From: Hyphomicrobiales bacterium
GTDB lineage: Bacteria > Pseudomonadota > Alphaproteobacteria > Rhizobiales > Rhizobiaceae
Assembly (NCBI GenBank): GCA_900473685.1
Contig: UCNE01000005.1
Location: 1-64,000 of the forward strand
Reading direction: 5' to 3'
DNA length: 64,000 nt
In this document: positions 1 to 64,000 of the stretch, one piece after another
Numbering within the stretch: the first letter of the stretch is position 1
How the letters are laid out: every line of letters begins with the position of its first letter
Position numbers and translations under genes: made by a program
Notes under the pieces: generated by a model
What the model saw: the letters and a program-made list of their open reading frames with translations, nothing else
Databases searched by the model: none
What the model was told of the DNA's origin: nothing

Positions 1-93
1 GCCCATATCCACCACCGCACCTACATCAACGGCAATCGCACTGTCGTCTTCCCGGCAAGCCCGGGATCCTATGCCTCCGAGCGCATGGGCTGA
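1..93 (+). CDS. 3' end of an unidentified protein (partial)
   Basis: The first reading frame is open from the window edge to a TGA at 91-93 and gives a 30-residue C-terminal tail that starts AHIHHRTYING and ends GSYASERMG. The beginning lies outside the window, so length and domain cannot be judged. The tail is not enough to name a family. Codon use (GC at third positions) is like that of the real genes around it, which supports it being coding. The gene is followed by 514 bases with no intact gene. Confidence 0.5.
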   Translation, partial: AHIHHRTYINGNRTVVFPASPGSYASERMG

Positions 94-234
94 TCCTCGG
101 CTTTCCGTGCACGAGATCCGGCACCAACTCGCCAGAGCCGGAAGGCGGTGTCACGTCCTTTTGTTTCAGACGTCAAGCCTTCAGCTTTCCGCGCGAATCC
201 GCAAGGGCCAAGAACCAAAGAGCTTTCAGGCACT

Positions 235-343
235 CCGTCTGGCTGATCCCTGCCTTGCGGCAAATCCCAGCGATAGACATACCGTCATCACCTTGCTTCA
301 AAATAAACGCCCTTTACGCGCCCGCAAAATTTGGCGCTTTCAT
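235..343 (-). pseudogene. IS3-family OrfA remnant
   Basis: Read on the minus strand from an ATG at 343, the translation is MKAPNFAGA, a stop, then RAFILKQGDDGMSIAGICRK and AGISQTE. This matches the N-terminal helix-turn-helix of IS3-family OrfA (typical form: K.F...Q.AFILKQ...G....EICRKAGIS..T). The in-frame stop is a TAA where the family has a glutamine codon, so the gene is dead. Similarity fades past about position 235 and no OrfB is visible. It is a decayed insertion sequence scar; family assignment is from motif recognition only. Confidence 0.65.
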
Positions 344-559
344 CAATTCTGCTCCTATTCCCAGACGGGAATCTAGCGCGGCAAACTCCAATCAAAAAAG
401 GCCCAGTTTTTGGGAAGCGAAGCAATCAAAGATCCGCCTCTGCAGAGTATTGGATCGATGCTCCACCACCCTGTTCCGAGAAAACATCTGGTAATCTGAT
501 TATCTCATCAACTTGCCGCGCAAATCCATTGACAGCGACGTTATATCTCCCAATATTTG

Positions 560-577
560 TTGTCAGACATCTTACAA
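560..577. promoter_or_regulatory. Candidate GntR operator upstream of the amino-acid-type ABC operon
   Basis: TTGTCAG, four bases, then CTTACAA form an inverted repeat (6 of 7 pairs) 30 bases before the start codon of the binding-protein gene. A sister site with the same half-sites and spacing lies at 7606-7623 between the frlB-like gene and its GntR regulator. Shared spacing suggests one regulator for both units. Not tested. Confidence 0.5.
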
Positions 578-607
578 AGATGTTTTGAAGAGACCTTGGG
601 AGGGACC

Positions 608-1432
608 ATGAACATTGTGACGAAGCTCCTGGCCGGCGTTGCGCTGCTGGCTGCCGCAAACTCCGCCTTTGCCGGCGAGACGCTTGATCGCGTTATGGAA
701 AACAAGGCGATGGTGGTTGCGACCAACAGCAGCTGGCCGCCCCAGAGCTTCCTTGACGACAACAACGAGATGGTCGGTTTCGACATCGACGTTTCCCGCG
801 ATATCGCCAAGCGTCTCGGCGTTGAGGTCAGCTTCCAGACACCGGACTGGGCAACGCTGACCGGCGGCCGCTGGCAGGGCCGTTACGATCTCGGCGTCGG
901 CTCCGTCACCCCGACCAAGGCCCGTGCCCAGGTCATCGATTTCGCCGGCATCTATTACTACAGCCCCTATGTCTATGTCGTTCACAAGGACAGCACGGCC
1001 AAGTCCGTCGAAGATCTCAACGGCAAGGTAATCGGTGTCGAAACCGCGACGACATCGGAAGACTTCATCAACCGCAAGCTTGAAATCGATGCGCCGGGCC
1101 TGCCGCCGGTCGAATACAAGCTGACGCCGGGCGAAGTCCGCACATTCGCTGACTCCATGCTACCCTTCGACGATCTGCGCCTTGGCGACGGCGTTCGCCT
1201 CAACGCGGTGATCGCGCCAGAGCAAACCGCAATGAACGCCATCAAAAACGGCTATCCGCTGCGGATCCTCGACGGCGGCTATGCCTTCCGCGAACCGCTC
1301 GTTGTCATCGACGAGAAAGTCGATCCGGAATGGACCGCAAAGGTTGGCGGTATCATTGAGGAGATGAAGAAGGACGGCACGCTCGCCTCTCTGACTGCCA
1401 AATGGTACGGCAAAGACTACAGCGCCGACTAA
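608..1432 (+). CDS. Amino-acid-type ABC transporter substrate-binding protein
   Basis: A 274-residue periplasmic solute-binding protein of the SBP_bac_3 family, which binds polar amino acids, opines or related compounds and delivers them to a type I importer. A Sec signal peptide covers residues 1-22 (MNIVTK, hydrophobic core, AFA cleavage site). The mature part begins with the family pattern of an MVVATNSSWPP strand, then GFDIDVSRDIAKRLG, and ends with a KWYGKDY-type tail. The ATG at 608 was chosen over an upstream in-frame start because GGGAGG precedes it and the signal peptide then begins correctly. It is followed by a strong hairpin and then the oxidoreductase, permease and ATPase genes. 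The neighbouring deglycase and kinase genes suggest glycated amino acids as ligand; this is inference. Confidence 0.9.
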   Translation: MNIVTKLLAGVALLAAANSAFAGETLDRVMENKAMVVATNSSWPPQSFLDDNNEMVGFDIDVSRDIAKRLGVEVSFQTPDWATLTGGRWQGRYDLGVGSVTPTKARAQVIDFAGIYYYSPYVYVVHKDSTAKSVEDLNGKVIGVETATTSEDFINRKLEIDAPGLPPVEYKLTPGEVRTFADSMLPFDDLRLGDGVRLNAVIAPEQTAMNAIKNGYPLRILDGGYAFREPLVVIDEKVDPEWTAKVGGIIEEMKKDGTLASLTAKWYGKDYSAD

Positions 1433-1441
1433 GACGCACAA

Positions 1442-1480
1442 GCAATGCCGGGGCCGGGCACATCCTGAACCCGGCATTGC
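1442..1480 (+). terminator. Hairpin after the binding-protein gene
   Basis: GCAATGCCGGG and CCCGGCATTGC form a perfect 11-bp stem with a 17-base loop directly after the binding-protein stop codon. There is no long T run. Hairpins in this place usually protect the upstream message or partly stop transcription, so that the binding protein is made in excess over the membrane parts. Confidence 0.6.
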
Positions 1481-1505
1481 CTTTCCTGCCTGAAGCGAGC
1501 CCGAC

Positions 1506-2786
1506 ATGACCTATCCCGATACCTATTACCGCCGCACCATGGCCAATGGTGCCGAGCGGCCGACCCTTTCCGGCAGCATCGACTGTGACACCCTGATCAT
1601 CGGTGGCGGCCTTGCCGGCCTCACTACGGCTTTGCAGCTTGCGCGCGCCGGCATTTCCGTTGTCGTGCTGGAGGCCGAAAGCGTCGGCTTCGGCGCATCC
1701 GGCCGCAATGGCGGCTTTGTGAGCCCCGGCTTCGCAACCGGCGGCGATGCGATTGCCCGGGCTACAGGCCAAGAAGCCGCGCACCGGATCCACCGGCTTT
1801 CGATCGAAGGCGTCGACTTCGTTCGCGATACGATCCGCGATCTCGGCATTGTGGATGCCAAGCCGCAGCCCGGCATCATGAGCGTGTTGCGCTACGACGG
1901 CGGCAATAGCTTAAAGCAACATGCCGACGAGATGCGTCGGGAGTACGGCTACGACCTGGAATATTTTGGCACGGACGCAGTGCGTAGCCGGTTGAAATCC
2001 GAGCGTTACTTCCAGGCGTTGCGCGACCCGAAGGCCTTCCATATGCACCCGTTGAACTATCTGCGGGCGGTGGCAAAGGAGATCGAGCGCCTCGGCGGCC
2101 GCATCTATGAAAACTCTCCGGCAACGCGCTGCGATGTCGATGGCGCGGAAAAGCGCGCAATGACCTCTGGCGGCCAGGTGAAGGCCCGCCGCATCGTCTT
2201 CACGACCGGCGGCTATACCGGTTCGCTGATCGGCAGGTTGAGACGTTCGTACCTTCCGATTGCAACCTACGTCATGATCACCGAGGAAGCACCGGATCTC
2301 ATCCGCGAGGCGATCACCACCCGCGATGCGATCGGCGACAACCGCCGGGCAGGCGACTATTATCGTTTGGTGGAGGACGGCAAGCGCATTCTCTGGGGCG
2401 GGCGCATCACGACCCGCGCCGCGTCCCCGGCAGCTCTCGCGCAGGAACTGCGCCGCGAAATGACCGGCACATACCCGCAGCTCAAAGAGCTGAAAACCGA
2501 ACTCGCGTGGTCCGGCCTCATGTCCTATGCCCGCCATCTCATGCCCCAGATCGGCGAAATGCAGCCGGGCGTATGGCATTGCACGGCCTTTGGTGGTCAC
2601 GGACTTAACACGACCGCGATCGGCGGCAAGCTGATTGCGGAAGGGATTCTCGGCCAGTCGGACCGCTACAAACTGTTCAAGCCCTTCGGTCTCGTCTGGG
2701 CCGGTGGTGTCGCGGGGCTCGCCACAGCGCAGCTCACCTATTGGAAATTGCAGGCGCAGGACTGGTGGCGTGAACGCGCCGCCTGA
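1506..2786 (+). CDS. FAD-dependent amine/amino-acid oxidoreductase (DAO family)
   Basis: A 426-residue flavoprotein of the D-amino-acid oxidase/PuuB-like fold. The dinucleotide-binding motif IIGGGLAGLTTALQLARAG lies near residues 30-49, followed by the family motif GFGASGRNGGFV near residues 66-77; the C-terminal half has the GGHGLNTTA region that contacts the flavin. Such enzymes oxidise secondary or primary amines (gamma-glutamylputrescine, N-methyl amino acids, opines, Amadori compounds) to imines. It sits inside an ABC import operon, 19 bases before the permease gene, so it probably acts on the imported compound in the cytoplasm. Together with the frlB/frlD-like genes downstream, oxidative cleavage of a glycated amine or opine is plausible, but the substrate is not shown by sequence. 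Confidence 0.82.
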   Translation: MTYPDTYYRRTMANGAERPTLSGSIDCDTLIIGGGLAGLTTALQLARAGISVVVLEAESVGFGASGRNGGFVSPGFATGGDAIARATGQEAAHRIHRLSIEGVDFVRDTIRDLGIVDAKPQPGIMSVLRYDGGNSLKQHADEMRREYGYDLEYFGTDAVRSRLKSERYFQALRDPKAFHMHPLNYLRAVAKEIERLGGRIYENSPATRCDVDGAEKRAMTSGGQVKARRIVFTTGGYTGSLIGRLRRSYLPIATYVMITEEAPDLIREAITTRDAIGDNRRAGDYYRLVEDGKRILWGGRITTRAASPAALAQELRREMTGTYPQLKELKTELAWSGLMSYARHLMPQIGEMQPGVWHCTAFGGHGLNTTAIGGKLIAEGILGQSDRYKLFKPFGLVWAGGVAGLATAQLTYWKLQAQDWWRERAA

Positions 2787-2804
2787 TCCTGCGGGGGGAC
2801 ATCG

Positions 2805-3776
2805 ATGCTTGGAAGACTGATACTCACCTATCCCGCAACGGCGCGGCGTATCGGCGCCCTGTTCGTTCTTTTTCTCGTTGCAGCAGGCCTTTACTCGCTT
2901 GGCATCAGCTCGGCCTGGATCGGCAAAATCTTCCCGTCGGCCGTCGACTGGCTGAAGGAAAACAAGCAGCTCGGCCGCGCCATATCGGCGATCGCGCTGG
3001 CGTTGATCGTCGCATTCAACTGGAAGCTTCTGCAGCTCCTGCCACGCCGCCAACAGATCGTCGCAGTCTGGCTTGAACTTTTCGCACTGCTGATGCTGTT
3101 CTTCTATTCGTTCGACCTGTCGCTCCCCTTCATCGCCAAGAAGATTGGCTTCATGATCTCGCAGGGTGTCGTGACGACGCTCTACATTTCGGCGATCTCG
3201 ATCGCGATCGCCACGGTGATCGCGCTGGCGGGCGCCATTGCAAAGCTCTCGAAGAACGGCGTGATCTACGGTCTCGCTACCTTCTACACGTCGCTGTTTC
3301 GCGGCCTGCCGCTCCTGATGCAGATCTACATCATCTATCTCGGCCTGCCGCAGGTCGGTTATGTGATTGGGGCGGTTCCCGCCGGCATTCTGGCGCTTTC
3401 GCTCTGCTATGGCGCCTATATGACGGAAATCTTCCGCGCCGGGATCGAGAGTATTCATCGCGGGCAGACGGAGGGCGCGACTGCGCTCGGCCTTAGCCCA
3501 AACCAGACGATGTTCCTCGTCATCCTGCCGCAGGCAATGCGCGTCATCGTACCGCCCACAGGCAACCAGTTCATCGCAATGTTGAAGGATTCATCCCTGG
3601 TATCGGTCGTGGGTGTCTGGGAAATCATGTATCTTGCCCGTACACAGGGCCAGACGGAGTTCCGGCATATCGAAATGCTGATCACCGCCTCGATGATCTA
3701 TTGGGTTCTTTCGATTGGGCTCGAATTTCTTCAGTCTCGCATCGAGGCTCATTTCGGCCGCTTTAATGCCCGCTGA
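2805..3776 (+). CDS. Amino-acid-type ABC transporter permease
   Basis: A 323-residue inner-membrane permease of the HisMQ/GlnP family. The first about 110 residues add two or three membrane segments before the conserved core, longer than the minimal family size of about 220. The core shows the SQGVVTTLYIS start, a FRGLPLLMQIYII segment, and the EAA-like coupling loop EGATALGLSPNQTMFLVILP that docks on the ATPase. The start at 2805 follows a GGGGG-rich ribosome binding region. Only one permease gene is present, so a homodimer is likely. Its end overlaps the start of the EamA permease gene. Confidence 0.9.
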   Translation: MLGRLILTYPATARRIGALFVLFLVAAGLYSLGISSAWIGKIFPSAVDWLKENKQLGRAISAIALALIVAFNWKLLQLLPRRQQIVAVWLELFALLMLFFYSFDLSLPFIAKKIGFMISQGVVTTLYISAISIAIATVIALAGAIAKLSKNGVIYGLATFYTSLFRGLPLLMQIYIIYLGLPQVGYVIGAVPAGILALSLCYGAYMTEIFRAGIESIHRGQTEGATALGLSPNQTMFLVILPQAMRVIVPPTGNQFIAMLKDSSLVSVVGVWEIMYLARTQGQTEFRHIEMLITASMIYWVLSIGLEFLQSRIEAHFGRFNAR

Positions 3777-3780
3777 CGCC

Positions 3781-4653
3781 ATGACGGTGGACATCGCGGC
3801 GATGCCGCAACGATACAATCTGAGAGCCGCATTGGTCGTTACATGCGCTTTTGCGGCGTTCTCCGGCACGGATGCGTTGGTGAAACTTCTCGCACAGACT
3901 TTTCCCGTGCCGCAGGTGACCTTCATGATTACGGTTGCGGCGCTGCTGATCGTAATCGCCTCCGCCGTCCTTTCAGGTGGAGGCAAGGCGCTTTGGCCTC
4001 GCCATCCCGGTCTGGCCTTCGTGCGGGCCGGCCTGCTCGCTGCTGATACCATCCTGATCTACTACGCTTTTGCCAAGCTGCCGCTTTCGGAAGCTTACGT
4101 GCTTGCGTTTCTCGCGCCGGTCCTCGTCGCCATACTCGCATTCATTTTTCTGGGCGAACGGCTGTCACGTATTGGATGGATCGGTGTTCTTCTTGGCTTT
4201 GCCGGGGTGATTGTGGCGCTTCGGCCGGGTGTCGCACCGATGAATCTTGGCCATGCGGCGGCCGTGGGCTCCGCGCTGCTGTTCGCATTTTCGCTGATCA
4301 TCCTGCGCCGCGCGAAAACGACGGAATCCGACACGGCGCTGGTGTTCAGCGTTCTGGCCGTGCTTTCTGTGCTTTCGTTTGTCGTCGCTTTTGCAGGTGG
4401 TGGCGGCTTCGTGCCTGCGGAAACATCGGATCTCACGACGGTCGCCGCGGCGGGGTTTCTGCTTGTTGGCGGTCACGTCCTGCTCGTGCGCGCCTTCCGC
4501 ATTGGCGATGCCTCGGTCGTTGCTCCTTTCCAATATAGCCAGATCGTCTGGGGCTGTGTTTACGGCGCACTGTTATTTGGCGCCCCAATCGAAATTCATA
4601 CGCTTGCCGGCGCTGCGATCATCATCGTGTCGGGCTGGCTGGTTCTGAAGTAA
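3781..4653 (+). CDS. EamA/DMT-family transporter
   Basis: About 290 residues with ten predicted membrane segments arranged as two EamA repeats (each with a conserved [14 protein letters not shown]-like or [12 protein letters not shown]-like pattern). Members of the drug/metabolite transporter superfamily mostly export metabolites or amino acids. The start is uncertain: ATG at 3766, 3781 or 3802 are all in frame and none has a strong ribosome site; 3766 would overlap the permease stop codon. It lies between the permease and the ATPase genes of the importer, so it is probably translated with them, perhaps to remove a by-product of catabolism. Confidence 0.82.
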
Positions 4654-4667
4654 ACGGAGGAGAATTC

Positions 4668-5414
4668 ATGCCACAGTCGATGAACGACGAGATCAAACTT
4701 TCCGGCGTGCACAAATGGTACGGGCAATATCATGCCCTCGACGACATCAATCTCGAAGTTGCCAAGAAGGAACGCATCGTTATCTGCGGGCCATCGGGCT
4801 CTGGGAAATCGACATTGATCCGCTGCATCAACAGGCTTGAAGCACATCAGCAAGGCCAGATCATCGTCGGTGGCATCGAACTCACCGAAAACGAGAAGAA
4901 CATCGAGGAAGTGCGCCGCGAGGTCGGCATGGTCTTCCAGCACTTCAATCTCTTCCCGCATCTGACAATTGTGGAGAACTGTGTGCTTGCCCCGGTCTGG
5001 GTTCGCAAGATGGGCAAGGCCAAAGCGACCGAGATCGCCATGCACTTTCTTGAACGGGTACGTATTGCGGACCAGGCAAACAAGTATCCAGGGCAGCTTT
5101 CCGGTGGCCAGCAGCAGCGTGTCGCCATCGCGCGGGCGCTTTGCATGAACCCGAAGATCATGCTATTCGACGAGCCCACCTCGGCACTGGACCCGGAAAT
5201 GGTCAAGGAAGTACTGGATACGATGGTGTCACTTGCCGAGGAAGGCATGACAATGATCTGTGTCACCCACGAAATGGGCTTTGCCCGTCAGGTTGCCGAC
5301 CGGGTGATCTTCATGGATCAGGGCCGGGTGGTGGAAGAAGCCGCACCTGCCGAATTCTTCGACAATCCTCAGCACGAGCGCAGCCGGCTGTTTCTCAGCC
5401 AGATATTGCATTGA
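4668..5414 (+). CDS. Amino-acid-type ABC transporter ATP-binding protein
   Basis: A 248-residue GlnQ/HisP-type ATPase that drives the importer encoded just upstream. Walker A is GPSGSGKST at residues 41-49, the Q-loop lies in [13 protein letters not shown], the signature is [15 protein letters not shown], Walker B is [14 protein letters not shown], and the switch histidine is in [16 protein letters not shown] ribosome site precedes the ATG. It ends the operon and is convergent with the kinase gene on the other strand. Confidence 0.93.
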
Positions 5415-5416
5415 GC

Positions 5417-5437
5417 CACGCCATAATATTCGGCGTG
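5417..5437. terminator. Weak hairpin between convergent genes
   Basis: CACGCC and GGCGTG form a 6-bp stem with a 9-base AT-rich loop just after the ATPase stop codon, between two convergent genes. No T run follows, so termination activity is uncertain. Confidence 0.3.
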
Positions 5438-5584
5438 ACACTTGCTGGGGCGGGGTATGGACTTTTGCCAGTCTTTTCGGCTTTGCCTGCATCCTGACAG
5501 ATGCCGCGACCATCAATAGGCGGGGAAACAATGCTTCCAGCTCGGCCATTGGGAGGAGCAATGCAGGCGAAGTGAGCCGATAGA

Positions 5585-6397
5585 CTAAAGCGGTTGCGGT
5601 TCCTGCGGAAAGCCTCCGACATGGCCACACGTACGTGCGGCGCAATCACGGCCGGAGATCAGGCTTTCTTCGAGGCTGCCGCCGGGTACATACGCATGCA
5701 GGAAGCCGGCAATGAAACTGTCACCGGCACCGGTTGTGTCGATCACGTCGACAGGCGTGATGCCGGTTTCGGCATGGTCTTTGCCGTCAGTGGCCGCCGA
5801 TCCATCGCCACCAAGCGTCACCACAGCGAGCTTTGCGCCATCGGCAAGGAATCCCTCCATCATCCTTCCAGCCCTTTCGTGATCTTCACCGGCCGAACCA
5901 AAGGCGATGTGAAGTTTGTCGACGCCGAGATGAGCCGCATCGTTGTTGACTGATACATCCTGCGAAACGCTGATGCCGGAACCGGCCACTCTGCGGCGGA
6001 CCAGTCCCCCATCCGCGATCCAGCCGATATGGACGTGATCCATGCCGGCGAGAGCCGTAAAATCCCGCTCGCTCGGCAGGTAATCCCGGCAAACGCCGAA
6101 TTCTTCGAAGGCGAAGATACGGTCGCCCGTCCCGGTATGTTCGATAATCGTATAGGCGGTTTCGCCAGGCCGCATTTGCAGGTGCTCGACGCGCACGCCG
6201 TTGGCAACCAACAAGCCGCGCGTGCGTTCACCATCGGCATCACGGCCGACTGCGCCAAAATACCAGGCCTCATGACCGAGCGCGGCGAGCTGGACGGCGA
6301 CATTGATGGCATTGCCGCCGATGAGCGACTGGCCAACAGGCGGCTGAAAACGATCGACGCAGTTGTCGCCGACGACGGCGAAGCGGAGACGGGACAT
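5585..6397 (-). CDS. PfkB-family sugar kinase, fructoselysine 6-kinase-like
   Basis: A 270-residue ribokinase-fold enzyme. The N-terminal substrate motif GGNAINVAVQLAALG and the C-terminal ATP/anion-hole motif DTTGAGDSFIAGFL (catalytic Asp in GAGD) are intact. Short length and the FAVVGDNCVDRF start resemble FrlD, which phosphorylates fructoselysine on C6 so that the deglycase FrlB can split it. ATG at 6397 was preferred over 6415 because GAGG precedes it. It is the second gene after the SIS-domain gene on the same strand, 131 bases downstream. Substrate is inferred from this pairing; another glycated amine or sugar is possible. Confidence 0.78.
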   Translation of the reverse strand: MSRLRFAVVGDNCVDRFQPPVGQSLIGGNAINVAVQLAALGHEAWYFGAVGRDADGERTRGLLVANGVRVEHLQMRPGETAYTIIEHTGTGDRIFAFEEFGVCRDYLPSERDFTALAGMDHVHIGWIADGGLVRRRVAGSGISVSQDVSVNNDAAHLGVDKLHIAFGSAGEDHERAGRMMEGFLADGAKLAVVTLGGDGSAATDGKDHAETGITPVDVIDTTGAGDSFIAGFLHAYVPGGSLEESLISGRDCAARTCGHVGGFPQEPQPL

Positions 6398-6528
6398 GGA
6401 ACCTCGAATAGTCATTCACAATGGCAGGGCACAATGGCAGGGCCGCGCGCATCGCTTTGATGCCCGCGGCCCCATGGAAGAGTCTCCGATACAGGAAACA
6501 ACCGAAATCGTATCATGCGGATCGCTGC

Positions 6529-7542
6529 TCAGTAGGCAACCTTCTTGTAGTAGCGCCGCGTGGTGAGAGGGTGATTGCGCATCACTTCCAGATGGGCGCT
6601 GATGCGCTCCAGCACGGTTGCCAACAGGATCGGAGAGATCAGGCCACGGACTTCTGCAGAGATGCCCGGCAAGTCGAAACCGGCGGTGTCGAGGACGGTA
6701 AGCTTGTCGGTATAGTTCGGCGCGAAATTTTCAACGCGATCGGCCACCGGACGGCATTCGTCTTCACCCTTGAACAGGATGACACTGACGTTCTTTTCGA
6801 CCAGCTCCAGCGTGCCGTGAAAGAAATCGGACGCATGGACCGGACGGGTGCGAATCCACTGCATTTCCTCAAGGATGCACATGCCGTAGTAGAAGGCTTC
6901 CGGCCACGCATTTCCCGCGCCAGTGACGATGTGGTAGTCCGAGCCGGCCAGGATCTTGGCGAAACCTTCTGCCTTGCCTTCATAAGCGCGCTTCACGTCC
7001 AGCAGCAGCTTCGGCAGGCTTTGCAGCTCACCAACCAGCTGTTCGTAATTCTTGATCTCGCCGCGGTGCTTCATGATCGACAAAGCGATGAACAGCGATT
7101 GCAGATAGAAGGATTCACAGGACGTATCGTCTTCAGCAAAATTGACGAACACATGGTCGCCACCCTTGCCAAGCGGCGTTTCCTCATGGCCAACAAGCGT
7201 CAACACGGTTGCGCCGACTTCCTTGATCTTGGCGAGCAGTGCGACGCTTTCCTTCGTCGTGCCGGACAGTGACGGCATGACCACGATGGAATTTTTCGTG
7301 AGATTGGCCGAGCCGGTGATGAAGAGTTCGGCCGTCAGGTCGATGAAGGCCGGGAAACGCGACTTGCGCTGTAGCAGTTGATGCGCCGGCTGCATGAGGA
7401 TGGCGGCCCCCCCGGTTCCCAGAAAGAAGACGTTTTCTGCTCCGGCAGTGAGGCAGCGCGCGATCACATCGTCGAAGCGCCTTGCAAGTCCAGCAGCGCC
7501 GGATTGAATGCGTAGAAATCTCTCTTCGTCAAAATTCAGCAT
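6529..7542 (-). CDS. SIS-domain sugar isomerase/deglycase, FrlB-like
   Basis: A 337-residue protein with two SIS (sugar isomerase) domains, like the C-terminal part of GlmS and like FrlB, which converts fructoselysine 6-phosphate to glucose 6-phosphate and lysine. Visible phosphosugar-binding motifs are FFLGTGGAAI near residues 38-47 and VVMPSLSGTTKESVAL near residues 88-103. The second half contains the FFHGTLELVE pattern typical of the FrlB/AgaS group. It stands divergent from the GntR regulator and upstream of the kinase gene. Role in deglycation of phosphorylated Amadori compounds is inferred from the kinase, regulator and amino-acid-type importer beside it. Confidence 0.78.
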   Translation of the reverse strand: MLNFDEERFLRIQSGAAGLARRFDDVIARCLTAGAENVFFLGTGGAAILMQPAHQLLQRKSRFPAFIDLTAELFITGSANLTKNSIVVMPSLSGTTKESVALLAKIKEVGATVLTLVGHEETPLGKGGDHVFVNFAEDDTSCESFYLQSLFIALSIMKHRGEIKNYEQLVGELQSLPKLLLDVKRAYEGKAEGFAKILAGSDYHIVTGAGNAWPEAFYYGMCILEEMQWIRTRPVHASDFFHGTLELVEKNVSVILFKGEDECRPVADRVENFAPNYTDKLTVLDTAGFDLPGISAEVRGLISPILLATVLERISAHLEVMRNHPLTTRRYYKKVAY

Positions 7543-7605
7543 GGAAAACTCTCTGTTGTGATGATCATCGCCGATCGCCTCTAAGCCCTATCGACTCCGG
7601 CAATG

Positions 7606-7623
7606 TTGTAAGACAACTGACAT
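7606..7623. promoter_or_regulatory. Candidate GntR operator in the divergent frlB-like/gntR promoter
   Basis: TTGTAAG, four bases, CTGACAT: an inverted repeat (5 of 7 pairs) with the same half-sites and spacing as 560-577. It lies 63 bases upstream of the frlB-like start codon, in the 208-base divergent gap. Confidence 0.45.
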
Positions 7624-7735
7624 CTTGATTTGTTGGTGTCAAGCGGTCTGCTCACCTCTCTAATTAGCAATCCGTGAAGTTCCATTTCCCGTAACCGCTT
7701 GTTCACTCAATCGCCATCACTTGACGTTTGTGTAT

Positions 7736-7746
7736 TTGTCAGACAA
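7736..7746. promoter_or_regulatory. Candidate autoregulatory GntR site
   Basis: TTGTCAGACAA is a short palindrome (TTGT, three bases, ACAA) ending five bases before the chosen start codon of the regulator. The position would let the regulator block its own transcription or translation. The same core occurs at 560-570 and, in part, at 7606-7616. Confidence 0.35.
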
Positions 7747-7750
7747 GAGA

Positions 7751-8512
7751 ATGAAACTGTTACAACCTGTGAGGAACGCCTTGGACGAACCCCTTCGCGA
7801 TACGCGCACCCTGGTGATCCAACTTCGCGATCGCCTTGCCGACCTGATTCGCGACGAAGGTCTCCAGCCTGGTGACAAGCTGCCAACGGAAGCGCAGCTG
7901 ACTGCCCGTTTCAAAATTTCACGCCCTGCTCTGCGCGAAGCGCTCAAGCTGCTTGAACAGGACGATCTCATCTTTGTCGAACATGGGCGTGGCCGTTTCG
8001 TATCGGCAATTTCCGCGGTCCAGGTCGATCGGCCGATCACGGTGTTTGAAAGCGTCACCGACATGGCGCGTCAATACGGTTACTCGCCGAAGAACAAGGT
8101 TTTGTCGATCTCCGAAGAGGCGCCGGACGCAACGGTCGCCAGGCAGTTGCGACTGGAAACGGGGGAGCGCGTCATCCGCATCGAGCGCCTGCGGCTCGAG
8201 AACGATACGCCGATCATGTATTGCCTCGATTATGTGCCGCGTAGCATCATTTCCGCACGGCTCTACGACATCGACTGGAGCGGTTCACTGCTTTCCGTGC
8301 TCGAGCAATACAAGCAACGGCCGCGCATGTCGGCCGCATCCGTGACGGCTGTCATGCTGCCGGATGACGTCGTCGAGCGCAACGACCTGCGGGATTTCGG
8401 TCCGGCTCTGCTCATTACAGAAACCTGTTTCAGCGCGGCCGGCGTGCCTGTCAACTACGCCATCGACTACCATCGCGGCAGCCATTTTTCTTTCAGCCTC
8501 GTGCGCAAGTAG
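7751..8512 (+). CDS. GntR-family transcriptional regulator with UTRA ligand domain
   Basis: About 253 residues. Residues 15-80 form a winged helix of the GntR type (LRDRLADLIRDEGLQPGDKL, then a recognition helix in ISRPALREALKLLEQ). The C-terminal part from about residue 95 is a UTRA domain, which binds sugars or other small effectors (ETGERVIRIERLRLENDTPI and the terminal YHRGSHFSFSLVRK pattern). ATG at 7751 was chosen; an in-frame TTG at 7721 is less likely. Divergent from frlB-like and flanked by matching inverted repeats, it probably represses the deglycase/kinase genes and the transporter operon until a phosphorylated ligand appears. Confidence 0.85.
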   Translation: MKLLQPVRNALDEPLRDTRTLVIQLRDRLADLIRDEGLQPGDKLPTEAQLTARFKISRPALREALKLLEQDDLIFVEHGRGRFVSAISAVQVDRPITVFESVTDMARQYGYSPKNKVLSISEEAPDATVARQLRLETGERVIRIERLRLENDTPIMYCLDYVPRSIISARLYDIDWSGSLLSVLEQYKQRPRMSAASVTAVMLPDDVVERNDLRDFGPALLITETCFSAAGVPVNYAIDYHRGSHFSFSLVRK

Positions 8513-8539
8513 GTGCCACCACGAAGCGCCGGCAGATTC

Positions 8540-8570
8540 GGAACCCATCACCCCGGAGGTGACGGGTTCC
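8540..8570 (+). terminator. Rho-independent terminator after the GntR gene
   Basis: GGAACCCATCACC pairs with GGTGACGGGTTCC over 13 positions with one G-T wobble and a 5-base loop, followed by a pyrimidine-rich TTGCTTCTC. It lies 28 bases after the regulator stop codon and before the convergent deacetylase gene, so it may serve both directions. Confidence 0.6.
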
Positions 8571-8734
8571 TTGCTTCTCGCCTTCAGGGACAGGACAAGA
8601 TCAGCGATAGGGGCCTAGCGCCAAATCTTTCGTACGACACGACAATGCCTTCCTCCAGCAATATGCCTTCGCCCAATCATGTTCATCGAGTTACTTGATA
8701 ACCAATGACAGCAAATCGGCTGCCGGAATTGTGG

Positions 8735-11176
8735 CTAGTGGCCCGCGGGCTGGACGAGATTGGCGATCATCCTGAAAGCGCCAGGCACGAGCTTGTCAAG
8801 TTGGTGGTGCAAAACGAGACTTACATGTGTATGCCGCCCCCTGCCGATTTCGGCAGAGATCAGTGATCCTTGCAGTGGGCTTTCACCGGGATCGCTCATT
8901 GAAAGCAGAGGCTGATAAGCCTCGTGCCAGCGCGCTGCGAAATAAAGCCCGCGTTCCTTGTCCCATCCTTGCCAATCGCTGGTCTCAATCCGGTTCGGGC
9001 CGGTCATCAGGGGGTGGTCCGTCCTCAGGACATCGACAACCGCTGCCGGATCGGTGACCCGCCAGCGCACCGAAGGCGTGCCAATCTCGATGCGAAGTGG
9101 CGGCGTCTCGTTCGGGTTCCAGCCATCCGACGGCCGATGATAAAGCGTAACGAGATGCCCGCCATTCTCCACAAAACGATGCAGCCGCGGGGTGGCCGCT
9201 GCCAGATCCTTGCGGATACCGAAGGCGAAAATGCCGACAACGATTGTCGTGAACGCCGAGAGATCGCCAGCCAATGACGAGGCGTCGAGGTCGGTGACAT
9301 CAATGCCCATGCGCTGCAACCACAGGCCGACACGATCAGCTCCGCCACCGACATAGCCTACCTTGGCGTTCTCGGGGAGCTTCAGATCGAGCGCTAGAAT
9401 GCGCAAGATCTCCGGTTCACGAAAAGCGGTCCGCCCGATGTGGGGATAGGCAATTGGTGTAACACGCATCGCAGGCCGGCCGTCGATGTTCGGTGCGAGC
9501 ACAGTCAAACCGGGTGATGTTGAGGCCGGCGCAGTCACTTGGAAACCGCCTATCAGCTTTTGTACCGACCAGCCATCCGGAACCGCGAACGTGATATTTT
9601 CCTCGGCGCCCTGCGCCTTCACAGTCCACTGCTGGAGCTTGGCATCAAACGGCGCAATGATGGCATTTGGCGACAATACCAAGGAATGCGCCGGCGCGAT
9701 GGACAGCGGTTCTTCAAGATCGACGCGCGTCTTGACCGCTCTTCCACCCACCTCCATAGAGATTTCCGCAAACGCACGGCCATTGCCGCCCATGCTTGAC
9801 CATAATAGAGCGTATTGCGGGGACAGTGGGGCATCGGCGGCGACGGCCAAGTCAAAGACGATCTGGTCGTCAGCGCCTTGCTGCCGAGTAGCCGATACGC
9901 CCGCAGGCAGATGGAGATCGGCTTTCAGAGACGCACTGCTGGGATCGCCGCAGATATGTAGCGTCAATAGGCCTTGGGTGCCGGGCGACAACGTTGCCGG
10001 GCTGGCGACGGCCCTGACGGTGATGCCCTGTGTCGCAAAGATAGCGGCATCGATTTGCGAAAGCTTACGAGCGAGCCGATGTCCATGCAGTTCCAGCAGA
10101 GATGCGCTGCTGGCTGCAATGGCTTCATCGATCGCGCAGGCAGCCTGAAGTAGCGCATCAGCGATGCGGGAACGGTCGGGAAAACTGCCGATGGCTTTGG
10201 CGATGCAGGCATCGGCAGTTTCCAGGGCATCAACAACGCTCTGCGGCTCGTCTGCCTGATCGCCAAGCTGGGCAAGTGTGGTGGGCAGGCCATTGGAAAT
10301 GGAGGTTTCGTCTCCGACACCGGCCATGGCGTATCCGAGATGCAGCGGCCAGTCCTCGCGCGGCCGGTCGCGCCAACGGCCCATGCCTTGGGAGGCGTGA
10401 TAATAGCGCGACCATTCGCCGATATGATCGTAGCTTGCGCCTGTCGCCGGCTCCAGGCCTGTTGTCCTGATCAAAAGCGTGGCGGGCGGCGGCGGCACCT
10501 CGTCATCATAGGTTTCGCCGCCGCCGGACCAGGCCGGCAGGTAGAATTTCGAGACCGCCCACGGCTTCAAACCCTCGGACATATGTTCGGGAAAGGCTGC
10601 CGGATCGGCAGCCAGCCGAATGGCTGTCTCGGCCGCTCGCGTCATCGCACAGTGGTGGCCATGCTGGCCGGGGACGTCGAGAAATGTCGGCAGCACGATA
10701 TCCGGCCGTTCCGTTCGATAGGCGCGCACCAGCCGCTCGACCATTCGCTCTTCGCCCCAATGGGTGAAGGTCTGGTCGCCATTCTTTGAAAATCCGAAAT
10801 CATGAATGGGGTCCTCAGGCCCGTGCCCCAGCCAGTGGACATCGGCATCGAGTTCGCGCGCCGCCTCTTCCATTTCGCGGCTGCGCACGACGCCAAGCGC
10901 GCCAAGCCGTTCCGGGCCGATGGCACTCTGGCCGCCTTCCCCGCGCGTGGAACACGCAACGATGATCCGCATGCCAAACGCCAACCGAAGGTAAGCAAGC
11001 AGACTATTATGCTCGTCGTCCGGATGAGCGCCGGTGTTCATGATGGTGACGCAGGAGTTCAGCCGGGAAAGAGCCCGATGCAGGCCGATCAACGAAGGGT
11101 TCTGTTTCTGTCTCTCGATGCGCTCGCGATCGGTCAGCATGCCTTCTTCTCCCATCTCTTCATCTCTGGTGGCCAT
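8735..11176 (-). CDS. Large PIG-L-family deacetylase with C-terminal extension
   Basis: An 813-residue protein. Residues about 40-270 are a PIG-L/LmbE zinc deacetylase domain: the metal motif AHPDDE at residues 50-55 and the second metal motif HGHHC near residue 173. Members remove acetyl groups from GlcNAc-type sugars. Residues about 390-480 resemble the NEW3-type beta domain seen in glycosidases, and about 590-813 resemble a class I amidotransferase/ThuA-like fold (YVGGGADRVGLWL start). Minimal deacetylases have about 230 residues, so most of this protein is accessory. ATG at 11176, 11155 or 11140 are possible. No signal peptide is visible, so a cytoplasmic sugar or glycoconjugate is the likely substrate. 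It follows the ROK gene by 10 bases in one operon. Confidence 0.8.
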   Translation of the reverse strand: MATRDEEMGEEGMLTDRERIERQKQNPSLIGLHRALSRLNSCVTIMNTGAHPDDEHNSLLAYLRLAFGMRIIVACSTRGEGGQSAIGPERLGALGVVRSREMEEAARELDADVHWLGHGPEDPIHDFGFSKNGDQTFTHWGEERMVERLVRAYRTERPDIVLPTFLDVPGQHGHHCAMTRAAETAIRLAADPAAFPEHMSEGLKPWAVSKFYLPAWSGGGETYDDEVPPPPATLLIRTTGLEPATGASYDHIGEWSRYYHASQGMGRWRDRPREDWPLHLGYAMAGVGDETSISNGLPTTLAQLGDQADEPQSVVDALETADACIAKAIGSFPDRSRIADALLQAACAIDEAIAASSASLLELHGHRLARKLSQIDAAIFATQGITVRAVASPATLSPGTQGLLTLHICGDPSSASLKADLHLPAGVSATRQQGADDQIVFDLAVAADAPLSPQYALLWSSMGGNGRAFAEISMEVGGRAVKTRVDLEEPLSIAPAHSLVLSPNAIIAPFDAKLQQWTVKAQGAEENITFAVPDGWSVQKLIGGFQVTAPASTSPGLTVLAPNIDGRPAMRVTPIAYPHIGRTAFREPEILRILALDLKLPENAKVGYVGGGADRVGLWLQRMGIDVTDLDASSLAGDLSAFTTIVVGIFAFGIRKDLAAATPRLHRFVENGGHLVTLYHRPSDGWNPNETPPLRIEIGTPSVRWRVTDPAAVVDVLRTDHPLMTGPNRIETSDWQGWDKERGLYFAARWHEAYQPLLSMSDPGESPLQGSLISAEIGRGRHTHVSLVLHHQLDKLVPGAFRMIANLVQPAGH

Positions 11177-11186
11177 CGCCTTTGAT

Positions 11187-12407
11187 TCAGGCCACTTTCT
11201 CGGTCACGCCTGTTTGCGATGTTTCCATCTTCGGCGTCACGGCTTCAAAAAGCGGCAGCGCGGCAGCACCCAGGGCTGCCGTCAACTGGCCCGTCTGGCC
11301 GCGCATGACGCGAGGCAGGGCACGTGTACGGCGGCTCGCCACCGAGACGGGCAGCGCCTGCAGCGCATCTATGATGTCATCGATAACCGCATCCGGCAGC
11401 GCACCGCCCAGAATGAGTGTCTCCGGATCGAGCACATTTTCGAGCATCGCGACCATGGGCGACAGATATTCCGCCGTCTCCGCAATCCATTCCTGGACGA
11501 CCGGATTGCCCTCTCTGTGCATAACCTCGATGGCTTCGAAATCGGAATTCTCGAAGCCAGCTGCTGCGAGCTTTTCCTTTAGTGCGTAGACCGAGGCGTA
11601 GCGTTCCAGGCAACCGTTCTGGCCGCAGGCACAAGGGCGGCCGCGCGGAGCGACGACGACATGGCCGATTTCGCCGGCATTGCCAAAGGCACCGCGAAAC
11701 GGTGCGCCATCATGGATAAGCCCGAGCCCGACGCCGACGCCGAAATAGATCATGCCGAAATTCGAGATCGCCCGTCCGGCGCCGAACAAGCGTTCGCTAA
11801 CGGCTGCCGCATTGGCATCGTTTTCGACGATAACCGTTTCCCCGCTGGCCGCGCTCAGAACCGCTGCCGCGTCGATCGATCCCCAGCCCGGCAGCGTGGT
11901 CGGACCGACGGAACTCATGCCATCGATTTCGAATGGGCCGGGCATGACAACGCCGATGCCCAGCAACTTCGACGGAAACTGCGCGCGAACGGCTTCAACC
12001 TGTCGCGCGAAAAACGGAACGATGTATTCCGGCCGGGTATCCTGCACGGCGACGATCGACCGCGAACGAACCTGTCCGGAGAGATCGAGGACGGTGGTCA
12101 CTATGTGATCGGCCGCAATTTCGGTGCCGATGGTGACGGCCCCATCCGGATTGACTGCAAACTGGATGGGTGGCTGGCCACGGCCCGATCGCAGGCGGCC
12201 GATTTCCATCAGCAGTTCTTCGCCAACGAGTTCATCGACAATGTTGGCCACGGCCTGGGCCGTCAGTTGCGTGAGCTTGGCAATGTGCATGCGCCCGAGA
12301 GAGCCGTGCATCCGCACGACATCCAGCACGACGCGCCGGTTGTGATCCCGGCTGCGTTCCGGATTTTTCCCGATCGCGATCTGTTGCTTGCCTGACTGCC
12401 GCGCCAT
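11187..12407 (-). CDS. ROK-family transcriptional regulator
   Basis: A 406-residue repressor of the NagC/XylR type. Residues about 15-75 form a winged helix-turn-helix (NRRVVLDVVRMHGSLGRMHI). The rest is a ROK sugar-kinase-like domain with the glycan-binding motif ENDANAAAVSERLFG and the zinc-binding cluster GRPCACGQNGCLERYAS (CXCGXXGCXE). ATG at 12407 is preferred to an upstream frame extension because AAAGGTGG precedes it and the protein then begins like other ROK repressors. It is divergent from the sugar ABC operon and next to an AT-rich palindrome (12463-12492), so it probably represses both directions and responds to the imported sugar or its deacetylated form. Confidence 0.88.
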   Translation of the reverse strand: MARQSGKQQIAIGKNPERSRDHNRRVVLDVVRMHGSLGRMHIAKLTQLTAQAVANIVDELVGEELLMEIGRLRSGRGQPPIQFAVNPDGAVTIGTEIAADHIVTTVLDLSGQVRSRSIVAVQDTRPEYIVPFFARQVEAVRAQFPSKLLGIGVVMPGPFEIDGMSSVGPTTLPGWGSIDAAAVLSAASGETVIVENDANAAAVSERLFGAGRAISNFGMIYFGVGVGLGLIHDGAPFRGAFGNAGEIGHVVVAPRGRPCACGQNGCLERYASVYALKEKLAAAGFENSDFEAIEVMHREGNPVVQEWIAETAEYLSPMVAMLENVLDPETLILGGALPDAVIDDIIDALQALPVSVASRRTRALPRVMRGQTGQLTAALGAAALPLFEAVTPKMETSQTGVTEKVA

Positions 12408-12462
12408 GTCGACCACCTTTGCCTCTGCGACATAGGGATAGACCCAGGGTACGGCAGACCGC

Positions 12463-12492
12463 AATAGAATAATTAAACTAAATTATCTTATT
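12463..12492. promoter_or_regulatory. AT-rich inverted repeat, candidate ROK operator
   Basis: AATAGAATAATT, six bases, AATTATCTTATT is a 12-bp near-perfect inverted repeat in the 281-base divergent gap. ROK repressors such as NagC and XylR bind AT-rich palindromes of this kind. TTGACA at 12491-12496 overlaps its right edge and could be a -35 element for the transporter operon, although no good -10 is seen. Confidence 0.5.
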
Positions 12493-12688
12493 GACAAAAC
12501 GCATCGCCCAGATGAGCCTAGGGAGATCGCGAACCTGCGATCATGAAAAAGGGAAGGGTGGCCTTCGGGTCTTCGGAGATCCTCCCCGACAAGCAAATCG
12601 AAGCGCTGAGCAAAACGTTGCAGGTAGCTTTGGGGAACCAGATGAGCACGAGCGGAATCACCACCGGCTCGGCATAAGGAGGATTACT

Positions 12689-13945
12689 ATGCGTCGCGGA
12701 ATTCTATTGGCCGGTCTTTTTACGGGTATCAGCGTCTTTGCCGTCAACAGTGCCCAGGCTGTTGAGATCGAATATTGGCAGTATGTCTACGAAACCCGCA
12801 TCAAGGCGATGGATCAACTGATCGAGAATTTCGAGAAGGCCAATCCGGATATTACCGTCAAGCAGACAACATTCCCTTATGCCGACTACCAGACCCGCGT
12901 CGTTGCCGCCAACATGTCCGGCAGTGGCCCCGATGTAATGCAGCTTTTCTATGGCTGGCTTGACCAGTTCATCGCTGGCGGTCTCGTCCAGCCCTTGCCC
13001 GTAGATGCTTTTCCGCACGACAAGATCGAAAGCGAGTTCTTTCCGATCGTCTCTGCCATGAAGCGTGGCGATGACTATTACGGCCTGCCGACCGCCGTTC
13101 GTTCGCTGGCGCTGTTCTATAACAAGAAGCTGTTCCAGGAAGCTGGCCTCGATCCGAAGAGCCCTCCGAAGACGGTCGATGAATTCGTTGCAGCCGCTGA
13201 AAAGACTGCGAAGCATGATGCCAATGGCAATATGACCGTGGCCGGCACAACGATGGATATGGCCGGGCAGGACCACCAGTGGTGGCGTGAGGTGTTGATC
13301 CGCCAGAACGGCGGCGAGCCGTATACGGCCGATTATTCCAAGGTAACGTACAACAACGATGCTGGCATCAAGGCGCTGAAGTTCTACACAGACCTGCAGA
13401 CCGAACAGAAGGTTGGCGAAGTTGGCTTCATGGATGAAGGCCAGGCCGCTTTCCGCGCCGGCCGTGCGGCGATGACCATCGATGGCACCTTCCGTCTCGG
13501 CTCCTTCAAGAGCATCAAGGACTTCGAATGGGGTGTTACTGAACTGCCGACCAATGCCGCGGGCATACGTTCGAATTACGCCAGCTATTTTGCCAATGGC
13601 ATCGGTGCCAAGGTGAGCGGCGAGAAGCTCGAAGCTTCGAAGAAGTTCCTTGCCTACATCTCTTCGCCGGAAGCCATGAAGGTCTGGCTGGATACGGTCG
13701 GCGAACTGCCAGCCCGCCGTTCTGCCGCTCTGACGGAGGCCAATCTGGCCGATCCGATCTATTCACCGTTCCTGAAGGCGCTGGATTACGCTCACACAAC
13801 GCTGTTTGTCGACGAAGCCGCCCAGCGCCAGACGGCCATCGACATGGTCAATCGCGTGCTGCTGGAAAAGCAGTCTCCTGAGGACTCCATTGCTCAGGCT
13901 GCAACAGCCGAGCAGGAGATCATCGACGCTGCGAAGATCAAATAA
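12689..13945 (+). CDS. Sugar ABC transporter substrate-binding protein (CUT1)
   Basis: A 418-residue SBP_bac_1-family binding protein. Signal peptide at residues 1-26 (MRRGILLAGLF, hydrophobic core, AQA cleavage). The mature protein starts VEIEYWQYVYE and carries the family pattern of NFEKANPDITVK and PDVMQLFYGW. An AAGGAGG ribosome site precedes ATG 12689; longer in-frame starts upstream lack one. The typical ligands of this family are mono- to oligosaccharides or polyols. It begins the operon that continues with two permeases, a lyase-like gene, an ATPase and a kinase. Confidence 0.92.
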   Translation: MRRGILLAGLFTGISVFAVNSAQAVEIEYWQYVYETRIKAMDQLIENFEKANPDITVKQTTFPYADYQTRVVAANMSGSGPDVMQLFYGWLDQFIAGGLVQPLPVDAFPHDKIESEFFPIVSAMKRGDDYYGLPTAVRSLALFYNKKLFQEAGLDPKSPPKTVDEFVAAAEKTAKHDANGNMTVAGTTMDMAGQDHQWWREVLIRQNGGEPYTADYSKVTYNNDAGIKALKFYTDLQTEQKVGEVGFMDEGQAAFRAGRAAMTIDGTFRLGSFKSIKDFEWGVTELPTNAAGIRSNYASYFANGIGAKVSGEKLEASKKFLAYISSPEAMKVWLDTVGELPARRSAALTEANLADPIYSPFLKALDYAHTTLFVDEAAQRQTAIDMVNRVLLEKQSPEDSIAQAATAEQEIIDAAKIK

Positions 13946-13954
13946 GGGCAAGCC

Positions 13955-14902
13955 ATGAGCTCCGCACCTGGAAATACGGATGGGACGGCCGCGCGCCGCC
14001 CCGCCGCATCCCTTTGGGATCGGCTATCCATGCGCCACAAGCGCCTCATTTGGGTCTGGACATTCCTGGCCCTGCCGATCCTGTTTTACTGCGTCATCCG
14101 GTTTTACCCGACACTGCAGGCCTTCTATCTGTCCTTCACCAACTGGAACCTGATGAAGCCGCCGAAATTCATCGGCTTTGCCAATTACGTGAAGCTCTAC
14201 AATGATCCGCAATTCTGGAAGGTTTTTCGCAACACGTTCACCTATCTGATTATCGGCACGCCGGTTAGCCTGCTGATTTCCTTCGTGATCTCTTTCTATC
14301 TCGATCGGGTGCGCATTCTCCATGGGCTGATCAGGGCTCTCTATTTCCTGCCGTTTCTGACGACGGCTGCCGCTATGGCCTGGGTCTGGCGCTGGTTCTA
14401 TCAACCGGCACCGATTGGCGTCATCAACGACGTGCTCGGCCTGATCGGACTGCCGCAGCAAGCCTTCATACGCTCCGTCGATCAGGCTTTGCCGTCAATC
14501 ATGGTGACCTCGATCTGGGCTGGTCTCGGGTTTCAGATCATCATTTTCATGGCTGGTCTTCGCGCCATTCCCTCGACCTATTACGAGGCGGCGAAAATTG
14601 ATGGATTAGGCGAATGGCCGATCCTGTGGAAAATCACGCTGCCGCTGCTAAAGCCCACCACCGTCTTTCTCGTCGTCTTTTCCTCGATCGGTTTCCTGCG
14701 AATTTTCGATCAGGTCTACAACATGACGACCAATGATCCGGGCGGCCCGCTCGGCTCAACCAAACCGCTGGTGTTGATGATCTATCAGACGGCCTTTTCA
14801 TCTTACAATATGGGCTATGCGGCAGCGCAAACCGTCGTGCTCTTTGCCATCCTGCTGGCTGTGTCACTTCTGCAGCTCTGGATACTGAGGGAACGCAAAT
14901 GA
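13955..14902 (+). CDS. Sugar ABC transporter permease (MalF-type)
   Basis: A 315-residue inner-membrane permease with six or more segments. The coupling motif is visible as YYEAAKIDGLGEWPILWKITLP (EAA-loop). An N-terminal stretch rich in Pro, Arg and Ala precedes the first segment near residue 30. It starts nine bases after the binding-protein gene and overlaps the next permease gene by four bases (ATGA). Confidence 0.92.
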   Translation: MSSAPGNTDGTAARRPAASLWDRLSMRHKRLIWVWTFLALPILFYCVIRFYPTLQAFYLSFTNWNLMKPPKFIGFANYVKLYNDPQFWKVFRNTFTYLIIGTPVSLLISFVISFYLDRVRILHGLIRALYFLPFLTTAAAMAWVWRWFYQPAPIGVINDVLGLIGLPQQAFIRSVDQALPSIMVTSIWAGLGFQIIIFMAGLRAIPSTYYEAAKIDGLGEWPILWKITLPLLKPTTVFLVVFSSIGFLRIFDQVYNMTTNDPGGPLGSTKPLVLMIYQTAFSSYNMGYAAAQTVVLFAILLAVSLLQLWILRERK

Positions 14903-15753
14903 CGGCACTTGCCCAGAATACCGCGCCGCTCGCCAAAGCGAATATTCGCCCCGGCCGCATCATTGTCTGGACGCTGCTGTTCATTGGCGGCCTTGTGATG
15001 ATCACGCCACTGCTGTTCATGTTCTCCACATCGCTGAAGACAGCAAGCCAGGTTTACGATTTGCGGCTGATCCCAGCGGCCCCGACACTGCAGAACTACA
15101 TCACCGTGCTCTCCGATGGCCGGTTCATGCGTTGGTTCCTGAACTCCACCATCGTCGCCTGCACGGTAACATTGTCGAACGTATTCTTCGACAGTCTCGT
15201 CGGTTACACGCTTGCCAAATTTGCGTTTCGCGGCCGCCAGCTGATTTTTCTGGCGATCTTGTCGACGCTGATGATCCCGACGGAAATGCTGGTTATTCCC
15301 TGGTATCTGATGTCGAGCCAGCTCGGCTGGCTGGATAGCTACTGGGGCATCATGTTCCCTGGCATGATGACGGCTTTCGGCACCTTCCTGATGAAGCAGT
15401 TTTTCGAAACGGTGCCGAACGACTTTCTGGAAGCCGCCCGTATCGATGGCCTCAACGAATTCCAGATCTGGTGGAAAGTGGCGATGCCGCTGGTTACCCC
15501 GGCTCTGTCCGCGCTGGCGATCTTTACCTTTCTTGGCAATTGGACGGCCTTTTTCTGGCCGCTGATCGTGGTGACCAGCCGTGAACTCTATACGCTGCCG
15601 GTCGGGCTTTCGAGCTTTGCCGTCGAGCAATCCATTCAATGGGAAATGATCATGACCGGCGCGGCACTTGCCACTTTGCCGACGCTGCTCGTCTTCCTGG
15701 TGCTGCAGCGCTACATCGTGCGCGGCGTCATGCTGGCCGGTCTGAAAGGATAA
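14899..15753 (+). CDS. Sugar ABC transporter permease (MalG-type)
   Basis: A 284-residue permease. The coupling loop FLEAARIDGLNEFQIWWKVA is near residues 175-194, and the family N-terminus (membrane segment followed by MFSTSLKT) is intact. It forms a heterodimer with the product of the gene just upstream, with which it is translationally coupled. Confidence 0.92.
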   Translation: MTALAQNTAPLAKANIRPGRIIVWTLLFIGGLVMITPLLFMFSTSLKTASQVYDLRLIPAAPTLQNYITVLSDGRFMRWFLNSTIVACTVTLSNVFFDSLVGYTLAKFAFRGRQLIFLAILSTLMIPTEMLVIPWYLMSSQLGWLDSYWGIMFPGMMTAFGTFLMKQFFETVPNDFLEAARIDGLNEFQIWWKVAMPLVTPALSALAIFTFLGNWTAFFWPLIVVTSRELYTLPVGLSSFAVEQSIQWEMIMTGAALATLPTLLVFLVLQRYIVRGVMLAGLKG

Positions 15754-15757
15754 GACA

Positions 15758-17272
15758 GTGCCCAAGAGCAATCCACGCCTGAATGACAAAAGCGTCTTTC
15801 CCGATCCGGTCTATAAGGAAACGGTGCTGCGTCCGCTTTTCGACGGTGCCAAGACCCATTATGTCGATGGTTTCCGGCGCATCGACCGTGCGCATCTGGT
15901 AATGCTGGTTGAAACAGGCATCCTCGACGGGACGCAGGCGTCCAAGATCGCCGCGGCGCTTGAGGCAATTGATCGCGAGGTTGATCCGGCCGGGCTCGTT
16001 TATACTGGCGAAGTCGAAGACTTCTTCTTCCTGATCGAAAAGGAGCTGAAAGCGCGTATCGGGGCCGATGTCGCGGGGCGCCTGCATACCGCGCGCTCGC
16101 GCAATGATATCGACCACACGCTGTTCAAGCTTGGCCTGAAGGCGCGTATCGATGCGCTGATGGTCAAGGCGCATACATTGCTCGCCGCACTGATAGAAGC
16201 TGCTGATCGCGAGAAGGCGACCCTGATTGTCGCCTATACCCACGGCCAGCCGGCCCAGCCGACCACATTTGGTCACTATCTGTCAGCTGCAATCGAGGTG
16301 TTCATCCGCGACATCGAACGGTTGTCCGAAGCCCGCCGGATCGTCGATCTCAGCCCGATGGGGGCTGCCGCCATCACCACATCAGGCTTCCCGGTTGACC
16401 GGGCAAGAGTGGCCGAATTGCTCGGCTTTCGCGCAGCCTTGCAGAACTCATACAGCTGCATTGCCGCCGTCGATTATATCACCTCCACCTACAGCGCCAT
16501 CGAGCTGATGTTCCTGCATATCGGCCGGCTTATTCAGGATTTTCAGTTCTGGACGAGTTTCGAAGTTGGCCAGATCTATGTGCCGAATGCACTGGTACAG
16601 ATCTCGTCGATCATGCCGCAGAAGCGCAATCCGGTGCCGATCGAGCATATGCGGCTTCTGGCCAGCCAGACGTTTGGCCGCGCCCGCACGATGCTTGATA
16701 TCATGCACAACACGCCGTTCACCGATATGAACGACAGCGAAGGCGAAACGCAGTCGGTTGGCTATGAGGCCTTCCACGCAGCCGGCCGGGTGCTGGATCT
16801 GATGGCCTCGTTCGTCGCTGCGATCCGGATCGATCCCGAGAAAGTCGCCATCAACATCCGCCGCTCCTGCATTACAATTACCGAGCTTGCGGATTCTCTG
16901 GTGCGGCTCGAAGGTCTTTCATTCCGCCAGGCACACGAGATCGCCGCGTCGGTGGCGCGCTCGGTCGTGGCCAGCGGTGGTGGGCTTGAACATGACGGTT
17001 ATGCTCCGTTTTTGGCCGCATTCGAGGCTCTGACGGGCCGTAAGCCTTCAGTCGATATGGACCAGTTCGCCGAACTCGTCTCGCCGGAGCACTTCGTTGC
17101 AGTACGCACCCGTTTCGGCGGTCCGGCACCGGAACCGATGGCGCAGGCGCTGCGCGCATATCGAAACAAGTCTTCCGCATTTGCCGCGGAAGCGCAGGAA
17201 AACGCTGCGCGGGAAGCCAAGGCATCCGTCGAACTCGATACAAAATTCAAAGCATTGATGGGAGCAGCCTGA
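15758..17272 (+). CDS. Argininosuccinate-lyase-like enzyme of the fumarase/aspartase superfamily
   Basis: A 504-residue protein related to argininosuccinate lyase (usual length about 460). Superfamily motifs are visible: HTARSRND at residues 110-117, the catalytic Thr-His pair T161 H162 in YTHGQPAQPTT, and the flexible loop SSIMPQKRNP at residues 283-292 with the serine that acts as base. It departs from true ArgH at places tied to substrate binding: the PLGSGALAG motif is replaced by PMGAAAITTSG, and the KNPD end of the loop reads RNPVP. It starts with GTG. Lying between sugar permease and sugar ATPase genes, it probably cleaves fumarate (or a related acid) from an imported sugar-linked or amino compound, not argininosuccinate. 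Confidence 0.78.
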   Translation: MPKSNPRLNDKSVFPDPVYKETVLRPLFDGAKTHYVDGFRRIDRAHLVMLVETGILDGTQASKIAAALEAIDREVDPAGLVYTGEVEDFFFLIEKELKARIGADVAGRLHTARSRNDIDHTLFKLGLKARIDALMVKAHTLLAALIEAADREKATLIVAYTHGQPAQPTTFGHYLSAAIEVFIRDIERLSEARRIVDLSPMGAAAITTSGFPVDRARVAELLGFRAALQNSYSCIAAVDYITSTYSAIELMFLHIGRLIQDFQFWTSFEVGQIYVPNALVQISSIMPQKRNPVPIEHMRLLASQTFGRARTMLDIMHNTPFTDMNDSEGETQSVGYEAFHAAGRVLDLMASFVAAIRIDPEKVAINIRRSCITITELADSLVRLEGLSFRQAHEIAASVARSVVASGGGLEHDGYAPFLAAFEALTGRKPSVDMDQFAELVSPEHFVAVRTRFGGPAPEPMAQALRAYRNKSSAFAAEAQENAAREAKASVELDTKFKALMGAA

Positions 17273-18306
17273 TGGCAAACATAGAATTGCAGGGTCTGCT
17301 CAAACGCTATGGCAAGCTGGACGTCGTCCACGGCATCGATCTGACTATTGCCGATGGCGAATTCGTCGTTTTCGTCGGCCCGTCCGGCTGCGGCAAGTCA
17401 ACGACGTTGCGGATGATCGCCGGACTAGAGGACATTTCCGGCGGAACGCTGCGCATCGGCGGCGAAGTCGTCAATGAGCGCGAACCCAAACAGCGCAACA
17501 TCGCCATGGTGTTTCAGAACTATGCGATATACCCGCATATGAGCGTGCGGCAGAATATCGGTTTCGGGCTCTACACGTCGAAAATCTCCCAGGCCGAAAA
17601 AAACAAGCGGATCGACGAGACGGCAAATGTGCTCGGATTGACCGATTATCTTTCCCGTCGTCCGGCCGCCCTTTCCGGCGGCCAGCGCCAGCGTGTTGCA
17701 ATCGGTCGCGCCATGGTGCGTAACCCGTCCGCCTTCCTGTTTGATGAGCCGCTTTCCAATCTGGATGCGCAATTGCGCGCACAGATGCGTATCGAGATCA
17801 AGCGCCTGCATCAAAGGCTCGGCACGACGATCGTCTATGTCACTCACGATCAGATCGAAGCGATGACCATGGCCGACCGGATCGTCGTGATGCGGGATGG
17901 CCATATCCTGCAGGCGGGGACCCCGATGAATATCTACGAAAATCCCGTCGATGTGTTTACTGCCAAATTCATCGGCAGCCCGTCAATGAACCTCGTTACC
18001 GGGACCTGGACAGATGATGGCGCCCGCATCGGCTTGGAAGGGGCGCATCTGATCGGCGTCAGACCGCATGATCTCCTGGTCGGTGAGACGCAAGACGGCG
18101 GATTCAATCTCACCGGTACGGTCACCGCGGTCGAGCCGCTCGGCTCGGAAACACTGGTGCATTTCGATACGGCCGGTACGTCGGTCATTGCAACCGCCCC
18201 GGCAAAACTGCTACCGGCCGTTGGCAGCTCGGTCAGCGCCCATGCCAAACCCGGCTCGCTTTATCTTTTCGATGCCAAAACGGAAAAGGCCCTCGGCCGC
18301 CAATGA
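17272..18306 (+). CDS. Sugar ABC transporter ATP-binding protein (UgpC/MalK type)
   Basis: A 344-residue ATPase. Walker A GPSGCGKST at residues 36-44, signature LSGGQRQRVAIGRAM, Walker B FLFDEPLSNLDAQ, switch histidine in VTHDQIEAMT, and a C-terminal OB/TOBE domain from about residue 240 (IGVRPHDL). Its start codon overlaps the stop of the lyase gene (TGATG). It powers the importer of this operon. Confidence 0.94.
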   Translation: MANIELQGLLKRYGKLDVVHGIDLTIADGEFVVFVGPSGCGKSTTLRMIAGLEDISGGTLRIGGEVVNEREPKQRNIAMVFQNYAIYPHMSVRQNIGFGLYTSKISQAEKNKRIDETANVLGLTDYLSRRPAALSGGQRQRVAIGRAMVRNPSAFLFDEPLSNLDAQLRAQMRIEIKRLHQRLGTTIVYVTHDQIEAMTMADRIVVMRDGHILQAGTPMNIYENPVDVFTAKFIGSPSMNLVTGTWTDDGARIGLEGAHLIGVRPHDLLVGETQDGGFNLTGTVTAVEPLGSETLVHFDTAGTSVIATAPAKLLPAVGSSVSAHAKPGSLYLFDAKTEKALGRQ

Positions 18307-19196
18307 CGCTTAAGAACGAGACAAGATCGGCCGTACTCAGTATCGGCCGGATTTATTGCGACCTGATTTTCACCGGATTGCAGGGCATGCCGGTGCTCGG
18401 CCGCGAGATTTTTGCCGAGAACATGGATATAGCGGCCGGCGGTGGCGCCTTTATCATGGCTGCCTATTGTGCGCATGCGGGCCGCAAGACGGCGCTTCTT
18501 TCGCGCCTTGGCACCGACGCTTTGTCGATGGGGCTCGAAGGTCAGCTGGCAGCGAGCAATGTCGATTTGCGGTTCCTCGACCGCGCTGTCGATGCCGGAC
18601 CACAGGTTACTGTCGCCATTATCAACGATCAGGAGCGGGCATTTCTGTCGCGCCGCGCCGGTTCTGCGGAACCGGCGACGCTTTCAAGCGCTCTCGAATG
18701 GCCCGAAGCGCGCCACATGCACATTGCCGAATTTGCGACACTTGTCGAAATTCCGGGGCTGGTTGCAGCTGCGAAAGAAAAGGGTCTTACCGTGTCGCTC
18801 GATCCGAGCTGGGACGAAACCCTGATCTTCGGTAGGGATTTTCTGGCCAAATGCGAAGGTATCGACATCTTTTTGCCGAATGTCGAGGAGGCTGCAGCGA
18901 TCACCGGCGAGACGGAGCCGTTAAAGGCACTGGACAGGCTTGCTAAGGTGTTCCCGGTGATTGCGCTGAAAGCCGGTTCCGAGGGGGCATATCTCGCGAA
19001 CCGTGGAAATGTGCTGCACCGTGGCGCAAAGCCCGTACAGGTGATCGACACCACGGGGGCGGGCGATGCCTTCAATGCCGGCTTTATCCATAGCTGGCTC
19101 GATGGACATGACGACGAGCACTGCCTCTGCGACGCCATCGCCATGGGCACTCTTGCCGTCCAAGCAGCAGGCGGCGCGACAATTTTGAAAGGTTAG
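18303..19196 (+). CDS. PfkB-family carbohydrate kinase
   Basis: A 297-residue ribokinase-family enzyme; the ATG overlaps the ATPase stop. Motif 1 appears as AAGGGAFIMAAYCAHAGRKT, and motif 2 as DTTGAGDAFNAGFI with the catalytic Asp. The internal PNVEEAAAITGE region is typical of the KdgK/ribokinase branch. As last gene of a sugar import operon it probably phosphorylates the sugar released by the deacetylase and lyase steps. The exact sugar is unknown. Confidence 0.87.
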   Translation: MTLKNETRSAVLSIGRIYCDLIFTGLQGMPVLGREIFAENMDIAAGGGAFIMAAYCAHAGRKTALLSRLGTDALSMGLEGQLAASNVDLRFLDRAVDAGPQVTVAIINDQERAFLSRRAGSAEPATLSSALEWPEARHMHIAEFATLVEIPGLVAAAKEKGLTVSLDPSWDETLIFGRDFLAKCEGIDIFLPNVEEAAAITGETEPLKALDRLAKVFPVIALKAGSEGAYLANRGNVLHRGAKPVQVIDTTGAGDAFNAGFIHSWLDGHDDEHCLCDAIAMGTLAVQAAGGATILKG

Positions 19197-19409
19197 GTCT
19201 GTTCTCGCCGCCATCGGCGATGACAACCTCATTGAGGTGTCATTTGACACCGAGCTTCCAGCTGCGCGCCGTCAAATTTCATTGGCAACGTGTTGACTGA
19301 ATAACCCCTCGATTTGTGGACGCCATCTTTAACTGTTTTGTCGACCATAACCGATAGTGATCGCCTCCCGCTTTTCTGGTCGACCATATTGTCATCACTC
19401 CGGAAATTT

Positions 19410-20306
19410 TTACTCCGCCTTAGTCCTCAGTGCGTTCATCACCAGCGAAAAGGCTGCCGAATTCTGGCGCTTGCTCGGATAGTACAGATAATAGCCGGTG
19501 AACATCGGGCACCAGTCGTCCAAAACCCGCGTCAGAGAGCCGTCGGCGATCCCATCTTCAACGAGGTTCTCGGGGACGTACGCGATGCCGTATCCGGCTT
19601 TGGCCGCCTCGACCTGGGCGCTTGAGCTGTTGAGCGTGATCTGTCCATCGACACGGACTCTCAGCTCACGGCCGTCCTTTTCGAATTCCCAGGCGTACAG
19701 GCCGCCTGACCGGGACTGACGTGTATTGATGCACACATGGCTGACGAGGTCCTGCGGAATATCCGGGACCGGCCGATCAACGAAGTACGACGGTGCAGCA
19801 ACCGCGACTAGCCGCCAATCCGGCCCGATACGGACTGCGATCATGTCCTTGTCGAGGCTCTCACCAAGCCGAACGCCAGCGTCGAAACGCTCCTCGACAA
19901 TGTTCCTGAAGCCATTGTCGATGTTCAGCTCCACTTTTACGTCCGGATAGTCCAGCAGAAGCGGCCGCAATTTTGGCCAGACGACACTTTCGAGGGCATG
20001 GTCCGACAGTGTGATCCGTACCGTGCCCGCAGGTCTGTCACGTGCGGACCTCAAGTCATCGAGTTCACCTGCCAATTCCTGAAGACGCGGCACAAAGGCA
20101 TGGAGGAGGCGTTCGCCCGCTTCTGTTGGCGACACGTTCCGTGTCGTGCGGGTTAAAAGCCGGAAGCCCAGCCTCGCTTCCAGTTGTTTGACAGTGTGGC
20201 TCAGCGTTGACTGGGAGGTCCCCAGTTTGGCGGCTGCCTTGGTGAAACTGCGCTGTTCGGCCACCGCAATGAACGAGAGTATGTCGTTGAGGTCTTGGCG
20301 ATCCAA
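19410..20306 (-). CDS. LysR-family transcriptional regulator
   Basis: A 298-residue regulator. The winged helix at residues 1-65 has FTKAAAKLGTSQSTLSHTVK as its helix-turn-helix, and residues about 90-295 form the periplasmic-binding-protein-like effector domain. A TTG at 20304-20306 is the likely start: GGAG lies seven bases upstream and the length then fits the family; an ATG-started frame further up has a long low-complexity extension. It is divergent from the exporter gene cluster, which it probably controls. Confidence 0.88.
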   Translation of the reverse strand: MDRQDLNDILSFIAVAEQRSFTKAAAKLGTSQSTLSHTVKQLEARLGFRLLTRTTRNVSPTEAGERLLHAFVPRLQELAGELDDLRSARDRPAGTVRITLSDHALESVVWPKLRPLLLDYPDVKVELNIDNGFRNIVEERFDAGVRLGESLDKDMIAVRIGPDWRLVAVAAPSYFVDRPVPDIPQDLVSHVCINTRQSRSGGLYAWEFEKDGRELRVRVDGQITLNSSSAQVEAAKAGYGIAYVPENLVEDGIADGSLTRVLDDWCPMFTGYYLYYPSKRQNSAAFSLVMNALRTKAE

Positions 20307-20330
20307 GCTGGCACTCCACTTATGTTGAAT

Positions 20331-20350
20331 ACCGATAAGTCTATTCGGAT
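20331..20350. promoter_or_regulatory. Candidate LysR-type binding site
   Basis: ACCGATAAGTCTATTCGGAT lies in the gap between the LysR gene and the divergent exporter gene. It has dyad symmetry of the type CCGA...TCGG and a T-N11-A core, as expected of a LysR recognition site. Assignment is by pattern and position only. Confidence 0.35.
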
Positions 20351-20426
20351 TACCTAGTATTATCACGTCAGTGCCTGGCACGTATATTCCCCCTTGTCCG
20401 AAACGACGACTGGAAGAAGCAAGCCA

Positions 20427-21525
20427 ATGGCATTGAGCTATGAAGAAAAAACCGTTTGCATAGCAGGAGCCTGGGGAGCCGTCTTCTCGATGGCGCTGGC
20501 CGCCTTTGTCTTGGTCGCCTCGGAATTCATGCCCGTCAGCCTGCTTCCTCTGGTGGCCAGCGACCTCGCGATTACCGAGGGGCAGACTGGACAGGCCATC
20601 TCGATCTCCGGCGTCTTCGCCGTGTTGACCAGCCTCGTCGTGGCGCATCTGACGAGGCGGATTGATCGCCGTATCGTCGCGAGCGGATTCACGTCGCTGC
20701 TGATCGTATCAGGCGTCATCGTCGCCTTTGCGCCAAACTACCCTATCCTGATGATTGGCCGCGTCCTGCTGGGCATCGCCATCGGTGGATTCTGGTCGAT
20801 GGCGACCTCGATCGTCATGCGGCTGGTGTCCGAGCATCGGCTGGCGTGGTGCCTTCTTCCTCCTCGTGCCGATCGCTCTGCTCGCGTTGATCTGGCAATG
20901 GATAAGCCTGCCCTCCTTGCCGCCCCGGGATCGGGTTTCAAGCGGAAACGTGTTTCGTCTACTCGCCCGGCCACAGGTCGCGTTGGGAATGGGAGCAACG
21001 ATGTTGCTGTTCATGGGCCAGTTCGCGCTATTCACATATCTTCGGCCATATCTGGAGACCGCGAGCGAATTTCCCATCGAAACGCTTTCGCTGACGCTCC
21101 TGTTGATGGGGCTTGCGGGGGTCGCTGGCACTGTGGCGATCAGCAAGCTCTTGCAGACACGTCTGTTCAGCCTCCTGATCATTATACCGGCTGTAATGGC
21201 GACCCTCGCCGTCGGCATGATCCTGACGAATACGTTGCCGATACTCGTCGTGGGCATGCTGATCGCCTGGGGCTTCTTCGGCACCGCGGCCCCTGTCGGC
21301 TGGGGCACATGGGTCAGCCGCTACATCGCGGATGACGCCGAAGCCGGAGGCGGCCTCAGTGTTGCGGTCATCCAACTCGGCATTACGGCTGGTGCGGCGA
21401 TCGGCGGTTATCTGTTCGACACCGTCGGCTGGTGGGGACCGTTCATGCTTGCGGCCGCGATTCTGGCCCTGTCGTCGGTTCTCGCCGCCGCTGCGTGGCG
21501 CAATTCAAGAGGGGTAACTGCATGA
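20427..21525 (+). pseudogene. MFS exporter gene with internal deletion and frameshift
   Basis: The first part (20427 to about 20835) encodes the first four membrane segments of an NepI/YdhP-like major facilitator, ending at MRLVSE. The second part, in the next frame from about 20836 to 21525, resumes at IGWRGAFFLLVP and runs through the remaining segments to the stop. Compared with the family, roughly 40 residues between these points (segment five region) are missing. CGGCTGG occurs on both sides of the joint (about 20820-20826 and 20838-20844), which suggests deletion between short direct repeats. Unless the two parts work as separate products, the exporter is inactive. The last codons overlap the next gene (ATGA). 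Confidence 0.75.
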
Positions 21526-21992
21526 CACCGTCGTTCGTGCATCGCCGGGTGCTGTTGCTGGGCGGCCTCGCCGCCGCCGCCCATTCGCACATTGCGTTTG
21601 GTCAGCAAGACCGCGATCCAGCCAGTCAGGAGCCCACCAAGATGAAAGTCAGATTTCGGTTCGACAAGCACACGGTCGACACTACCCTCTACGACAATCC
21701 GTCGGCACGCGACTTCGCGTCCATGTTGCCGCTCGACCTCAAGATTGAAGACTATTCGAACAACGAGAAGATTGCCTATCTTCCCCGAAAGCTCATCGAG
21801 GAGGGAAGCGGTCCCTTCGCCAACGAACAGCTGGGCGATCTCTGCTATTATGCGCCATGGGGCGACGTCATCCTTTTCTACGCCGCCTACCGCTATTCCA
21901 GCGGACTTATCAGGCTCGGGCGCGTCGATGGCGGCATCGAGCCCATGCTCACCCGCGGTACCTTTCCCTTGCGCATCCAGCGCGTCGAATAA
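21522..21992 (+). CDS. Exported cyclophilin-like fold protein
   Basis: A 156-residue protein. The N-terminus has paired arginines then a hydrophobic run (HRRVLLLGGLAAAA), a Tat- or Sec-type signal ending near residue 29. The mature part matches the cyclophilin-like domain family found beside MFS and oxidoreductase genes: KIAYLPRKL, GDLCYYAPWGDVILFY and GLIRLGRVDGGIEPM near the C-terminus. Catalytic function is unknown. The gene is translationally coupled to the broken exporter gene (ATGA) and precedes an alcohol dehydrogenase gene by 15 bases. Confidence 0.75.
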   Translation: MTPSFVHRRVLLLGGLAAAAHSHIAFGQQDRDPASQEPTKMKVRFRFDKHTVDTTLYDNPSARDFASMLPLDLKIEDYSNNEKIAYLPRKLIEEGSGPFANEQLGDLCYYAPWGDVILFYAAYRYSSGLIRLGRVDGGIEPMLTRGTFPLRIQRVE

Positions 21993-22007
21993 GAGGAAGA
22001 CATCATC

Positions 22008-23024
22008 ATGCGTGCAACCGTTCTCTACAGCCCAGGCGACGTCCGTTGCGTCGAGGTCGAAGACCCGAAAATCATCGAGCCGACTGATGCGATCATAAAG
22101 CTGTCGGCCTCCTGCATTTGCGGCTCGGACCTCTGGCCATATCGCGGTCTCCAGCCCGTCAACGAACCGGCTCATATGGGCCACGAATATTGCGGCGTTG
22201 TCGTTGAAGTCGGATCGGCTGTCACGACCGTGAAGCCGGGCCAGTTCGTGGTCGGCTCATTCGTGCTCTCATGCGGCAGATGTGCCAACTGCCTCGGCGG
22301 CTGGCCGTCATCCTGCGTCAATCGTCAGTTCATGACCGGTGGACAAGCACCGCTGGCACGCATTCCTTATGCCGATGGCACACTGGTCGCGACTGTCGAA
22401 ATGCCGCCCGAAGAGCTGATCCCGAGCCTGCTCGCCGCCTCCGACGTGCTCGGCACGGGCTGGTATGCAGCCGACGCGGCGCGGGTTCAGCCAGGCTGCA
22501 CAGCCGTGGTCGTCGGTGACGGTGCGGTTGGCCTCATGGGCGTTCTCGCCGCCAAGCAACTGGGTGCCGAACGGATCATCGCCATGAGCCGGCACAAGCC
22601 CCGCCAGGAACTGGCGTTGGAATATGGCGCAACGCATATCGTCACTGAGCGCGGCGACGAAGGTGTGGCCAAGGTTCGTGAACTGACCAACGGCATCGGC
22701 GCAGACTCAGTACTCGAATGCGTCGGTACACAGGAATCGATGACGCAGGCGATCAATGCAGCTCGTCCGGGCGGCTCGATCGGCTTTGTCGGCGTTCCGC
22801 ACGGCGTGTCGCTTGATGGGCAGATGCTGTTCTTTGCCCAGAGGAACCTGATGGGTGGCCCGGCTCCCGTACGGCGCTACCTGCCGCACTTCTTCGACCT
22901 GATCCTGAGCCGCAAGATCAATCCCGGCAAGGTGTTTGATCTGGAGCTTCCGCTCGAGGATGTCGCCGAAGGTTACCGCGCAATGGACGAACGTCGCGCA
23001 ATCAAGACCCTGTTGCGCTTTTAG
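22008..23024 (+). CDS. Zinc-dependent alcohol dehydrogenase (MDR family)
   Basis: A 338-residue medium-chain dehydrogenase. The catalytic zinc cysteine is C38 in CICGSDLW, GHE near residues 57-59 follows, and a structural zinc cluster is visible in SCGRCANCLGGWPSSC. The nucleotide-binding motif VVGDGAVGLMGVLA is near residues 167-180. It oxidises or reduces an alcohol/aldehyde with NAD(P). AGAGGAAG precedes the start. The cluster with LysR, MFS, cyclophilin-like and hydrolase genes recurs in rhizobia as far as I recall, and may serve detoxification of a xenobiotic. Confidence 0.88.
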   Translation: MRATVLYSPGDVRCVEVEDPKIIEPTDAIIKLSASCICGSDLWPYRGLQPVNEPAHMGHEYCGVVVEVGSAVTTVKPGQFVVGSFVLSCGRCANCLGGWPSSCVNRQFMTGGQAPLARIPYADGTLVATVEMPPEELIPSLLAASDVLGTGWYAADAARVQPGCTAVVVGDGAVGLMGVLAAKQLGAERIIAMSRHKPRQELALEYGATHIVTERGDEGVAKVRELTNGIGADSVLECVGTQESMTQAINAARPGGSIGFVGVPHGVSLDGQMLFFAQRNLMGGPAPVRRYLPHFFDLILSRKINPGKVFDLELPLEDVAEGYRAMDERRAIKTLLRF

Positions 23025-23181
23025 TGCCTTCCGGTAACCGGCCGGACATACGCGCCGCTGCCTGCCCATACCAAACGACGTCGCCCGATATGATGTGGAC
23101 GCACAGCTTCCGCACTCGCGTCTTCGTGTCCGCGTCGGACTCAAAACGTGAACCCTATTCTGATCCCAAGGAGAAGCCGAA

Positions 23182-24243
23182 ATGACCGACCATAGTGAAG
23201 CTCGCCGTACCTTTCTCAAGCTGACCGGAGTTGGCGTTGCCGCCTTGAGCGTCGCGACGGCCGCTGGAGCACCCGCCATTGCTCAGGAAAGTGCCGAGTG
23301 GGATAAAACCTTTCCCCGAAGCGAAGCCGTCGACCACCAGAAGGTCACGTTCAAGAACCGGTACGGTGTAACGCTGTCCGGCGACCTCTACCTGCCGAAA
23401 GACCGTGCTGACGGTCGCCTCCCTGCAATTGCCGTGGGTGGCCCCTTCGGCGCGGTCAAGGAACAGTCTTCCGGTCTCTATGCGCAGACAATGGCCGAGC
23501 GCGGCTTCATTACGCTCGCTTTCGACGCTTCGTATACAGGCGAAAGCGGTGGTGAACCGCGCAATGTCGCATCACCGGATATCAACACGGAAGATTTCTG
23601 CGCAGCGGTGGACTACATCGGCCTGCGCCCTGAAGTCGACCGCGAGCGCATCGGTGTCATCGGTATCTGCGGCTGGGGCGGCATGGCCTTGAATGCCGTT
23701 GCGTCTGACAAGCGCGTCAAGGCCGTGGTTGCCAGCACGATGTACGACATGACCCGCGTGATGTCCAAGGGCTACAACGACAGCGTTACCTTGGAGCAGC
23801 GCACACAGGCTCTTGAGCAGATGAGCCGTCAGCGCTGGGCTGACGCAGAAAATGGCGGCCCCGCTTATCAGCCGGCTTACAACGTGCTCAAGGGTGGTGA
23901 AGCGCAGTTTCTTGTCGACTATCACGACTATTACAGCACGCAGCGAGGATATCACAGGCGCGCGGTCAACTCCGGCAACGCCTGGACTAAGACAACCCCA
24001 CTCTCGTTCATGAACATGCCGATCCTGTCCTATATCGCAGAGATTTCTCCGCGCCCGGTTCTGTTCATCCACGGTGAACAGGCTCACTCTCTCTACTTCG
24101 CCAAGACGGCCTTTGAAGCAGCTGCCGAGCCGAAGGAACTGGTGATCATCCCAGGTGCGAGCCACACCGACCTCTACGATAAGACAGACGTTATTCCCTT
24201 CGATAAGCTCACCGAGTTCTTCAACCAGCATCTGTCGGCGTAA
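23182..24243 (+). CDS. Tat-exported alpha/beta hydrolase
   Basis: A 353-residue hydrolase. A twin-arginine signal (EARRTFLKLTG) leads to a cleavage site near residue 34 (AIA), so the protein acts in the periplasm after folding. The fold resembles the YcjY/dienelactone hydrolase group: the nucleophile elbow is GICGWGG with Cys163 at the nucleophile place, where many relatives read GICGSGG or GICASGG, and the last histidine is in IPGASHTDLYD. Substrate unknown. It closes the LysR-associated cluster and is followed by a strong hairpin. Confidence 0.8.
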   Translation: MTDHSEARRTFLKLTGVGVAALSVATAAGAPAIAQESAEWDKTFPRSEAVDHQKVTFKNRYGVTLSGDLYLPKDRADGRLPAIAVGGPFGAVKEQSSGLYAQTMAERGFITLAFDASYTGESGGEPRNVASPDINTEDFCAAVDYIGLRPEVDRERIGVIGICGWGGMALNAVASDKRVKAVVASTMYDMTRVMSKGYNDSVTLEQRTQALEQMSRQRWADAENGGPAYQPAYNVLKGGEAQFLVDYHDYYSTQRGYHRRAVNSGNAWTKTTPLSFMNMPILSYIAEISPRPVLFIHGEQAHSLYFAKTAFEAAAEPKELVIIPGASHTDLYDKTDVIPFDKLTEFFNQHLSA

Positions 24244-24250
24244 TGCGATC

Positions 24251-24280
24251 GGGTCGGCCGGCACTCCAGACGGCCGACCC
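24251..24280 (+). terminator. Hairpin terminator after the hydrolase gene
   Basis: GGGTCGGCCG and CGGCCGACCC form a perfect 10-bp stem with a 10-base loop, eight bases after the stop codon. Downstream bases are only moderately T-rich. Confidence 0.6.
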
Positions 24281-24800
24281 TCGACTGCGCATTTCAACGC
24301 CATGGAATGACGAAGCGAATGATGAGCATATCCTGGTCTGGGCCCAGATGTCTCCGGTACCCTAACTCTTACATATGATCAAAGTCTGCTTTGCGCCGAA
24401 CTTCGACATCATCAGATAGAACTTAATGTCCGCTTTCCCTGTTGAATGTCGCCGTAGCGGACAGTCGGCACCAAATCAGTCATTCCAGCCAACGCAAGTT
24501 CCTGACACGCCTAATGAGTTTGCTACCGAGGTTTTGTAGTAATAGGGTCGTTGGTTCGATTCCCTTCAAGGCGAGTATCTCGTGGTGCACTGCCGGTATG
24601 TTGAGTTTCAGTAGGGTTTAACCAACATTCCTGTCGCGTTGAACCACCATAATTCACTCACGAGTCGGCCGAACGAGGACCTATCAATGGAAGTGGATCC
24701 CGTCGAAACACAAAATTGGATCAAATCTAGACGGCAATCAACAGCCACAACGGCGGACTTTGCACCCAACCTTGGACCAATGGCCTGATAGCCGTTTCGG
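24281..24800. other. Gene-free stretch before the IS6-family remnant
   Basis: About 520 bases with lower GC than the neighbouring genes. No reading frame here has a recognisable domain or good start. A GGTTCGATTCC string near 24554 resembles a tRNA T-arm, but flanking stems do not pair, so no tRNA is called. The stretch probably consists of decayed mobile DNA, because it runs directly into an IS fragment. Confidence 0.5.
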
Positions 24801-25183
24801 AGGCCTGACGCCGAAGCGGATCGTCACCGACAAATTGCGCTCATATGGTGCTGCAAGACGGGAAGTGATGCCCGCCGTCGAACATCGATCGCACAAGGGT
24901 TTGAACAACCGAGCCGAAAATTCTCACGTGCCGCTTCGAAAACGGGAGCGGATGATGCAGGGATTTCGATCCGTCGGCGACTTGCAGCGGTTCATATCTA
25001 TCTTTTCGGCACTCCGAAATCTCTTCGTTCCTCCGCACCAGAAAAGCTCAGGCCTCGCCATCCACATCCACCAGATCCGCACAATGGCGCAGTGGAAAGC
25101 CGTGACCGGCGCAACCGCCTGACGTCTCAGATAGACGCCTTGCTCCAACGTTGATTAAACAACGTGACATCGCCCTTTCGACA
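24801..25183 (+). mobile_element. 3' end of an IS6-family insertion sequence (left copy)
   Basis: Encodes only the C-terminal part of an IS6-family DDE transposase: LTPKRIVTDKLRSYGAARRE with the second catalytic Asp in VTDK, then NNRAENSH with the catalytic Glu, to the stop at 25122. The first about half of the gene is absent. Sequence 24801-25183 is repeated, inverted and with scattered changes, at 63161-63543, where the copy continues further 5'. The shared part ends at CTTTCGACA, which marks the IS end. The fragment cannot move by itself. Confidence 0.8.
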
Positions 25184-25759
25184 AGTACAGGCGTCGTAGC
25201 CGCCGGAAAACAACCGGCCTGCCTTCATGCCGATCACCAGCGGAATGTCGTGGACATGCGAAAGGCGTAGAGACCGGGCGATTGCGATCGCCGCCTCGGC
25301 ACATATTGCAGCGTCTTCGGCTGCGTTGTGGTGGGTGAACGTCAAACCGAGATGGCTGGCCAGGACGTTGAGTTTGTGGGATCCGAGATGTGGCCAGACC
25401 TTTTGTGCCATTTTCACCGAGCAAAGATAGGAGAGCTCCGGGTAATCCTGCTTGTAGAGATCGAGACATGAGCGCCAGACGCTAAAATCGAAGGCTGCAT
25501 TGTGGGCGATCATGGTGGCGCCGCGAAAATCGTCAGTGAACTCGTCCATCACCTCGGGAAACTCACCTGCACCCTCCACATGCTCCGGGTGGATGCCATG
25601 AATGGCAATGTTAAAGGACGAAAAGCGCATGCTCTTCGGCCGGATCAGCCGCTCTTCAATCCGCACAACACGACCATCCTCGATCCAAGCCAGTCCCACG
25701 GAGCAGGCACTGCCACGCTGTTCGTTGGCGGTTTCGAAATCAATGGCGATGGTCTTCAA
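25127..25759 (-). CDS. 3'-5' exonuclease (DnaQ-like), 3' end formed by IS DNA
   Basis: A 210-residue DEDDh exonuclease. Exo I is AIDFETAN near residues 4-11, Exo II is in IAHNAAFDFSVW, and Exo III is HHNAAEDAAICAEAA with the terminal His and Asp. It degrades DNA or RNA from 3' ends. The last about 18 residues, from CRKGDVTLFN, are encoded inside DNA shared with the IS6-family copy at 63161 onward, so the original C-terminus has been replaced when the IS landed. Relatives often continue for 100 residues or more, sometimes with a BRCT domain. The catalytic core looks whole, so activity may remain. Confidence 0.75.
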   Translation of the reverse strand: MKTIAIDFETANEQRGSACSVGLAWIEDGRVVRIEERLIRPKSMRFSSFNIAIHGIHPEHVEGAGEFPEVMDEFTDDFRGATMIAHNAAFDFSVWRSCLDLYKQDYPELSYLCSVKMAQKVWPHLGSHKLNVLASHLGLTFTHHNAAEDAAICAEAAIAIARSLRLSHVHDIPLVIGMKAGRLFSGGYDACTCRKGDVTLFNQRWSKASI

Positions 25760-25789
25760 AGCGGTGCTCCGATTGGTTTTGTTCAGCTT

Positions 25790-26005
25790 CTAGCTGGATG
25801 CGAGTGGTTTTGGATAGAGAAGCTCTCGAAATAACTGGCCTCCACCTGTCTTTCGGCGCGCGGCTGGCCAGCCAGCGAGCGCCTGCCGCGTCAGCCACAG
25901 GATCAAGCTGCCACGCCGACGATGCTCCTCCTCATGTTCCTGCCAGTTCGTCACCCGAAATTTCATCTTGGCGATGCGATCGGCATCGGGACCCCATGAG
26001 TGGCC
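25790..26005 (-). pseudogene. 5' fragment of an IS5-family transposase
   Basis: On the minus strand the translation from about 26005 reads DADRIAKMKFRVTNWQEHEE, then HRRRGSLILWLTRQALAGW and ARRKTGGGQLF. This is the N-terminal region of rhizobial IS5-family transposases (typical: K.KVTNW..YE..LRRRGSLTLW.T..AL..W.A..RTT.GGQ.RYSD). Past TGGGQLF the similarity stops and a stop follows at 25790. The catalytic domain is absent. A C-terminal fragment of the same family occurs at 41365-41770 on the other strand. Confidence 0.75.
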
Positions 26006-26021
26006 ACGATTGCTGTTAAAT

Positions 26022-28370
26022 TCAAAGCCATCCGAGCGCGGTCGCGGCTCGGATAGCTTCCGCGCGGCGTTTGCAGTCAAGCTTGCGGAACAGATTTCCC
26101 AGGTGGAATTTTACCGTTACCTCGGAAATGTTGAGGGTGCTGGCAATGCGCTTGTTCGCCATGCCATTGGCGATCAACTGCAGCATCTGGGTTTCGCGTT
26201 GCGACAGGCCGCCATTCAGCGCGCGAGCCTGCGGCGAGTTGACCGATGAGGCGAAGATCGACAGTGCGATGCGCACATCCGAAGAGGTCTCGATGAAACT
26301 GCGGATGCGTTGATCGTTGAGCAGCGGTGACAGAAAAATCCGCTCCTCCGACAGGACGCCATTGCAGCCAAGCCGGATCGACGTTTCGAGCGACGACAGA
26401 AGACGCGACCGTGCTGCGGCACTGTCACCGCGCTGATGGGCGGTATAGCTCTGCCATAGAAGCAGGGCCACTCTTTCCCGGTTCGTCACATAGGGATTGC
26501 TGATCAGCGCATCGATCTGGCGCGGTAGATACGATCGTGGCGCCCAGAGATGGGCCGCATCGCGGATCCAGGCCATGGCATAGGATATCTCGTCGCGGCG
26601 TGTGAGGCGGGCCAGTTCGTCGGTTGCGCTCTCTACCCAGTTTCGACCCATCGGCATGCGGATCGCCGTCAGGGTGGACTGAGCTTCGGCCCAGCGGTTG
26701 ACGTTCTGATACGCGATGGCGGTGCGGATTTCCATCATCGCGTGGAAGTGCAGCCGCTCGGACAGATGGATCCAAAGACCGTCGAGGAAGCCCGGACGAA
26801 TGGTCATCGGGAAATGATCGCCGAGAACCTGCGAGGCATAATGCAGGGCGAACTGCATCAGGCTCGGCCAGATTTCGGCTGCGGAGAAATTGTCGAAGTC
26901 GGTCTGGACAAATTCGACGAGATGGCGCGGACGGCCGGCTTCATAGGCGATGCAGGCCTCGGCTAGATGCAGCATGCGAAATTCCTGTTTCGCATCATGG
27001 GGAACCTGTTCCAGCTTGCTGCGCGCATCCTTTGCGGCGTGGCGGGCGAGAAGCACGTCGCCGCTCATTAGGCGCAGGACGATCTGGTGCAGATGGATGA
27101 AGAACTCGAGTAGCGGCTGACCGCCCATCTTGCGCAGATAGATCAGGGAGCGGGCCGCGGCCGCCTCGGCCTCGCGGAAATTGCGGCGGCGGATCTCGAA
27201 TTCGAGCAGCGCATTGTAGTATGCCGCCCATTTGACGTGGTCACCCAGCGGATAGTCGGCCATGAACTCGCCAAGCCGGGTGATCATCGCATCGTTGGGC
27301 GTAAGATCCTCGCCGATCATCATGTTGAGCCTGAAGGTCCGGGCAGCGAAGGAGAAGCGTGATCCGCGGGCCAATGCCTTCAGCGGATCGAGATAATCCG
27401 ACCCGAGATGTCGACCGAGCAGGTGGCGCACGCGCTGCAACTCGCCCTGCTTGAGAAGGGTGCGAGTGACGGACAACAGCACGGTCTCGTTGGTGGCGAT
27501 CATTTCGTGCGAGAAGCGCATGATGATGGTCTGGAAGGCGGAGAGGCTGCTGCGATAGATCAGCTCGCGTCCGTGCGCACGCTCGAGGATCTGGGCGGCA
27601 TGTACTTCGTGGCCATGATCGATCAACAGCGCCATGGCATCGAGTGAGCGTCCGGCCTGTTCACGGGCTGCCGCGATCTCGATAACGGCACCTTCGGCCT
27701 CGAAGATTGCCAAGCGCTCAAGGACCGCGGTTTGCACCAGGCGCAGCAGCTCCGGGTGCTGCTCGGGTGCCCGGGCGAGGAATGGAGGCAGAATGCCGGC
27801 CCATTGCTCATCGGGGGTGGGTGCCTCGAGCCAGATGGACAAGGTGGTGGTCTGGCCCGGTGACAGATGGCTGAGAATGGTTTCGCGCAGATAGTCGATA
27901 CAAATACGATCCTCGGGGGCCGATGCGAGCGGCAGGAAGGCCGGCCAGCCGGCATAACCCTGTATCAGTTGCTGCGCATTTTCGCGCGGCAGTCCCGAGA
28001 GCTCTTCTGCGGTAAAGGTCAGGTCCGCTGCATCGATCGTCACGGAGCCGCGATGCAGGATCTGCCGCGCCAGCCCGGAGATGCGCTGGTCCGGACGGCA
28101 GGCGACGATGATGATATCGGCCGCGTCGAGAACCTGGGCTGCGATGCGGGCGGATCTGGCCGAGGCCGGCACATCCCAAAGAAGATACCGCGCATGCACG
28201 TCATTGAGGCGGGGTTGCAGCGCCGTGCAGACCGGCTTGGCGAGGGTTTTCGCAATCATACCGAGAAGGATGGTTTTTCCTGCACCGGCCGACGCACGCA
28301 GGAAAACCACGCCGACAGTTTCGCGAGCGATGCGATCACGGAGGCGAGGGCGAGGCAGGACCATGGTCAT
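26022..28370 (-). CDS. LuxR-family ATP-dependent regulator (MalT-like, LAL type)
   Basis: A 782-residue regulator. An N-terminal ATPase of the STAND type has Walker A ASAGAGKT at residues 26-33 with a Walker-B-like IIIVACRPD; the long middle (about 250-700) is a helical, TPR-like sensor region; residues about 718-780 form a LuxR helix-turn-helix (SQRETQMLQLIANGMANKRI and SEVTVKFHLGNLFRKL). Proteins of this design, like MalT and AcoK, activate transcription when effector and ATP bind. It is divergent from the peptide ABC operon, separated by 138 bases, so activation of that operon is the probable job. Size is somewhat below the usual 850-900, the NB-ARC part being short. Confidence 0.85.
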   Translation of the reverse strand: MTMVLPRPRLRDRIARETVGVVFLRASAGAGKTILLGMIAKTLAKPVCTALQPRLNDVHARYLLWDVPASARSARIAAQVLDAADIIIVACRPDQRISGLARQILHRGSVTIDAADLTFTAEELSGLPRENAQQLIQGYAGWPAFLPLASAPEDRICIDYLRETILSHLSPGQTTTLSIWLEAPTPDEQWAGILPPFLARAPEQHPELLRLVQTAVLERLAIFEAEGAVIEIAAAREQAGRSLDAMALLIDHGHEVHAAQILERAHGRELIYRSSLSAFQTIIMRFSHEMIATNETVLLSVTRTLLKQGELQRVRHLLGRHLGSDYLDPLKALARGSRFSFAARTFRLNMMIGEDLTPNDAMITRLGEFMADYPLGDHVKWAAYYNALLEFEIRRRNFREAEAAAARSLIYLRKMGGQPLLEFFIHLHQIVLRLMSGDVLLARHAAKDARSKLEQVPHDAKQEFRMLHLAEACIAYEAGRPRHLVEFVQTDFDNFSAAEIWPSLMQFALHYASQVLGDHFPMTIRPGFLDGLWIHLSERLHFHAMMEIRTAIAYQNVNRWAEAQSTLTAIRMPMGRNWVESATDELARLTRRDEISYAMAWIRDAAHLWAPRSYLPRQIDALISNPYVTNRERVALLLWQSYTAHQRGDSAAARSRLLSSLETSIRLGCNGVLSEERIFLSPLLNDQRIRSFIETSSDVRIALSIFASSVNSPQARALNGGLSQRETQMLQLIANGMANKRIASTLNISEVTVKFHLGNLFRKLDCKRRAEAIRAATALGWL

Positions 28371-28508
28371 GCCGGTTCTGTAGCTGAGAATTTGACAGAG
28401 ACCTATACCATCTCGTCAAAAAACTATACTTTTTGCCGGTTGCTCGCATGGCGGCAGAAGGGGATGTTTGAGCCTTAGACAGCTGACGCACAAGGAAACT
28501 CCCCGCCG

Positions 28509-29537
28509 ATGCAACAACATCCGTTGGTCGCGATACTGACCCGGCTTGGCATGTTCGTGCTCGTCATGATCGCCCTTTCCATCATGATTTTCGTTCTGGC
28601 ACGGGTTGTGCCGGGTGATCCGGCGCGCATGGCGCTCGGTCCGGCCGCGACCCAGGAACAGGTTGAGGCGCTGCGCCAGCAGATGGGGCTCGATCGGCCG
28701 CTGCCGGTGCAATATCTCGATTATGCAAACAAGGCGCTGCACGGCGATCTCGGTATGTCGCTGGTGTCGCAGCGACCCGTAACGACCGATCTTGCGCAGA
28801 CGGTCCCGGCGACGGTCGAACTGGTGCTGGTCTCAGTCATCTTTATGTTCGCTGTGGCAATCCCGCTCGGCGTCATCACCGCGCATTACCGCAATCGGTC
28901 CTTCGACTACATCGGCCGTTTCCTGTCCCTGACCGGGGTCACAATCCCGAGCTTCCTGTTTGCCATCACCATGCAGTTGGTCGCCGCCCGTTATCTGAGC
29001 GACTGGCCGATCATCGGCCGGCTCGACCATGGGCTGGCCTGGCAGGGTGGCCCAACCGGGTTCCTGCTGATCGACGGTACGCTGGCCGGACGATTCGACG
29101 TGGTGCTGAACGCCCTGAAGCATCTGGCTCTACCGGCCTTCGCGCTGTCGATGGCAGGCATTGGCCAGATCACCCGTATCACCCGCTCCTCGATGCTGGA
29201 GAACCAGCGCAAGGATCACGTGCTGACGCTGAAGAGCTTCGGCGTGCCGGAACGTATCATCATCTTCCGTTATCTGCTGAAGCTGTCGTCGATCGCGCCG
29301 CTAACCATTATGGGGCTCGAGTTCGCCTCGCTGATCGGCAATGCGTTCGTCATTGAAATGATCTTCGCCTGGGGTGGTTTCGCCTCCTATGGCCTGACCT
29401 CGATCTTGCAGAAGGATCTGAACGCGGTCACCGCCGTGGTGCTGGTCGCCGGCCTGTTCTTCATCATCGCCAACCTGATCGTCGACGTCGTGATCTCGAT
29501 CATCGACCCACGACTGCGCCGCAAGGAGGCACGCTGA
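28509..29537 (+). CDS. Dipeptide-type ABC transporter permease (DppB-like)
   Basis: A 342-residue inner-membrane permease with the family N-terminus (FVLARVVPGDPARMALG near residues 27-43), a periplasmic loop with QMGLDRPLPVQYLDY, and the C-terminal coupling region ending in IIDPRLRRKEAR. It pairs with the next gene product; the two reading frames overlap (ATG inside the stop region). Ligand type for this family: peptides, nickel or opine-like compounds. Confidence 0.93.
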   Translation: MQQHPLVAILTRLGMFVLVMIALSIMIFVLARVVPGDPARMALGPAATQEQVEALRQQMGLDRPLPVQYLDYANKALHGDLGMSLVSQRPVTTDLAQTVPATVELVLVSVIFMFAVAIPLGVITAHYRNRSFDYIGRFLSLTGVTIPSFLFAITMQLVAARYLSDWPIIGRLDHGLAWQGGPTGFLLIDGTLAGRFDVVLNALKHLALPAFALSMAGIGQITRITRSSMLENQRKDHVLTLKSFGVPERIIIFRYLLKLSSIAPLTIMGLEFASLIGNAFVIEMIFAWGGFASYGLTSILQKDLNAVTAVVLVAGLFFIIANLIVDVVISIIDPRLRRKEAR

Positions 29538-30418
29538 TGGCCGATATGAAAATGCTTGACGCTTCCGACCGTGGCCTCAGCTCCGGCTACATGATGTGGT
29601 ATCGCTTCAGCCGCAATCCGGCTGCCGTGGTTGGCTCTCTTATCTTGATCTCGATCGTCATTCTTGCGGTCTTCGCGCCCTGGCTGACGCCTTATCCAAA
29701 GCATGTCGGCGCGGTCGTCGATTTCCGCGCCCGGCATCTGCCGCCGGATGCCAGCCACTGGTTCGGTACTGACAAGGCTGGCCGCGACATCTTCTCGCGC
29801 ACCGTGTTTGGTCTTCGGGTGTCGCTGCTGCTGGTGATCGGCGTTCTCGGGATTTCGGTGCCGGTTGGCACGGTGCTTGGCCTGATCGCCGGTTATTTCG
29901 GTGGCTGGGTCGAAAAGCTGATCACCGGTCTGACCAATGTCATGCTGGCCATGCCGCCGCTGGTCATGGCGCTCGCTGTCTCCAACCTGCTCGAACCGAC
30001 GCTGACCAATGCGATGATCGCAATCACCCTGCTATGGTGGACCTGGCATGCGCGGCTGATCTATTCGGTCTCCAAGTCGATCGCGTCTGAAGACTATATC
30101 GAAGCGGCGCGTCTGGCCGGTGCCGGACCGATCCATATCTTGTTCCGCGAAATCCTGCCGAACTGCCTGGCGGTGATCTCGGTGAAGACGACGCTCGACG
30201 CGGCCTTCGTCATCCTGTTCGGCGCAACGCTCAGCTTCCTTGGTTTCGGCGTCAAGCCGCCGACCCCTGATCTGGGCTCGATGGTGGCCGACGGCCGGCA
30301 GTTCATGCCTGACTTCTGGTGGGAAGTGCTCTGCCCCGGTGCCGTGGTCTTCTACGTGACGCTCGGTTTCAACCTGCTGGGCGACGGCCTGCGCGACATG
30401 TTCGATGTGGAGAACTGA
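29537..30418 (+). CDS. Dipeptide-type ABC transporter permease (DppC-like)
   Basis: A 293-residue permease with the family pattern HWFGTDKAGRDIFSRTVFGL near residues 74-93, the coupling loop YIEAARLAGAGPIHILFREI, and the C-terminal NLLGDGLRDMFDVEN. It is the heterodimer partner of the DppB-like protein. Confidence 0.94.
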   Translation: MADMKMLDASDRGLSSGYMMWYRFSRNPAAVVGSLILISIVILAVFAPWLTPYPKHVGAVVDFRARHLPPDASHWFGTDKAGRDIFSRTVFGLRVSLLLVIGVLGISVPVGTVLGLIAGYFGGWVEKLITGLTNVMLAMPPLVMALAVSNLLEPTLTNAMIAITLLWWTWHARLIYSVSKSIASEDYIEAARLAGAGPIHILFREILPNCLAVISVKTTLDAAFVILFGATLSFLGFGVKPPTPDLGSMVADGRQFMPDFWWEVLCPGAVVFYVTLGFNLLGDGLRDMFDVEN

Positions 30419-30419
30419 G

Positions 30420-32066
30420 ATGGCCGAACCGCTCCTGAACGTCGACAATCTCAGTGTCTCCTTCGTCACCTATGGTCGCAGCCGCCAAGTGCTGCGCAAT
30501 GTCAGCTTCTCGGTGGCAGCCGGCGAGCGTGTCGCCCTGATCGGCGAAACCGGATCCGGCAAGTCGGTGACGGCAAAGGCGATCATCGGCACACTGCCGA
30601 AGAATGCCAATATCAGCGCTGGCACGATCGGCTTTGCCGGTCGCGACGTTCTGTCGATGCCGCGGGCCGAGCGCGAAGCTCTGAAAGGCACCGCCTTCTC
30701 GCTGATCATGCAGGACCCGCTATCGTCCTTCAATCCGGTGTTCAAGATCGGTACGCATCTTGATGACGTGATGCGGTTTGCCGACAAGCGCAACGGCATT
30801 TCCACGTCCAAGGCAGAGCGCCGGACCCGGATCGCCGCCGTGTTGCGCAGGGTTCAGCTGGCGGATGGCGAGCGGGTGATGAATGCCTATCCATCCGAAC
30901 TGTCGGGCGGCATGCGCCAGCGTGTTCTGATCGGACTGGCGCTGCTGCACCAGCCGAAGCTCCTGATCGCCGACGAACCGGGCACAGCACTGGATGTCAC
31001 AACGCAGGACGAGATCCTCAACCTCATCAACCAACTGGTGAAAGAGGAGAACATGGCGCTCCTGATGATCACCCACAATCTCGGTGTCGTGCGCAAGGTT
31101 GCCGACCGGGTGGTGGTCATGCATCACGGCGACATCATTGAAACGGGCCCTTGCGCCGAAATCCTCAGCAATCCGTCCAAGGATTATACCAAGGCGCTGC
31201 TTGAAGCCGTGCCGCCGCTCTATGGTCCGCGGGTAATCGACCTGCCACGAAGCGAGTGTGCGCCGATCGTGACGATCAAGGGGCTGAACAAGATCTATGG
31301 CAAGCGCCCTGGCTACCATGCGATACGTGATGTCGACTTGACGCTGCGCGAGGGCGAGATCTTCGGTCTCGCCGGCGAATCCGGATCGGGCAAGACATCT
31401 GTTGCCCGCATCATCATGGAGCTGTCGCGGCCGACATCGGGCACTATCGACATCGACGCACCGGCACCCGGGCGCGGCCGTCGCCTGACCCAGATCGTGT
31501 ACCAGAATCCCGGCACGTCGTTGAACCCGAAGCGTACGGTCAAGCAGACACTGAGCCTCCCATTGACGTCAATCGGCATGGACGCGGATGCCCGCGAGGC
31601 ACGGATGCGGGAGTTGCTCGATCTCGTGCGGCTGCCGCAATCCTATTTGGCGAAATATCCGCACGAATTGTCGGGTGGCCAGAAGCAGCGCGTGGCGATT
31701 GCCCGGGCGCTGGCGGCAGAACCGAAGATCCTGATCCTGGACGAGCCGACCGCTGCACTGGATGTCTCGGTGCAGAAGACGGTGATCGAGCTTCTGATGC
31801 AACTGCGCCAGGATCTGGGGCTGACTTATCTGATGATCAGCCACGACCTGTCGCTGATGCGCAATTTCTGTTCGCGCATCGCGGTGATGCTGCGTGGCGA
31901 GATTGTCGAGGAGGGCGTGACGCCCGAGGTCTTCGCCGACCCGAAACATCCTTACACACGGGCGTTGATTGCCGCGATCCCGGTCGTCACCGACGTCGAA
32001 GAGCGGTTGAAGCCCATCGTTACCGAGGAAGAGCGGATGCGCTTCCTTGTCAAAACAACAGCATGA
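30420..32066 (+). CDS. Fused dipeptide ABC ATPase (DppD-DppF)
   Basis: A 548-residue protein with two complete ATPase units in one chain, normally two genes. Unit 1: Walker A GETGSGKS near residues 42-49, signature LSGGMRQRV, Walker B LLIADEPGTALD. Unit 2: Walker A GESGSGKTS near residue 320, signature [15 protein letters not shown], Walker B ILILDEPTAALD, and the C-terminal peptide-transporter tail HPYTRALIAAIPV. ATG 30420 follows the permease stop by one base (TGAGATG). It powers the peptide-type importer of this operon. Confidence 0.93.
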   Translation: MAEPLLNVDNLSVSFVTYGRSRQVLRNVSFSVAAGERVALIGETGSGKSVTAKAIIGTLPKNANISAGTIGFAGRDVLSMPRAEREALKGTAFSLIMQDPLSSFNPVFKIGTHLDDVMRFADKRNGISTSKAERRTRIAAVLRRVQLADGERVMNAYPSELSGGMRQRVLIGLALLHQPKLLIADEPGTALDVTTQDEILNLINQLVKEENMALLMITHNLGVVRKVADRVVVMHHGDIIETGPCAEILSNPSKDYTKALLEAVPPLYGPRVIDLPRSECAPIVTIKGLNKIYGKRPGYHAIRDVDLTLREGEIFGLAGESGSGKTSVARIIMELSRPTSGTIDIDAPAPGRGRRLTQIVYQNPGTSLNPKRTVKQTLSLPLTSIGMDADAREARMRELLDLVRLPQSYLAKYPHELSGGQKQRVAIARALAAEPKILILDEPTAALDVSVQKTVIELLMQLRQDLGLTYLMISHDLSLMRNFCSRIAVMLRGEIVEEGVTPEVFADPKHPYTRALIAAIPVVTDVEERLKPIVTEEERMRFLVKTTA

Positions 32067-33640
32067 TTGAGGAGGCACCTGACGTGTATCGCGTGGGGAT
32101 TGATGTGGGCGGCACCAATACGGATGCTGTCGTTCTGGATGGAAAAACGGTTCTGGCCGGGGTCAAGGCCTCGACGACCGAGGATGTGACCTCGGGCGTG
32201 CTTGAGGCGCTGGAAAAGGTGATCGCGGCATCCGGCATCGACCGGGCCCGCATCGCCGCTGTCATGATCGGCACGACGCATTTCACCAATGCGGTGATCG
32301 AGCGGCGGCACATGGACGAAGTCGCGGCGATCCGTCTGGGCCTGCCGTCCGGCGCCGGCCTGCCGCCGATGGTCGACTGGCCGGATGACCTGCGCGATAT
32401 CGTCGGCAACCACGGCTATCAGATCAAGGGCGGCTATGAGTTCGACGGCCGCGTGCTGTCGCCGCTCGACGAGGACGCGATCGTGCGCATCGCCGGCGAG
32501 ATCCGCGTCAAGGGTCTGAAGGCTGCAGCCGTGACCTGCGTGTTCAGCGGTATCAACGATGCGATGGAACTGCGCACCAAAGAAATCCTGCAGCAGCAAT
32601 GCCCAGGGCTGCCGGTGGTGATGTCCAAGGATATCGGCCGTCATGGTCTACTGGCCCGCGAAAGTGCCGCGATCATGAATTCCAGCCTGCTGTCGCTGGC
32701 CGACCGCACGGTTGCCGCTTTCGGCGAGGCGCTGAAGGCTGCGGGCATCACTTGCCCGTTCTATATCACGCAGAATGACGGAACGCTGATGGCGGCCGAT
32801 GTGGTTCGGTCTTTCCCGGTGCTGACATTTGCCTCGGGTCCGACGAATTCGATGCGTGGCGCGGCGTTTCTCACCGGTATAAAGGACGCCGTCGTCGTCG
32901 ATGTCGGCGGCACCACGTCTGACGTTGGGTCGCTGTCGCATGGTTTCCCGCGTCAGGCCTCGACGACCGTCGATATCGGTGGCGTACGCACCAATTTCCG
33001 TATGCCTGACGTGTTCTCCATCGGTCTCGGTGGCGGTTCACTGGTGGTCAAGGGCGAGAGCGGCATGACCGTCGGTCCCAAGTCTGTCGGCTACCGCGTT
33101 CGCAGCGAGGCGATCTGCTTTGGCGGCTCAACGCTGACCGCGACCGATATCGCGGTGGCATCGAACAAGGCCGATGTCGGCGAGCGGGCGCTGGTTGCCG
33201 GTCTCGACAAGGCGCTGGTCGAGGCGGCGATGGCCAAGATCGACCAGATGCTCGAGGCCTGCGTCGAACGCAGCCGCATTTCCTCGACGCCGGTGCCGGT
33301 CATCGCTGTCGGTGGCGGCTCGATCCTGATGCCGGACCGGATCGGTGATCTGGAGGTTATCCGGCCGGAGAATTTTGCGGTTGCCAACGCGGTTGGTGCT
33401 GCCATTGCCCAGATCAGCGGCGAGACCGACCGAGTCTTCTCGCTGATCGACGGCCGCACGCGCGAAAGCGCGCTGGCCGAAGCCGAAGCTGAGGCACGTG
33501 AAAAGGCGATCGCCGCCGGCGCGCTGGCCGAAACCCTGGAAGTCATCGAACGCGAGGACATGCCGCTGGCCTATCTGCCGGGCAATGCCACGCGCATCCA
33601 CGTCAAAGTCGTCGGAGAAATGGGAGCCCATCATGGCTGA
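32063..33640 (+). CDS. Hydantoinase/oxoprolinase-family protein 1 (HyuA-like)
   Basis: A 525-residue relative of the N-methylhydantoinase/5-oxoprolinase A subunit. It opens with the ATP-binding strand VGIDVGGTNTDAVVLDG and has a second phosphate loop VVVDVGGTTSDVG in the middle, both of the actin/ASKHA fold, plus the family motif ASGPTNSMRGAAFL. True HyuA subunits have about 690 residues, so this is a short form. The family opens cyclic amides (hydantoins, 5-oxoproline) with ATP. It is joined to the DUF917 gene by an 8-base overlap, which suggests a complex. A paralogue lies at 37657-39195. Confidence 0.85.
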   Translation: MIEEAPDVYRVGIDVGGTNTDAVVLDGKTVLAGVKASTTEDVTSGVLEALEKVIAASGIDRARIAAVMIGTTHFTNAVIERRHMDEVAAIRLGLPSGAGLPPMVDWPDDLRDIVGNHGYQIKGGYEFDGRVLSPLDEDAIVRIAGEIRVKGLKAAAVTCVFSGINDAMELRTKEILQQQCPGLPVVMSKDIGRHGLLARESAAIMNSSLLSLADRTVAAFGEALKAAGITCPFYITQNDGTLMAADVVRSFPVLTFASGPTNSMRGAAFLTGIKDAVVVDVGGTTSDVGSLSHGFPRQASTTVDIGGVRTNFRMPDVFSIGLGGGSLVVKGESGMTVGPKSVGYRVRSEAICFGGSTLTATDIAVASNKADVGERALVAGLDKALVEAAMAKIDQMLEACVERSRISSTPVPVIAVGGGSILMPDRIGDLEVIRPENFAVANAVGAAIAQISGETDRVFSLIDGRTRESALAEAEAEAREKAIAAGALAETLEVIEREDMPLAYLPGNATRIHVKVVGEMGAHHG

Positions 33641-34766
33641 GGTGCGCAAGCTGAAATATGACGAAGCCGACCTGCGCACGCTGACGGTGGAAGACCTCGA
33701 CGCGCTGGAAATCGGTGCCGGGATTCTGGGCACCGGCGGCGGCGGCAACCCTTATCAGGGCAAGCTGCTTGCGTTGCAGGCGATGAAGGAAGGTTACGAG
33801 ATGAAAATTCTCGCGACCGACCGGATTGAGGGCGACGCCTTGTGCATGTCGATCGGCGGCATCGGTGCGCCGGTGGTCGGCGTCGAGCGGCTGCGCGAAG
33901 GCCGCGAGGGTCTGCGTTGCCTTAGGGCGATGGAAGAACTGATCCGCGCGCCGATCGATGCGATGGTCTGCGAGGAAATCGGCGGCGCCAATGCCATCAA
34001 TCCGCTGGTGACTGCAGCGCTCGGCGGTTTGCCGATGCTCGATTGCGACGGAATGGGCCGTGCCTTCCCAGAAATGCAGATGACGACGTTTTCGATCTAT
34101 GGCCACAGTTCAACGCCGTCGGTGATGTGCGATCTGCATGGCAATGCGGTGATCTTCAGTCATGCGGTTTCCGAGGTCTGGCATGAACGCATGGCGCGTG
34201 CCTGCGTGGTTGCACAGGGCGGCGGCGCGATGCTGGCGACCGCGCCGATGCAGGCGCATTACGTACACCAGTACGGCATTCCGAAGAGCTATACCAAGGC
34301 GATCGCGCTTGGTGAGGCGGTGATCCGTGCCCGCAAGGCGCAGGAAGACCCGATTGCGGCTGTCTGCGCGCTTGAAGGCGGACGGCGTATCTTCAACGGC
34401 AAGATCAGCGACCTGAAGCGTCATTTCCGCGGAGGTTTCTCGGTCGGTGATATCGAACTCACCGGTTTTGACGACTGCAGCCGCCAGACGGCGGGCGTAG
34501 CGATCCAGAACGAATTCCTGATCTTCCGCCGCAATGGCGAGGTCGAGGTGACCGTGCCCGATCTGATCGTGCTGCTGGATGTCGATACCGGTTATCCGAT
34601 CACCACTGAAATGCTGCGTTATGGCCAGCGCGTCGCGGTGGTCGCGATCCCTTGCCATGCACTGCTGCGCACCGCGCGCGCGCTTGATGTCGTCGGCCCT
34701 GCGGCCTTCGGCTACCCGGAAATCACCTATTCGCCGCTGCCTGCCTTTGTGCAGAAGGCTGCCTGA
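33633..34766 (+). CDS. DUF917-family protein 1
   Basis: A 377-residue DUF917 protein. The glycine-rich motif GILGTGGGGNPYQG near residues 32-45 and the EIGGANAINP segment near residues 115-124 define the family; the C-terminus has the RYGQRVAVVAIP segment. No reaction has been firmly established for the family as far as I know; it accompanies HyuA-like proteins very often. The 8-base overlap with the upstream HyuA-like gene points to joint function. A paralogue of the same design is encoded at 36584-37660. Confidence 0.85.
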   Translation: MAEVRKLKYDEADLRTLTVEDLDALEIGAGILGTGGGGNPYQGKLLALQAMKEGYEMKILATDRIEGDALCMSIGGIGAPVVGVERLREGREGLRCLRAMEELIRAPIDAMVCEEIGGANAINPLVTAALGGLPMLDCDGMGRAFPEMQMTTFSIYGHSSTPSVMCDLHGNAVIFSHAVSEVWHERMARACVVAQGGGAMLATAPMQAHYVHQYGIPKSYTKAIALGEAVIRARKAQEDPIAAVCALEGGRRIFNGKISDLKRHFRGGFSVGDIELTGFDDCSRQTAGVAIQNEFLIFRRNGEVEVTVPDLIVLLDVDTGYPITTEMLRYGQRVAVVAIPCHALLRTARALDVVGPAAFGYPEITYSPLPAFVQKAA

Positions 34767-34814
34767 AGAGCTTCAACACAAGCGGGGACAATCCCGCGAA
34801 AGAGGAGAACTTGA

Positions 34815-36410
34815 ATGAACGTGCATTCCATCAAATCGCGCCTCGCCATGCTGGCGGTGGGCACTGCCATGGGCCTGTCCCTGACATCTACCGTTGCCCT
34901 GTCTGACGACAAGGTCTCGATCGCCGTCAACACGATGCAGATCTTCTCGTCGCTCGATCCGGCCAAGGTCACCGACTACACCGGCTATATGGCGATCGTG
35001 AACATGTATGATGGCCTGACCACGGTCAGCCCTTCCGGCGAGATCGTGCCGCATCTGGCAAAGTCCTGGGACATTTCGTCCGACGGCCTGACCTATACCT
35101 TCCATCTGCGCGACGACGCGAAGTTCCAGGACGGATCGGCCGTCAAGGCTTCGGACATCGTCTGGTCGGTTCAGCGTCTGCTCGGCATCAACAAGGGCCC
35201 GTCGAACCTTGTCGTCGGCCTGATCAAACCGGAAAACGTCACGGCACCGGATGATGCGACCGTGGTTATCACGCTCGCCCGCCAGTTCTCGCCGTTCATG
35301 TCGATCACGCCGCTGTTCATGGCCCTGAACCAGAAGCTGATCGAAACCAATGCGACTGGTGAAGACAAGTGGGGCGAAGCCTATGTCGGCGAGCATTCCG
35401 CCGGTTCCGGCCCGTACAAGCTGGTTACCTACAACCGTTCGTCCGATATGGTCATCGACCGCAATACCGGCTATTTCCTTGGCTGGACCAAGGGCAAGCC
35501 GATCGACGAAGTGCGCTTTGTCCAGACCAGCGATGACGCCACCGTCAAGGCGCTGGCCGAAAAGGGTGAGCTTGGCCTGACCTCGCACGGCCTCGGCAAC
35601 GACACCTATGAAGCAATCGGCAAGATGGACGGCTACAAGCTGATCCAGACACGCACCGCCGGTGGCTTCATCATCAAGCTGAACACAAAAGTCTATCCGA
35701 CTGACGACGTTCATGTTCGCCGCGCCATCGCCTATGCGACGGATTACAAGACGATCCAGGAAGTGATCTACCCGGGCTTCGACATGAACGGCCCGCTATC
35801 GACGGCGTTCAAGGAAGCCCATAACGACGGCATCGAGCCAGGCGTCTTCGATCTCGAAAAGGCCAAGGAAGAACTGGCCAAGTCGAAATATGCCGGCCAG
35901 CCGATTACGCTGGTCAACAGCTATGTCGCTTCGCTCGCCTTCGAGGCTGAAGTTGCGCTTTTGATGCAGGCCAATCTCGAACAGATCGGTATCACGCTCG
36001 ATATCAAGCCGGAACCATGGAACCGCATCGTCGAACTGTCTTCCAAGCCGGAAACCACGCCGGCCTCGACCCAGGTCAACATGTCACCGACCTATCCTTC
36101 GCCAGACGCGATGTTCTATAACCAGTATCATTCCAAGGCATCCGGCACCTGGATGGCGATGGAATGGCTGCAGGATCCGGAAATCGACGCTCTGATCGAC
36201 AAGGCCCGTGCCGAAACCGACGTTGCCGGTCAGAACGCCACCTATAAGGAACTGCAGACCAAGATCGCCGACCTGCAGCCTGACGTCTGGGCCGTCGCTC
36301 CCAACCGCCGCTATGGCGCCAACAAGTGCCTGCAGGGCTACGAGTTCGTTCCGATGCAGAGCTGGGACCTGAACTTTTCCAACTTCCATTGGGATTGCAA
36401 CGCGAACTGA
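34815..36410 (+). CDS. Dipeptide-type ABC transporter substrate-binding protein (SBP_bac_5)
   Basis: A 531-residue periplasmic binding protein. Signal peptide at residues 1-32 (MNVHSIKSRLAM, hydrophobic core, cleavage near VALSDDK). The mature domain shows the family features LDPAKVTDYTGYMAIVNMYD, a GTGPYKL-like AGSGPYKLV site and FRRDKVRQAI-like HVRRAIAYATDY. An AAGAGGAGAAC ribosome site precedes it. Unusually it lies in the middle of the operon, between the two HyuA/DUF917 pairs, and is followed by a hairpin. Ligand class: peptides or cyclic/opine-like amino compounds. Confidence 0.92.
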   Translation: MNVHSIKSRLAMLAVGTAMGLSLTSTVALSDDKVSIAVNTMQIFSSLDPAKVTDYTGYMAIVNMYDGLTTVSPSGEIVPHLAKSWDISSDGLTYTFHLRDDAKFQDGSAVKASDIVWSVQRLLGINKGPSNLVVGLIKPENVTAPDDATVVITLARQFSPFMSITPLFMALNQKLIETNATGEDKWGEAYVGEHSAGSGPYKLVTYNRSSDMVIDRNTGYFLGWTKGKPIDEVRFVQTSDDATVKALAEKGELGLTSHGLGNDTYEAIGKMDGYKLIQTRTAGGFIIKLNTKVYPTDDVHVRRAIAYATDYKTIQEVIYPGFDMNGPLSTAFKEAHNDGIEPGVFDLEKAKEELAKSKYAGQPITLVNSYVASLAFEAEVALLMQANLEQIGITLDIKPEPWNRIVELSSKPETTPASTQVNMSPTYPSPDAMFYNQYHSKASGTWMAMEWLQDPEIDALIDKARAETDVAGQNATYKELQTKIADLQPDVWAVAPNRRYGANKCLQGYEFVPMQSWDLNFSNFHWDCNAN

Positions 36411-36433
36411 TCGTCGCGTCGCATACTGAAAAG

Positions 36434-36457
36434 CCGGTCCCGCGAAGGCGGGGCCGG
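36434..36457 (+). terminator. Hairpin after the binding-protein gene
   Basis: CCGGTCCCGC pairs with GCGGGGCCGG (one G-T) around a 4-base loop, 24 bases after the binding-protein stop. No T run; it probably acts as an mRNA end-protecting or attenuating hairpin before the second HyuA/DUF917 pair. Confidence 0.5.
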
Positions 36458-36583
36458 ATCATCCTGTAATATCGCCGGGTTGTGACTTGCCCGTCGATAC
36501 AAATCACAGCCGCAGAATGACAGATTGTAGCGTGCCGCGCGGTTGTTCGATCGCGGGCGGCGTTGCATGGCCGAAGGTGACAC

Positions 36584-37660
36584 ATGCTTCAGGAATTCGC
36601 CGAAGAAAATATCGAGCCACTCGCCACCGGCGCGTGGATCCTGGGAACCGGGGGCGGGGGAAATCCCTATATCTCGACCCTCAATCTGCGCCGCCTCTAC
36701 GCCGAAGGCCGCCGCGTCCAGCTGATGGATCCGATGGCGCTCGAGGATGACGACATGGTTGCGGTCGTGTCGAAAATGGGGGCGCCGCTGGTCGGCCAGG
36801 AACGGCTTGGCGATCCCGCCCATCTCGCCCGCGCAGTGGAAGTGATGGAGGATTATATCGGCAAGCCGTTCCGCGCCATCATGAGCGTAGAGATCGGTGG
36901 CTCGAACGCCCTGTCGTCATTCCTTGCCGCGGCCATGCTCGGCCGGCCGGTCGTCAATGCCGACGCGATGGGGCGCGCCTATCCGGAAGCCCAAATGACC
37001 TCGTTTGCCATCGGCAACCTACCGATGTTTCCGCTGTCGCTGGTCGATGTGCGCGACAACGAAGTGATTGTGACGCGCGCCGCCTCGTGGAAGTGGATGG
37101 AGCGCATTTCGCGCAAGGTCTGCACGGAGGTCGGTTCGACGGCCGCGACCTGCAAGGCGCCGCGTACCGGCCGCGAGGTCAAGGACTGGGGAATTCACTA
37201 CACTGTCACCAAAGCGGTCGAACTCGGCCGGACGGTGATCGAGGCGCGCGCACGCCACGACGATCCGGTCAAGGCGGTGCTCGACCATGAAGGCGGCAAG
37301 CAGTTGTTTCTCGGCAAGGTGATCGATGTCGCCCGCGAAACCACCGGCGGCTTCCTGCGCGGCTCGACACTTATTGAGGGGATCGATGCCGACAAGGGTT
37401 CGCGCATGGAACTCGGCTTCCAGAACGAATGGGCCGTTGCCTTCCGGGACGGTCAGCCGGTTGCGATGACGCCCGATCTCATCTGCCTGCTCGACACAAT
37501 CTCGGGAAGCGCCATCGGCACGGAATCGGTGCGGTATGGTCAGCGGGTGACGGTGGTGGCACTGCCGGCGCCGGAGCTTTTGACATCGCCTGCGGGCATC
37601 GCGGCCGTCGGTCCAAAGGCCTTCGGTTATGACATTGACTTCACATCGGTATTCTCATGA
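36584..37660 (+). CDS. DUF917-family protein 2
   Basis: A 358-residue paralogue of the product of 33633-34766. Shared signatures: WILGTGGGGNPYIS near residues 18-31, SVEIGGSNALSSF, MGRAYPEAQMTSF, and RYGQRVTVVALP at the C-terminus. It lacks the first about 18 residues of its paralogue. It precedes the second HyuA-like gene with a 4-base overlap (ATGA), the reverse order of the first pair. Role unknown; probably partner of the HyuA-like protein. Confidence 0.85.
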   Translation: MLQEFAEENIEPLATGAWILGTGGGGNPYISTLNLRRLYAEGRRVQLMDPMALEDDDMVAVVSKMGAPLVGQERLGDPAHLARAVEVMEDYIGKPFRAIMSVEIGGSNALSSFLAAAMLGRPVVNADAMGRAYPEAQMTSFAIGNLPMFPLSLVDVRDNEVIVTRAASWKWMERISRKVCTEVGSTAATCKAPRTGREVKDWGIHYTVTKAVELGRTVIEARARHDDPVKAVLDHEGGKQLFLGKVIDVARETTGGFLRGSTLIEGIDADKGSRMELGFQNEWAVAFRDGQPVAMTPDLICLLDTISGSAIGTESVRYGQRVTVVALPAPELLTSPAGIAAVGPKAFGYDIDFTSVFS

Positions 37661-39195
37661 AACGCATCGGTATTGACGTTGGCGGCACCAATACGGATGC
37701 CGTGCTGATCGATGGCGAGACAATTCTGTCCTCGATCAAGGTTCCCACAACGCAGGACGTGATGTCCGGCGTGAAAGCGGCTCTGGCGCATGTCTCCGGC
37801 TTTGTCGGCCCGTCCGACCGGGCGATCGACGCTGTCATGATCGGCACGACGCATTTCACCAATGCCGTGGTCGAGCGCGCCCGCCTCGAACGGGTTGCGG
37901 CGATACGCATCGCGCTGCCGACCGGCGGCTCGCTACCGCCAATGTGCGACTGGCCGGACGATCTGCGTGCGGCTGTGGATCCGATGATCTTCATGGTGCA
38001 CGGCGGTCATGAATATGACGGCAGCCCGCTGGTGCCGATGATCCCAGACGAGATCCGCGAAGCGGCGATGAAGATCCGCGACGCCGGCATAACCTCGGTC
38101 GCGATCTCGGCGACGTTCTCACCGCTGACCACCGAATGCGAGGTGGTGGCTGCCGAGATCGTGCGTTCGGTGATCCCCAACGCGAAGATCACGCTCTCGC
38201 ATACGCTCGGGCGGATCGGCCTGCTGGAACGCGAGAATGTTGCGCTGTTGAACGCGGCGCTGCAGTCGCTCGGCAAGACGACGGTGCAGGCGTTTTCGGA
38301 CGCCCTGCGCGAGGCGGACGTGACGGCGCCATTCTATCTGACGCAGAACGACGGCACGGTGGCACTTGCGGATGTGGCGGCGTCAAACCCGGTGCACAGC
38401 TTTGCCTCAGGCCCGACCAATTCGATGCGCGGGGCGGCCTTCCTCACAGGACTGACCGATGCAATGGTGATCGACGTTGGCGGCACGACCTCGGATATCG
38501 GCTGCCTTGTTGGCGGTTTTCCGCGTGAAGCCAATAATATCGTCCATATCGGTGGAGTGCGCACGCTGTTTCGCATGCCCGATCTGCTGCCGATCGCGCT
38601 GGGTGGTGGCACGATCGTCGATCCGGAAACCGGCAAGATCGGTCCTCGCTCGGTCGGCTACCGCATCCTCACGGAAGCCCGTGTCTTCGGTGGCAAGACG
38701 CTGACGACATCGGACATCGCGGTTGCCGCGGGTCTGATCGATATGGGCGACCGGGACCGGGTGAAGGATCTCGATCCTGCCTTCGTCCAGGCAAGCCTCG
38801 AGCGCCTCGGCACCATGGTCGCCGACAGTTTTGACCGGATGAAAACGTCGGCCGATGACGTGTCGCTGATTGCGGTCGGTGGCGGCGCCTTCCTGATCCC
38901 GGAACGGATCACCGGGGCGTCCGAGGTACTGCGGGTCGAAAACGCCGGTGTGGCCAATGCGCTAGGAGCTGCGATGGCACAGGTGTCCGGCGAGGTCGAT
39001 CGGGTGTTTTCCGGCTTGAGCCGCGATGAGGCGCTTGCTAAGGCCGAGACCGAGGCGCAGGACGCAGCCGTTGCGTCGGGTGCCAGCCGGCAGAGCCTGA
39101 AAACGCTAGAGGTCGAGGATATCCCGATCGCCTATCTACCCGGCGGTGCACGCAGGGTACGGGTGCGGGTGATCGGCGACATCGCCTTCGTCTGA
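37657..39195 (+). CDS. Hydantoinase/oxoprolinase-family protein 2 (HyuA-like)
   Basis: A 512-residue paralogue of the product of 32063-33640, beginning at IGIDVGGTNTDAVLIDG. Mid-protein MVIDVGGTTSDIGCLVGGFP, FASGPTNSMRGAAFLTG and GTTHFTNAVVERARLERVA are nearly the same in the two copies. As with copy 1 the C-terminal part of longer HyuA proteins is absent. It follows the DUF917 gene with an overlap and precedes an isoaspartyl peptidase gene. ATP-dependent opening of a cyclic amide or imide is a reasonable guess from the family. Confidence 0.85.
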   Translation: MKRIGIDVGGTNTDAVLIDGETILSSIKVPTTQDVMSGVKAALAHVSGFVGPSDRAIDAVMIGTTHFTNAVVERARLERVAAIRIALPTGGSLPPMCDWPDDLRAAVDPMIFMVHGGHEYDGSPLVPMIPDEIREAAMKIRDAGITSVAISATFSPLTTECEVVAAEIVRSVIPNAKITLSHTLGRIGLLERENVALLNAALQSLGKTTVQAFSDALREADVTAPFYLTQNDGTVALADVAASNPVHSFASGPTNSMRGAAFLTGLTDAMVIDVGGTTSDIGCLVGGFPREANNIVHIGGVRTLFRMPDLLPIALGGGTIVDPETGKIGPRSVGYRILTEARVFGGKTLTTSDIAVAAGLIDMGDRDRVKDLDPAFVQASLERLGTMVADSFDRMKTSADDVSLIAVGGGAFLIPERITGASEVLRVENAGVANALGAAMAQVSGEVDRVFSGLSRDEALAKAETEAQDAAVASGASRQSLKTLEVEDIPIAYLPGGARRVRVRVIGDIAFV

Positions 39196-39305
39196 AACGG
39201 CGCGTCCGGTGCAAGTCATCGGACGATTGCCATGCGAGTTTGCATGAGAGCACGATCGACCTGTTCTATGCGGAGGTGATCGTGCCGCGAGTATGGGAGC
39301 AGGAC

Positions 39306-40250
39306 ATGAAGAAGATTGCATTGGCCATCCACGGTGGATGCGGCGTGATGCCGGAAGCGAGCATGACGCCGGAAGACTGGCAAGCGGCACGACAGGATCT
39401 CGCGTCGGCCCTTAAAGCCGGTTATGCGGTGCTGCAGGCCGGCGGCGCTGCACTCGATGCGGTCGAAGCTGCTGTCGTGGTGATGGAAGACAGCCCGCAT
39501 TTCAACGCCGGTCATGGCGCCGCACTGAACGAAAACTGCGTGCATGAGCTTGATGCCTCGATCATGGATGGTGCAACGCTGAAGGCCGGCGCGATCTCGG
39601 CTTCGCTTGCAATCCGCAACCCTGTCAAGGCGGCTCGCCTGCTGATGGAGGATGGTCGCGCCGTTCTACTGACTGGGGCTGCTGCGGACCGTTTCGCCGA
39701 AGCAAGCGGTCTGGCCACGGAGCCGCAATCCTATTTCACCACTCAGAAACGCGTCGAGGCACTGGCGGCAATGAAGGCGCATGTGGCAGCCGGTACCGAC
39801 GGCTCCGAAAACGAGAAGCACGGTACGGTCGGCGCGGTGGCGCTCGATGCTGCCGGACATCTGGCGGCCGCAACCTCGACCGGCGGTTATACCAACAAGC
39901 CAGACGGGCGGGTGGGCGACAGCCCGATCATCGGCGCTGGTACCTACGCACGCGACGGCGCCTGTGCCGTGTCTGGCACCGGCAAGGGCGAGTTCTTCAT
40001 CCGCTATGTCGTCGGCCATGAAGTCGCCAGCCGGATTGCCTATCTCGGCCAGGACCTTGCAACGGCCACAGATGGTATCGTAAATCTCGACCTTGCTGCG
40101 CATGACATCGGTGCAGGACTAGTGGCGGTTGGTGTGGATGGCGCGATTGCCGCCCCCTACAACACGCCGGGCATGTTCCGCGGCTGGGCGAGTGGCGACG
40201 GCAGAGGCTTTGTCGCCACGCATGAGACACTCTACGAGGTCGTACTGTGA
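39306..40250 (+). CDS. Isoaspartyl peptidase/L-asparaginase (Ntn-hydrolase)
   Basis: A 314-residue precursor of the plant-type asparaginase family. It starts IALAIHGGCGVMP, and has the autocleavage site HGTVGAVALD, where Thr174 would become the N-terminal nucleophile of the small subunit after self-processing. TSTGGYTNKPDGRVGDSPII and GAGTYA are the conserved substrate-side segments. The enzyme removes beta-aspartyl residues from dipeptides or hydrolyses asparagine. ATG 39306, after GGAGCAGG, was preferred to a frame extension up to 39243. Its place between HyuA-like and dipeptidase genes supports peptide catabolism. Confidence 0.9.
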   Translation: MKKIALAIHGGCGVMPEASMTPEDWQAARQDLASALKAGYAVLQAGGAALDAVEAAVVVMEDSPHFNAGHGAALNENCVHELDASIMDGATLKAGAISASLAIRNPVKAARLLMEDGRAVLLTGAAADRFAEASGLATEPQSYFTTQKRVEALAAMKAHVAAGTDGSENEKHGTVGAVALDAAGHLAAATSTGGYTNKPDGRVGDSPIIGAGTYARDGACAVSGTGKGEFFIRYVVGHEVASRIAYLGQDLATATDGIVNLDLAAHDIGAGLVAVGVDGAIAAPYNTPGMFRGWASGDGRGFVATHETLYEVVL

Positions 40251-40261
40251 TGGAGGAAATT

Positions 40262-41320
40262 ATGACGGCGATGGGTACGGCGGACGAACTGGTCCGCATC
40301 CCGGTCTTCGACGGGCATAACGACATCCTGTCGCGATTGATGCGCGAGGGGCGCGACGGTGCCGAGGCGCGTGTGCTGAACGGACATGCCGGAATGCAGG
40401 TCGATATGCCCAAGGCCCGCGAAGGTGGTCTGGCCGGTGGCCTCTGCGCCATCTATGTGCCGTCACCGGGGAGCGGGCTCGATGGCAATGGCGATCTGCC
40501 GCGTGTCGAGCGGCCTTCCGCACTCGACCAGACGATTGCGCAGGCAGCTCTGTTGCGGCGGATCGAGGCACAATCGGACGGCGCTTTCAGCGTCTGCACA
40601 TCCGTTGTCGACATTCGTGGAGCTATGGATAGGGGCAGCTTTGCTGCCGTGTTCCATATCGAAGGGATAGAAGCGGTGGGACCGGATCTTGATCTCATCC
40701 ACGTGCTGCACGCTGCAGGTCTGCGTACGCTTGGCCCCGTCTGGAGCAGGCCGAATATCTTCGCCCATGGAGTGCCTTTCCGCTTCGCCCACAGCCCGGA
40801 CATAGGACCAGGACTGACCGAAAGCGGTCGCGATCTCGTTCGGCTTTGCAACGGGCTGAAGATCATGGTGGACCTTTCCCACATGAACGATGCAGGCTTC
40901 TGGGATATCGCGAAGATCTCAGATGCACCGCTGGTCGCTTCGCATTCGAATGCGTTTGCGATCAGCCCCCACAGCCGCAACCTCACCGATCGGCAACTCG
41001 ACGCAATACGCGATACAGGTGGTCTGGTCGGGTTGAATTTCGGCGTCAAATTCCTTCATCCCGAGGGCAAGGCAGACAGCGCGATGGATCTTTCGATCAT
41101 GGTGCGTCATGTTCAATACATTGTTGATAGAGTGGGTATCGATCATGTGGCACTGGGTTCGGATTTTGACGGCACGCTGATTTCGAACAAGATCGGAGAC
41201 GCGACTGGCATTCCGCGCCTGCTCGGTGCGCTCCGGATGGGTGGGTTTGATGATGAAGCCCTGAAGAAGATCGCGCATGCTAACTGGCTTTCGGTGCTGA
41301 AGCGAAGCTGGGAAGCGTAA
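40262..41320 (+). CDS. M19-family membrane-dipeptidase-like peptidase
   Basis: A 352-residue zinc dipeptidase of the renal dipeptidase family. Metal ligands are visible: FDGHNDI (His-X-Asp) near residue 16, the bridging Glu in FHIEGIEAV, SHSNAFAISPHSRN with the two histidine ligands, and GSDFDG near the C-terminus. Family members split L,L and L,D dipeptides, including those with a D-residue at the end. ATG 40262 is chosen because GGAGG stands five bases upstream. Without a signal peptide it acts in the cytoplasm on imported dipeptides. Confidence 0.9.
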   Translation: MTAMGTADELVRIPVFDGHNDILSRLMREGRDGAEARVLNGHAGMQVDMPKAREGGLAGGLCAIYVPSPGSGLDGNGDLPRVERPSALDQTIAQAALLRRIEAQSDGAFSVCTSVVDIRGAMDRGSFAAVFHIEGIEAVGPDLDLIHVLHAAGLRTLGPVWSRPNIFAHGVPFRFAHSPDIGPGLTESGRDLVRLCNGLKIMVDLSHMNDAGFWDIAKISDAPLVASHSNAFAISPHSRNLTDRQLDAIRDTGGLVGLNFGVKFLHPEGKADSAMDLSIMVRHVQYIVDRVGIDHVALGSDFDGTLISNKIGDATGIPRLLGALRMGGFDDEALKKIAHANWLSVLKRSWEA

Positions 41321-41364
41321 GATCATTAGCGGTGATGGGTGTTGTCACATAAACGAAGCCATTA

Positions 41365-41770
41365 CTTGATCAGATCAATGGCGAGATCGATTATGTCACG
41401 GCCGATGTGGCCTATGACGGCATAGCCAACCTACCAGACGATCCTGCGCCATAGCAGCACCGCCAATATTGTCATTCCACCGCGTTCGACGGCGGTGAAA
41501 AGCAGTTCCGCAAGACAACCCGGCCAAAGGGACAAGCACATTGCCACAATCGCAAAAGACGGTCGGCTGTAATGGCCGGCAGCCACCGGCTACGGTAAGC
41601 GTGCGCTGATCGAAACTGCCATCGGGCGATAAAAGGCGCTACTTGGACGGCGCCTGCGGACCCGATCCTTTCAGGCGCAACAGACTGAAGTCGCCGTCGG
41701 TTGCATCGTTCTCAACCGTATGCTGGCATGTGGGCGCCCGGATTCTATCCGCATGAAGGCTAGGCTGACT
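41365..41770 (+). pseudogene. 3' half of an IS5-family transposase, decayed
   Basis: Translations in changing frames show DQINGEIDYVTADVAYDG (with the family's catalytic Asp in TADxAYDG), then TYQTILRHSSTANIVIPPRS, KDGRL, TGYGKRALIETAIGR and NRMLACGRPDSIRMKA. These are ordered pieces of a rhizobial IS5-family transposase C-terminal half, broken by frameshifts and stops. It lies directly after the peptide module. The N-terminal piece of an IS5-family transposase lies at the other edge of the module (25790-26005). Confidence 0.75.
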
Positions 41771-41958
41771 TAGCTACCCTGTCAAAGACCGAGACGCGCC
41801 GAATTCTCGATTGCTGCACCAAAGCCCATGAGAATCACAAACCTCCGATCGAAGCCAGGGGTTTGTCAGCAGTCTGATGGCCGCCTCTGGGCGGCCATTT
41901 GATTTTATCATTAACCTCGATCATTCGTGTGCTTGCGTTCTAAATACCGTGCAATTGA
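41771..41958. terminator. IS-derived tail with a hairpin terminator
   Basis: No gene is seen. ATGGCCGCC and GGCGGCCAT form a perfect 9-bp stem with loop TCTG at 41877-41898, followed by TTTGATTTTA. It lies between the IS5 scar and the convergent stop of the dehydratase gene and could end transcripts from both sides. Confidence 0.5.
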
Positions 41959-43743
41959 TCAGTGATTGTGCCGTGGCAGCTTTTCAGCAAGTTTGCGAAA
42001 TTCCGGGGCGCCTTCGATGACGGCACCATCGGATAGTTGCGTTACGGTGCGGCGGTACAGCATCTGCCATGGTGTGGCATCCGCCGGAACGGCGGGAATA
42101 CCCTCTGCCTTGCGCCGTTCGATTTCTTCCGGCTCGACCAGCATGTCGCAACGGCCGTGGTTGAAATCGATGCGGATGATGTCGCCGCTGCGCACATAAG
42201 CAAGGCCGCCGCCTGCCGCACTCTCAGGAGAAGCGTTTAGGATCGACGGGCTGTCAGCCGTGCCAGACTGGCGGCCGTCGCCGATCGTGGGTAGACTAAG
42301 GATACCCTTCTTGATCAAGTGATCCGGCGGCTGCATATTGACCACTTCGGCCGAGCCAGGCCAGCCGAGCGGGCCGGCGCCGCGGATCACCAGGATCGTG
42401 CGTTCGTCGATATCCAATGCGGGGTCATTGATACGCCTGTGATAGTCCTCGGACCCATCAAATACGGCCGCCTTGCCGTCAAACACGCCTTCCTTGCCCG
42501 GCTCACTGAGATAACGTTCGCGGAATTCGGCTGAGACAACGCTCATCTTCATGATGGCGAAATCAAAAAGATTGCCCTTCAGTACCAGGAAGCCCGCGCG
42601 CTCCTTGAGTGGTGCGTCGAAGGGCAGGATGACCTCACGGTCGCTCGCCTCCCGGTTCTCCAGATTTTCCGCCATGGTCTTGCCGGTCACTGTCGGACAG
42701 CTGCCCTCCAGCTTGCCGACCTGCAGCAGTTCCCACATGATGGCCGGCACGCCGCCAGCTCTGTGAAACCGCTCGCCGAGATAGGCGCCTGCCGGCTGCA
42801 CATTGGCCAGCAGCGGAATGTCAAAGCCATACGTCTGCCAGTCGTGGGGATGCAATTCAACCCCGGCATGCTTGGCCATTGCAGCGAGATGCGGCTGCGC
42901 ATTGGTCGAACCACCGATCGCTGAATTCACTCGGATCGCGTTCAGGAAAGCGTCGCGCGTCAGGATATCCGACGGTTTGATATTCTGCAGCACCAGTTCG
43001 ACTGCCCGTCGCCCGGTGCGATAGGCCATCTGGCCTCGTTCGCGATAGGCGGCTGGGATGGCGGCACAGCCGGTCAGTGACATGCCCAGCGCCTCCGCCA
43101 TGGCATTCATCGTCGAGGCGGTGCCCATGGTGTTGCAATGGCCGATCGACGGTGCGGAATCGAGCGCCGACTGCAGGAATTCCTCGCGCGTGATTTCCCC
43201 TGCCGCATATTTGCGCCGCGCCCGCCAGATGACCGTGCCGGATCCGACCAGATCGCCATCATGCCAACCGTCGAGCATCGGGCCGCCGGAGAAGACGATT
43301 GCCGGAATATCGACGGTCGAGGCCGCCATCAGCGCCGAGGGGGTGGTTTTGTCGCAGCCGGTGGTCAGCACGACACCGTCCAGCGGATAACCGTAGAGAA
43401 TTTCGACCAAACCGAGATAGGCGAGGTTCCTGTCGAGTGCCGCGGTCGGTCGCTTGCAGTTTTCGAACAGCGGATGTGTAGGGAACTCGATCGGGATGCC
43501 ACCGGCGTCGCGAATGCCGTCGCGGATGCGCTTGGCGAGTTCGATATGGTGACGGTTGCAGGGGTTGATATCGCTGCCACTTTGAGCAATCCCGATGATC
43601 GGTTTGCCGGAGCGCAGCTCTTCCGGCGTCGTGCCGTAATTCATGAATCGCTCGAGATAGAGCGCCGTCATGTCCAGATGATCGGGATTGTCGAACCAGT
43701 CCTGCGAGCGCAGACGACGCCCACCGTTATTATCCTCAGCCAT
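41959..43743 (-). CDS. IlvD/Edd-family sugar-acid dehydratase
   Basis: A 594-residue dehydratase like L-arabinonate, D-xylonate or L-threonate/erythronate-type dehydratases. Iron-sulfur ligands are visible as Cys in INPCNRH, VLTTGCDKTTPSALMAA and EGSCPTVTGKT. The N-terminal WFDNPDHLDMTALYLERFMN is typical of the pentonate branch. It removes water from an aldonic acid to give a 2-keto-3-deoxy acid. GGGAGGG precedes ATG 43743; it overlaps the stop of the upstream dehydrogenase gene. Exact sugar acid unknown, but neighbours suggest C4 or C5 acids. Confidence 0.88.
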   Translation of the reverse strand: MAEDNNGGRRLRSQDWFDNPDHLDMTALYLERFMNYGTTPEELRSGKPIIGIAQSGSDINPCNRHHIELAKRIRDGIRDAGGIPIEFPTHPLFENCKRPTAALDRNLAYLGLVEILYGYPLDGVVLTTGCDKTTPSALMAASTVDIPAIVFSGGPMLDGWHDGDLVGSGTVIWRARRKYAAGEITREEFLQSALDSAPSIGHCNTMGTASTMNAMAEALGMSLTGCAAIPAAYRERGQMAYRTGRRAVELVLQNIKPSDILTRDAFLNAIRVNSAIGGSTNAQPHLAAMAKHAGVELHPHDWQTYGFDIPLLANVQPAGAYLGERFHRAGGVPAIMWELLQVGKLEGSCPTVTGKTMAENLENREASDREVILPFDAPLKERAGFLVLKGNLFDFAIMKMSVVSAEFRERYLSEPGKEGVFDGKAAVFDGSEDYHRRINDPALDIDERTILVIRGAGPLGWPGSAEVVNMQPPDHLIKKGILSLPTIGDGRQSGTADSPSILNASPESAAGGGLAYVRSGDIIRIDFNHGRCDMLVEPEEIERRKAEGIPAVPADATPWQMLYRRTVTQLSDGAVIEGAPEFRKLAEKLPRHNH

Positions 43744-44659
43744 TATTCCCTCCCTCACTCCCGGCGGCATTCATCGCTTCCAGATGCAACAACAAGCCGC
43801 TGTGGTCCGTGTCGCCGCCGCCGGCCGCCACGAAGTCGGAAAACTCTCGGCGCACCTGCTCGGTCAAGGGCAGCTCCAGCGAAAACAGATCGGCCATGGC
43901 TTTCACCGCGTCGAGATCTTTCAGCTGGAATTTCGACGGCCCACCCGGCACGAAATTTCGCGTCACCATGCGCGCACCGTGCAATTCAAGAATACGGCTC
44001 TCGGCAAAACCGCCGCGAATGGCTTCGCGGAATTTTTCGCGCGATGCCCCGCCGGCTTCGGCGAGCATCATCGCTTCAGCGACAGCCCCGATGGTGATGG
44101 CAACGATCTGCTGGTTGGCCAGCTTGCAGATCTGTCCGGCACCGGACGGCCCGACATGGGTCACTCGGCCAAGGGCCGCAAACACATCGGCGAGCCCATC
44201 GATCACATCCGCGTCGCCACCGGCCATGATGGCCAGCGTTCCGGCCTGCGCGCCGACCACGCCACCGGAGACCGGCGCATCGACATGCACCATGCCGAAC
44301 GCTTTCAGGCGGGCCGAATGGTCCTTGGCAATTGGCGGCGAGATCGAGCTGCAGTCGACCACGATGGTGCCTTCGACCAAAACCTCGGCCACGCCAGCGT
44401 CAAACAGCACCGCGTCGACGGCCTTGCCATCGCTCAACATGGTGAGGACGATGTCGCAGCCCTTGGCCGCCGCGGCGGCTGTGTGACTAACCACCGCACC
44501 ATCCGAAAGCAGAACTTCAGCCTTGGAGAGATCGCGATTCCAGACTGTGACCTGGTGACCGGCGGCGAGTAACCGTCGGGCCATTGGGGCACCCATCAGC
44601 CCTGTTCCGAGAAAGGCGATCTTACGCGGCCGCCCTTGCTCCAGACCTGTTTCGCTCAA
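43736..44659 (-). CDS. Beta-hydroxyacid dehydrogenase (HIBADH family)
   Basis: A 307-residue NAD(P)-dependent dehydrogenase. Residues 13-26 form the Rossmann motif AFLGTGLMGAPMAR; the substrate motif DAPVSGGVVGAQAGTL is near residues 127-142; the catalytic lysine is in GQICKLANQ. Family enzymes act on 3-hydroxyisobutyrate, tartronate semialdehyde or L-threonate. It overlaps both neighbours by a few bases, so these three genes form one coupled unit. Confidence 0.88.
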   Translation of the reverse strand: MSETGLEQGRPRKIAFLGTGLMGAPMARRLLAAGHQVTVWNRDLSKAEVLLSDGAVVSHTAAAAAKGCDIVLTMLSDGKAVDAVLFDAGVAEVLVEGTIVVDCSSISPPIAKDHSARLKAFGMVHVDAPVSGGVVGAQAGTLAIMAGGDADVIDGLADVFAALGRVTHVGPSGAGQICKLANQQIVAITIGAVAEAMMLAEAGGASREKFREAIRGGFAESRILELHGARMVTRNFVPGGPSKFQLKDLDAVKAMADLFSLELPLTEQVRREFSDFVAAGGGDTDHSGLLLHLEAMNAAGSEGGNNG

Positions 44660-45639
44660 AGTTCCCCTCCCAGTTCATCCTCGATATGCACGCGAATGAT
44701 CTCATCAAAGGAGGTTTCGGCAGTAAAGCCAAGCGCTTTCGCGCGCGTGGCCTCGAAACCGGGAGCCCAACCGGTGACCATCTTGATGATCGCCTCGTCC
44801 GGCTCACGGCGGATCAAAGCGACCGCCTTGTCGCCGGCCGCGCGGCGCAGCGCCTCGATCTGTTCACCCACTGTGGCACTGACGCCCGGCATGGAGAGAG
44901 CCCGGCGTGGCCCGACCTTCTCCAGATCAATGGTTGCCCCATGGATAAGGAAGCCGACCGCCGAGCGCGGCGAGGTGTGCCAGTGGCGAACGTCTTCGGC
45001 GACCGGCAAAATGGCTTCCTTGCCAACCAGCGGCTCGCGCAGGATATTGGAGAAGAAGCCGGACGCTGCCTTGTTCGGCTTGCCGGGACGGATGCAGATC
45101 GTTGGCAAGCGGATGGCAATGCCGTCAAAAAAGCCGCGGCGGCTGTAGTCGGACAAAAGCAATTCGCAGATCGCCTTCTGGGTCCCGTAGCTGGTCAGCG
45201 GCGTGGTATGATAGTCGTCCGGGATCGGATAGGGCAGCGGCGCGCCGACGACGGCGATCGATGATGTGAAGACGACGCGAGGCCTATACCCATCAACGCC
45301 ATTTGCAAGGCGAATGGCGTCGAACAGGTAACGTGTGCCATCGAGATTGATCCGATAGCCCTTCTCGAAATCGAGCTCGGCCTCGCCCGAAACGATTGCC
45401 GCCAGGTGGAAAATCACATCGGGCTGGGCGGCAACCAGCGATTCCGCTTCACCAGGCGCCGATAGATCGGCCTCCTTGGCGTTGACCTTGCCGGTAAAAC
45501 CGTCAGGAGCCTCCGGGGTCACCACGTCCACCAAGGTTAATTCGCTGATCGGCTTGCCGCCGAGCTTGCCGTCTGCAGAAAGCTTGGCCGCGAGTTTGCG
45601 GCCCACCATGCCGGCCGCGCCGATGATCAGGATATGCAT
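44656..45639 (-). CDS. denD: D-erythronate dehydrogenase-like NAD-dependent epimerase/dehydratase family protein
   Basis: A 327-residue extended short-chain dehydrogenase. MHILIIGAAGMVGRKLAAKL is the Rossmann motif; the catalytic Ser is in FTSSIAVVG and the Tyr-Lys pair in YGTQK. PDVIFHLAAIVSGEAELDF and SMPGVSATVGEQI are patterns I associate with DenD, which oxidises D-erythronate to 3-oxo-erythronate. It is the first gene of the minus-strand unit, divergent from a FAD dehydrogenase gene across a regulatory gap. Assignment to erythronate as against another four-carbon acid is tentative. Confidence 0.78.
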   Translation of the reverse strand: MHILIIGAAGMVGRKLAAKLSADGKLGGKPISELTLVDVVTPEAPDGFTGKVNAKEADLSAPGEAESLVAAQPDVIFHLAAIVSGEAELDFEKGYRINLDGTRYLFDAIRLANGVDGYRPRVVFTSSIAVVGAPLPYPIPDDYHTTPLTSYGTQKAICELLLSDYSRRGFFDGIAIRLPTICIRPGKPNKAASGFFSNILREPLVGKEAILPVAEDVRHWHTSPRSAVGFLIHGATIDLEKVGPRRALSMPGVSATVGEQIEALRRAAGDKAVALIRREPDEAIIKMVTGWAPGFEATRAKALGFTAETSFDEIIRVHIEDELGGEL

Positions 45640-45718
45640 CAGGTCTCTCCTCCCTGGATTTGACCGCCCTAAAATTGCTTAGAAACACCTCAATGAAAGG
45701 CGGACAAATTTTCTATTG

Positions 45719-45739
45719 TAAGGTTGTCTGATAACCTTA
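45719..45739. promoter_or_regulatory. Inverted repeat in divergent promoter, candidate GntR operator
   Basis: TAAGGTT, seven bases, AACCTTA is a perfect 7-bp inverted repeat that contains TTGTCTGATAA, close to the TnGTnnnACnA form of FadR-type GntR sites. It lies midway in the 207-base gap between the denD unit and the FAD dehydrogenase gene. The FCD-type GntR gene at 47327 is the nearest candidate regulator. Confidence 0.5.
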
Positions 45740-45846
45740 TATGGTCAAGTTGAAAATAGAGTATTTGGCACGCCGACGAAAAAATCGCCGCCCCTTAAAA
45801 AGGATTAGGCGGTCTCGAAGCGGCAGTCTGGGAAAAAAGGTAAGAC

Positions 45847-47292
45847 ATGAAGGCGGACGTCATGGGCACATCGGTGGCTCTGCAGGCATCCCTGCGCGCA
45901 GCATTGACGAACGACATGGTATTGACGGACACCGAGGAGATGTTGCGCTTCTGTCGGGACTGGCACGGCGATGTGACCAGCAGCGCCGTCGCGGTGCTGC
46001 GCCCGCGCTCGACTGAGGATGTTGTCGCTGCCGTTCGTGCCTGCCGTGAGCTCGGTCTTTCGATCGTCCCTCAGGGTGGGAATACCGGATTGGTGCTGGG
46101 CAGCATTCCGGATCGGCCGGGAAGCCAAGTGGTGCTGAGCCTCGAGCGCATGAATGCCATCCGCAATATCGACGCAGACGATTTTTCGGCGGTGGTCGAA
46201 GCCGGCTGCATCCTGTCGGAGCTGAAGGACCGGATCGCCGAAAAGGACATGTATTTTCCACTGGCGCTCGGCGCCCAGGGCTCCTGCCGCATTGGTGGCA
46301 ATGTTTCGACCAATGCGGGCGGCATCAACGTGCTGCGTTATGGTATGACCCGCGAGCTGGTGCTGGGCTTGGAAGTGGTGCTGCCCGACGGCACGATCTT
46401 CAATGGCTTGTCGACCCTGCGCAAGGACAATCGCGGCATCGATCTGAAGCAGCTTTTCATCGGTGCCGAAGGCACTCTCGGCATCGTCACTGCCGTCTCG
46501 ATCAAGCTGATGCCCTTCCCGGATCAGGTGGCAACCGCTCTGCTCGGGCTGAACTCTCTCGACGATGCCATCAAGCTCTATCGACGCGCCCGGCGCGATT
46601 GCTGCGACCTGATGTCGGCCTTCGAATTCATGCCGCCGCTGGCCTTCGTCCTCGCAAGGGAAGCGATCCCGGATCTTTCGATGCCGATTGCCAGCGATTA
46701 TTCGGCCTATGTGCTGATGGAGATTTCCGGCTCCGGCCTCGTCGATATCGCCGACCTGATGGAGCGCTTCCTCGGTAGCGTCATGGAAGACGGCCTTGTG
46801 GTCGACGGCGTGATCGCCGCCTCGCAGACCCAGGCCCGCAACCTCTGGCTTTTCCGTGAAGGCATGAACGAGGGGCAGGCCAAGCGCGGCCCGCATATGC
46901 GTACCGACATTTCCGTGCCGCTCTATCGTCTTGCCGATTTCGTGCGCGACGCCGAGCAAGCGGTGTCGGAGGCGCTTCCGGACTGTATCAGCGTGTCCTA
47001 TGGCCATGTTGGTGACGGCAATGTGCATCTGAATGTTTTGCCGCCGTCCGGCAGTTCGTCAGACGAGGCAGCTGCCAAGATCTACAAGGCCAAGACGATC
47101 GTGAACCAGATCCTGGACCGGTACAACGGTAGCATCAGCGCCGAGCACGGCATCGGCCGCCTGAAGCGTGGCGATTTCGAAGAACGGCTGGATCCTGCGC
47201 GGCGCGCAGTGCTAACCGCTCTAAAGCAGGCTATCGATCCATCCATGGTGATGAACCCAGGCTGCCAATTGAATTTCCCCGGCATATCGTAG
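45847..47292 (+). CDS. FAD-linked dehydrogenase (GlcD/D-2-hydroxyglutarate type)
   Basis: A 481-residue flavoprotein. The FAD_binding_4 domain (PP loop VPQGGNTGLVLGSIPD near residues 75-90, GSCRIGGNVSTNAGG near 141-155, and GAEGTLGIVTAVSIKLMP near 220) is followed by a FAD-oxidase C domain ending in SAEHGIGRLKR and MNPGCQL. It oxidises a 2-hydroxy acid to the 2-keto acid and passes electrons to a quinone or electron-transfer protein. It stands divergent from denD and 34 bases before the GntR gene. Its substrate is probably an intermediate of the sugar-acid path. Confidence 0.88.
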   Translation: MKADVMGTSVALQASLRAALTNDMVLTDTEEMLRFCRDWHGDVTSSAVAVLRPRSTEDVVAAVRACRELGLSIVPQGGNTGLVLGSIPDRPGSQVVLSLERMNAIRNIDADDFSAVVEAGCILSELKDRIAEKDMYFPLALGAQGSCRIGGNVSTNAGGINVLRYGMTRELVLGLEVVLPDGTIFNGLSTLRKDNRGIDLKQLFIGAEGTLGIVTAVSIKLMPFPDQVATALLGLNSLDDAIKLYRRARRDCCDLMSAFEFMPPLAFVLAREAIPDLSMPIASDYSAYVLMEISGSGLVDIADLMERFLGSVMEDGLVVDGVIAASQTQARNLWLFREGMNEGQAKRGPHMRTDISVPLYRLADFVRDAEQAVSEALPDCISVSYGHVGDGNVHLNVLPPSGSSSDEAAAKIYKAKTIVNQILDRYNGSISAEHGIGRLKRGDFEERLDPARRAVLTALKQAIDPSMVMNPGCQLNFPGIS

Positions 47293-47326
47293 AATAGTCT
47301 GGCATTATCAGGGGGCGGAAAAGAGC

Positions 47327-48043
47327 ATGATGGCGGACTTCAGCCAGATCACACGAATTGAGCATCTCCCGGCGCGCATCGCCGGCCATATAGGCAAGGA
47401 AATTGCCGAAGGTCGGATTACGGCCGGCGAGAAGCTGCCAACCGAGCATATTCTGGCCAAAACCTTCGGCGTCAGCCGCTCCGTGGTGCGCGAGGCGATC
47501 GCTCAATTGCGCAATGAGGGTCTTGTCGAGACCCGCCAAGGCGTCGGCGCCTTCGTGACGGAGGCTCTGGGGCGGGGCGCCATTCGGATCGAGCAGACGG
47601 ATCTCCGCGACCGCGAGAGCTTTCGCAGCCTTTTCCAGCTCCGCATGCCGCTGGAGATCGAGGCCGCCGGTCTTGCCGCCATCCATCATGACGATGCCGA
47701 TTTGAAAAAGCTGGATGACTCGCTGGCCCAGATGACGGGTGCCGAGAAATGGACCGATCAGGGGATTGTTGCCGATCTCGTCTTTCACCGGGCCCTGGCG
47801 ACCGCTACCCACAACGAGTATTACCCGTTGTTCATCGGCTTCATCGCCGAGCGCATCAGCCTTGCCATCAATGCAGCGCGCGCCGCTGCTCTCCTTGAGG
47901 AAATTGTCGAGATCACGATTGCCGAACACGTTGCCATCCGGGACGCGGTGGCGACACGAGATCCCTTGAAGGCCCGCTCCGCGATGCGCAGCCACATCAT
48001 GGGGGCCGCGGGCAGGCTGGACTTGACACTCGAAATATTCTGA
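47327..48043 (+). CDS. FadR-type GntR regulator with FCD domain
   Basis: A 238-residue regulator. Residues about 12-78 form a GntR winged helix (ITAGEKLPTEHILAKTFGVS then RSVVREAIAQLRNEGLVETR). From about residue 95 an all-helical FCD domain follows with metal/effector residues in FHRALATATHN and HVAIRDAVATRD. Such proteins usually respond to organic acids. Inverted repeats at 45719-45739 and 48147-48165 flank this gene, so control of the denD unit, the FAD dehydrogenase gene and the FAH/TRAP operon is likely. Confidence 0.87.
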   Translation: MMADFSQITRIEHLPARIAGHIGKEIAEGRITAGEKLPTEHILAKTFGVSRSVVREAIAQLRNEGLVETRQGVGAFVTEALGRGAIRIEQTDLRDRESFRSLFQLRMPLEIEAAGLAAIHHDDADLKKLDDSLAQMTGAEKWTDQGIVADLVFHRALATATHNEYYPLFIGFIAERISLAINAARAAALLEEIVEITIAEHVAIRDAVATRDPLKARSAMRSHIMGAAGRLDLTLEIF

Positions 48044-48146
48044 CGCCGGCTGACCGGCCATGACAGCCGCATGCAGGTTTTTCGCGGCTTTGCAGCTTGG
48101 GCTCTGGACAGGCGGAATAAGTCACACTAAAAAAGCAGTTGGAGCG

Positions 48147-48165
48147 TTGTCAGACATCCTGACAA
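48147..48165. promoter_or_regulatory. Perfect GntR-type operator before the FAH/TRAP operon
   Basis: TTGTCAG, five bases, CTGACAA is a perfect 7-bp inverted repeat 52 bases before the start codon of the FAH-family gene and 104 bases after the FCD GntR gene. It fits the palindromic sites of FadR-type regulators. Confidence 0.6.
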
Positions 48166-48217
48166 TAAGGCAAGTTGTGCTGGAGGGCATGCTGGCCGGA
48201 TAGTGGGAGGATTGTAT

Positions 48218-49387
48218 TTGAATTCCGAACGTGTATTGCGCGCAGAGTCCATCTTGCCGGATGACGCCGCGGATGCTTGTCTGGTCGGGCGCGTCTGGTC
48301 GAATGCAAGCGCTGGCCCGTGCCCGGTGATGATCTCGGGTGGTCGCGTTCTTGACCTGACGGTCATTGCCAGCACCATGTCGGCCCTTCTCGAAACGGAA
48401 AACCTCGTTGATCTCCTGCGCAATGTATCGGGCCTGACGGACCTCGGTGCCCTCGACGCGTTCCTGTCCGGCGAGAACGGCATGGTTCTCGCTCCGATCG
48501 ACCTGCAGGCCATCAAGGCTGCCGGTGTGACATTTGCCGACAGTATGCTGGAACGCGTCATCGAAGAGCAGGCCAAAGGCGATCCGCTCCGCGCTCAAGA
48601 CATTCGCACCAGGCTCGCGCCTGTTCTTGGCGACAGCCTTCGCGGTCTGGTCGCCGGTTCGGAACAGGCGTCCAAGGTCAAGAGCCTGCTGCAGGACATG
48701 GGCCTTTGGTCCCAATATCTGGAAGTCGGAATCGGTCCCGACGCTGAAATCTTCACCAAGTCTCAGCCGATGTCGTCCGTCGGTTGTGGCGCCCTTGTCG
48801 GCATCCATCCGATTTCACAATGGAACAATCCGGAGCCGGAAGTGGTCCTCGCGCTGCGCTCGGACGGCACGATCGTCGGCGCTTGCCTGGGCAATGACGT
48901 GAACCTGCGCGATGTCGAAGGCCGCTCGGCGCTCCTGCTAGGCAAGGCCAAGGACAACAACGCGTCCTGCTCGATTGGCCCCTTCATCCGCCTGTTCGAC
49001 GACGTCTTCACAATGGAAGACCTGCGCCGCGTCAGGGTCTCGCTACTAGTGCATGGCGAGGACGGCTTCGAGATGACGGGCGAAAGCCCGATGGAAGCCA
49101 TCAGCCGTTCGCCGGAAAACCTCGCCTCGCAGCTGAGAAACCGCAATCACCAGTATCCGGATGGCGCCGTGCTGTTTCTCGGCACCATGTTTGCTCCCGT
49201 CAAGGACCGGCGCGGCACGAACCTGGGCTTCACCCATGAAATCGGCGATCGTGTGGAAATATCGACAAGCAAGCTCGGCCGCCTAGTCAACTGGGTAGAG
49301 CGCAGCGATGCCTGTCCGGAATGGACATTCGGCGTCGGTGCACTCGTCCGCAACCTGGCCGGTCGCGGCCTTCTGGAAAAGGCGTGA
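48218..49387 (+). CDS. Fumarylacetoacetate hydrolase-family protein
   Basis: About 389 residues, of the longer FAH branch often found beside TRAP transporters. The metal-binding acidic cluster is in NNPEPEVVLALRSDG, preceded by SSVGCGALVGIHPISQW, and the C-terminus ends in VGALVRNLAGRGLL. FAH-fold enzymes cleave or dehydrate 2-keto-3-deoxy acids and diketo acids with magnesium. A TTG at 48218 fits best: GGAGG lies seven bases upstream; a GTG at 48203 would leave that site inside the gene. It begins the operon that continues with the three TRAP genes and probably acts on the imported acid or its product. Confidence 0.8.
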   Translation: MNSERVLRAESILPDDAADACLVGRVWSNASAGPCPVMISGGRVLDLTVIASTMSALLETENLVDLLRNVSGLTDLGALDAFLSGENGMVLAPIDLQAIKAAGVTFADSMLERVIEEQAKGDPLRAQDIRTRLAPVLGDSLRGLVAGSEQASKVKSLLQDMGLWSQYLEVGIGPDAEIFTKSQPMSSVGCGALVGIHPISQWNNPEPEVVLALRSDGTIVGACLGNDVNLRDVEGRSALLLGKAKDNNASCSIGPFIRLFDDVFTMEDLRRVRVSLLVHGEDGFEMTGESPMEAISRSPENLASQLRNRNHQYPDGAVLFLGTMFAPVKDRRGTNLGFTHEIGDRVEISTSKLGRLVNWVERSDACPEWTFGVGALVRNLAGRGLLEKA

Positions 49388-49395
49388 GGCACACC

Positions 49396-49929
49396 ATGCA
49401 AAAGGCAATAGACCTCTTCTACCGCTTCCTCGAGCTTCTGCTGATTCTCCTGCTGTCCGGCATGGCGATCATGGTCTTCGTCAACGTCGTCATGCGCTAC
49501 GGCTTCAATTCAGGTTTGAATGTGTCCGAGGAGCTGTCCCGCTACTTCTTCGTCTGGCTGACCTTCATTGGTGCGGTCGTCGCGTTTCGCGAGCATAGTC
49601 ATCTCGGCATAGAAACACTTGTGATGTTCCTGTCCCGTCGAGGCCGCATCATCTGCATGAGTATTGCAAACCTAGTGATTATCGTTTGCTCGGTCATCTT
49701 CTTCTGGGGAACATGGAAGCAGTTTCCGATCAACGCTAGCATGGCAGCCCCGGTGACGGGCATGTCTATGATCTGGGTGTACGGAATCGGGCTTTTCACG
49801 GGCGCTGGTATGGCCATCATTGCGCTCGAACGCCTGATCCGTTTGCTGACTGGGCGTGTCACAGATGAGGAGATTGCCGCCTTCGCGGGTGAAAACCTCA
49901 CCATCGAACAGCTGGCGGAGCGCACCTGA
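49396..49929 (+). CDS. TRAP transporter small permease (DctQ)
   Basis: A 177-residue membrane protein with four segments. The family motif EELSRYFFVWLTFIGA near residues 45-60 and the basic loop afterwards are present. TRAP systems import organic and sugar acids using the sodium gradient. The gene begins nine bases after the FAH gene and abuts the large permease gene. Confidence 0.9.
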   Translation: MQKAIDLFYRFLELLLILLLSGMAIMVFVNVVMRYGFNSGLNVSEELSRYFFVWLTFIGAVVAFREHSHLGIETLVMFLSRRGRIICMSIANLVIIVCSVIFFWGTWKQFPINASMAAPVTGMSMIWVYGIGLFTGAGMAIIALERLIRLLTGRVTDEEIAAFAGENLTIEQLAERT

Positions 49930-51206
49930 TGACCCTTCTCGTCTTTATCGGGTCGCTGCTGGGCGCGATGGCGATCGGCGTACCTGTTGCCTTCGCGTTG
50001 ATGTTTTGCGGCGTCATCCTCATGTGGTTCATGGGTATGTTCAACACGCAGATCATTGCGCAAAACATGATTGCCGGCGCCGACACTTTTACACTTCTGG
50101 CGATACCCTTCTTCATTCTCGCTGGTGAACTGATGAACTCGGGCGGGTTGTCGCGCCGCATCATTGATTTCGCGATCGCCTGCGTGGGCCATATCCGCGG
50201 CGGTCTCGGAATTGTGGCCATTATGGCAGCCATTATCATGGCGAGTATTTCCGGCTCAGCGGCGGCCGATACGGCAGCTCTTGCGGCCATTCTTCTGCCG
50301 ATGATGGCAAAAGCCGGGTACAACGTACCCCGTGCCGGCGGCCTGATCGCAGCTGGCGGCATCATTGCTCCGGTCATCCCGCCGTCCATGGCTTTCATTG
50401 TTTTCGGTGTCGCGGCAAACGTGTCGATCACCCAGCTGTTCATGGCCGGTATCGTGCCCGGCATCATGATGGGTCTATCCCTTGTTGTTGCCTGGCTGAT
50501 CGTTGTTCGCAAAGACAACGTCCAGCCGCTACCCAAGGCGCCGATGTCGGAGCGAATGACGGCGACCGGCCGGGCCCTCTGGGCACTGGGCATGCCGGTG
50601 ATTATCCTCGGGGGTATCAAGGCCGGCATCATGACACCAACCGAGGCGGCCGTGATCGCTGCTGCCTATGCCATGTTTGTCGGTATGGTGATCTACCGGG
50701 AACTGAAACCCAGAGATCTGCCACGCGTCATTTTGCAGGCTGCCAAGACGACGTCAGTCATCATGTTCCTTGTCTGCGCCGCGCTCGTCTCGGCGTGGCT
50801 GATTACAGCGGCGAATATTCCGGCTGAAATCGCCGGCTATATCGAGCCGTTGATCGACCGCCCAATGCTTTTGATGTTCGTCATCATGATACTCGTGCTG
50901 GTCGTCGGCACAGCGCTCGACTTGACACCGACCATCCTGATTTTGACACCAGTTTTGATGCCGATCATTAAACAGGCAGGCATCGACCCGGTCTATTTCG
51001 GCGTGATGTTCATCATGAACAATTGCATCGGCCTGATCACACCGCCGGTTGGCGTCGTGCTCAATGTCGTCAGTGGCGTTGGACGCATACCGCTCGGCAA
51101 AGTCACCGCCGGTGTCTGGCCGTTCCTGCTGGCCCAAACCATCGTGCTCTTTCTCTTGGTCCTATTTCCGGACCTCGTGCTCGTGCCTGCACGCTGGCTG
51201 CATTAG
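49929..51206 (+). CDS. TRAP transporter large permease (DctM)
   Basis: A 425-residue transport subunit with about twelve membrane segments. Conserved glycine-rich stretches SISGSAAADTAALAAILLP and GLIAAGGIIAPVIPPSMAFI, and the second-half GLITPPVGVVLNVVSGV, form the substrate and sodium site in this family. Its start overlaps the last base of the DctQ gene region (TGATG). Confidence 0.93.
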   Translation: MTLLVFIGSLLGAMAIGVPVAFALMFCGVILMWFMGMFNTQIIAQNMIAGADTFTLLAIPFFILAGELMNSGGLSRRIIDFAIACVGHIRGGLGIVAIMAAIIMASISGSAAADTAALAAILLPMMAKAGYNVPRAGGLIAAGGIIAPVIPPSMAFIVFGVAANVSITQLFMAGIVPGIMMGLSLVVAWLIVVRKDNVQPLPKAPMSERMTATGRALWALGMPVIILGGIKAGIMTPTEAAVIAAAYAMFVGMVIYRELKPRDLPRVILQAAKTTSVIMFLVCAALVSAWLITAANIPAEIAGYIEPLIDRPMLLMFVIMILVLVVGTALDLTPTILILTPVLMPIIKQAGIDPVYFGVMFIMNNCIGLITPPVGVVLNVVSGVGRIPLGKVTAGVWPFLLAQTIVLFLLVLFPDLVLVPARWLH

Positions 51207-51253
51207 CAGCCGGTGGCGACAACTGTCTCACTTGACCATCCAGGGAGGATACT

Positions 51254-52258
51254 ATGAGAAAACTGCTTCTAGCCACCACCGCGATCGCCTTCGGCCTATC
51301 GGCCGCAGTTCCGGCTTTCGCCGAATTCAACGACCGCAATATCCGTATTTCGAACGGCATCAATGCCGATCACCCGGTCGGCAACGGCATCAAGGCCATG
51401 CAGGCGTGCCTCGACGAGAAGTCCGGTGGAAAACTGAAGATCACAGCATTCTGGGGCGGTGCGCTCGGCGGTGACCTTCAGGCAACTCAGGCCCTGCGCT
51501 CGGGCGTCCAGGAAGGCGTTGTCACCTCGTCCTCGCCGCTGGTTGGCATTATCCCTGCGCTTGGCGTCTTCGACCTGCCCTTCCTGTTCGGCACGCCGCA
51601 GGAAGCCTATAAGGTGCTTGACGGCAAGTTTGGTGACATGATGAACGAGAAGCTGGCCGCCGCCGGCCTCGTCAATCTCGCCTATTGGGAAAATGGCTTC
51701 CGCAACCTGTCGAACTCCGTTCGTCCGGTCACCAAGTGGGAAGACTTCTCGGGGATGAAGGTTCGCGTCATGCAGAACAACATCTTCCTCGACACCTTCC
51801 AGAACCTCGGCGCAAACGCCACGCCGATGGCATTCGGCGAGGTTTTTTCCGCTTTGGAAACCAACGCGATCGACGCCCAGGAAAATCCCTATGTGACGAT
51901 CGACACCTCGAAGTTCTACGAGGTCCAGAAATACGTCACCGAGACGAACCACGCCTACACGCCGTTCCTGTTGCTGTTCTCCAAGGCGATCTTCGATACC
52001 TACACGCCGGAAGAACAGGCAGCCCTGCGTGAATGCGCCGTGGTTGGCCGTGATGAAGAGCGCAAGGTCATCCAGGATCTGAACCAGAAATCGCTGGCGA
52101 AAATCAAGGACGCCGGGCTTGCTGTCAACACGTTGACGCCTGAAGAACAGATTCGGATTCGCGAGAAGTCGATGATTGTTTACGACAAGCACAAGGCCGA
52201 AATCGGCGCCGACGTCGTGGATGCTATCTTGGCGGAACTTGCCACACTCCGGAAATAA
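51254..52258 (+). CDS. TRAP transporter substrate-binding protein (DctP)
   Basis: A 334-residue periplasmic protein. Signal peptide at residues 1-23 (MRKLLLATTAIAFGLSAAVP, AFA cleavage). The mature domain has the DctP features: HPVGNGIKAMQACLDEKSGG, then the ligand arginine in GMKVRVMQNN, and the second conserved stretch FGEVFSALETNAIDAQENP. The arginine marks binding of a carboxylate. GGGAGG precedes the start. Ligand is probably a sugar acid that fits the neighbouring dehydratase and dehydrogenases. Confidence 0.92.
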   Translation: MRKLLLATTAIAFGLSAAVPAFAEFNDRNIRISNGINADHPVGNGIKAMQACLDEKSGGKLKITAFWGGALGGDLQATQALRSGVQEGVVTSSSPLVGIIPALGVFDLPFLFGTPQEAYKVLDGKFGDMMNEKLAAAGLVNLAYWENGFRNLSNSVRPVTKWEDFSGMKVRVMQNNIFLDTFQNLGANATPMAFGEVFSALETNAIDAQENPYVTIDTSKFYEVQKYVTETNHAYTPFLLLFSKAIFDTYTPEEQAALRECAVVGRDEERKVIQDLNQKSLAKIKDAGLAVNTLTPEEQIRIREKSMIVYDKHKAEIGADVVDAILAELATLRK

Positions 52259-52285
52259 CGCGAAGCACTCTTAACTCATGGAATA

Positions 52286-52318
52286 GGGGACCGAGCCTAG
52301 CGCTCTGGTCCCCCTTTT
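52286..52318 (+). terminator. Rho-independent terminator of the FAH/TRAP operon
   Basis: GGGGACC pairs with GGTCCCC, extended by GAG/CTC with a mismatch, and is followed by CTTTT. It stands 27 bases after the DctP stop codon, before the convergent EamA gene. Confidence 0.7.
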
Positions 52319-52352
52319 CATGGGCTCACATGGTACATAAAGCCGTTCCCAC

Positions 52353-53270
52353 TCACTCGGGAACTGCCGGCAACACGGAATCTCGCTTGTTCACCTGCCG
52401 CTCGCGGAAGAAGATGAAGAGGCCCGAGGCGACGATCAGCGCTGCGCCGACCAGCATACCCAGCCGCGGTACATCGCCGAAGAAAATCCAGCCGAATACC
52501 ACCGCCCAGAGGAGCAGCGTATATTGCAGCGGCGCCACGGTGGCCGCATCCGAGATCTTCAGGGCGCGGTTGACCAGCATATGGGCTGCCATTGCGACGA
52601 TACCCAGCAGACCGAGCAGCGCCAAATCGAGACCGGAGGAAATCGGCGCCCAATCAAACGGCGCAAAAGCCAGGCCGGCAAGTGCGGCACCGGCCACCTG
52701 GAAGAACACCAGCGTCTTGTCCGGCGTGTTGCGCAGGCCGCGTCCGGACAGCAACATGAAGGCAAAGGCACCGCTGCCGACAATCGAAATGAGAGCTGGC
52801 AAAGTGAACATCGCCTTCGACGGCTCGAGCGTGATGATGACGCCGACAAAACCGGCAGCGATCGCGCACCAGCGCCGCCACCCGACCGTCTCGCCGAGCA
52901 GCAGCGGCGCCGCCGCCGCCACATAGATCGGTGCTGCCAGCCAGTAGGTCATCACATCGGCCAGCGGCAGATACATCACCGCATAATAGAAGCAGAAAAC
53001 CTCCATGGTGGAAAAGGCCACACGGGCAAACTGCATCCACGGCTGCTCAGCTGAGGTGATGGACCTCAGACCCGCCTGCCAGAGGAACGGCGCCAGAATG
53101 ACAAGGGCCGCCAGGCTACGGATCAGGATGACCTGTCCCAGCCCGTAACTGGCCACCAGCCATTTGCCCATGGCATCGTTGAGCGCAAACATCAGCATGC
53201 CCAACAGCATGATGAGCGGACCTGCCAACGCCGAAGCTGCCGGCCCGGCGCGGGTTTCTATCGTTGTCAC
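52353..53270 (-). CDS. EamA/DMT-family transporter
   Basis: A 305-residue protein with ten membrane segments in two EamA repeats (ALNDAMGKWLVASYGLGQVI in the first; VNRALKISDAATVAPLQYT in the second). GTG at 53270 is the start, with GGGAGG upstream. It follows the enolase-superfamily gene by 33 bases on the same strand and is likely in one operon with it and the GntR gene. It may export a product or serve as a sugar-acid permease; family membership alone does not tell. Confidence 0.85.
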   Translation of the reverse strand: MTTIETRAGPAASALAGPLIMLLGMLMFALNDAMGKWLVASYGLGQVILIRSLAALVILAPFLWQAGLRSITSAEQPWMQFARVAFSTMEVFCFYYAVMYLPLADVMTYWLAAPIYVAAAAPLLLGETVGWRRWCAIAAGFVGVIITLEPSKAMFTLPALISIVGSGAFAFMLLSGRGLRNTPDKTLVFFQVAGAALAGLAFAPFDWAPISSGLDLALLGLLGIVAMAAHMLVNRALKISDAATVAPLQYTLLLWAVVFGWIFFGDVPRLGMLVGAALIVASGLFIFFRERQVNKRDSVLPAVPE

Positions 53271-53303
53271 TCAAAACCTCCCAGTATTCTTTTCGTTCAA
53301 GCG

Positions 53304-54506
53304 TTACAGGCTGGCCGCATCGGAAAGACGGCGCGTCACCGTAAAGGCGCGATCCAGTTCCGGATTGAGCTCCATGCCAAGGCCCGGCCCTGGCGGAACG
53401 GTGATCATGCCATTCTTCACCTCCGGCAAAGCCGTTACGAGGTCCCGGTACCAAGTGCGATAGAAAGCACGCACACTTTCCTGGACCAGTGCATTCGGCG
53501 CGTTGAGCGACAGATGGGTGGACGCGCAGAGCACCACAGGACCCGTGCAGTCATGGGGCGCCACCGGCAGATGCCAGGCCTCGGCCATCGAGGCAATCTT
53601 GCGCGCCTCCGAGAGGCCGCCGCACCAGGAAATGTCGAGCATCATCACGCCGGCTGCCCCAGTCTCCAGAAGGTCGCGGAACGCCCAGCGCGAGCCGAGC
53701 GTTTCGGACGCCGAAATCGGTGCCGGCGAAGCGGCCGCATAGCGGGCAAGGCTCGACAGGCTGTCCATCTTGATTGGATCTTCATGCCAGAAGGTCTGGT
53801 AGGGTGTCAGTGCTTTGGCGATCTGCATGGCCGGCAGAAGCTGCCACATGGAATGGAACTCGACCATGATGTCCATCTTGTCGCCGACGGCCGCGCGGAT
53901 CTTCTCGAAGGGCTGTAGTGCCTGTTTCAGGTCCGGCATCGAGATATACTGGCCACGGGTCTTTTCCGCGGCCGCGTCGAAGGGCCAGATCTTCATCGCG
54001 GTGATACCCTCTTCGAGCAGCGACTGGGCAAGCTCGTCGGCATTGTGCAGGAAGCCGTTGAGGTCGTCATAGTCACGCCCTTCTGACAGACCGTAATTGG
54101 CGGTCGTCTGCCCGGCCGCCTTCTTGATATATTCGGTCCCGGCGCAGGTATTGTAGGTGCGGATCTCGCGACGCGTGAAGCCGCCCAGCAACTGTGCGAT
54201 CGGCATGCCCGTCGCCTTGCCGAAGATGTCCCAGAGCGCAATGTCGAAGGCGGAATTGCCGCGTACTTCGGCACCTGACGAACGGAAACCGAGATAGCCT
54301 ACCAAGTCGGCGGCCAGCAGATCGATCTGCAGCGGATCGCGGCCGATCACCCGCGGCGCGATATATTCGTGTACATAGGTCTCGACGGTCTCCGCACCGA
54401 AAAACGTCTCGCCAAGACCGGTGATCCCCTCGTCCGTATGGACCAGCAGCCAGAGAAGATTGGCGCGCTCCGCGACGCGTACGGTTTCAAGTTTGGTTAT
54501 TTTCAT
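53304..54506 (-). CDS. Enolase-superfamily protein (mandelate racemase/muconate lactonizing type)
   Basis: A 400-residue TIM-barrel enzyme with a capping domain. The catalytic lysine strand is ITAMKIWPFD; metal ligands are the Glu/Asp in IMVEFHSMW, FWHEDPI and SASETLGS; the last-strand histidine is in PVAPHDCTGPV. In this superfamily such a set removes the alpha proton of a sugar acid, usually as an acid-sugar dehydratase. ATG 54506 has AGGAGGG eight bases upstream; a longer frame start is less likely. With the SMP-30 lactonase upstream it fits an oxidative sugar path: lactone to acid to 2-keto-3-deoxy acid. Confidence 0.85.
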   Translation of the reverse strand: MKITKLETVRVAERANLLWLLVHTDEGITGLGETFFGAETVETYVHEYIAPRVIGRDPLQIDLLAADLVGYLGFRSSGAEVRGNSAFDIALWDIFGKATGMPIAQLLGGFTRREIRTYNTCAGTEYIKKAAGQTTANYGLSEGRDYDDLNGFLHNADELAQSLLEEGITAMKIWPFDAAAEKTRGQYISMPDLKQALQPFEKIRAAVGDKMDIMVEFHSMWQLLPAMQIAKALTPYQTFWHEDPIKMDSLSSLARYAAASPAPISASETLGSRWAFRDLLETGAAGVMMLDISWCGGLSEARKIASMAEAWHLPVAPHDCTGPVVLCASTHLSLNAPNALVQESVRAFYRTWYRDLVTALPEVKNGMITVPPGPGLGMELNPELDRAFTVTRRLSDAASL

Positions 54507-54526
54507 GGATGGGCCCTCCTGCCGTC

Positions 54527-55240
54527 TCAAATCAGGCCTGCGGTCAGCAGAGCCTTGATGCTTTGATCAAAATGCCGGTTCATCAGCACAGTTGCGGCAT
54601 GCGGGTTGCCGTCGACGATCGCCAGTGCGAGTTCTTCATGCAGTGCGTTCATCGCCTGACGCTCATCGTCATCGGTGCGGCTTTTCCAGCCGATCGGCCA
54701 TGTCTGGCGCGTCACGCCCTGAAAAGCACCGATGATCAGGGCGAAGACTGGGTTTCGAGAGGCGCGGGCGATCGCGATATGGAGGGAAATGTCGTGTTCC
54801 ATGATGGCCACGGGATCACCGGAGGCATCCACCATCGCCCGAGCGAGACTGAGGATCAACTGCGCTTCCGCCTCCGTGCGCCGGAGTGCCGCCAGCATTG
54901 CCGTGCGCGCCTCGATCGTGCGGCGAACATCATAAATCTGCAGGATGTCGATCTGGTCGGTGACAACGCCGTGCTCGATCATCATCGCCATTGAGGCATC
55001 ATCGAGCTGGGCAATCGTTGGCCGCTTGCCGGCACCGAGATCGACAAGACGAAGAGCCGCCAGCGATCGGAGCGCCTCACGGATCACTGTCCGGGACACC
55101 TGCAACTGCTCCGAAAGCGCTGCTTCGGCCGGCAAATGGTCTCCTGGCTTGAGCTTCCCCTCGCGTATCAAACGGGTGATAGACACAATCGCACTGGCGA
55201 CGAAATCGCCCGCGACGAGCGGTTCGCTTGAGTAATGCAT
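54527..55240 (-). CDS. FadR-type GntR regulator with FCD domain
   Basis: A 237-residue regulator, second of this type in the window. Winged helix at about residues 12-75 (IREGKLKPGDHLPAEAALSE and VSRTVIREALRSLAALRLVD), FCD domain after about residue 90 with EHDISLHIAIARASRNP and MNRHFDQSIKALL. ATG 55240, after GAGGAC, gives a better start than an upstream TTG. It begins the unit with the enolase-superfamily and EamA genes, 20 bases before the former, and probably regulates it together with the SMP-30 gene upstream. Confidence 0.87.
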   Translation of the reverse strand: MHYSSEPLVAGDFVASAIVSITRLIREGKLKPGDHLPAEAALSEQLQVSRTVIREALRSLAALRLVDLGAGKRPTIAQLDDASMAMMIEHGVVTDQIDILQIYDVRRTIEARTAMLAALRRTEAEAQLILSLARAMVDASGDPVAIMEHDISLHIAIARASRNPVFALIIGAFQGVTRQTWPIGWKSRTDDDERQAMNALHEELALAIVDGNPHAATVLMNRHFDQSIKALLTAGLI

Positions 55241-55262
55241 TAAGAAGTCCTCGATCTTTGCC

Positions 55263-55281
55263 AAAGCTATAATACAGCTTT
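55263..55281. promoter_or_regulatory. Inverted repeat overlapping a possible -10 box before the GntR gene
   Basis: AAAGCT, seven bases, AGCTTT is a perfect 6-bp inverted repeat 23 bases upstream of the GntR start. On the minus strand the spacer contains TATTAT, a possible -10 box. Position suggests self-control. Confidence 0.4.
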
Positions 55282-55338
55282 CGAGAAAGATAAAGCAGAC
55301 ATTGCTTCACGTACGCCGCAGCTGCCTTCGACTGCGCA

Positions 55339-56256
55339 TCACCGGGGCCAGGTTGCGCCGGTTGTCGTCAGATAAATGGCATAAAGTGACTGTGTGGCCG
55401 TGATAAACAAACGGTTGCGGCGCACCCCGCCAAATGTGAGATTGGCGACCGTCTGGGGAACCTTGATCTTGCCGATCAGGGTACCGTCAGGCGCAAAGCA
55501 GTGCACCCCGTCCGCAGCGCTCGACCAGACATTGCCGCTGACATCGACGCGTATTCCGTCTGGAATACCGTTATCGATCTCGCAGAAAACCCGCCCATTT
55601 GTCAGCTTTCCACTATCACCGACCTCGAAGACCCGAATATGGCGCGCCGCGCTTTCGTCGTGGCTCGCACCGCTGTCGGCGACATAGAGCCTGGTCTCAT
55701 CAGGTGAAAAGGCGAGGCCGTTTGGCTGCAGAAAATCGTCGACAATCACGGTGAGGCCGCCGGTGGTGGGATCGAGCCGGTAGACGTTGCGGGTGGCCTG
55801 CTCCGGCTCTGCCTGATACCCTTCATAATCCGAGAGAATGCCGTAGGTCGGATCGGTGAACCAGATGGTGCCGTCCGAGCGCACGATGATATCGTTGGGC
55901 GAATTGAGCCGTCTACCCTCATAGCTTTCGGCAAGAACTGTGATCGAACCATCTACCTCAGTGCGCGTGACGTGCCGGGTGCCGTGCTCGCAGGAAATCA
56001 GCCGGCCCTGCCGATCGCGGGTGCTGCCATTGGCGAAGTTCGACGGTGCGCGGAAGACTGAAACCCCGCCGTCCGGAACCCAGCGCATCATCCGCTGGTT
56101 GGGAATGTCGCTCCAGATGAGTTGCTGGGCATCGTTGAACCAGACCGGGCCTTCGGCCCAGCGGCAGCCGGCGTAAAGCTCTTCAAGCGCGACGCTGCCG
56201 ATAAACAGCGCCTTGAATCTCGGGTCGTGGACTTCATAGGGGGAAGCTTGGGGCAT
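55339..56256 (-). CDS. SMP-30/gluconolactonase-family protein
   Basis: A 305-residue six-bladed beta-propeller lactonase. Metal residues typical of the family are visible: Glu in AEGPVWFN near residue 34, Asn in LNSPNDIIV, Asn in QPNGLAFSPDE, and Asp in IPDGIRVDVSGN. It hydrolyses sugar lactones to acids. ATG 56256 is favoured since it begins 14 bases after the upstream permease gene; a longer frame would overlap that gene. It is the last gene in the ribose-type transporter operon and points to oxidation of the imported sugar to a lactone. Confidence 0.87.
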   Translation of the reverse strand: MPQASPYEVHDPRFKALFIGSVALEELYAGCRWAEGPVWFNDAQQLIWSDIPNQRMMRWVPDGGVSVFRAPSNFANGSTRDRQGRLISCEHGTRHVTRTEVDGSITVLAESYEGRRLNSPNDIIVRSDGTIWFTDPTYGILSDYEGYQAEPEQATRNVYRLDPTTGGLTVIVDDFLQPNGLAFSPDETRLYVADSGASHDESAARHIRVFEVGDSGKLTNGRVFCEIDNGIPDGIRVDVSGNVWSSAADGVHCFAPDGTLIGKIKVPQTVANLTFGGVRRNRLFITATQSLYAIYLTTTGATWPR

Positions 56257-56269
56257 AGGATTGGACCGG

Positions 56270-57220
56270 CTAACGTTGGTTTGGATCGCGGCCGCCTGCG
56301 ACCACGATGACGGCAATAATGATAAGACCGGTCATGATCAGCCGGATACCGGCACTGGCGCCATAGGTGTTGAGCATGGAAACGACAAGAAACATGAAGA
56401 GCGACGCTCCCCAGATTCCGGCCACGTTGCTGCTGCCGCCGGCAACGGCCGTACCGCCAATGACGACGACGGCGATCGACATTAGGAGGTATTCCGAGCC
56501 CATGTTGAGCGCTGCTCCGCCGGAGAAACTGGCGAGTAGATAGCCGCAGACCGCGGCCAGCACAGAGCAGAGGACGTAGGTGACGAAGCGCGTGCCATCG
56601 ACGGGAATGCCGGCCATCCGAGCCGCGCGTATGCTCTGGCCGATCGCCGCGATCCAGCGGCCATAGACCGCCTTTTGCAACAGAACGAAGGCGAAGACCG
56701 AGAGGATCAAGGCAACGAAAGCGACATTCGGGATACCGAGCGTGGTTTCCGTGGTAAATGTCGCCAAGGCTTCCGGCGGCTTGATGCGCAGGCCGCGATT
56801 GGTCCAGATCGCCGTCGATTGGACGACGAAACTCATCGACAGCGTCGCAATGATCGGTGGGATCTGCAGGAGCTTGATCAGCGCGTAGTTGCCGATACCG
56901 ACCGCAACGCCAACGGCGATGGCGACGACAAGGCCCGGCAGGATCAGCGAATTGTCGACCTGCATGAATTTCAGGGCGACAGTCCCCGCAAGCGTCATGG
57001 TTGCGGGGACGCAGAGATCGATGTTGCCCGGGCCCAGCGTGATCACAAACATCTGGCCGATGCCGACAAGGATGGAAAAGGCCGCGAAAGTCAGCGCCGC
57101 CTGGCTAAGGCCGATCGTGCTTGCACCGCCGGTAAACAGGATGGTGGCGATCCAGACGGCAAATGCTGCCACGAAAGACCAGATCCACGGCTTGCGGGAC
57201 ATGGAAGCGAGGATGTTCAT
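56270..57220 (-). CDS. Ribose-type ABC transporter permease 2 (CUT2)
   Basis: A 316-residue RbsC-family permease with about eight to ten segments. GQMFVITLGPGNIDLCVPATM near residues 54-74 matches the family's first signature; the later motifs GRWIAAIGQSIRAARMAGI and VIGGTAVAGGSSNVAGIWGA are intact. ATG 57220 overlaps the stop of the first permease gene by four bases and has GAGGGAAG upstream; the much longer open frame reaching 57934 is not the gene. It forms a heterodimer with permease 1. Confidence 0.9.
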   Translation of the reverse strand: MNILASMSRKPWIWSFVAAFAVWIATILFTGGASTIGLSQAALTFAAFSILVGIGQMFVITLGPGNIDLCVPATMTLAGTVALKFMQVDNSLILPGLVVAIAVGVAVGIGNYALIKLLQIPPIIATLSMSFVVQSTAIWTNRGLRIKPPEALATFTTETTLGIPNVAFVALILSVFAFVLLQKAVYGRWIAAIGQSIRAARMAGIPVDGTRFVTYVLCSVLAAVCGYLLASFSGGAALNMGSEYLLMSIAVVVIGGTAVAGGSSNVAGIWGASLFMFLVVSMLNTYGASAGIRLIMTGLIIIAVIVVAGGRDPNQR

Positions 57221-58164
57221 GAGCGCTTCCCTCGGTTTTCGAGGCGATTGAGCAGCAGACGGAGCCCGAGCACGACGATCAGGATCGCACCCTGAGCGCC
57301 AATCTGCCAATCCGGCGAGATGCGCAGAAAGGAGAGGAACGAGCCGGCTAGCGTCAGCGTCAAAGCACCGATGACAGCGCCGATGGGGGAGACGCGGCCG
57401 CCCGTAAACTCGCCGCCGCCAAGGATGACACCGGCAATCGAGAGGAGTGTGTAGCGCAGTGCAATGTTGGCGTCGGCAGACGTGGTCAGTCCGACCAGTG
57501 AGATGCCGGCGAGAATGGCAAAAAACGCGGCAAGCGCATAGGTCGCGGCCCGCGCTCCAAGAATAGACCAGCCTGCGCGCTCTACGGAACGGGTGTTGCC
57601 GCCGACGCCACGCAGGATGACGCCGAAGGAGGAGCGCATGATGACGAAATGCGAGACCATCGCGATGAGGATGCAGGCGATGATCGCCATCGGTACGAAC
57701 GGCGGCCGGGAGATCATGACAGCGCGCGCCCATTCCGGCGCCTGTCCGCCCGGAGCCGGAAGGATGAGCACCGCAAGACCGCCCCAGACGAAACTCATGC
57801 CGAGTGTCACGACAATGGACGGAAGATTCCGGACATGGATCAGCACGCCGAGGGCCGCGTAGATCGCGATTGCGGCTGCAAGCACAAGTACGCCGATCAG
57901 AGGCGTGACCTGCAAGAACGTGGCAGCGACACAAGCCACGAAGCTGACGAAGGTACCCATCGACAGATCCAGGTCATTGACTGTCATGATCAGCATCTGA
58001 GCGATGGTTGCGAGCGCGATCGGCACGGCTAGATTGAACAGGAGGTTGAGACCGGAATAGCTCATGGCACGCGGCTGCAGGTAGAAGACGGAGATCAGGA
58101 GGATGGTCAGCGACAAGGCGGGTATCAGAAGCCGGATCGTATCGGAGGACAAGACTTTCTTCAT
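57217..58164 (-). CDS. Ribose-type ABC transporter permease 1 (CUT2)
   Basis: A 315-residue RbsC-family permease. The first signature is seen as AQMLIMTVNDLDLSMGTFVSF, the ISxxPFV and GGNTRSVERAGWSI segments follow, and the terminal VILGGGEFTGGRVSPIGAVI is the family's glycine-rich loop. It overlaps the ATPase gene upstream and the second permease gene downstream, four bases each, so translation is coupled. Confidence 0.92.
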   Translation of the reverse strand: MKKVLSSDTIRLLIPALSLTILLISVFYLQPRAMSYSGLNLLFNLAVPIALATIAQMLIMTVNDLDLSMGTFVSFVACVAATFLQVTPLIGVLVLAAAIAIYAALGVLIHVRNLPSIVVTLGMSFVWGGLAVLILPAPGGQAPEWARAVMISRPPFVPMAIIACILIAMVSHFVIMRSSFGVILRGVGGNTRSVERAGWSILGARAATYALAAFFAILAGISLVGLTTSADANIALRYTLLSIAGVILGGGEFTGGRVSPIGAVIGALTLTLAGSFLSFLRISPDWQIGAQGAILIVVLGLRLLLNRLENRGKRS

Positions 58165-59627
58165 GCCGCAGCACCCATGAAGGACGCGGCCAAGATATTC
58201 TTTTCGGTCACGGCATCTCCCTCGAGTTCAGCGACGATCACACCATTGTTGAAGACATAGACCCGATCGCAAAGGCAGACTTCATCCATTTCGGTCGAGT
58301 ACCAGACGAATGTGCGTCCTTTATCGGCCTCCGCTCGCAGAATGGCGTAGACCTCCTGCTTAGTACCGATGTCGACGCCGCGCATGGGATCGTCCATCAG
58401 GACGGCGGGTGCCGGTGTGGCAAGGGCACGGGCAAACAAAACCTTCTGCTGGTTGCCGCCCGACAGTGAAAGGATAGGATTTCCGACATCCTGCGTGCGG
58501 ATCTCTATGCGCTGTTTCCAAGCCTGCCCAAGACCGGCCTCGGCGGGCTCGCTGACGAGGCCACGCCGGGAGAGCCCGCCAAGATCGGCGATCGTCAGGT
58601 TCTTCAGGATGCTCCAGAGCGGAAAGACACCGTTCAGAGCGCGATCGCCGGCAACGAAGGCAACTTCAGCTTTACGATCGGGCAACCAGGAGCCGCTGCG
58701 CGCGAGATATAGATCGATCAGCGTATCGGTCTGGCCGTGACCACCGAGGCCGGCAAGACCGACGATTTCGCCAGGAAGAGCTTTGAACGCAATGCCTTTT
58801 CCCCGACGCGAAGGCTGTGACAGGAGCGGCGTGAGGCCTGTGGTCTCGGCGATGCGCTTTGCCCGATCGCGCCCCTTGACCACGCTGCCCATGGCCGCGA
58901 CCAAACTATGCTCGTCGAATTCTCCGGCAGGTCTCTCGGTCACCACCTTGCCATCCTTCATCACGACGATGCGGTCGGACGTCGACAGTATTTCGCTGAG
59001 AATATGGGAAATGAAGATGACTGATCCGCCGGCAGCAACGAAGCTGCGGACATAGTCCAGCAATTGCGTCGCCAGGCTTGCGTCGAGCGACGACGTAGGT
59101 TCATCGAGGATGACGAGGTTCACCGGCTGTGCGACCTGTGAGAAGGCCGTGGCGATCTCCACCATCTGTCGCTGTGCGATCGAAAGATCACTGACAACGC
59201 TGCTGGGGTCGATTCCGTGTCCAGGGAAAATTTCATCGAGCTTGCCGCCAATGACGCGCGCTGCACGAGATCGCCAGCCCCATCCCCTCAGCGTGCGGTG
59301 CATGACGCGCGTGTTCTCGATCACAGTCAGGTTCGGACACAGCGACAATTCCTGGAAGACGCACCGGACGCCATTGGCCCGGGCTGCAGCAATTCCGTAA
59401 CGCAGCATCGGCTCGCCCGCGCAGGCGATGGTGCCCTGGTGAGGCGACAAACCGCCATTGATGACGTTAACGATCGTCGATTTCCCGGCGCCGTTATGTC
59501 CAACGAGGCCGACGCACTCGCCGGGCAGAATTCTTAACGTCACGCCATCGAGCGCCTTGACCGCGCCAAAGCTAACTTTTGCATCCGCAACCTCGATGAC
59601 CGCGTGCCGCAGCGGTACTGTCGTCAT
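58161..59627 (-). CDS. Ribose-type ABC transporter ATP-binding protein (double domain)
   Basis: A 488-residue RbsA/MglA-like ATPase. Domain 1: Walker A GHNGAGKST at residues 43-51, LVILDEPTSSLD as Walker B and FISHILSEI as switch. Domain 2 has the degenerate Walker A region GLAGLGGHGQTDTLI, but keeps the signature LSLSGGNQQKVLFARAL and MDDPMRGVDIGTKQEVY. Such asymmetry is normal for this family. It energises the importer encoded with it. Confidence 0.92.
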   Translation of the reverse strand: MTTVPLRHAVIEVADAKVSFGAVKALDGVTLRILPGECVGLVGHNGAGKSTIVNVINGGLSPHQGTIACAGEPMLRYGIAAARANGVRCVFQELSLCPNLTVIENTRVMHRTLRGWGWRSRAARVIGGKLDEIFPGHGIDPSSVVSDLSIAQRQMVEIATAFSQVAQPVNLVILDEPTSSLDASLATQLLDYVRSFVAAGGSVIFISHILSEILSTSDRIVVMKDGKVVTERPAGEFDEHSLVAAMGSVVKGRDRAKRIAETTGLTPLLSQPSRRGKGIAFKALPGEIVGLAGLGGHGQTDTLIDLYLARSGSWLPDRKAEVAFVAGDRALNGVFPLWSILKNLTIADLGGLSRRGLVSEPAEAGLGQAWKQRIEIRTQDVGNPILSLSGGNQQKVLFARALATPAPAVLMDDPMRGVDIGTKQEVYAILRAEADKGRTFVWYSTEMDEVCLCDRVYVFNNGVIVAELEGDAVTEKNILAASFMGAAA

Positions 59628-59650
59628 AGTCTACCTTCCCTTAAAAGGGG

Positions 59651-59684
59651 CGGTTCTGGCCGGCCCGCAGGCCAGACAGAACCG
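59651..59684 (-). terminator. Intercistronic hairpin after the binding-protein gene
   Basis: CGGTTCTG and CAGAACCG form an 8-bp stem, with a further GGCC pairing inside, between the binding-protein stop and the ATPase start. As at 1442-1480 it probably sets a higher level of the binding-protein message. Confidence 0.45.
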
Positions 59685-59701
59685 TAAGCTGGGAGGATAT
59701 T

Positions 59702-60718
59702 TTATTTTGCTGCCGCTATGACTTTTTCGGCATCAGCCTGCGAATACTCGACATTGGCGACTCCGCCTTCCTGGGTGCTGGCCAGATTGGTCTCCAGCGT
59801 GTCCTGGCTGATGCTGAGGAAGGGCACGACAAGATCCTTCTTCACATCCTTACCGTCGAGAATATGTTGGGCGACCCAAAAGGCGAGCGTCGATACGCCA
59901 GGTGCGATCGAAACAGACATGGTTTCGTAGCCATTAGCATCCTTCTGTTCCTTCCACCATTTCAGCTCGTCCTGCCGGTTGCCCATGACGATGGTCGGCA
60001 TCGGCCGCTTGGCAGCTGCGAAGGCTTCCGCCGCGCCATAGCCGTCACCCCCCTGGGTGACGACTGCTGCTACGTCGGGAAGGCTGGGGAGGACACCGGC
60101 GACTGCCTTCTGGGCCACGTCCTGCGCCCAGTCGCCGTGCACGGAGCCGACGATCTTGAACTGCGGGAATTGCGCGACGCCGGCATGGATGCCCGCAGAA
60201 ATCTCATCATCCACGAAGACGCCGGCGAGGCCGCGGATTTCAAGCAGATTACCGCCGGCCGGAATCTTCTTGGACAGGTATTCAATCTGGCTGCGGCCCA
60301 TTTCCTTGAAGTCGACGGCGATGCGCCAGGCGCACGGTTCCGTCACGATGCCATCGAATGATACGACGGTGATACCTGCATCGCAGGCTTCCTTGACGGC
60401 GCCATTGAGCGCGGTCGGAGACGCGGCATTGATCACTATGGCGTCGTAGCCCTGCAGAATCATGTTCTGAATCTGCGCTGCTTGCTCGGTGGCCTGGTTC
60501 TCGGCTGTGGTGAAGGGATCGGCGGCGGCAACGACACCGGCCTTGACCGCTTCGCCGGTCACTTTTTCCCAGCTCGTCAGCATTGCTTGCCGCCAGGAAT
60601 TTCCGGCGTAGTTATTGGACAGCGCGATCTTCTTAGCCGCTGTATCGGCCATCGCCTGCATCGGCATTGCTGCGCACGCCAATGCGGCCGATGCCAAAAG
60701 CATCTTCTTGAAATTCAT
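59702..60718 (-). CDS. Ribose-type ABC transporter substrate-binding protein
   Basis: A 338-residue periplasmic binding protein of the LacI-like Peripla_BP_4 family. Signal peptide at residues 1-24 (MNFKKMLLASAAL, AMA cleavage). The mature part has KKIALSNNYAGNSWRQAML, then QIQNMILQGYDAIVINAASP and VVTQGGDGYGAAEAF, the usual hinge and ligand segments for pentoses, aldoses or polyols. The ATG at 60718 gives a good signal peptide with a GGGAGAGAG ribosome site; a longer in-frame extension to 61006 is not supported. It is first in its operon and divergent from the two-component genes. Confidence 0.92.
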   Translation of the reverse strand: MNFKKMLLASAALACAAMPMQAMADTAAKKIALSNNYAGNSWRQAMLTSWEKVTGEAVKAGVVAAADPFTTAENQATEQAAQIQNMILQGYDAIVINAASPTALNGAVKEACDAGITVVSFDGIVTEPCAWRIAVDFKEMGRSQIEYLSKKIPAGGNLLEIRGLAGVFVDDEISAGIHAGVAQFPQFKIVGSVHGDWAQDVAQKAVAGVLPSLPDVAAVVTQGGDGYGAAEAFAAAKRPMPTIVMGNRQDELKWWKEQKDANGYETMSVSIAPGVSTLAFWVAQHILDGKDVKKDLVVPFLSISQDTLETNLASTQEGGVANVEYSQADAEKVIAAAK

Positions 60719-60830
60719 CTCTCTCTCCCTGTTGATCCGGCCTTCATCGCGCGGGATCTGTTCATCTTGGCCTAAGCGGCGATGGCTTTTGTGAAATGCC
60801 GAGCTTCCTCCTCTCAGCAAGGAAAGGATC

Positions 60831-60856
60831 GTATAGAACGAGCGGCTTGTATAGGA
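60831..60856. promoter_or_regulatory. Short direct repeat in the divergent promoter
   Basis: GTATAGAA and GTATAGGA repeat with 18-base spacing in the 290-base gap between the binding-protein and histidine kinase genes. Response regulators of the NarL type bind short repeats of this size; no other evidence is available. Confidence 0.2.
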
Positions 60857-61008
60857 AGATTGAGGCAGCGCGTTTGCGGAATCTGCTGTAGATGATGCGG
60901 GTTCCCGCAAGACGCGCGGTGCCTGACAGGCGCTTACTGGGCGACAAGGAATAGCCAGGGACTTTGCTGTGGAGGCAGAACGAAGGCGGCGAGGGAGGAG
61001 AGACAAAC

Positions 61009-62259
61009 ATGCTCAAGATGGCGCCATCGGTGCTTCTCGAACATTATTTGGCAATATCGCGCCTGCTTGCCGGGCAGCTTGAATTTCGCTCCGCCATCCG
61101 CGCGGTAGCGGCGCAGATTTCTCATATCATCCCGCATGATCATCTGGACGTCTGCATCGTGATGCATGGTGGCAAATACCATACGGCCTATGAGACCGGA
61201 CTTGAAACGGCATGGGGCAACCACCCGCCGGCACTCGTTTCGGGAAGCCCGATCCGTGCTCTTCTCTGGGGAGAGGTTTCGTATTTCCTGACAGACGACG
61301 CCGGATCCGATCCGCGGTTCAATTTTGAAAATGCATTCACCCGGCCGATTTTCGACCAGGCGCTTCGCAGCAGAATCCATGTCCCGCTCAAGGTGGAAGG
61401 GGACGTGATCGGTGCATTGAGCTGTTCGTCGCATGATCCAGCGCTTTACACGATGGAAGACATCGTCAATGCCCGGTCCCTTGCGGATCTGCTTTCACCC
61501 TATTTCTTTGCTCTGCGGGCAGCCGAGCAGGCTCAGCAATCGGCGATCGTCGAGGCAGAGGCTCGGGCACGCGAGGAGGGATTGCGGCTTGGTGCGCTCA
61601 ATCTGACGGAAGCCCTCGAGCGCGAACGCCAGCGTATCGGCATGGACCTGCACGACCAGACGCTCGCCGACCTGACCCGCCTGTCTCGCCGGCTCGAGCG
61701 CCTCGCCCATGAACAGGATGTCGCCGGTGAGGCCTTGGAGCCCTTGGTTCGCAGCCTGCAATACTCCATGCAGGATCTCCGGCAGATCATCGAGGAGGCC
61801 AAGCCCTCCGTCCTGCAGCTCTTTGGCTTCGTCCAGGCCGTGGAAAACCATCTGGATCGATCGGTGCGCGATAGCGGGCTATCGATCGACCGCGAGTTGA
61901 TCGACGAGACAGACGGCGGCGTCGACAACCTGGATCCGACCGTTTGCGTTGCGCTATTTCGTATCACCCAGGAGGCTATCAACAATGCAGTGCGCCATGC
62001 GCAGGCGAACCGCATCGTCGTGCGGCTGGGCGAGCAAATCGATGGCTTTTCCGTTGAAGTTTGTGACGACGGTGTTGGTATAGCCAAGCAGCGCCGGCGC
62101 AACGGCGGCGGTATCGACAACATGAAAACCCGAGCGAGGCTGATTTCTGCTAGATTTTCAATCAGCGCTGGCCGAAACAATCTCGGGACCGCAATTGGTG
62201 TTCACCTGCCACTGGAGGCAACGACGCCGCGCCAACCAAATCCTAGGAGCGACCGATGA
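61009..62259 (+). CDS. Cytoplasmic sensor histidine kinase (GAF + HisKA_3)
   Basis: A 416-residue NarX/DegS-type kinase without membrane segments. Residues about 25-175 resemble a GAF sensor domain; a coiled coil covers about 175-210; the phospho-acceptor is His215 in RIGMDLHDQTLADLTRL; the ATPase has an N-box in QEAINNAVRHA and G-box DDGVGI and GGGIDNMKTRA. ATG 61009 follows GGAGGAGAG; a frame extension upstream overlaps the promoter. It overlaps the response regulator gene (ATGA). Divergent from the ribose-type ABC operon, which it probably controls by sensing a cytoplasmic ligand. Confidence 0.87.
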   Translation: MLKMAPSVLLEHYLAISRLLAGQLEFRSAIRAVAAQISHIIPHDHLDVCIVMHGGKYHTAYETGLETAWGNHPPALVSGSPIRALLWGEVSYFLTDDAGSDPRFNFENAFTRPIFDQALRSRIHVPLKVEGDVIGALSCSSHDPALYTMEDIVNARSLADLLSPYFFALRAAEQAQQSAIVEAEARAREEGLRLGALNLTEALERERQRIGMDLHDQTLADLTRLSRRLERLAHEQDVAGEALEPLVRSLQYSMQDLRQIIEEAKPSVLQLFGFVQAVENHLDRSVRDSGLSIDRELIDETDGGVDNLDPTVCVALFRITQEAINNAVRHAQANRIVVRLGEQIDGFSVEVCDDGVGIAKQRRRNGGGIDNMKTRARLISARFSISAGRNNLGTAIGVHLPLEATTPRQPNPRSDR

Positions 62260-62978
62260 AGGTTCTGATCGTCGAAGACGACCCCTTGCACCGCTCCTAC
62301 CTGCACGAAGCTGTTAGTGCGGCGCTGCCGGAATGCGAAACCGTGATCGAGGCGGAAAACGGCACGATGGGGGAAAAGCTCGCCCGTGACCATCGTTCGG
62401 CTCATGTTGTCATGGACCTGCAGATGAATAATCGAAACGGGATCGAGGCCGCCCGCACGATTTGGAAAGAGCGGCCGGATACACGTATTCTCTTTTGGTC
62501 CAACTATTCCGATGAGGCCTATGTGCGAGGCGTTTCGCGTATCGTTCCGGACGGTGCTGCCTATGGATATGTACTCAAGTCCGCCTCCGACGAGCGGCTG
62601 AAACTGGCTTTGCGCAGTATTTTTGTCGAGGCGCAATGCGTTATCGATCGGGAAGTGCGCGGGATGCAGCAGAAGAGCCTCGGCCAAACAAGAGGTTTCA
62701 GCGACACAGAATATGAAATCCTAATCGATATCGCCTTGGGTCTGACGGATCGGGCTATTGCGAGAAGGCGCAACCTCTCCCTTCGTAGCGTCCAGAACCG
62801 ACTGCAGCAACTTTATGAAAAACTCGATGTCTATCAAACCGCATCAGACGACCACGAAGACAGTCGCTTCAATCTTCGAGCAAGGGCGGTGACCATTGCT
62901 ATGCTGCGCAAGCTTCTCAACTACAGCGCTTTGGAACGGGCTGAGAGCGAGCTGGCTGAATGGTTGAAAGTAGTTTGA
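62256..62978 (+). CDS. NarL/FixJ-family response regulator
   Basis: A 240-residue regulator. Receiver domain: acidic pair in IVEDDP, phospho-acceptor Asp54 in VVMDLQM, Ser82 and Lys108 of the switch are present. A LuxR-type helix-turn-helix lies at about 145-200 (FSDTEYEILIDIALGLTDRA and RSVQNRLQQLYEKLDV). The C-terminal 40 residues extend past the usual end. It is the partner of the kinase gene, with which it overlaps by four bases. Confidence 0.88.
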   Translation: MKVLIVEDDPLHRSYLHEAVSAALPECETVIEAENGTMGEKLARDHRSAHVVMDLQMNNRNGIEAARTIWKERPDTRILFWSNYSDEAYVRGVSRIVPDGAAYGYVLKSASDERLKLALRSIFVEAQCVIDREVRGMQQKSLGQTRGFSDTEYEILIDIALGLTDRAIARRRNLSLRSVQNRLQQLYEKLDVYQTASDDHEDSRFNLRARAVTIAMLRKLLNYSALERAESELAEWLKVV

Positions 62979-63077
62979 GCGGCATTGCAACGTTGGCGCC
63001 GCGCAGCCAAGTACGAGTTGGCGGTGTGGTCCAGAAGGCCCGAATGCGTTCCCAAATCAGTTATGATGTGATTCAAG

Positions 63078-63160
63078 ATGCTGGCTGGAAGGAGGCCAGC
63101 ATCGGATAACGCAGCCTTTTCGAATGACCTTCGCGAGCGCGTTGTTGCCGCTGTTTTAAG
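63078..63160 (+). pseudogene. 5' fragment of an IS630-type transposase
   Basis: The frame starting at ATG 63078 encodes AAFSNDLRERVVAAVLS, typical of the N-terminus of IS630-family transposases (Y.DDLR.RVV.AV..G). The similarity breaks exactly where IS6-type DNA starts at 63161, so this gene was split by the IS6-family insertion. Confidence 0.55.
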
Positions 63161-64000
63161 TGTCGAAAGGGCGATGTCACGTTGTTTAATCAACGTTGGA
63201 GCAAGGCGTCTGTCTGAGACGTCAGGCGGTTGCGCCGGTCACGGCTTTCCACTGCGCCATTGCGCGGATCCGGTGGATGTGGATGGCGAGGGCTGAGCTT
63301 TTCTGGTCGGGGGAACGAAGAGATTTCGGAGTGCCGAAAAGATAAATAGGAACCGCTGCAAGTCGCCGACGGATCAAAATCCCTGCATCATTTGCTCCCG
63401 TTTTCGAAGCGGCACGTGAGAATTCTCGGCTCGATTGTTCAGGCCCTTTTGCGATCAATGTTCGACAGCGGGCATCACTTCCCGTCTTGCAGCACCATAT
63501 GAGCGCAATTTGTCGGTGACGATCCGCTTCGGCGTCAGGCCTTGCTTCTTCAGCAGTCTGACCAGCAATCGCCTGGCGGCTTGGGTATTGCGGTGGGCTT
63601 GAACGATTTCGTCGAGAACGTACCCGTCTTGGTCAACGGCACGCCAGAGCCAATGTTTGCGGCCGCCGATGGAAATCACCACCTCGTCCAGATGCCAGAT
63701 ATCCTTTCGCGAAGTCCTCTTTCTACACAATTGCCTGGCATAAGCCGTTCCGAACTTGCGACCCCATCTCCGGATTGTTTCATGGGAGACGACGATACCG
63801 CGTTCCAGCAGCATCTCCTCCACCATCCTCAAGCTCAAAGGGAACCGAAAAATACAGCCAGACCGCACGGGCAATGATCTGCGGTGGAAAGCGGTGGTTC
63901 TTGTAGCTTACGGTCGGACTGTTCATCCCAACCCATTATCCGCAACCGTTAAGCCGCAGACAACGTGGCATCACCGGCCTCAGCCCTGACAACAATGGGC
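63161..64000 (-). mobile_element. IS6-family insertion sequence, decayed, right copy
   Basis: On the minus strand an ATG at 63926 starts MNSPTVSYKNHRFPPQIIA, and a frame shift at a T run near 63855 moves the remainder to another frame (FRFPLSLRMVEEMLLERGIV, HLDEVVISIGGRKHWLWRAV with the first catalytic Asp, KRIVTDKLRSYG with the second). Then two in-frame TGA codons (in the segments matching HRSHKG and GFRSVGD of the left copy) and a one-base loss near NLFVPP destroy the C-terminal part. 63161-63543 is an inverted copy of 24801-25183. Its 5' terminus may lie beyond the window edge. It is inactive. Confidence 0.8.
63222..63926 (-). pseudogene. IS6-family transposase pseudogene
   Basis: Transposase of the element at 63161-64000. 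The DDE residues can all be placed (Asp in HLDEVV, Asp in IVTDKL, Glu in NNRAENSH), but the reading frame is interrupted by one insertion in a T run, two nonsense changes and one deletion. Compared with the left copy, both share the IS end beyond the stop codon. No product is expected. Confidence 0.78.

Follow-up and report, generated by a model that had tools for sequence, protein, structure and literature searches.

A conserved gene unit pairing an ArgH-like lyase with a long PIG-L protein, and its possible role in the catabolism of glucosamine–dicarboxylate conjugates

The window considered here, a stretch of 64,000 nucleotides from a Hyphomicrobiales bacterium of the family Rhizobiaceae (assembly GCA_900473685.1, contig UCNE01000005.1), contains two divergently oriented gene units (Table 1). 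On one strand, the gene for a long PIG-L protein adjoins that for a ROK-family repressor; facing away from both is an operon in the order solute-binding protein (SBP), permease, permease, ArgH-like lyase, ATPase and PfkB-family kinase, with gaps of -3 to 9 bases between its genes. All of the genes named in a first-pass annotation of positions 11187–19196 are present (ROK, importer, ArgH-like lyase and PfkB, as well as PIG-L, as judged by family models), and the very large PIG-L protein said to face the operon lies just outside that interval. The importer belongs with the CUT1 sugar ABC systems, the SBP and ATPase being recognized by models and the two permeases by the annotation of their relatives. 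For the SBP, the TTG start at 12491 given by ORF calling opens a TTGACA promoter-like box and was rejected for the ATG at 12689, which is preceded by AGGAGG and followed by an apparent signal peptide (judged by eye). For the ROK protein, whose match to a NagC-type regulator model begins at residue 42, a TTG start at 12464 was likewise set aside in favour of the ATG at 12407.

Table 1. Genes and candidate regulatory elements of the unit, with positions in the window
Feature	Position	Strand	Basis
PIG-L/LmbE-family amidase, 813 aa	8735..11176	-	PF02585, 59 bits (Pfam)
ROK-family repressor, probable ATG start 12407	11187..12464	-	PF00480, 160 bits
Palindrome TAATTAAACTAAATTA, candidate ROK operator	12470..12485	.	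Family consensus TAATTCAAGTAAATTA
TTGACA, candidate -35 box of importer operon	12491..12496	+	Sequence
CUT1 solute-binding protein (SBP), ATG 12689	12689..13945	+	SBP_bac_1, 133 bits
Sugar ABC permease A	13955..14902	+	Translation; relatives annotated as sugar ABC permease
Sugar ABC permease B	14899..15753	+	Translation; relatives annotated as carbohydrate ABC permease
ArgH-like lyase, 504 aa	15758..17272	+	Lyase_1 and ASL_C2 (Pfam)
UgpC/MalK-type importer ATPase	17272..18306	+	NF008653, 457 bits (cut-off 432)
PfkB-family sugar kinase	18303..19196	+	PF00294, 127 bits

Between the two divergent units, a palindrome stands next to TTGACA, and the same arrangement recurs, under a strict pattern, in 66/82 loci. 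Among the 16 loci failing that pattern, four (L066, L080, L084 and L086) have the variant TAACTCAAGTAGATTA beside TTGACA, and in L117–L121 the TTGACA match is absent. Shared regulation of both units through this candidate operator, on which the proposal in the first-pass annotation partly depended, is therefore supported at the level of sequence.

The gene unit is conserved across the Alphaproteobacteria and rearranged in Deinococcus, which bears out the gene-set conservation that had been named as a check on that proposal. Among the 81 loci complete upstream (4/85 being incomplete on that side), the SBP and both permeases accompany the lyase in 81, ROK in 80 and PIG-L in 76, a count in which L085 is taken as positive on the strength of a copy 2 kb away in opposite orientation; among the 83 loci complete downstream (2/85 incomplete), the ATPase is present in 83 and PfkB in 75. 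The unannotated L133 was left out. Across 385 alphaproteobacterial genomes drawn, the lyase occurs in 12 and the long PIG-L in 10, all 10 of which are within the 12; the lyase and PIG-L draws were taken as the same 385 genomes, judged from shared handles. The hypergeometric figure for this co-occurrence, ~4e-18, treats genomes as independent, and a second estimate works from an assumed number of families; since 4/12 lyase genomes belong to one family (f136) and 2/12 to another (f118), the association rests on the counts rather than on either figure. Chance neighbours are ruled out by the conservation together with the co-occurrence.

Linkage persists in part where other elements of the unit vary. 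In L162–L164, the lyase and PIG-L lie side by side though the CUT1 importer was not found there, and peptide-type SBP_bac_5 genes adjoin; when the ORFs of these loci were checked against Pfam, 5/10 were without a family and may be shadow frames. In one genome (G428), the lyase and long PIG-L are on different contigs. Three of the seven Deinococcus lyase loci have the order ROK–lyase–PIG-L–SBP–permeases–PIG-L–kinase, and another arrangement, lyase and importer without PIG-L or kinase, is seen in 3/7 Deinococcus loci and in both Bosea/Shinella loci. Neither PIG-L nor a deaminase was found at L168, and its genome (G603) is without the long PIG-L. These loci lacking PIG-L or kinase, L168 included, weigh against the catabolic reading proposed below. 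In Deinococcus psychrotolerans (L130), a long PIG-L occurs without an adjacent lyase, the lyase being on another plasmid. At L026 and L061, DhaK/DhaL-like ORFs, recognized by eye, stand in place of PIG-L.

The lyase was said by the first-pass annotation to keep the superfamily catalytic residues while having changed substrate motifs, and the alignments agree on both counts. T161/H162 and the serine loop S283–P292 are invariant in 29/29 aligned rows, window included, and the catalytic and fumarate-binding set R115, N116, T161, H162, S283, K289 and N291 is present in those 29 rows and in 92/92 alphaproteobacterial rows; a Deinococcus lyase (KNUC1210) has S161. In contrast, at R238, D293, Y323, K325 and Q328, which we take to be the arginine-side residues of ArgH (positions from the alignment), the window lyase has V, V, D, N and E. 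Among 26 ArgH rows compared, R238 is present in 26, D293, Y323 and Q328 in 24 (not L098 or L104) and K325 in 23, with R in one; in the Deinococcus lyases, E328 becomes G. A signature of F91, D119, Y232, Q281, V293, H297, H317, N318, F321, D323 and N325, which includes the motif HNxPFxDxND, occurs in 92/92 alphaproteobacterial rows, in 7/7 Deinococcus rows and in both Bosea/Shinella rows except for T325 in Bosea, and in full in 0/26 ArgH rows; it is common to the window and Deinococcus lyases at 32% identity, and an ArgH-like row from Geminicoccaceae, whose gene context is unrelated, has 4/11 of its residues. In a tree of 74 rows, the lyases form a clade apart from ArgH, with support of 100/98 on the separating branch. 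The lyase model, in which one stretch of the serine loop (residues 281–286) is of low confidence, has EDDS lyase as its best fold match (TM 0.81). Judged by these residues, the protein is not ArgH; it keeps the fumarate-forming residues of the superfamily and has a changed leaving-group side. We propose that it is a glucosaminyl-malate (or -aspartate) lyase, and we know of no lyase of the ArgH family that cuts a sugar–malate bond.

The PIG-L protein comprises a PIG-L domain (~41–300), a helical linker, a beta-sandwich (~383–596) and a ThuA-like domain (~602–813). Excerpts of a review give the LmbE/PIG-L metal motif as HXD1D2 plus H with a spacer of 97–148 (PMC4101496), and the window protein has H51-P-D53-D54 followed by H174/H175 ~120 residues on, with H51, D53, D54, H174 and H175 invariant in 37 aligned rows. 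Its structure model (pLDDT 87.7) confirms the fold (MshB, Z 21.5, rmsd 3.1 over 235 residues), the nearest folds being MshB, LnmX, chitobiose deacetylase and BshB (Z 18.1), with the ThuA-like protein 1t0b also matched at Z 15.5. Because GalB, a hydratase of the same fold, scores Z 18.2 against it, the fold alone is no proof of an amidase. Among subfamily models, the best for the window protein, Mca (36 bits) and MshB (30 bits), are both far below their cut-offs, and neither BshB model (TIGR04000 or TIGR04001) matches at E 1e-3. For the long PIG-L of Deinococcus wulumuqiensis the best model is BshB1, in favour of a link to the bacillithiol core, at 58 bits against a cut-off of 182.5. The characterized PIG-L enzymes act mostly on N-acylglucosamine; according to the review, an N-acyl(acetyl)glucosamine core is the target of every LmbE-like enzyme identified up to 2014 (PMC4101496).

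A further pointer to the sugar comes from NagB and NagB-II, two unrelated families of glucosamine-6-phosphate (GlcN-6-P) deaminase, one or other of which is found at 10/97 loci plus L169; at L118, the deaminase is near, but outside, the operon. As these deaminases recur beside the lyase, the sugar is probably glucosamine, although a presence in 10/97 loci is a minority and counts against a glucosamine route. The five flank-complete loci (of 81) that lack PIG-L all have NagB-II directly after PfkB, and their genomes gave no match to the PIG-L protein. PfkB, for its part, is missing in 8/83 downstream-complete loci, and a ROK-family kinase replaces it in Roseomonas, Loktanella and L167; since several lineages have another kinase, or none, at the locus, PfkB does not define the unit.

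Taken together, these features make it probable that the unit degrades an N-acylglucosamine conjugate with formation of fumarate and glucosamine. As for which conjugate, our working choice, held with slightly less than even confidence, is one with a C4 dicarboxylate, the bacillithiol core (N-acyl-)glucosaminyl-L-malate being the most likely. The CUT1 importer would take up the conjugate and the PIG-L protein would strip its N-acyl group, giving GlcN-malate; this group would be acetyl, or cysteinyl should intact bacillithiol be taken up. The lyase would then remove the malyl C3 proton and expel the sugar oxygen from C2, yielding fumarate and glucosamine, a step that would follow the argininosuccinate lyase mechanism at the same 2S centre with a C–O bond in place of C–N. 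The kinase, a proposed glucosamine kinase, would form GlcN-6-P, and NagB or NagB-II, encoded in the cluster in some lineages and elsewhere in others, would convert this to fructose-6-P and ammonia. ROK may repress both divergent units until the sugar, its presumed inducer, is present. The malate moiety and the order of the steps are inferred. The first-pass annotation had read deacetylase, lyase and kinase as the breakdown of a conjugate between an N-acetylated sugar and a dicarboxylic acid or amino acid, with fumarate as a product and a new use for the lyase family; linkage across phyla, a clade separate from ArgH and the GlcN-6-P deaminases favour that reading, in which the kinase is an inconstant member of the set. 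The bacillithiol core did not figure in that proposal.

One source lists bacillithiol (BSH; Cys-GlcN-malate) for D. radiodurans (PMC4360819); the bacillithiol-biosynthesis protein BshC (PF10079) was not found in the window genome, and 3/14 control genomes have a match. In excerpts of a 2013 paper, metabolic degradation is one possible cause of falling bacillithiol, proof of which ‘remains to be seen’ (PMC4065351). Among the literature matches listed, no catabolic pathway for bacillithiol is described; a literature search combining argininosuccinate lyase, PIG-L, ABC transporter and sugar found no paper, and among titles on argininosuccinate lyase and Amadori compounds none fitted. Biosynthesis of bacillithiol is already known. 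The unit might, tentatively, represent a salvage pathway for the bacillithiol core that relies on a novel lyase cleaving C–O. With the same reserve, it could be the first known route by which bacillithiol, or the GlcN-malate at its core, serves as food: numerous Alphaproteobacteria from soil and plants, along with Deinococcus, would scavenge or turn over a bacterial thiol through a glucosaminyl-malate C–O lyase. If this reading is right, there would be a concrete pathway, the ArgH family would gain C–O cleavage as a further type of bond broken, the signature would allow such lyases to be picked out by sequence, and the public records, which mostly label the lyase argH or argininosuccinate lyase, would be in error on a protein that nevertheless scores above the official ArgH cut-off.

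That the same unit acts through a lyase cutting C–N is unlikely, though some observations favour it; the substrate would then be an adduct of aspartate with glucosamine or another sugar, of N-succinyl type or Amadori, and fumarate and an amino sugar would be released. Both characterized relatives compared, argininosuccinate lyase and EDDS lyase, are C–N lyases, the latter being the best fold match and forming N-substituted aspartates by the addition of amines to fumarate (PMC12363623). Agrobacterium sp. 33MFTa1.1, moreover, has a different ArgH-like lyase in an Amadori-type cluster (asparaginase, FrlB-like SIS and FrlD-like kinase). An Amadori pathway was considered for the window unit because the neighbouring genes at 557–8512 look like such a cluster, and was rejected since that cluster is seen again only in L008; the adjoining SIS and GntR genes stand beside the unit only in these two among the loci compared, and none of the 79 others, of which some are truncated, has the frl-type deglycase (SIS) gene at that place. 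NagB and NagB-II, in addition, indicate a 2-amino-glucose, not a fructosamine, and PIG-L is without an obvious role on an Amadori compound. It is also rather improbable that glucosamine and fumarate arise from some other malyl ether or conjugate, of polysaccharide, antibiotic or plant origin, and not from the bacillithiol core. The sequence names no natural source, CUT1 importers suit neutral or larger glycosides, and the SBP_bac_5 genes beside L162–L164 fit such a conjugate; against this, GlcNAc/GlcN-L-malate is a known metabolite that suits each enzyme without extra steps, and we know of no common alternative malyl conjugate that would also need a PIG-L amidase.

Far less credible is a second argininosuccinate lyase in a sugar operon. 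The protein does pass the ArgH model TIGR00838 (309.5 bits, cut-off 279.5), most annotated alphaproteobacterial records seen say argH or argininosuccinate lyase, and the two Loktanella records have genes for arginine deiminase, argF and arcC within a few kb, on the far side of PIG-L and nagB; however, the leaving-group-side residues are swapped for other invariant residues, the clade is separate and the window genome carries its own ArgH (C25), 29% identical to the lyase over 459 aligned positions. On these grounds the reading was rejected. The chance is equally slight that the unit degrades aminopolycarboxylates such as EDDS or iminodisuccinate: although EDDS lyase is the nearest fold, the sugar importer, PIG-L, ROK, kinase and NagB would have no role, and Q159, D290 and Y320, the substrate-near residues of EDDS lyase in excerpts of that paper (PMC12363623), become H162, V293 and D323 in the window lyase, the aligned EDDS lyase row carrying the letters of the D290M/Y320M variant. 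Context and residues together dismiss it.

Set beside known systems, the window lyase resembles ArgH (TIGR00838) in fold, T161/H162, the S283–N291 loop, R115/N116 and model score, but differs at 91, 119, 232, 281, 293, 297, 317, 318, 321, 323 and 325, in its clade and in its sugar-catabolic context. With the EDDS lyase of Chelativorans sp. BNC1, it shares the closest fold, fumarate–substituted succinate chemistry and the conserved R, N, T, S, K and N, yet the substrate-near residues are replaced and identity is 28% over 434 aligned positions. The PIG-L protein has the fold and HXDD plus H motif of MshB, Mca, BshB and Bca, the known members acting on N-acylglucosamine glycosides, but is set apart by its 813 aa, its added beta-sandwich and ThuA-like domains, its weak or absent subfamily matches and its location beside importer genes in a catabolic cluster. 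Amadori pathways (frl, fra and soc) likewise use an ABC transporter, a PfkB kinase, sometimes an SIS protein and a sugar adduct; the window unit differs in having the lyase and PIG-L, and where an SIS protein is present in family loci it is NagB-II-like. In N-acetylmuramic acid (MurNAc) catabolism, as is proposed here, an amino sugar is freed of its carboxylic acid by a lyase, the MurQ etherase, although MurQ has an unrelated fold, releases lactate rather than fumarate and carries out its elimination on the sugar side.

A long protein of the LmbE/PIG-L family (PIG-L) and a ROK repressor lie divergent from an operon for a CUT1 importer, an ArgH-like lyase, an ATPase and a PfkB kinase, and the operon genes abut or almost abut one another. 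The open reading frame of the binding protein begins at TTG 12491, which falls within a TTGACA box and is rejected as the start in favour of ATG 12689, which is preceded by AGGAGG and is probably the true one. Adjoining TTGACA between the divergent units is a palindrome (consensus TAATTCAAGTAAATTA). The strict combined pattern is present at 66 of 82 loci and a variant at L066, L080, L084 and L086, while no TTGACA match is found between the units at L117-L121. Judged from sequence, the palindrome makes a good candidate ROK operator acting in both directions.

Features of the lyase unit and its intergenic region in the window
Feature	Position	Strand	Remark
PIG-L	8735-11176	-	
ROK repressor	11187-12464	-	ORF; likely start 12407
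Palindrome	12470-12485		
TTGACA box	12491-12496		
CUT1 binding protein	12689-13945 (likely)		operon divergent from PIG-L/ROK
Two permeases			between binding protein and lyase, same operon
ArgH-like lyase	15758-17272		same operon
UgpC/MalK-type ATPase			after lyase, same operon
PfkB kinase			after ATPase, same operon

Scanning a single genome for each species turned up 222 lyase relatives; the best 80 of these (75-99 % identity, chiefly Rhizobiales), with five further loci, give the 85 examined. Where the flank is long enough for counting, 81/81 loci have the binding protein and the permeases, 80/81 ROK, 76/81 PIG-L, 83/83 the ATPase and 75/83 PfkB. Plasmids of Thalassospira, Loktanella, Parasedimentitalea, Roseinatronobacter and Qingshengfaniella carry the same gene set, with a ROK-family kinase substituting for PfkB in Loktanella. 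In Roseomonas, the importer and lyase are accompanied by a ROK regulator, a ROK kinase and NagB-II with no adjoining PIG-L, and Bosea and Shinella have the importer and lyase under a different regulator, without PIG-L or kinase. Of seven Deinococcus lyase loci, three show the order ROK, lyase, long PIG-L, binding protein, permeases, short PIG-L and kinase, that of D. deserti has every gene of this set except the long PIG-L, and in the remaining three the lyase is accompanied by just the binding protein and permeases. The sugar importer operon with PIG-L deacetylase and ArgH-like enzyme described in the first-pass annotation is confirmed as a gene set, largely kept across the 85 loci examined and rearranged in Deinococcus. 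Among 385 alphaproteobacterial genomes, the lyase profile (E 1e-120) matches 12 and the long PIG-L profile (E 1e-40) 10, all of them within the lyase 12; in one (G428) the two genes are on separate contigs. The lyase genomes without PIG-L are G598, where NagB-II adjoins the unit (locus L169), and G603, where no deaminase is seen at the locus (L168). Lyase and PIG-L stay together even when the importer differs, as three f136-family genomes show (L162-L164): there they are adjacent and divergent, the CUT1 importer is not found, and SBP_bac_5 peptide-type binding-protein genes adjoin the lyase; L162 has a further SBP_bac_5 gene and a permease after PIG-L.

Several neighbouring or related clusters were also seen. 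A separate Amadori-type cluster (window 557-8512) comprises an amino-acid ABC transporter, a DadA-like FAD oxidoreductase (by eye), a small PfkB kinase, a FraB/GfrF-like SIS deglycase and a GntR regulator; among the loci compared, its kinase, SIS and GntR genes were seen again next to the unit in L008 alone. A plasmid of Agrobacterium sp. 33MFTa1.1 (L148, 244-10324) bears a fructose-asparagine-type cluster with its own ArgH-like lyase (26.5 % identity to the window lyase), as well as asparaginase, GntR, amino-acid ABC transporter, MmgE/PrpD, FrlB-like SIS and FrlD-like kinase genes. On a plasmid of Variovorax sp. SRS16 (L147, 6986-8494), a gene annotated argH, whose protein is without R115/N116 equivalents in the alignment, is flanked by an aspartate/glutamate racemase gene on one side and, on the other, by an amino-acid ABC transporter with agmatinase. 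Arginine genes were noticed close to one of the clade's lyase units only in Loktanella salsilacus (L124, 15676-18831; L131, 15995-19150), where those for arginine deiminase, ornithine carbamoyltransferase and carbamate kinase lie a few kb past PIG-L and nagB and are probably chance neighbours. In L079, a second PIG-L-like gene (44 % identical; 120-1880) and an oxidase-like gene (by eye; 1962-3137) adjoin the unit. A record titled Bacillus subtilis SK6B4 (L052) holds a Pseudochrobactrum-like copy of the entire unit and is probably a contaminated or mislabelled assembly.

The PIG-L metal motif (HXDD plus H) is unchanged in 37/37 rows. In the predicted structure (pLDDT 87.7), which also has a beta-sandwich region, the nearest folds to the PIG-L domain are MshB (Z 21.5), LnmX (20.6), diacetylchitobiose deacetylase (19.8) and BshB (18.1), and the C-terminal domain (~602-813) matches STM3548 (Z 17.3) and a ThuA-like protein (15.5); sequence models match weakly (Mca 36 bits, MshB 30 bits). 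The fold is no proof of function, since GalB, a hydratase, shares it (Z 18.2). According to a review, every LmbE-like enzyme identified by its date has an N-acetyl- or N-acylglucosamine core as its target (PMC4101496).

Glucosamine-6-phosphate deaminase genes occur at 10 of 97 loci scanned, with none within the stretch seen at the other 87; an eleventh is at L169, one of ten loci added later. Three are NagB (L124, duplicated by a second Loktanella strain, L131; L084; L085) and seven NagB-II (L122, L117, L026, L061, L063, L068, L118), those of L061, L063 and L068 coming from the 97-locus scan rather than NCBIfam. By NCBIfam, where both families are named glucosamine-6-phosphate deaminases, NagB scores 227-251 bits (one of three above the 236.9 cut-off) and NagB-II 293-318, under its cut-off of 430. 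At L026, L061, L063, L068 and L117, NagB-II lies directly 3' of PfkB; these are the five PIG-L-less loci of the 81, and none of their five genomes has a PIG-L protein match, though a sixth genome with linked PIG-L did match. NagB-II is close by but outside the operon at L118, and in the window genome another contig (C27) carries a NagB-II-like gene (283 bits, under cut-off). Because two unrelated deaminases have been recruited to one operon, these genes argue that its sugar would exit as glucosamine-6-phosphate.

The lyase retains the fumarate-side residues. On the other side, F91, D119, Y232, Q281, V293, H297, H317, N318, F321, D323 and N325 are invariant in 92/92 alphaproteobacterial rows, which include the window and close copies, and 7/7 Deinococcus rows; the two Bosea/Shinella rows differ only by T325 in Bosea. 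Ten further alphaproteobacterial loci read HNTPFTDMND in eight, RNTPFADMND in L166 and HNTPYTDMND in L170. The full signature is in 0/26 ArgH rows, although those of L098 and L104 share F91, V293 and F321, and a Geminicoccaceae ArgH-like row shares Y232, H297, N318 and F321. As the signature is common across phyla at only 32 % identity, it suggests a common substrate.

PIG-L would imply an N-acylglucosamine as substrate, the lyase a succinyl unit that bears a leaving group on its C2 and is released as fumarate, and NagB glucosamine as the end sugar. GlcNAc-L-malate is proposed because it would fit each of these requirements with nothing further assumed; the malate in it has the 2S configuration, like the aspartate part of argininosuccinate. 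BshA forms GlcNAc-L-malate and BshB deacetylates it en route to bacillithiol (PMC4360819, PMC6282198). Deinococcus radiodurans makes bacillithiol (PMC8301015), and it is in Deinococcus that the gene set recurs in a second arrangement. The pathway could serve turnover of their own bacillithiol in Deinococcus and scavenging in Alphaproteobacteria; no BshC is found in the window genome, so there the substrate would be external in origin. The main rival is that the lyase cuts a C-N bond, in a glucosamine- or fructose-aspartate adduct, and it is favoured by the different ArgH-like lyase in the Amadori-type cluster of Agrobacterium sp. 33MFTa1.1. That an N-acylglucosamine conjugate yields fumarate through the lyase studied here is fairly likely; its identity as the bacillithiol core in particular is put forward tentatively. 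The earlier proposal, an N-acylated sugar joined to a dicarboxylate or amino acid with fumarate as product, is partly supported and made more specific, to glucosamine, by the NagB/NagB-II association, and its companion claim of retained superfamily residues with changed substrate motifs holds.

The lyase resembles ArgH in its fumarate-side residues and in scoring 309.5 bits against the public ArgH cut-off of 279.5, which explains the argH labels on its records. It differs in its other-side residues and tree placement, and the window genome has a separate ArgH of its own (contig C25; 29 % identity over 459 aligned positions). In a tree of 74 rows, alphaproteobacterial, Bosea/Shinella and Deinococcus lyases fall on one side of a branch and ArgH and EDDS lyase on the other (support 100/98), with a program warning that the long Deinococcus and alphaproteobacterial branches may attract falsely. 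EDDS lyase is the best match to the predicted structure (TM 0.81; monomer model, residues 281-286 of low confidence), followed by argininosuccinate lyases.
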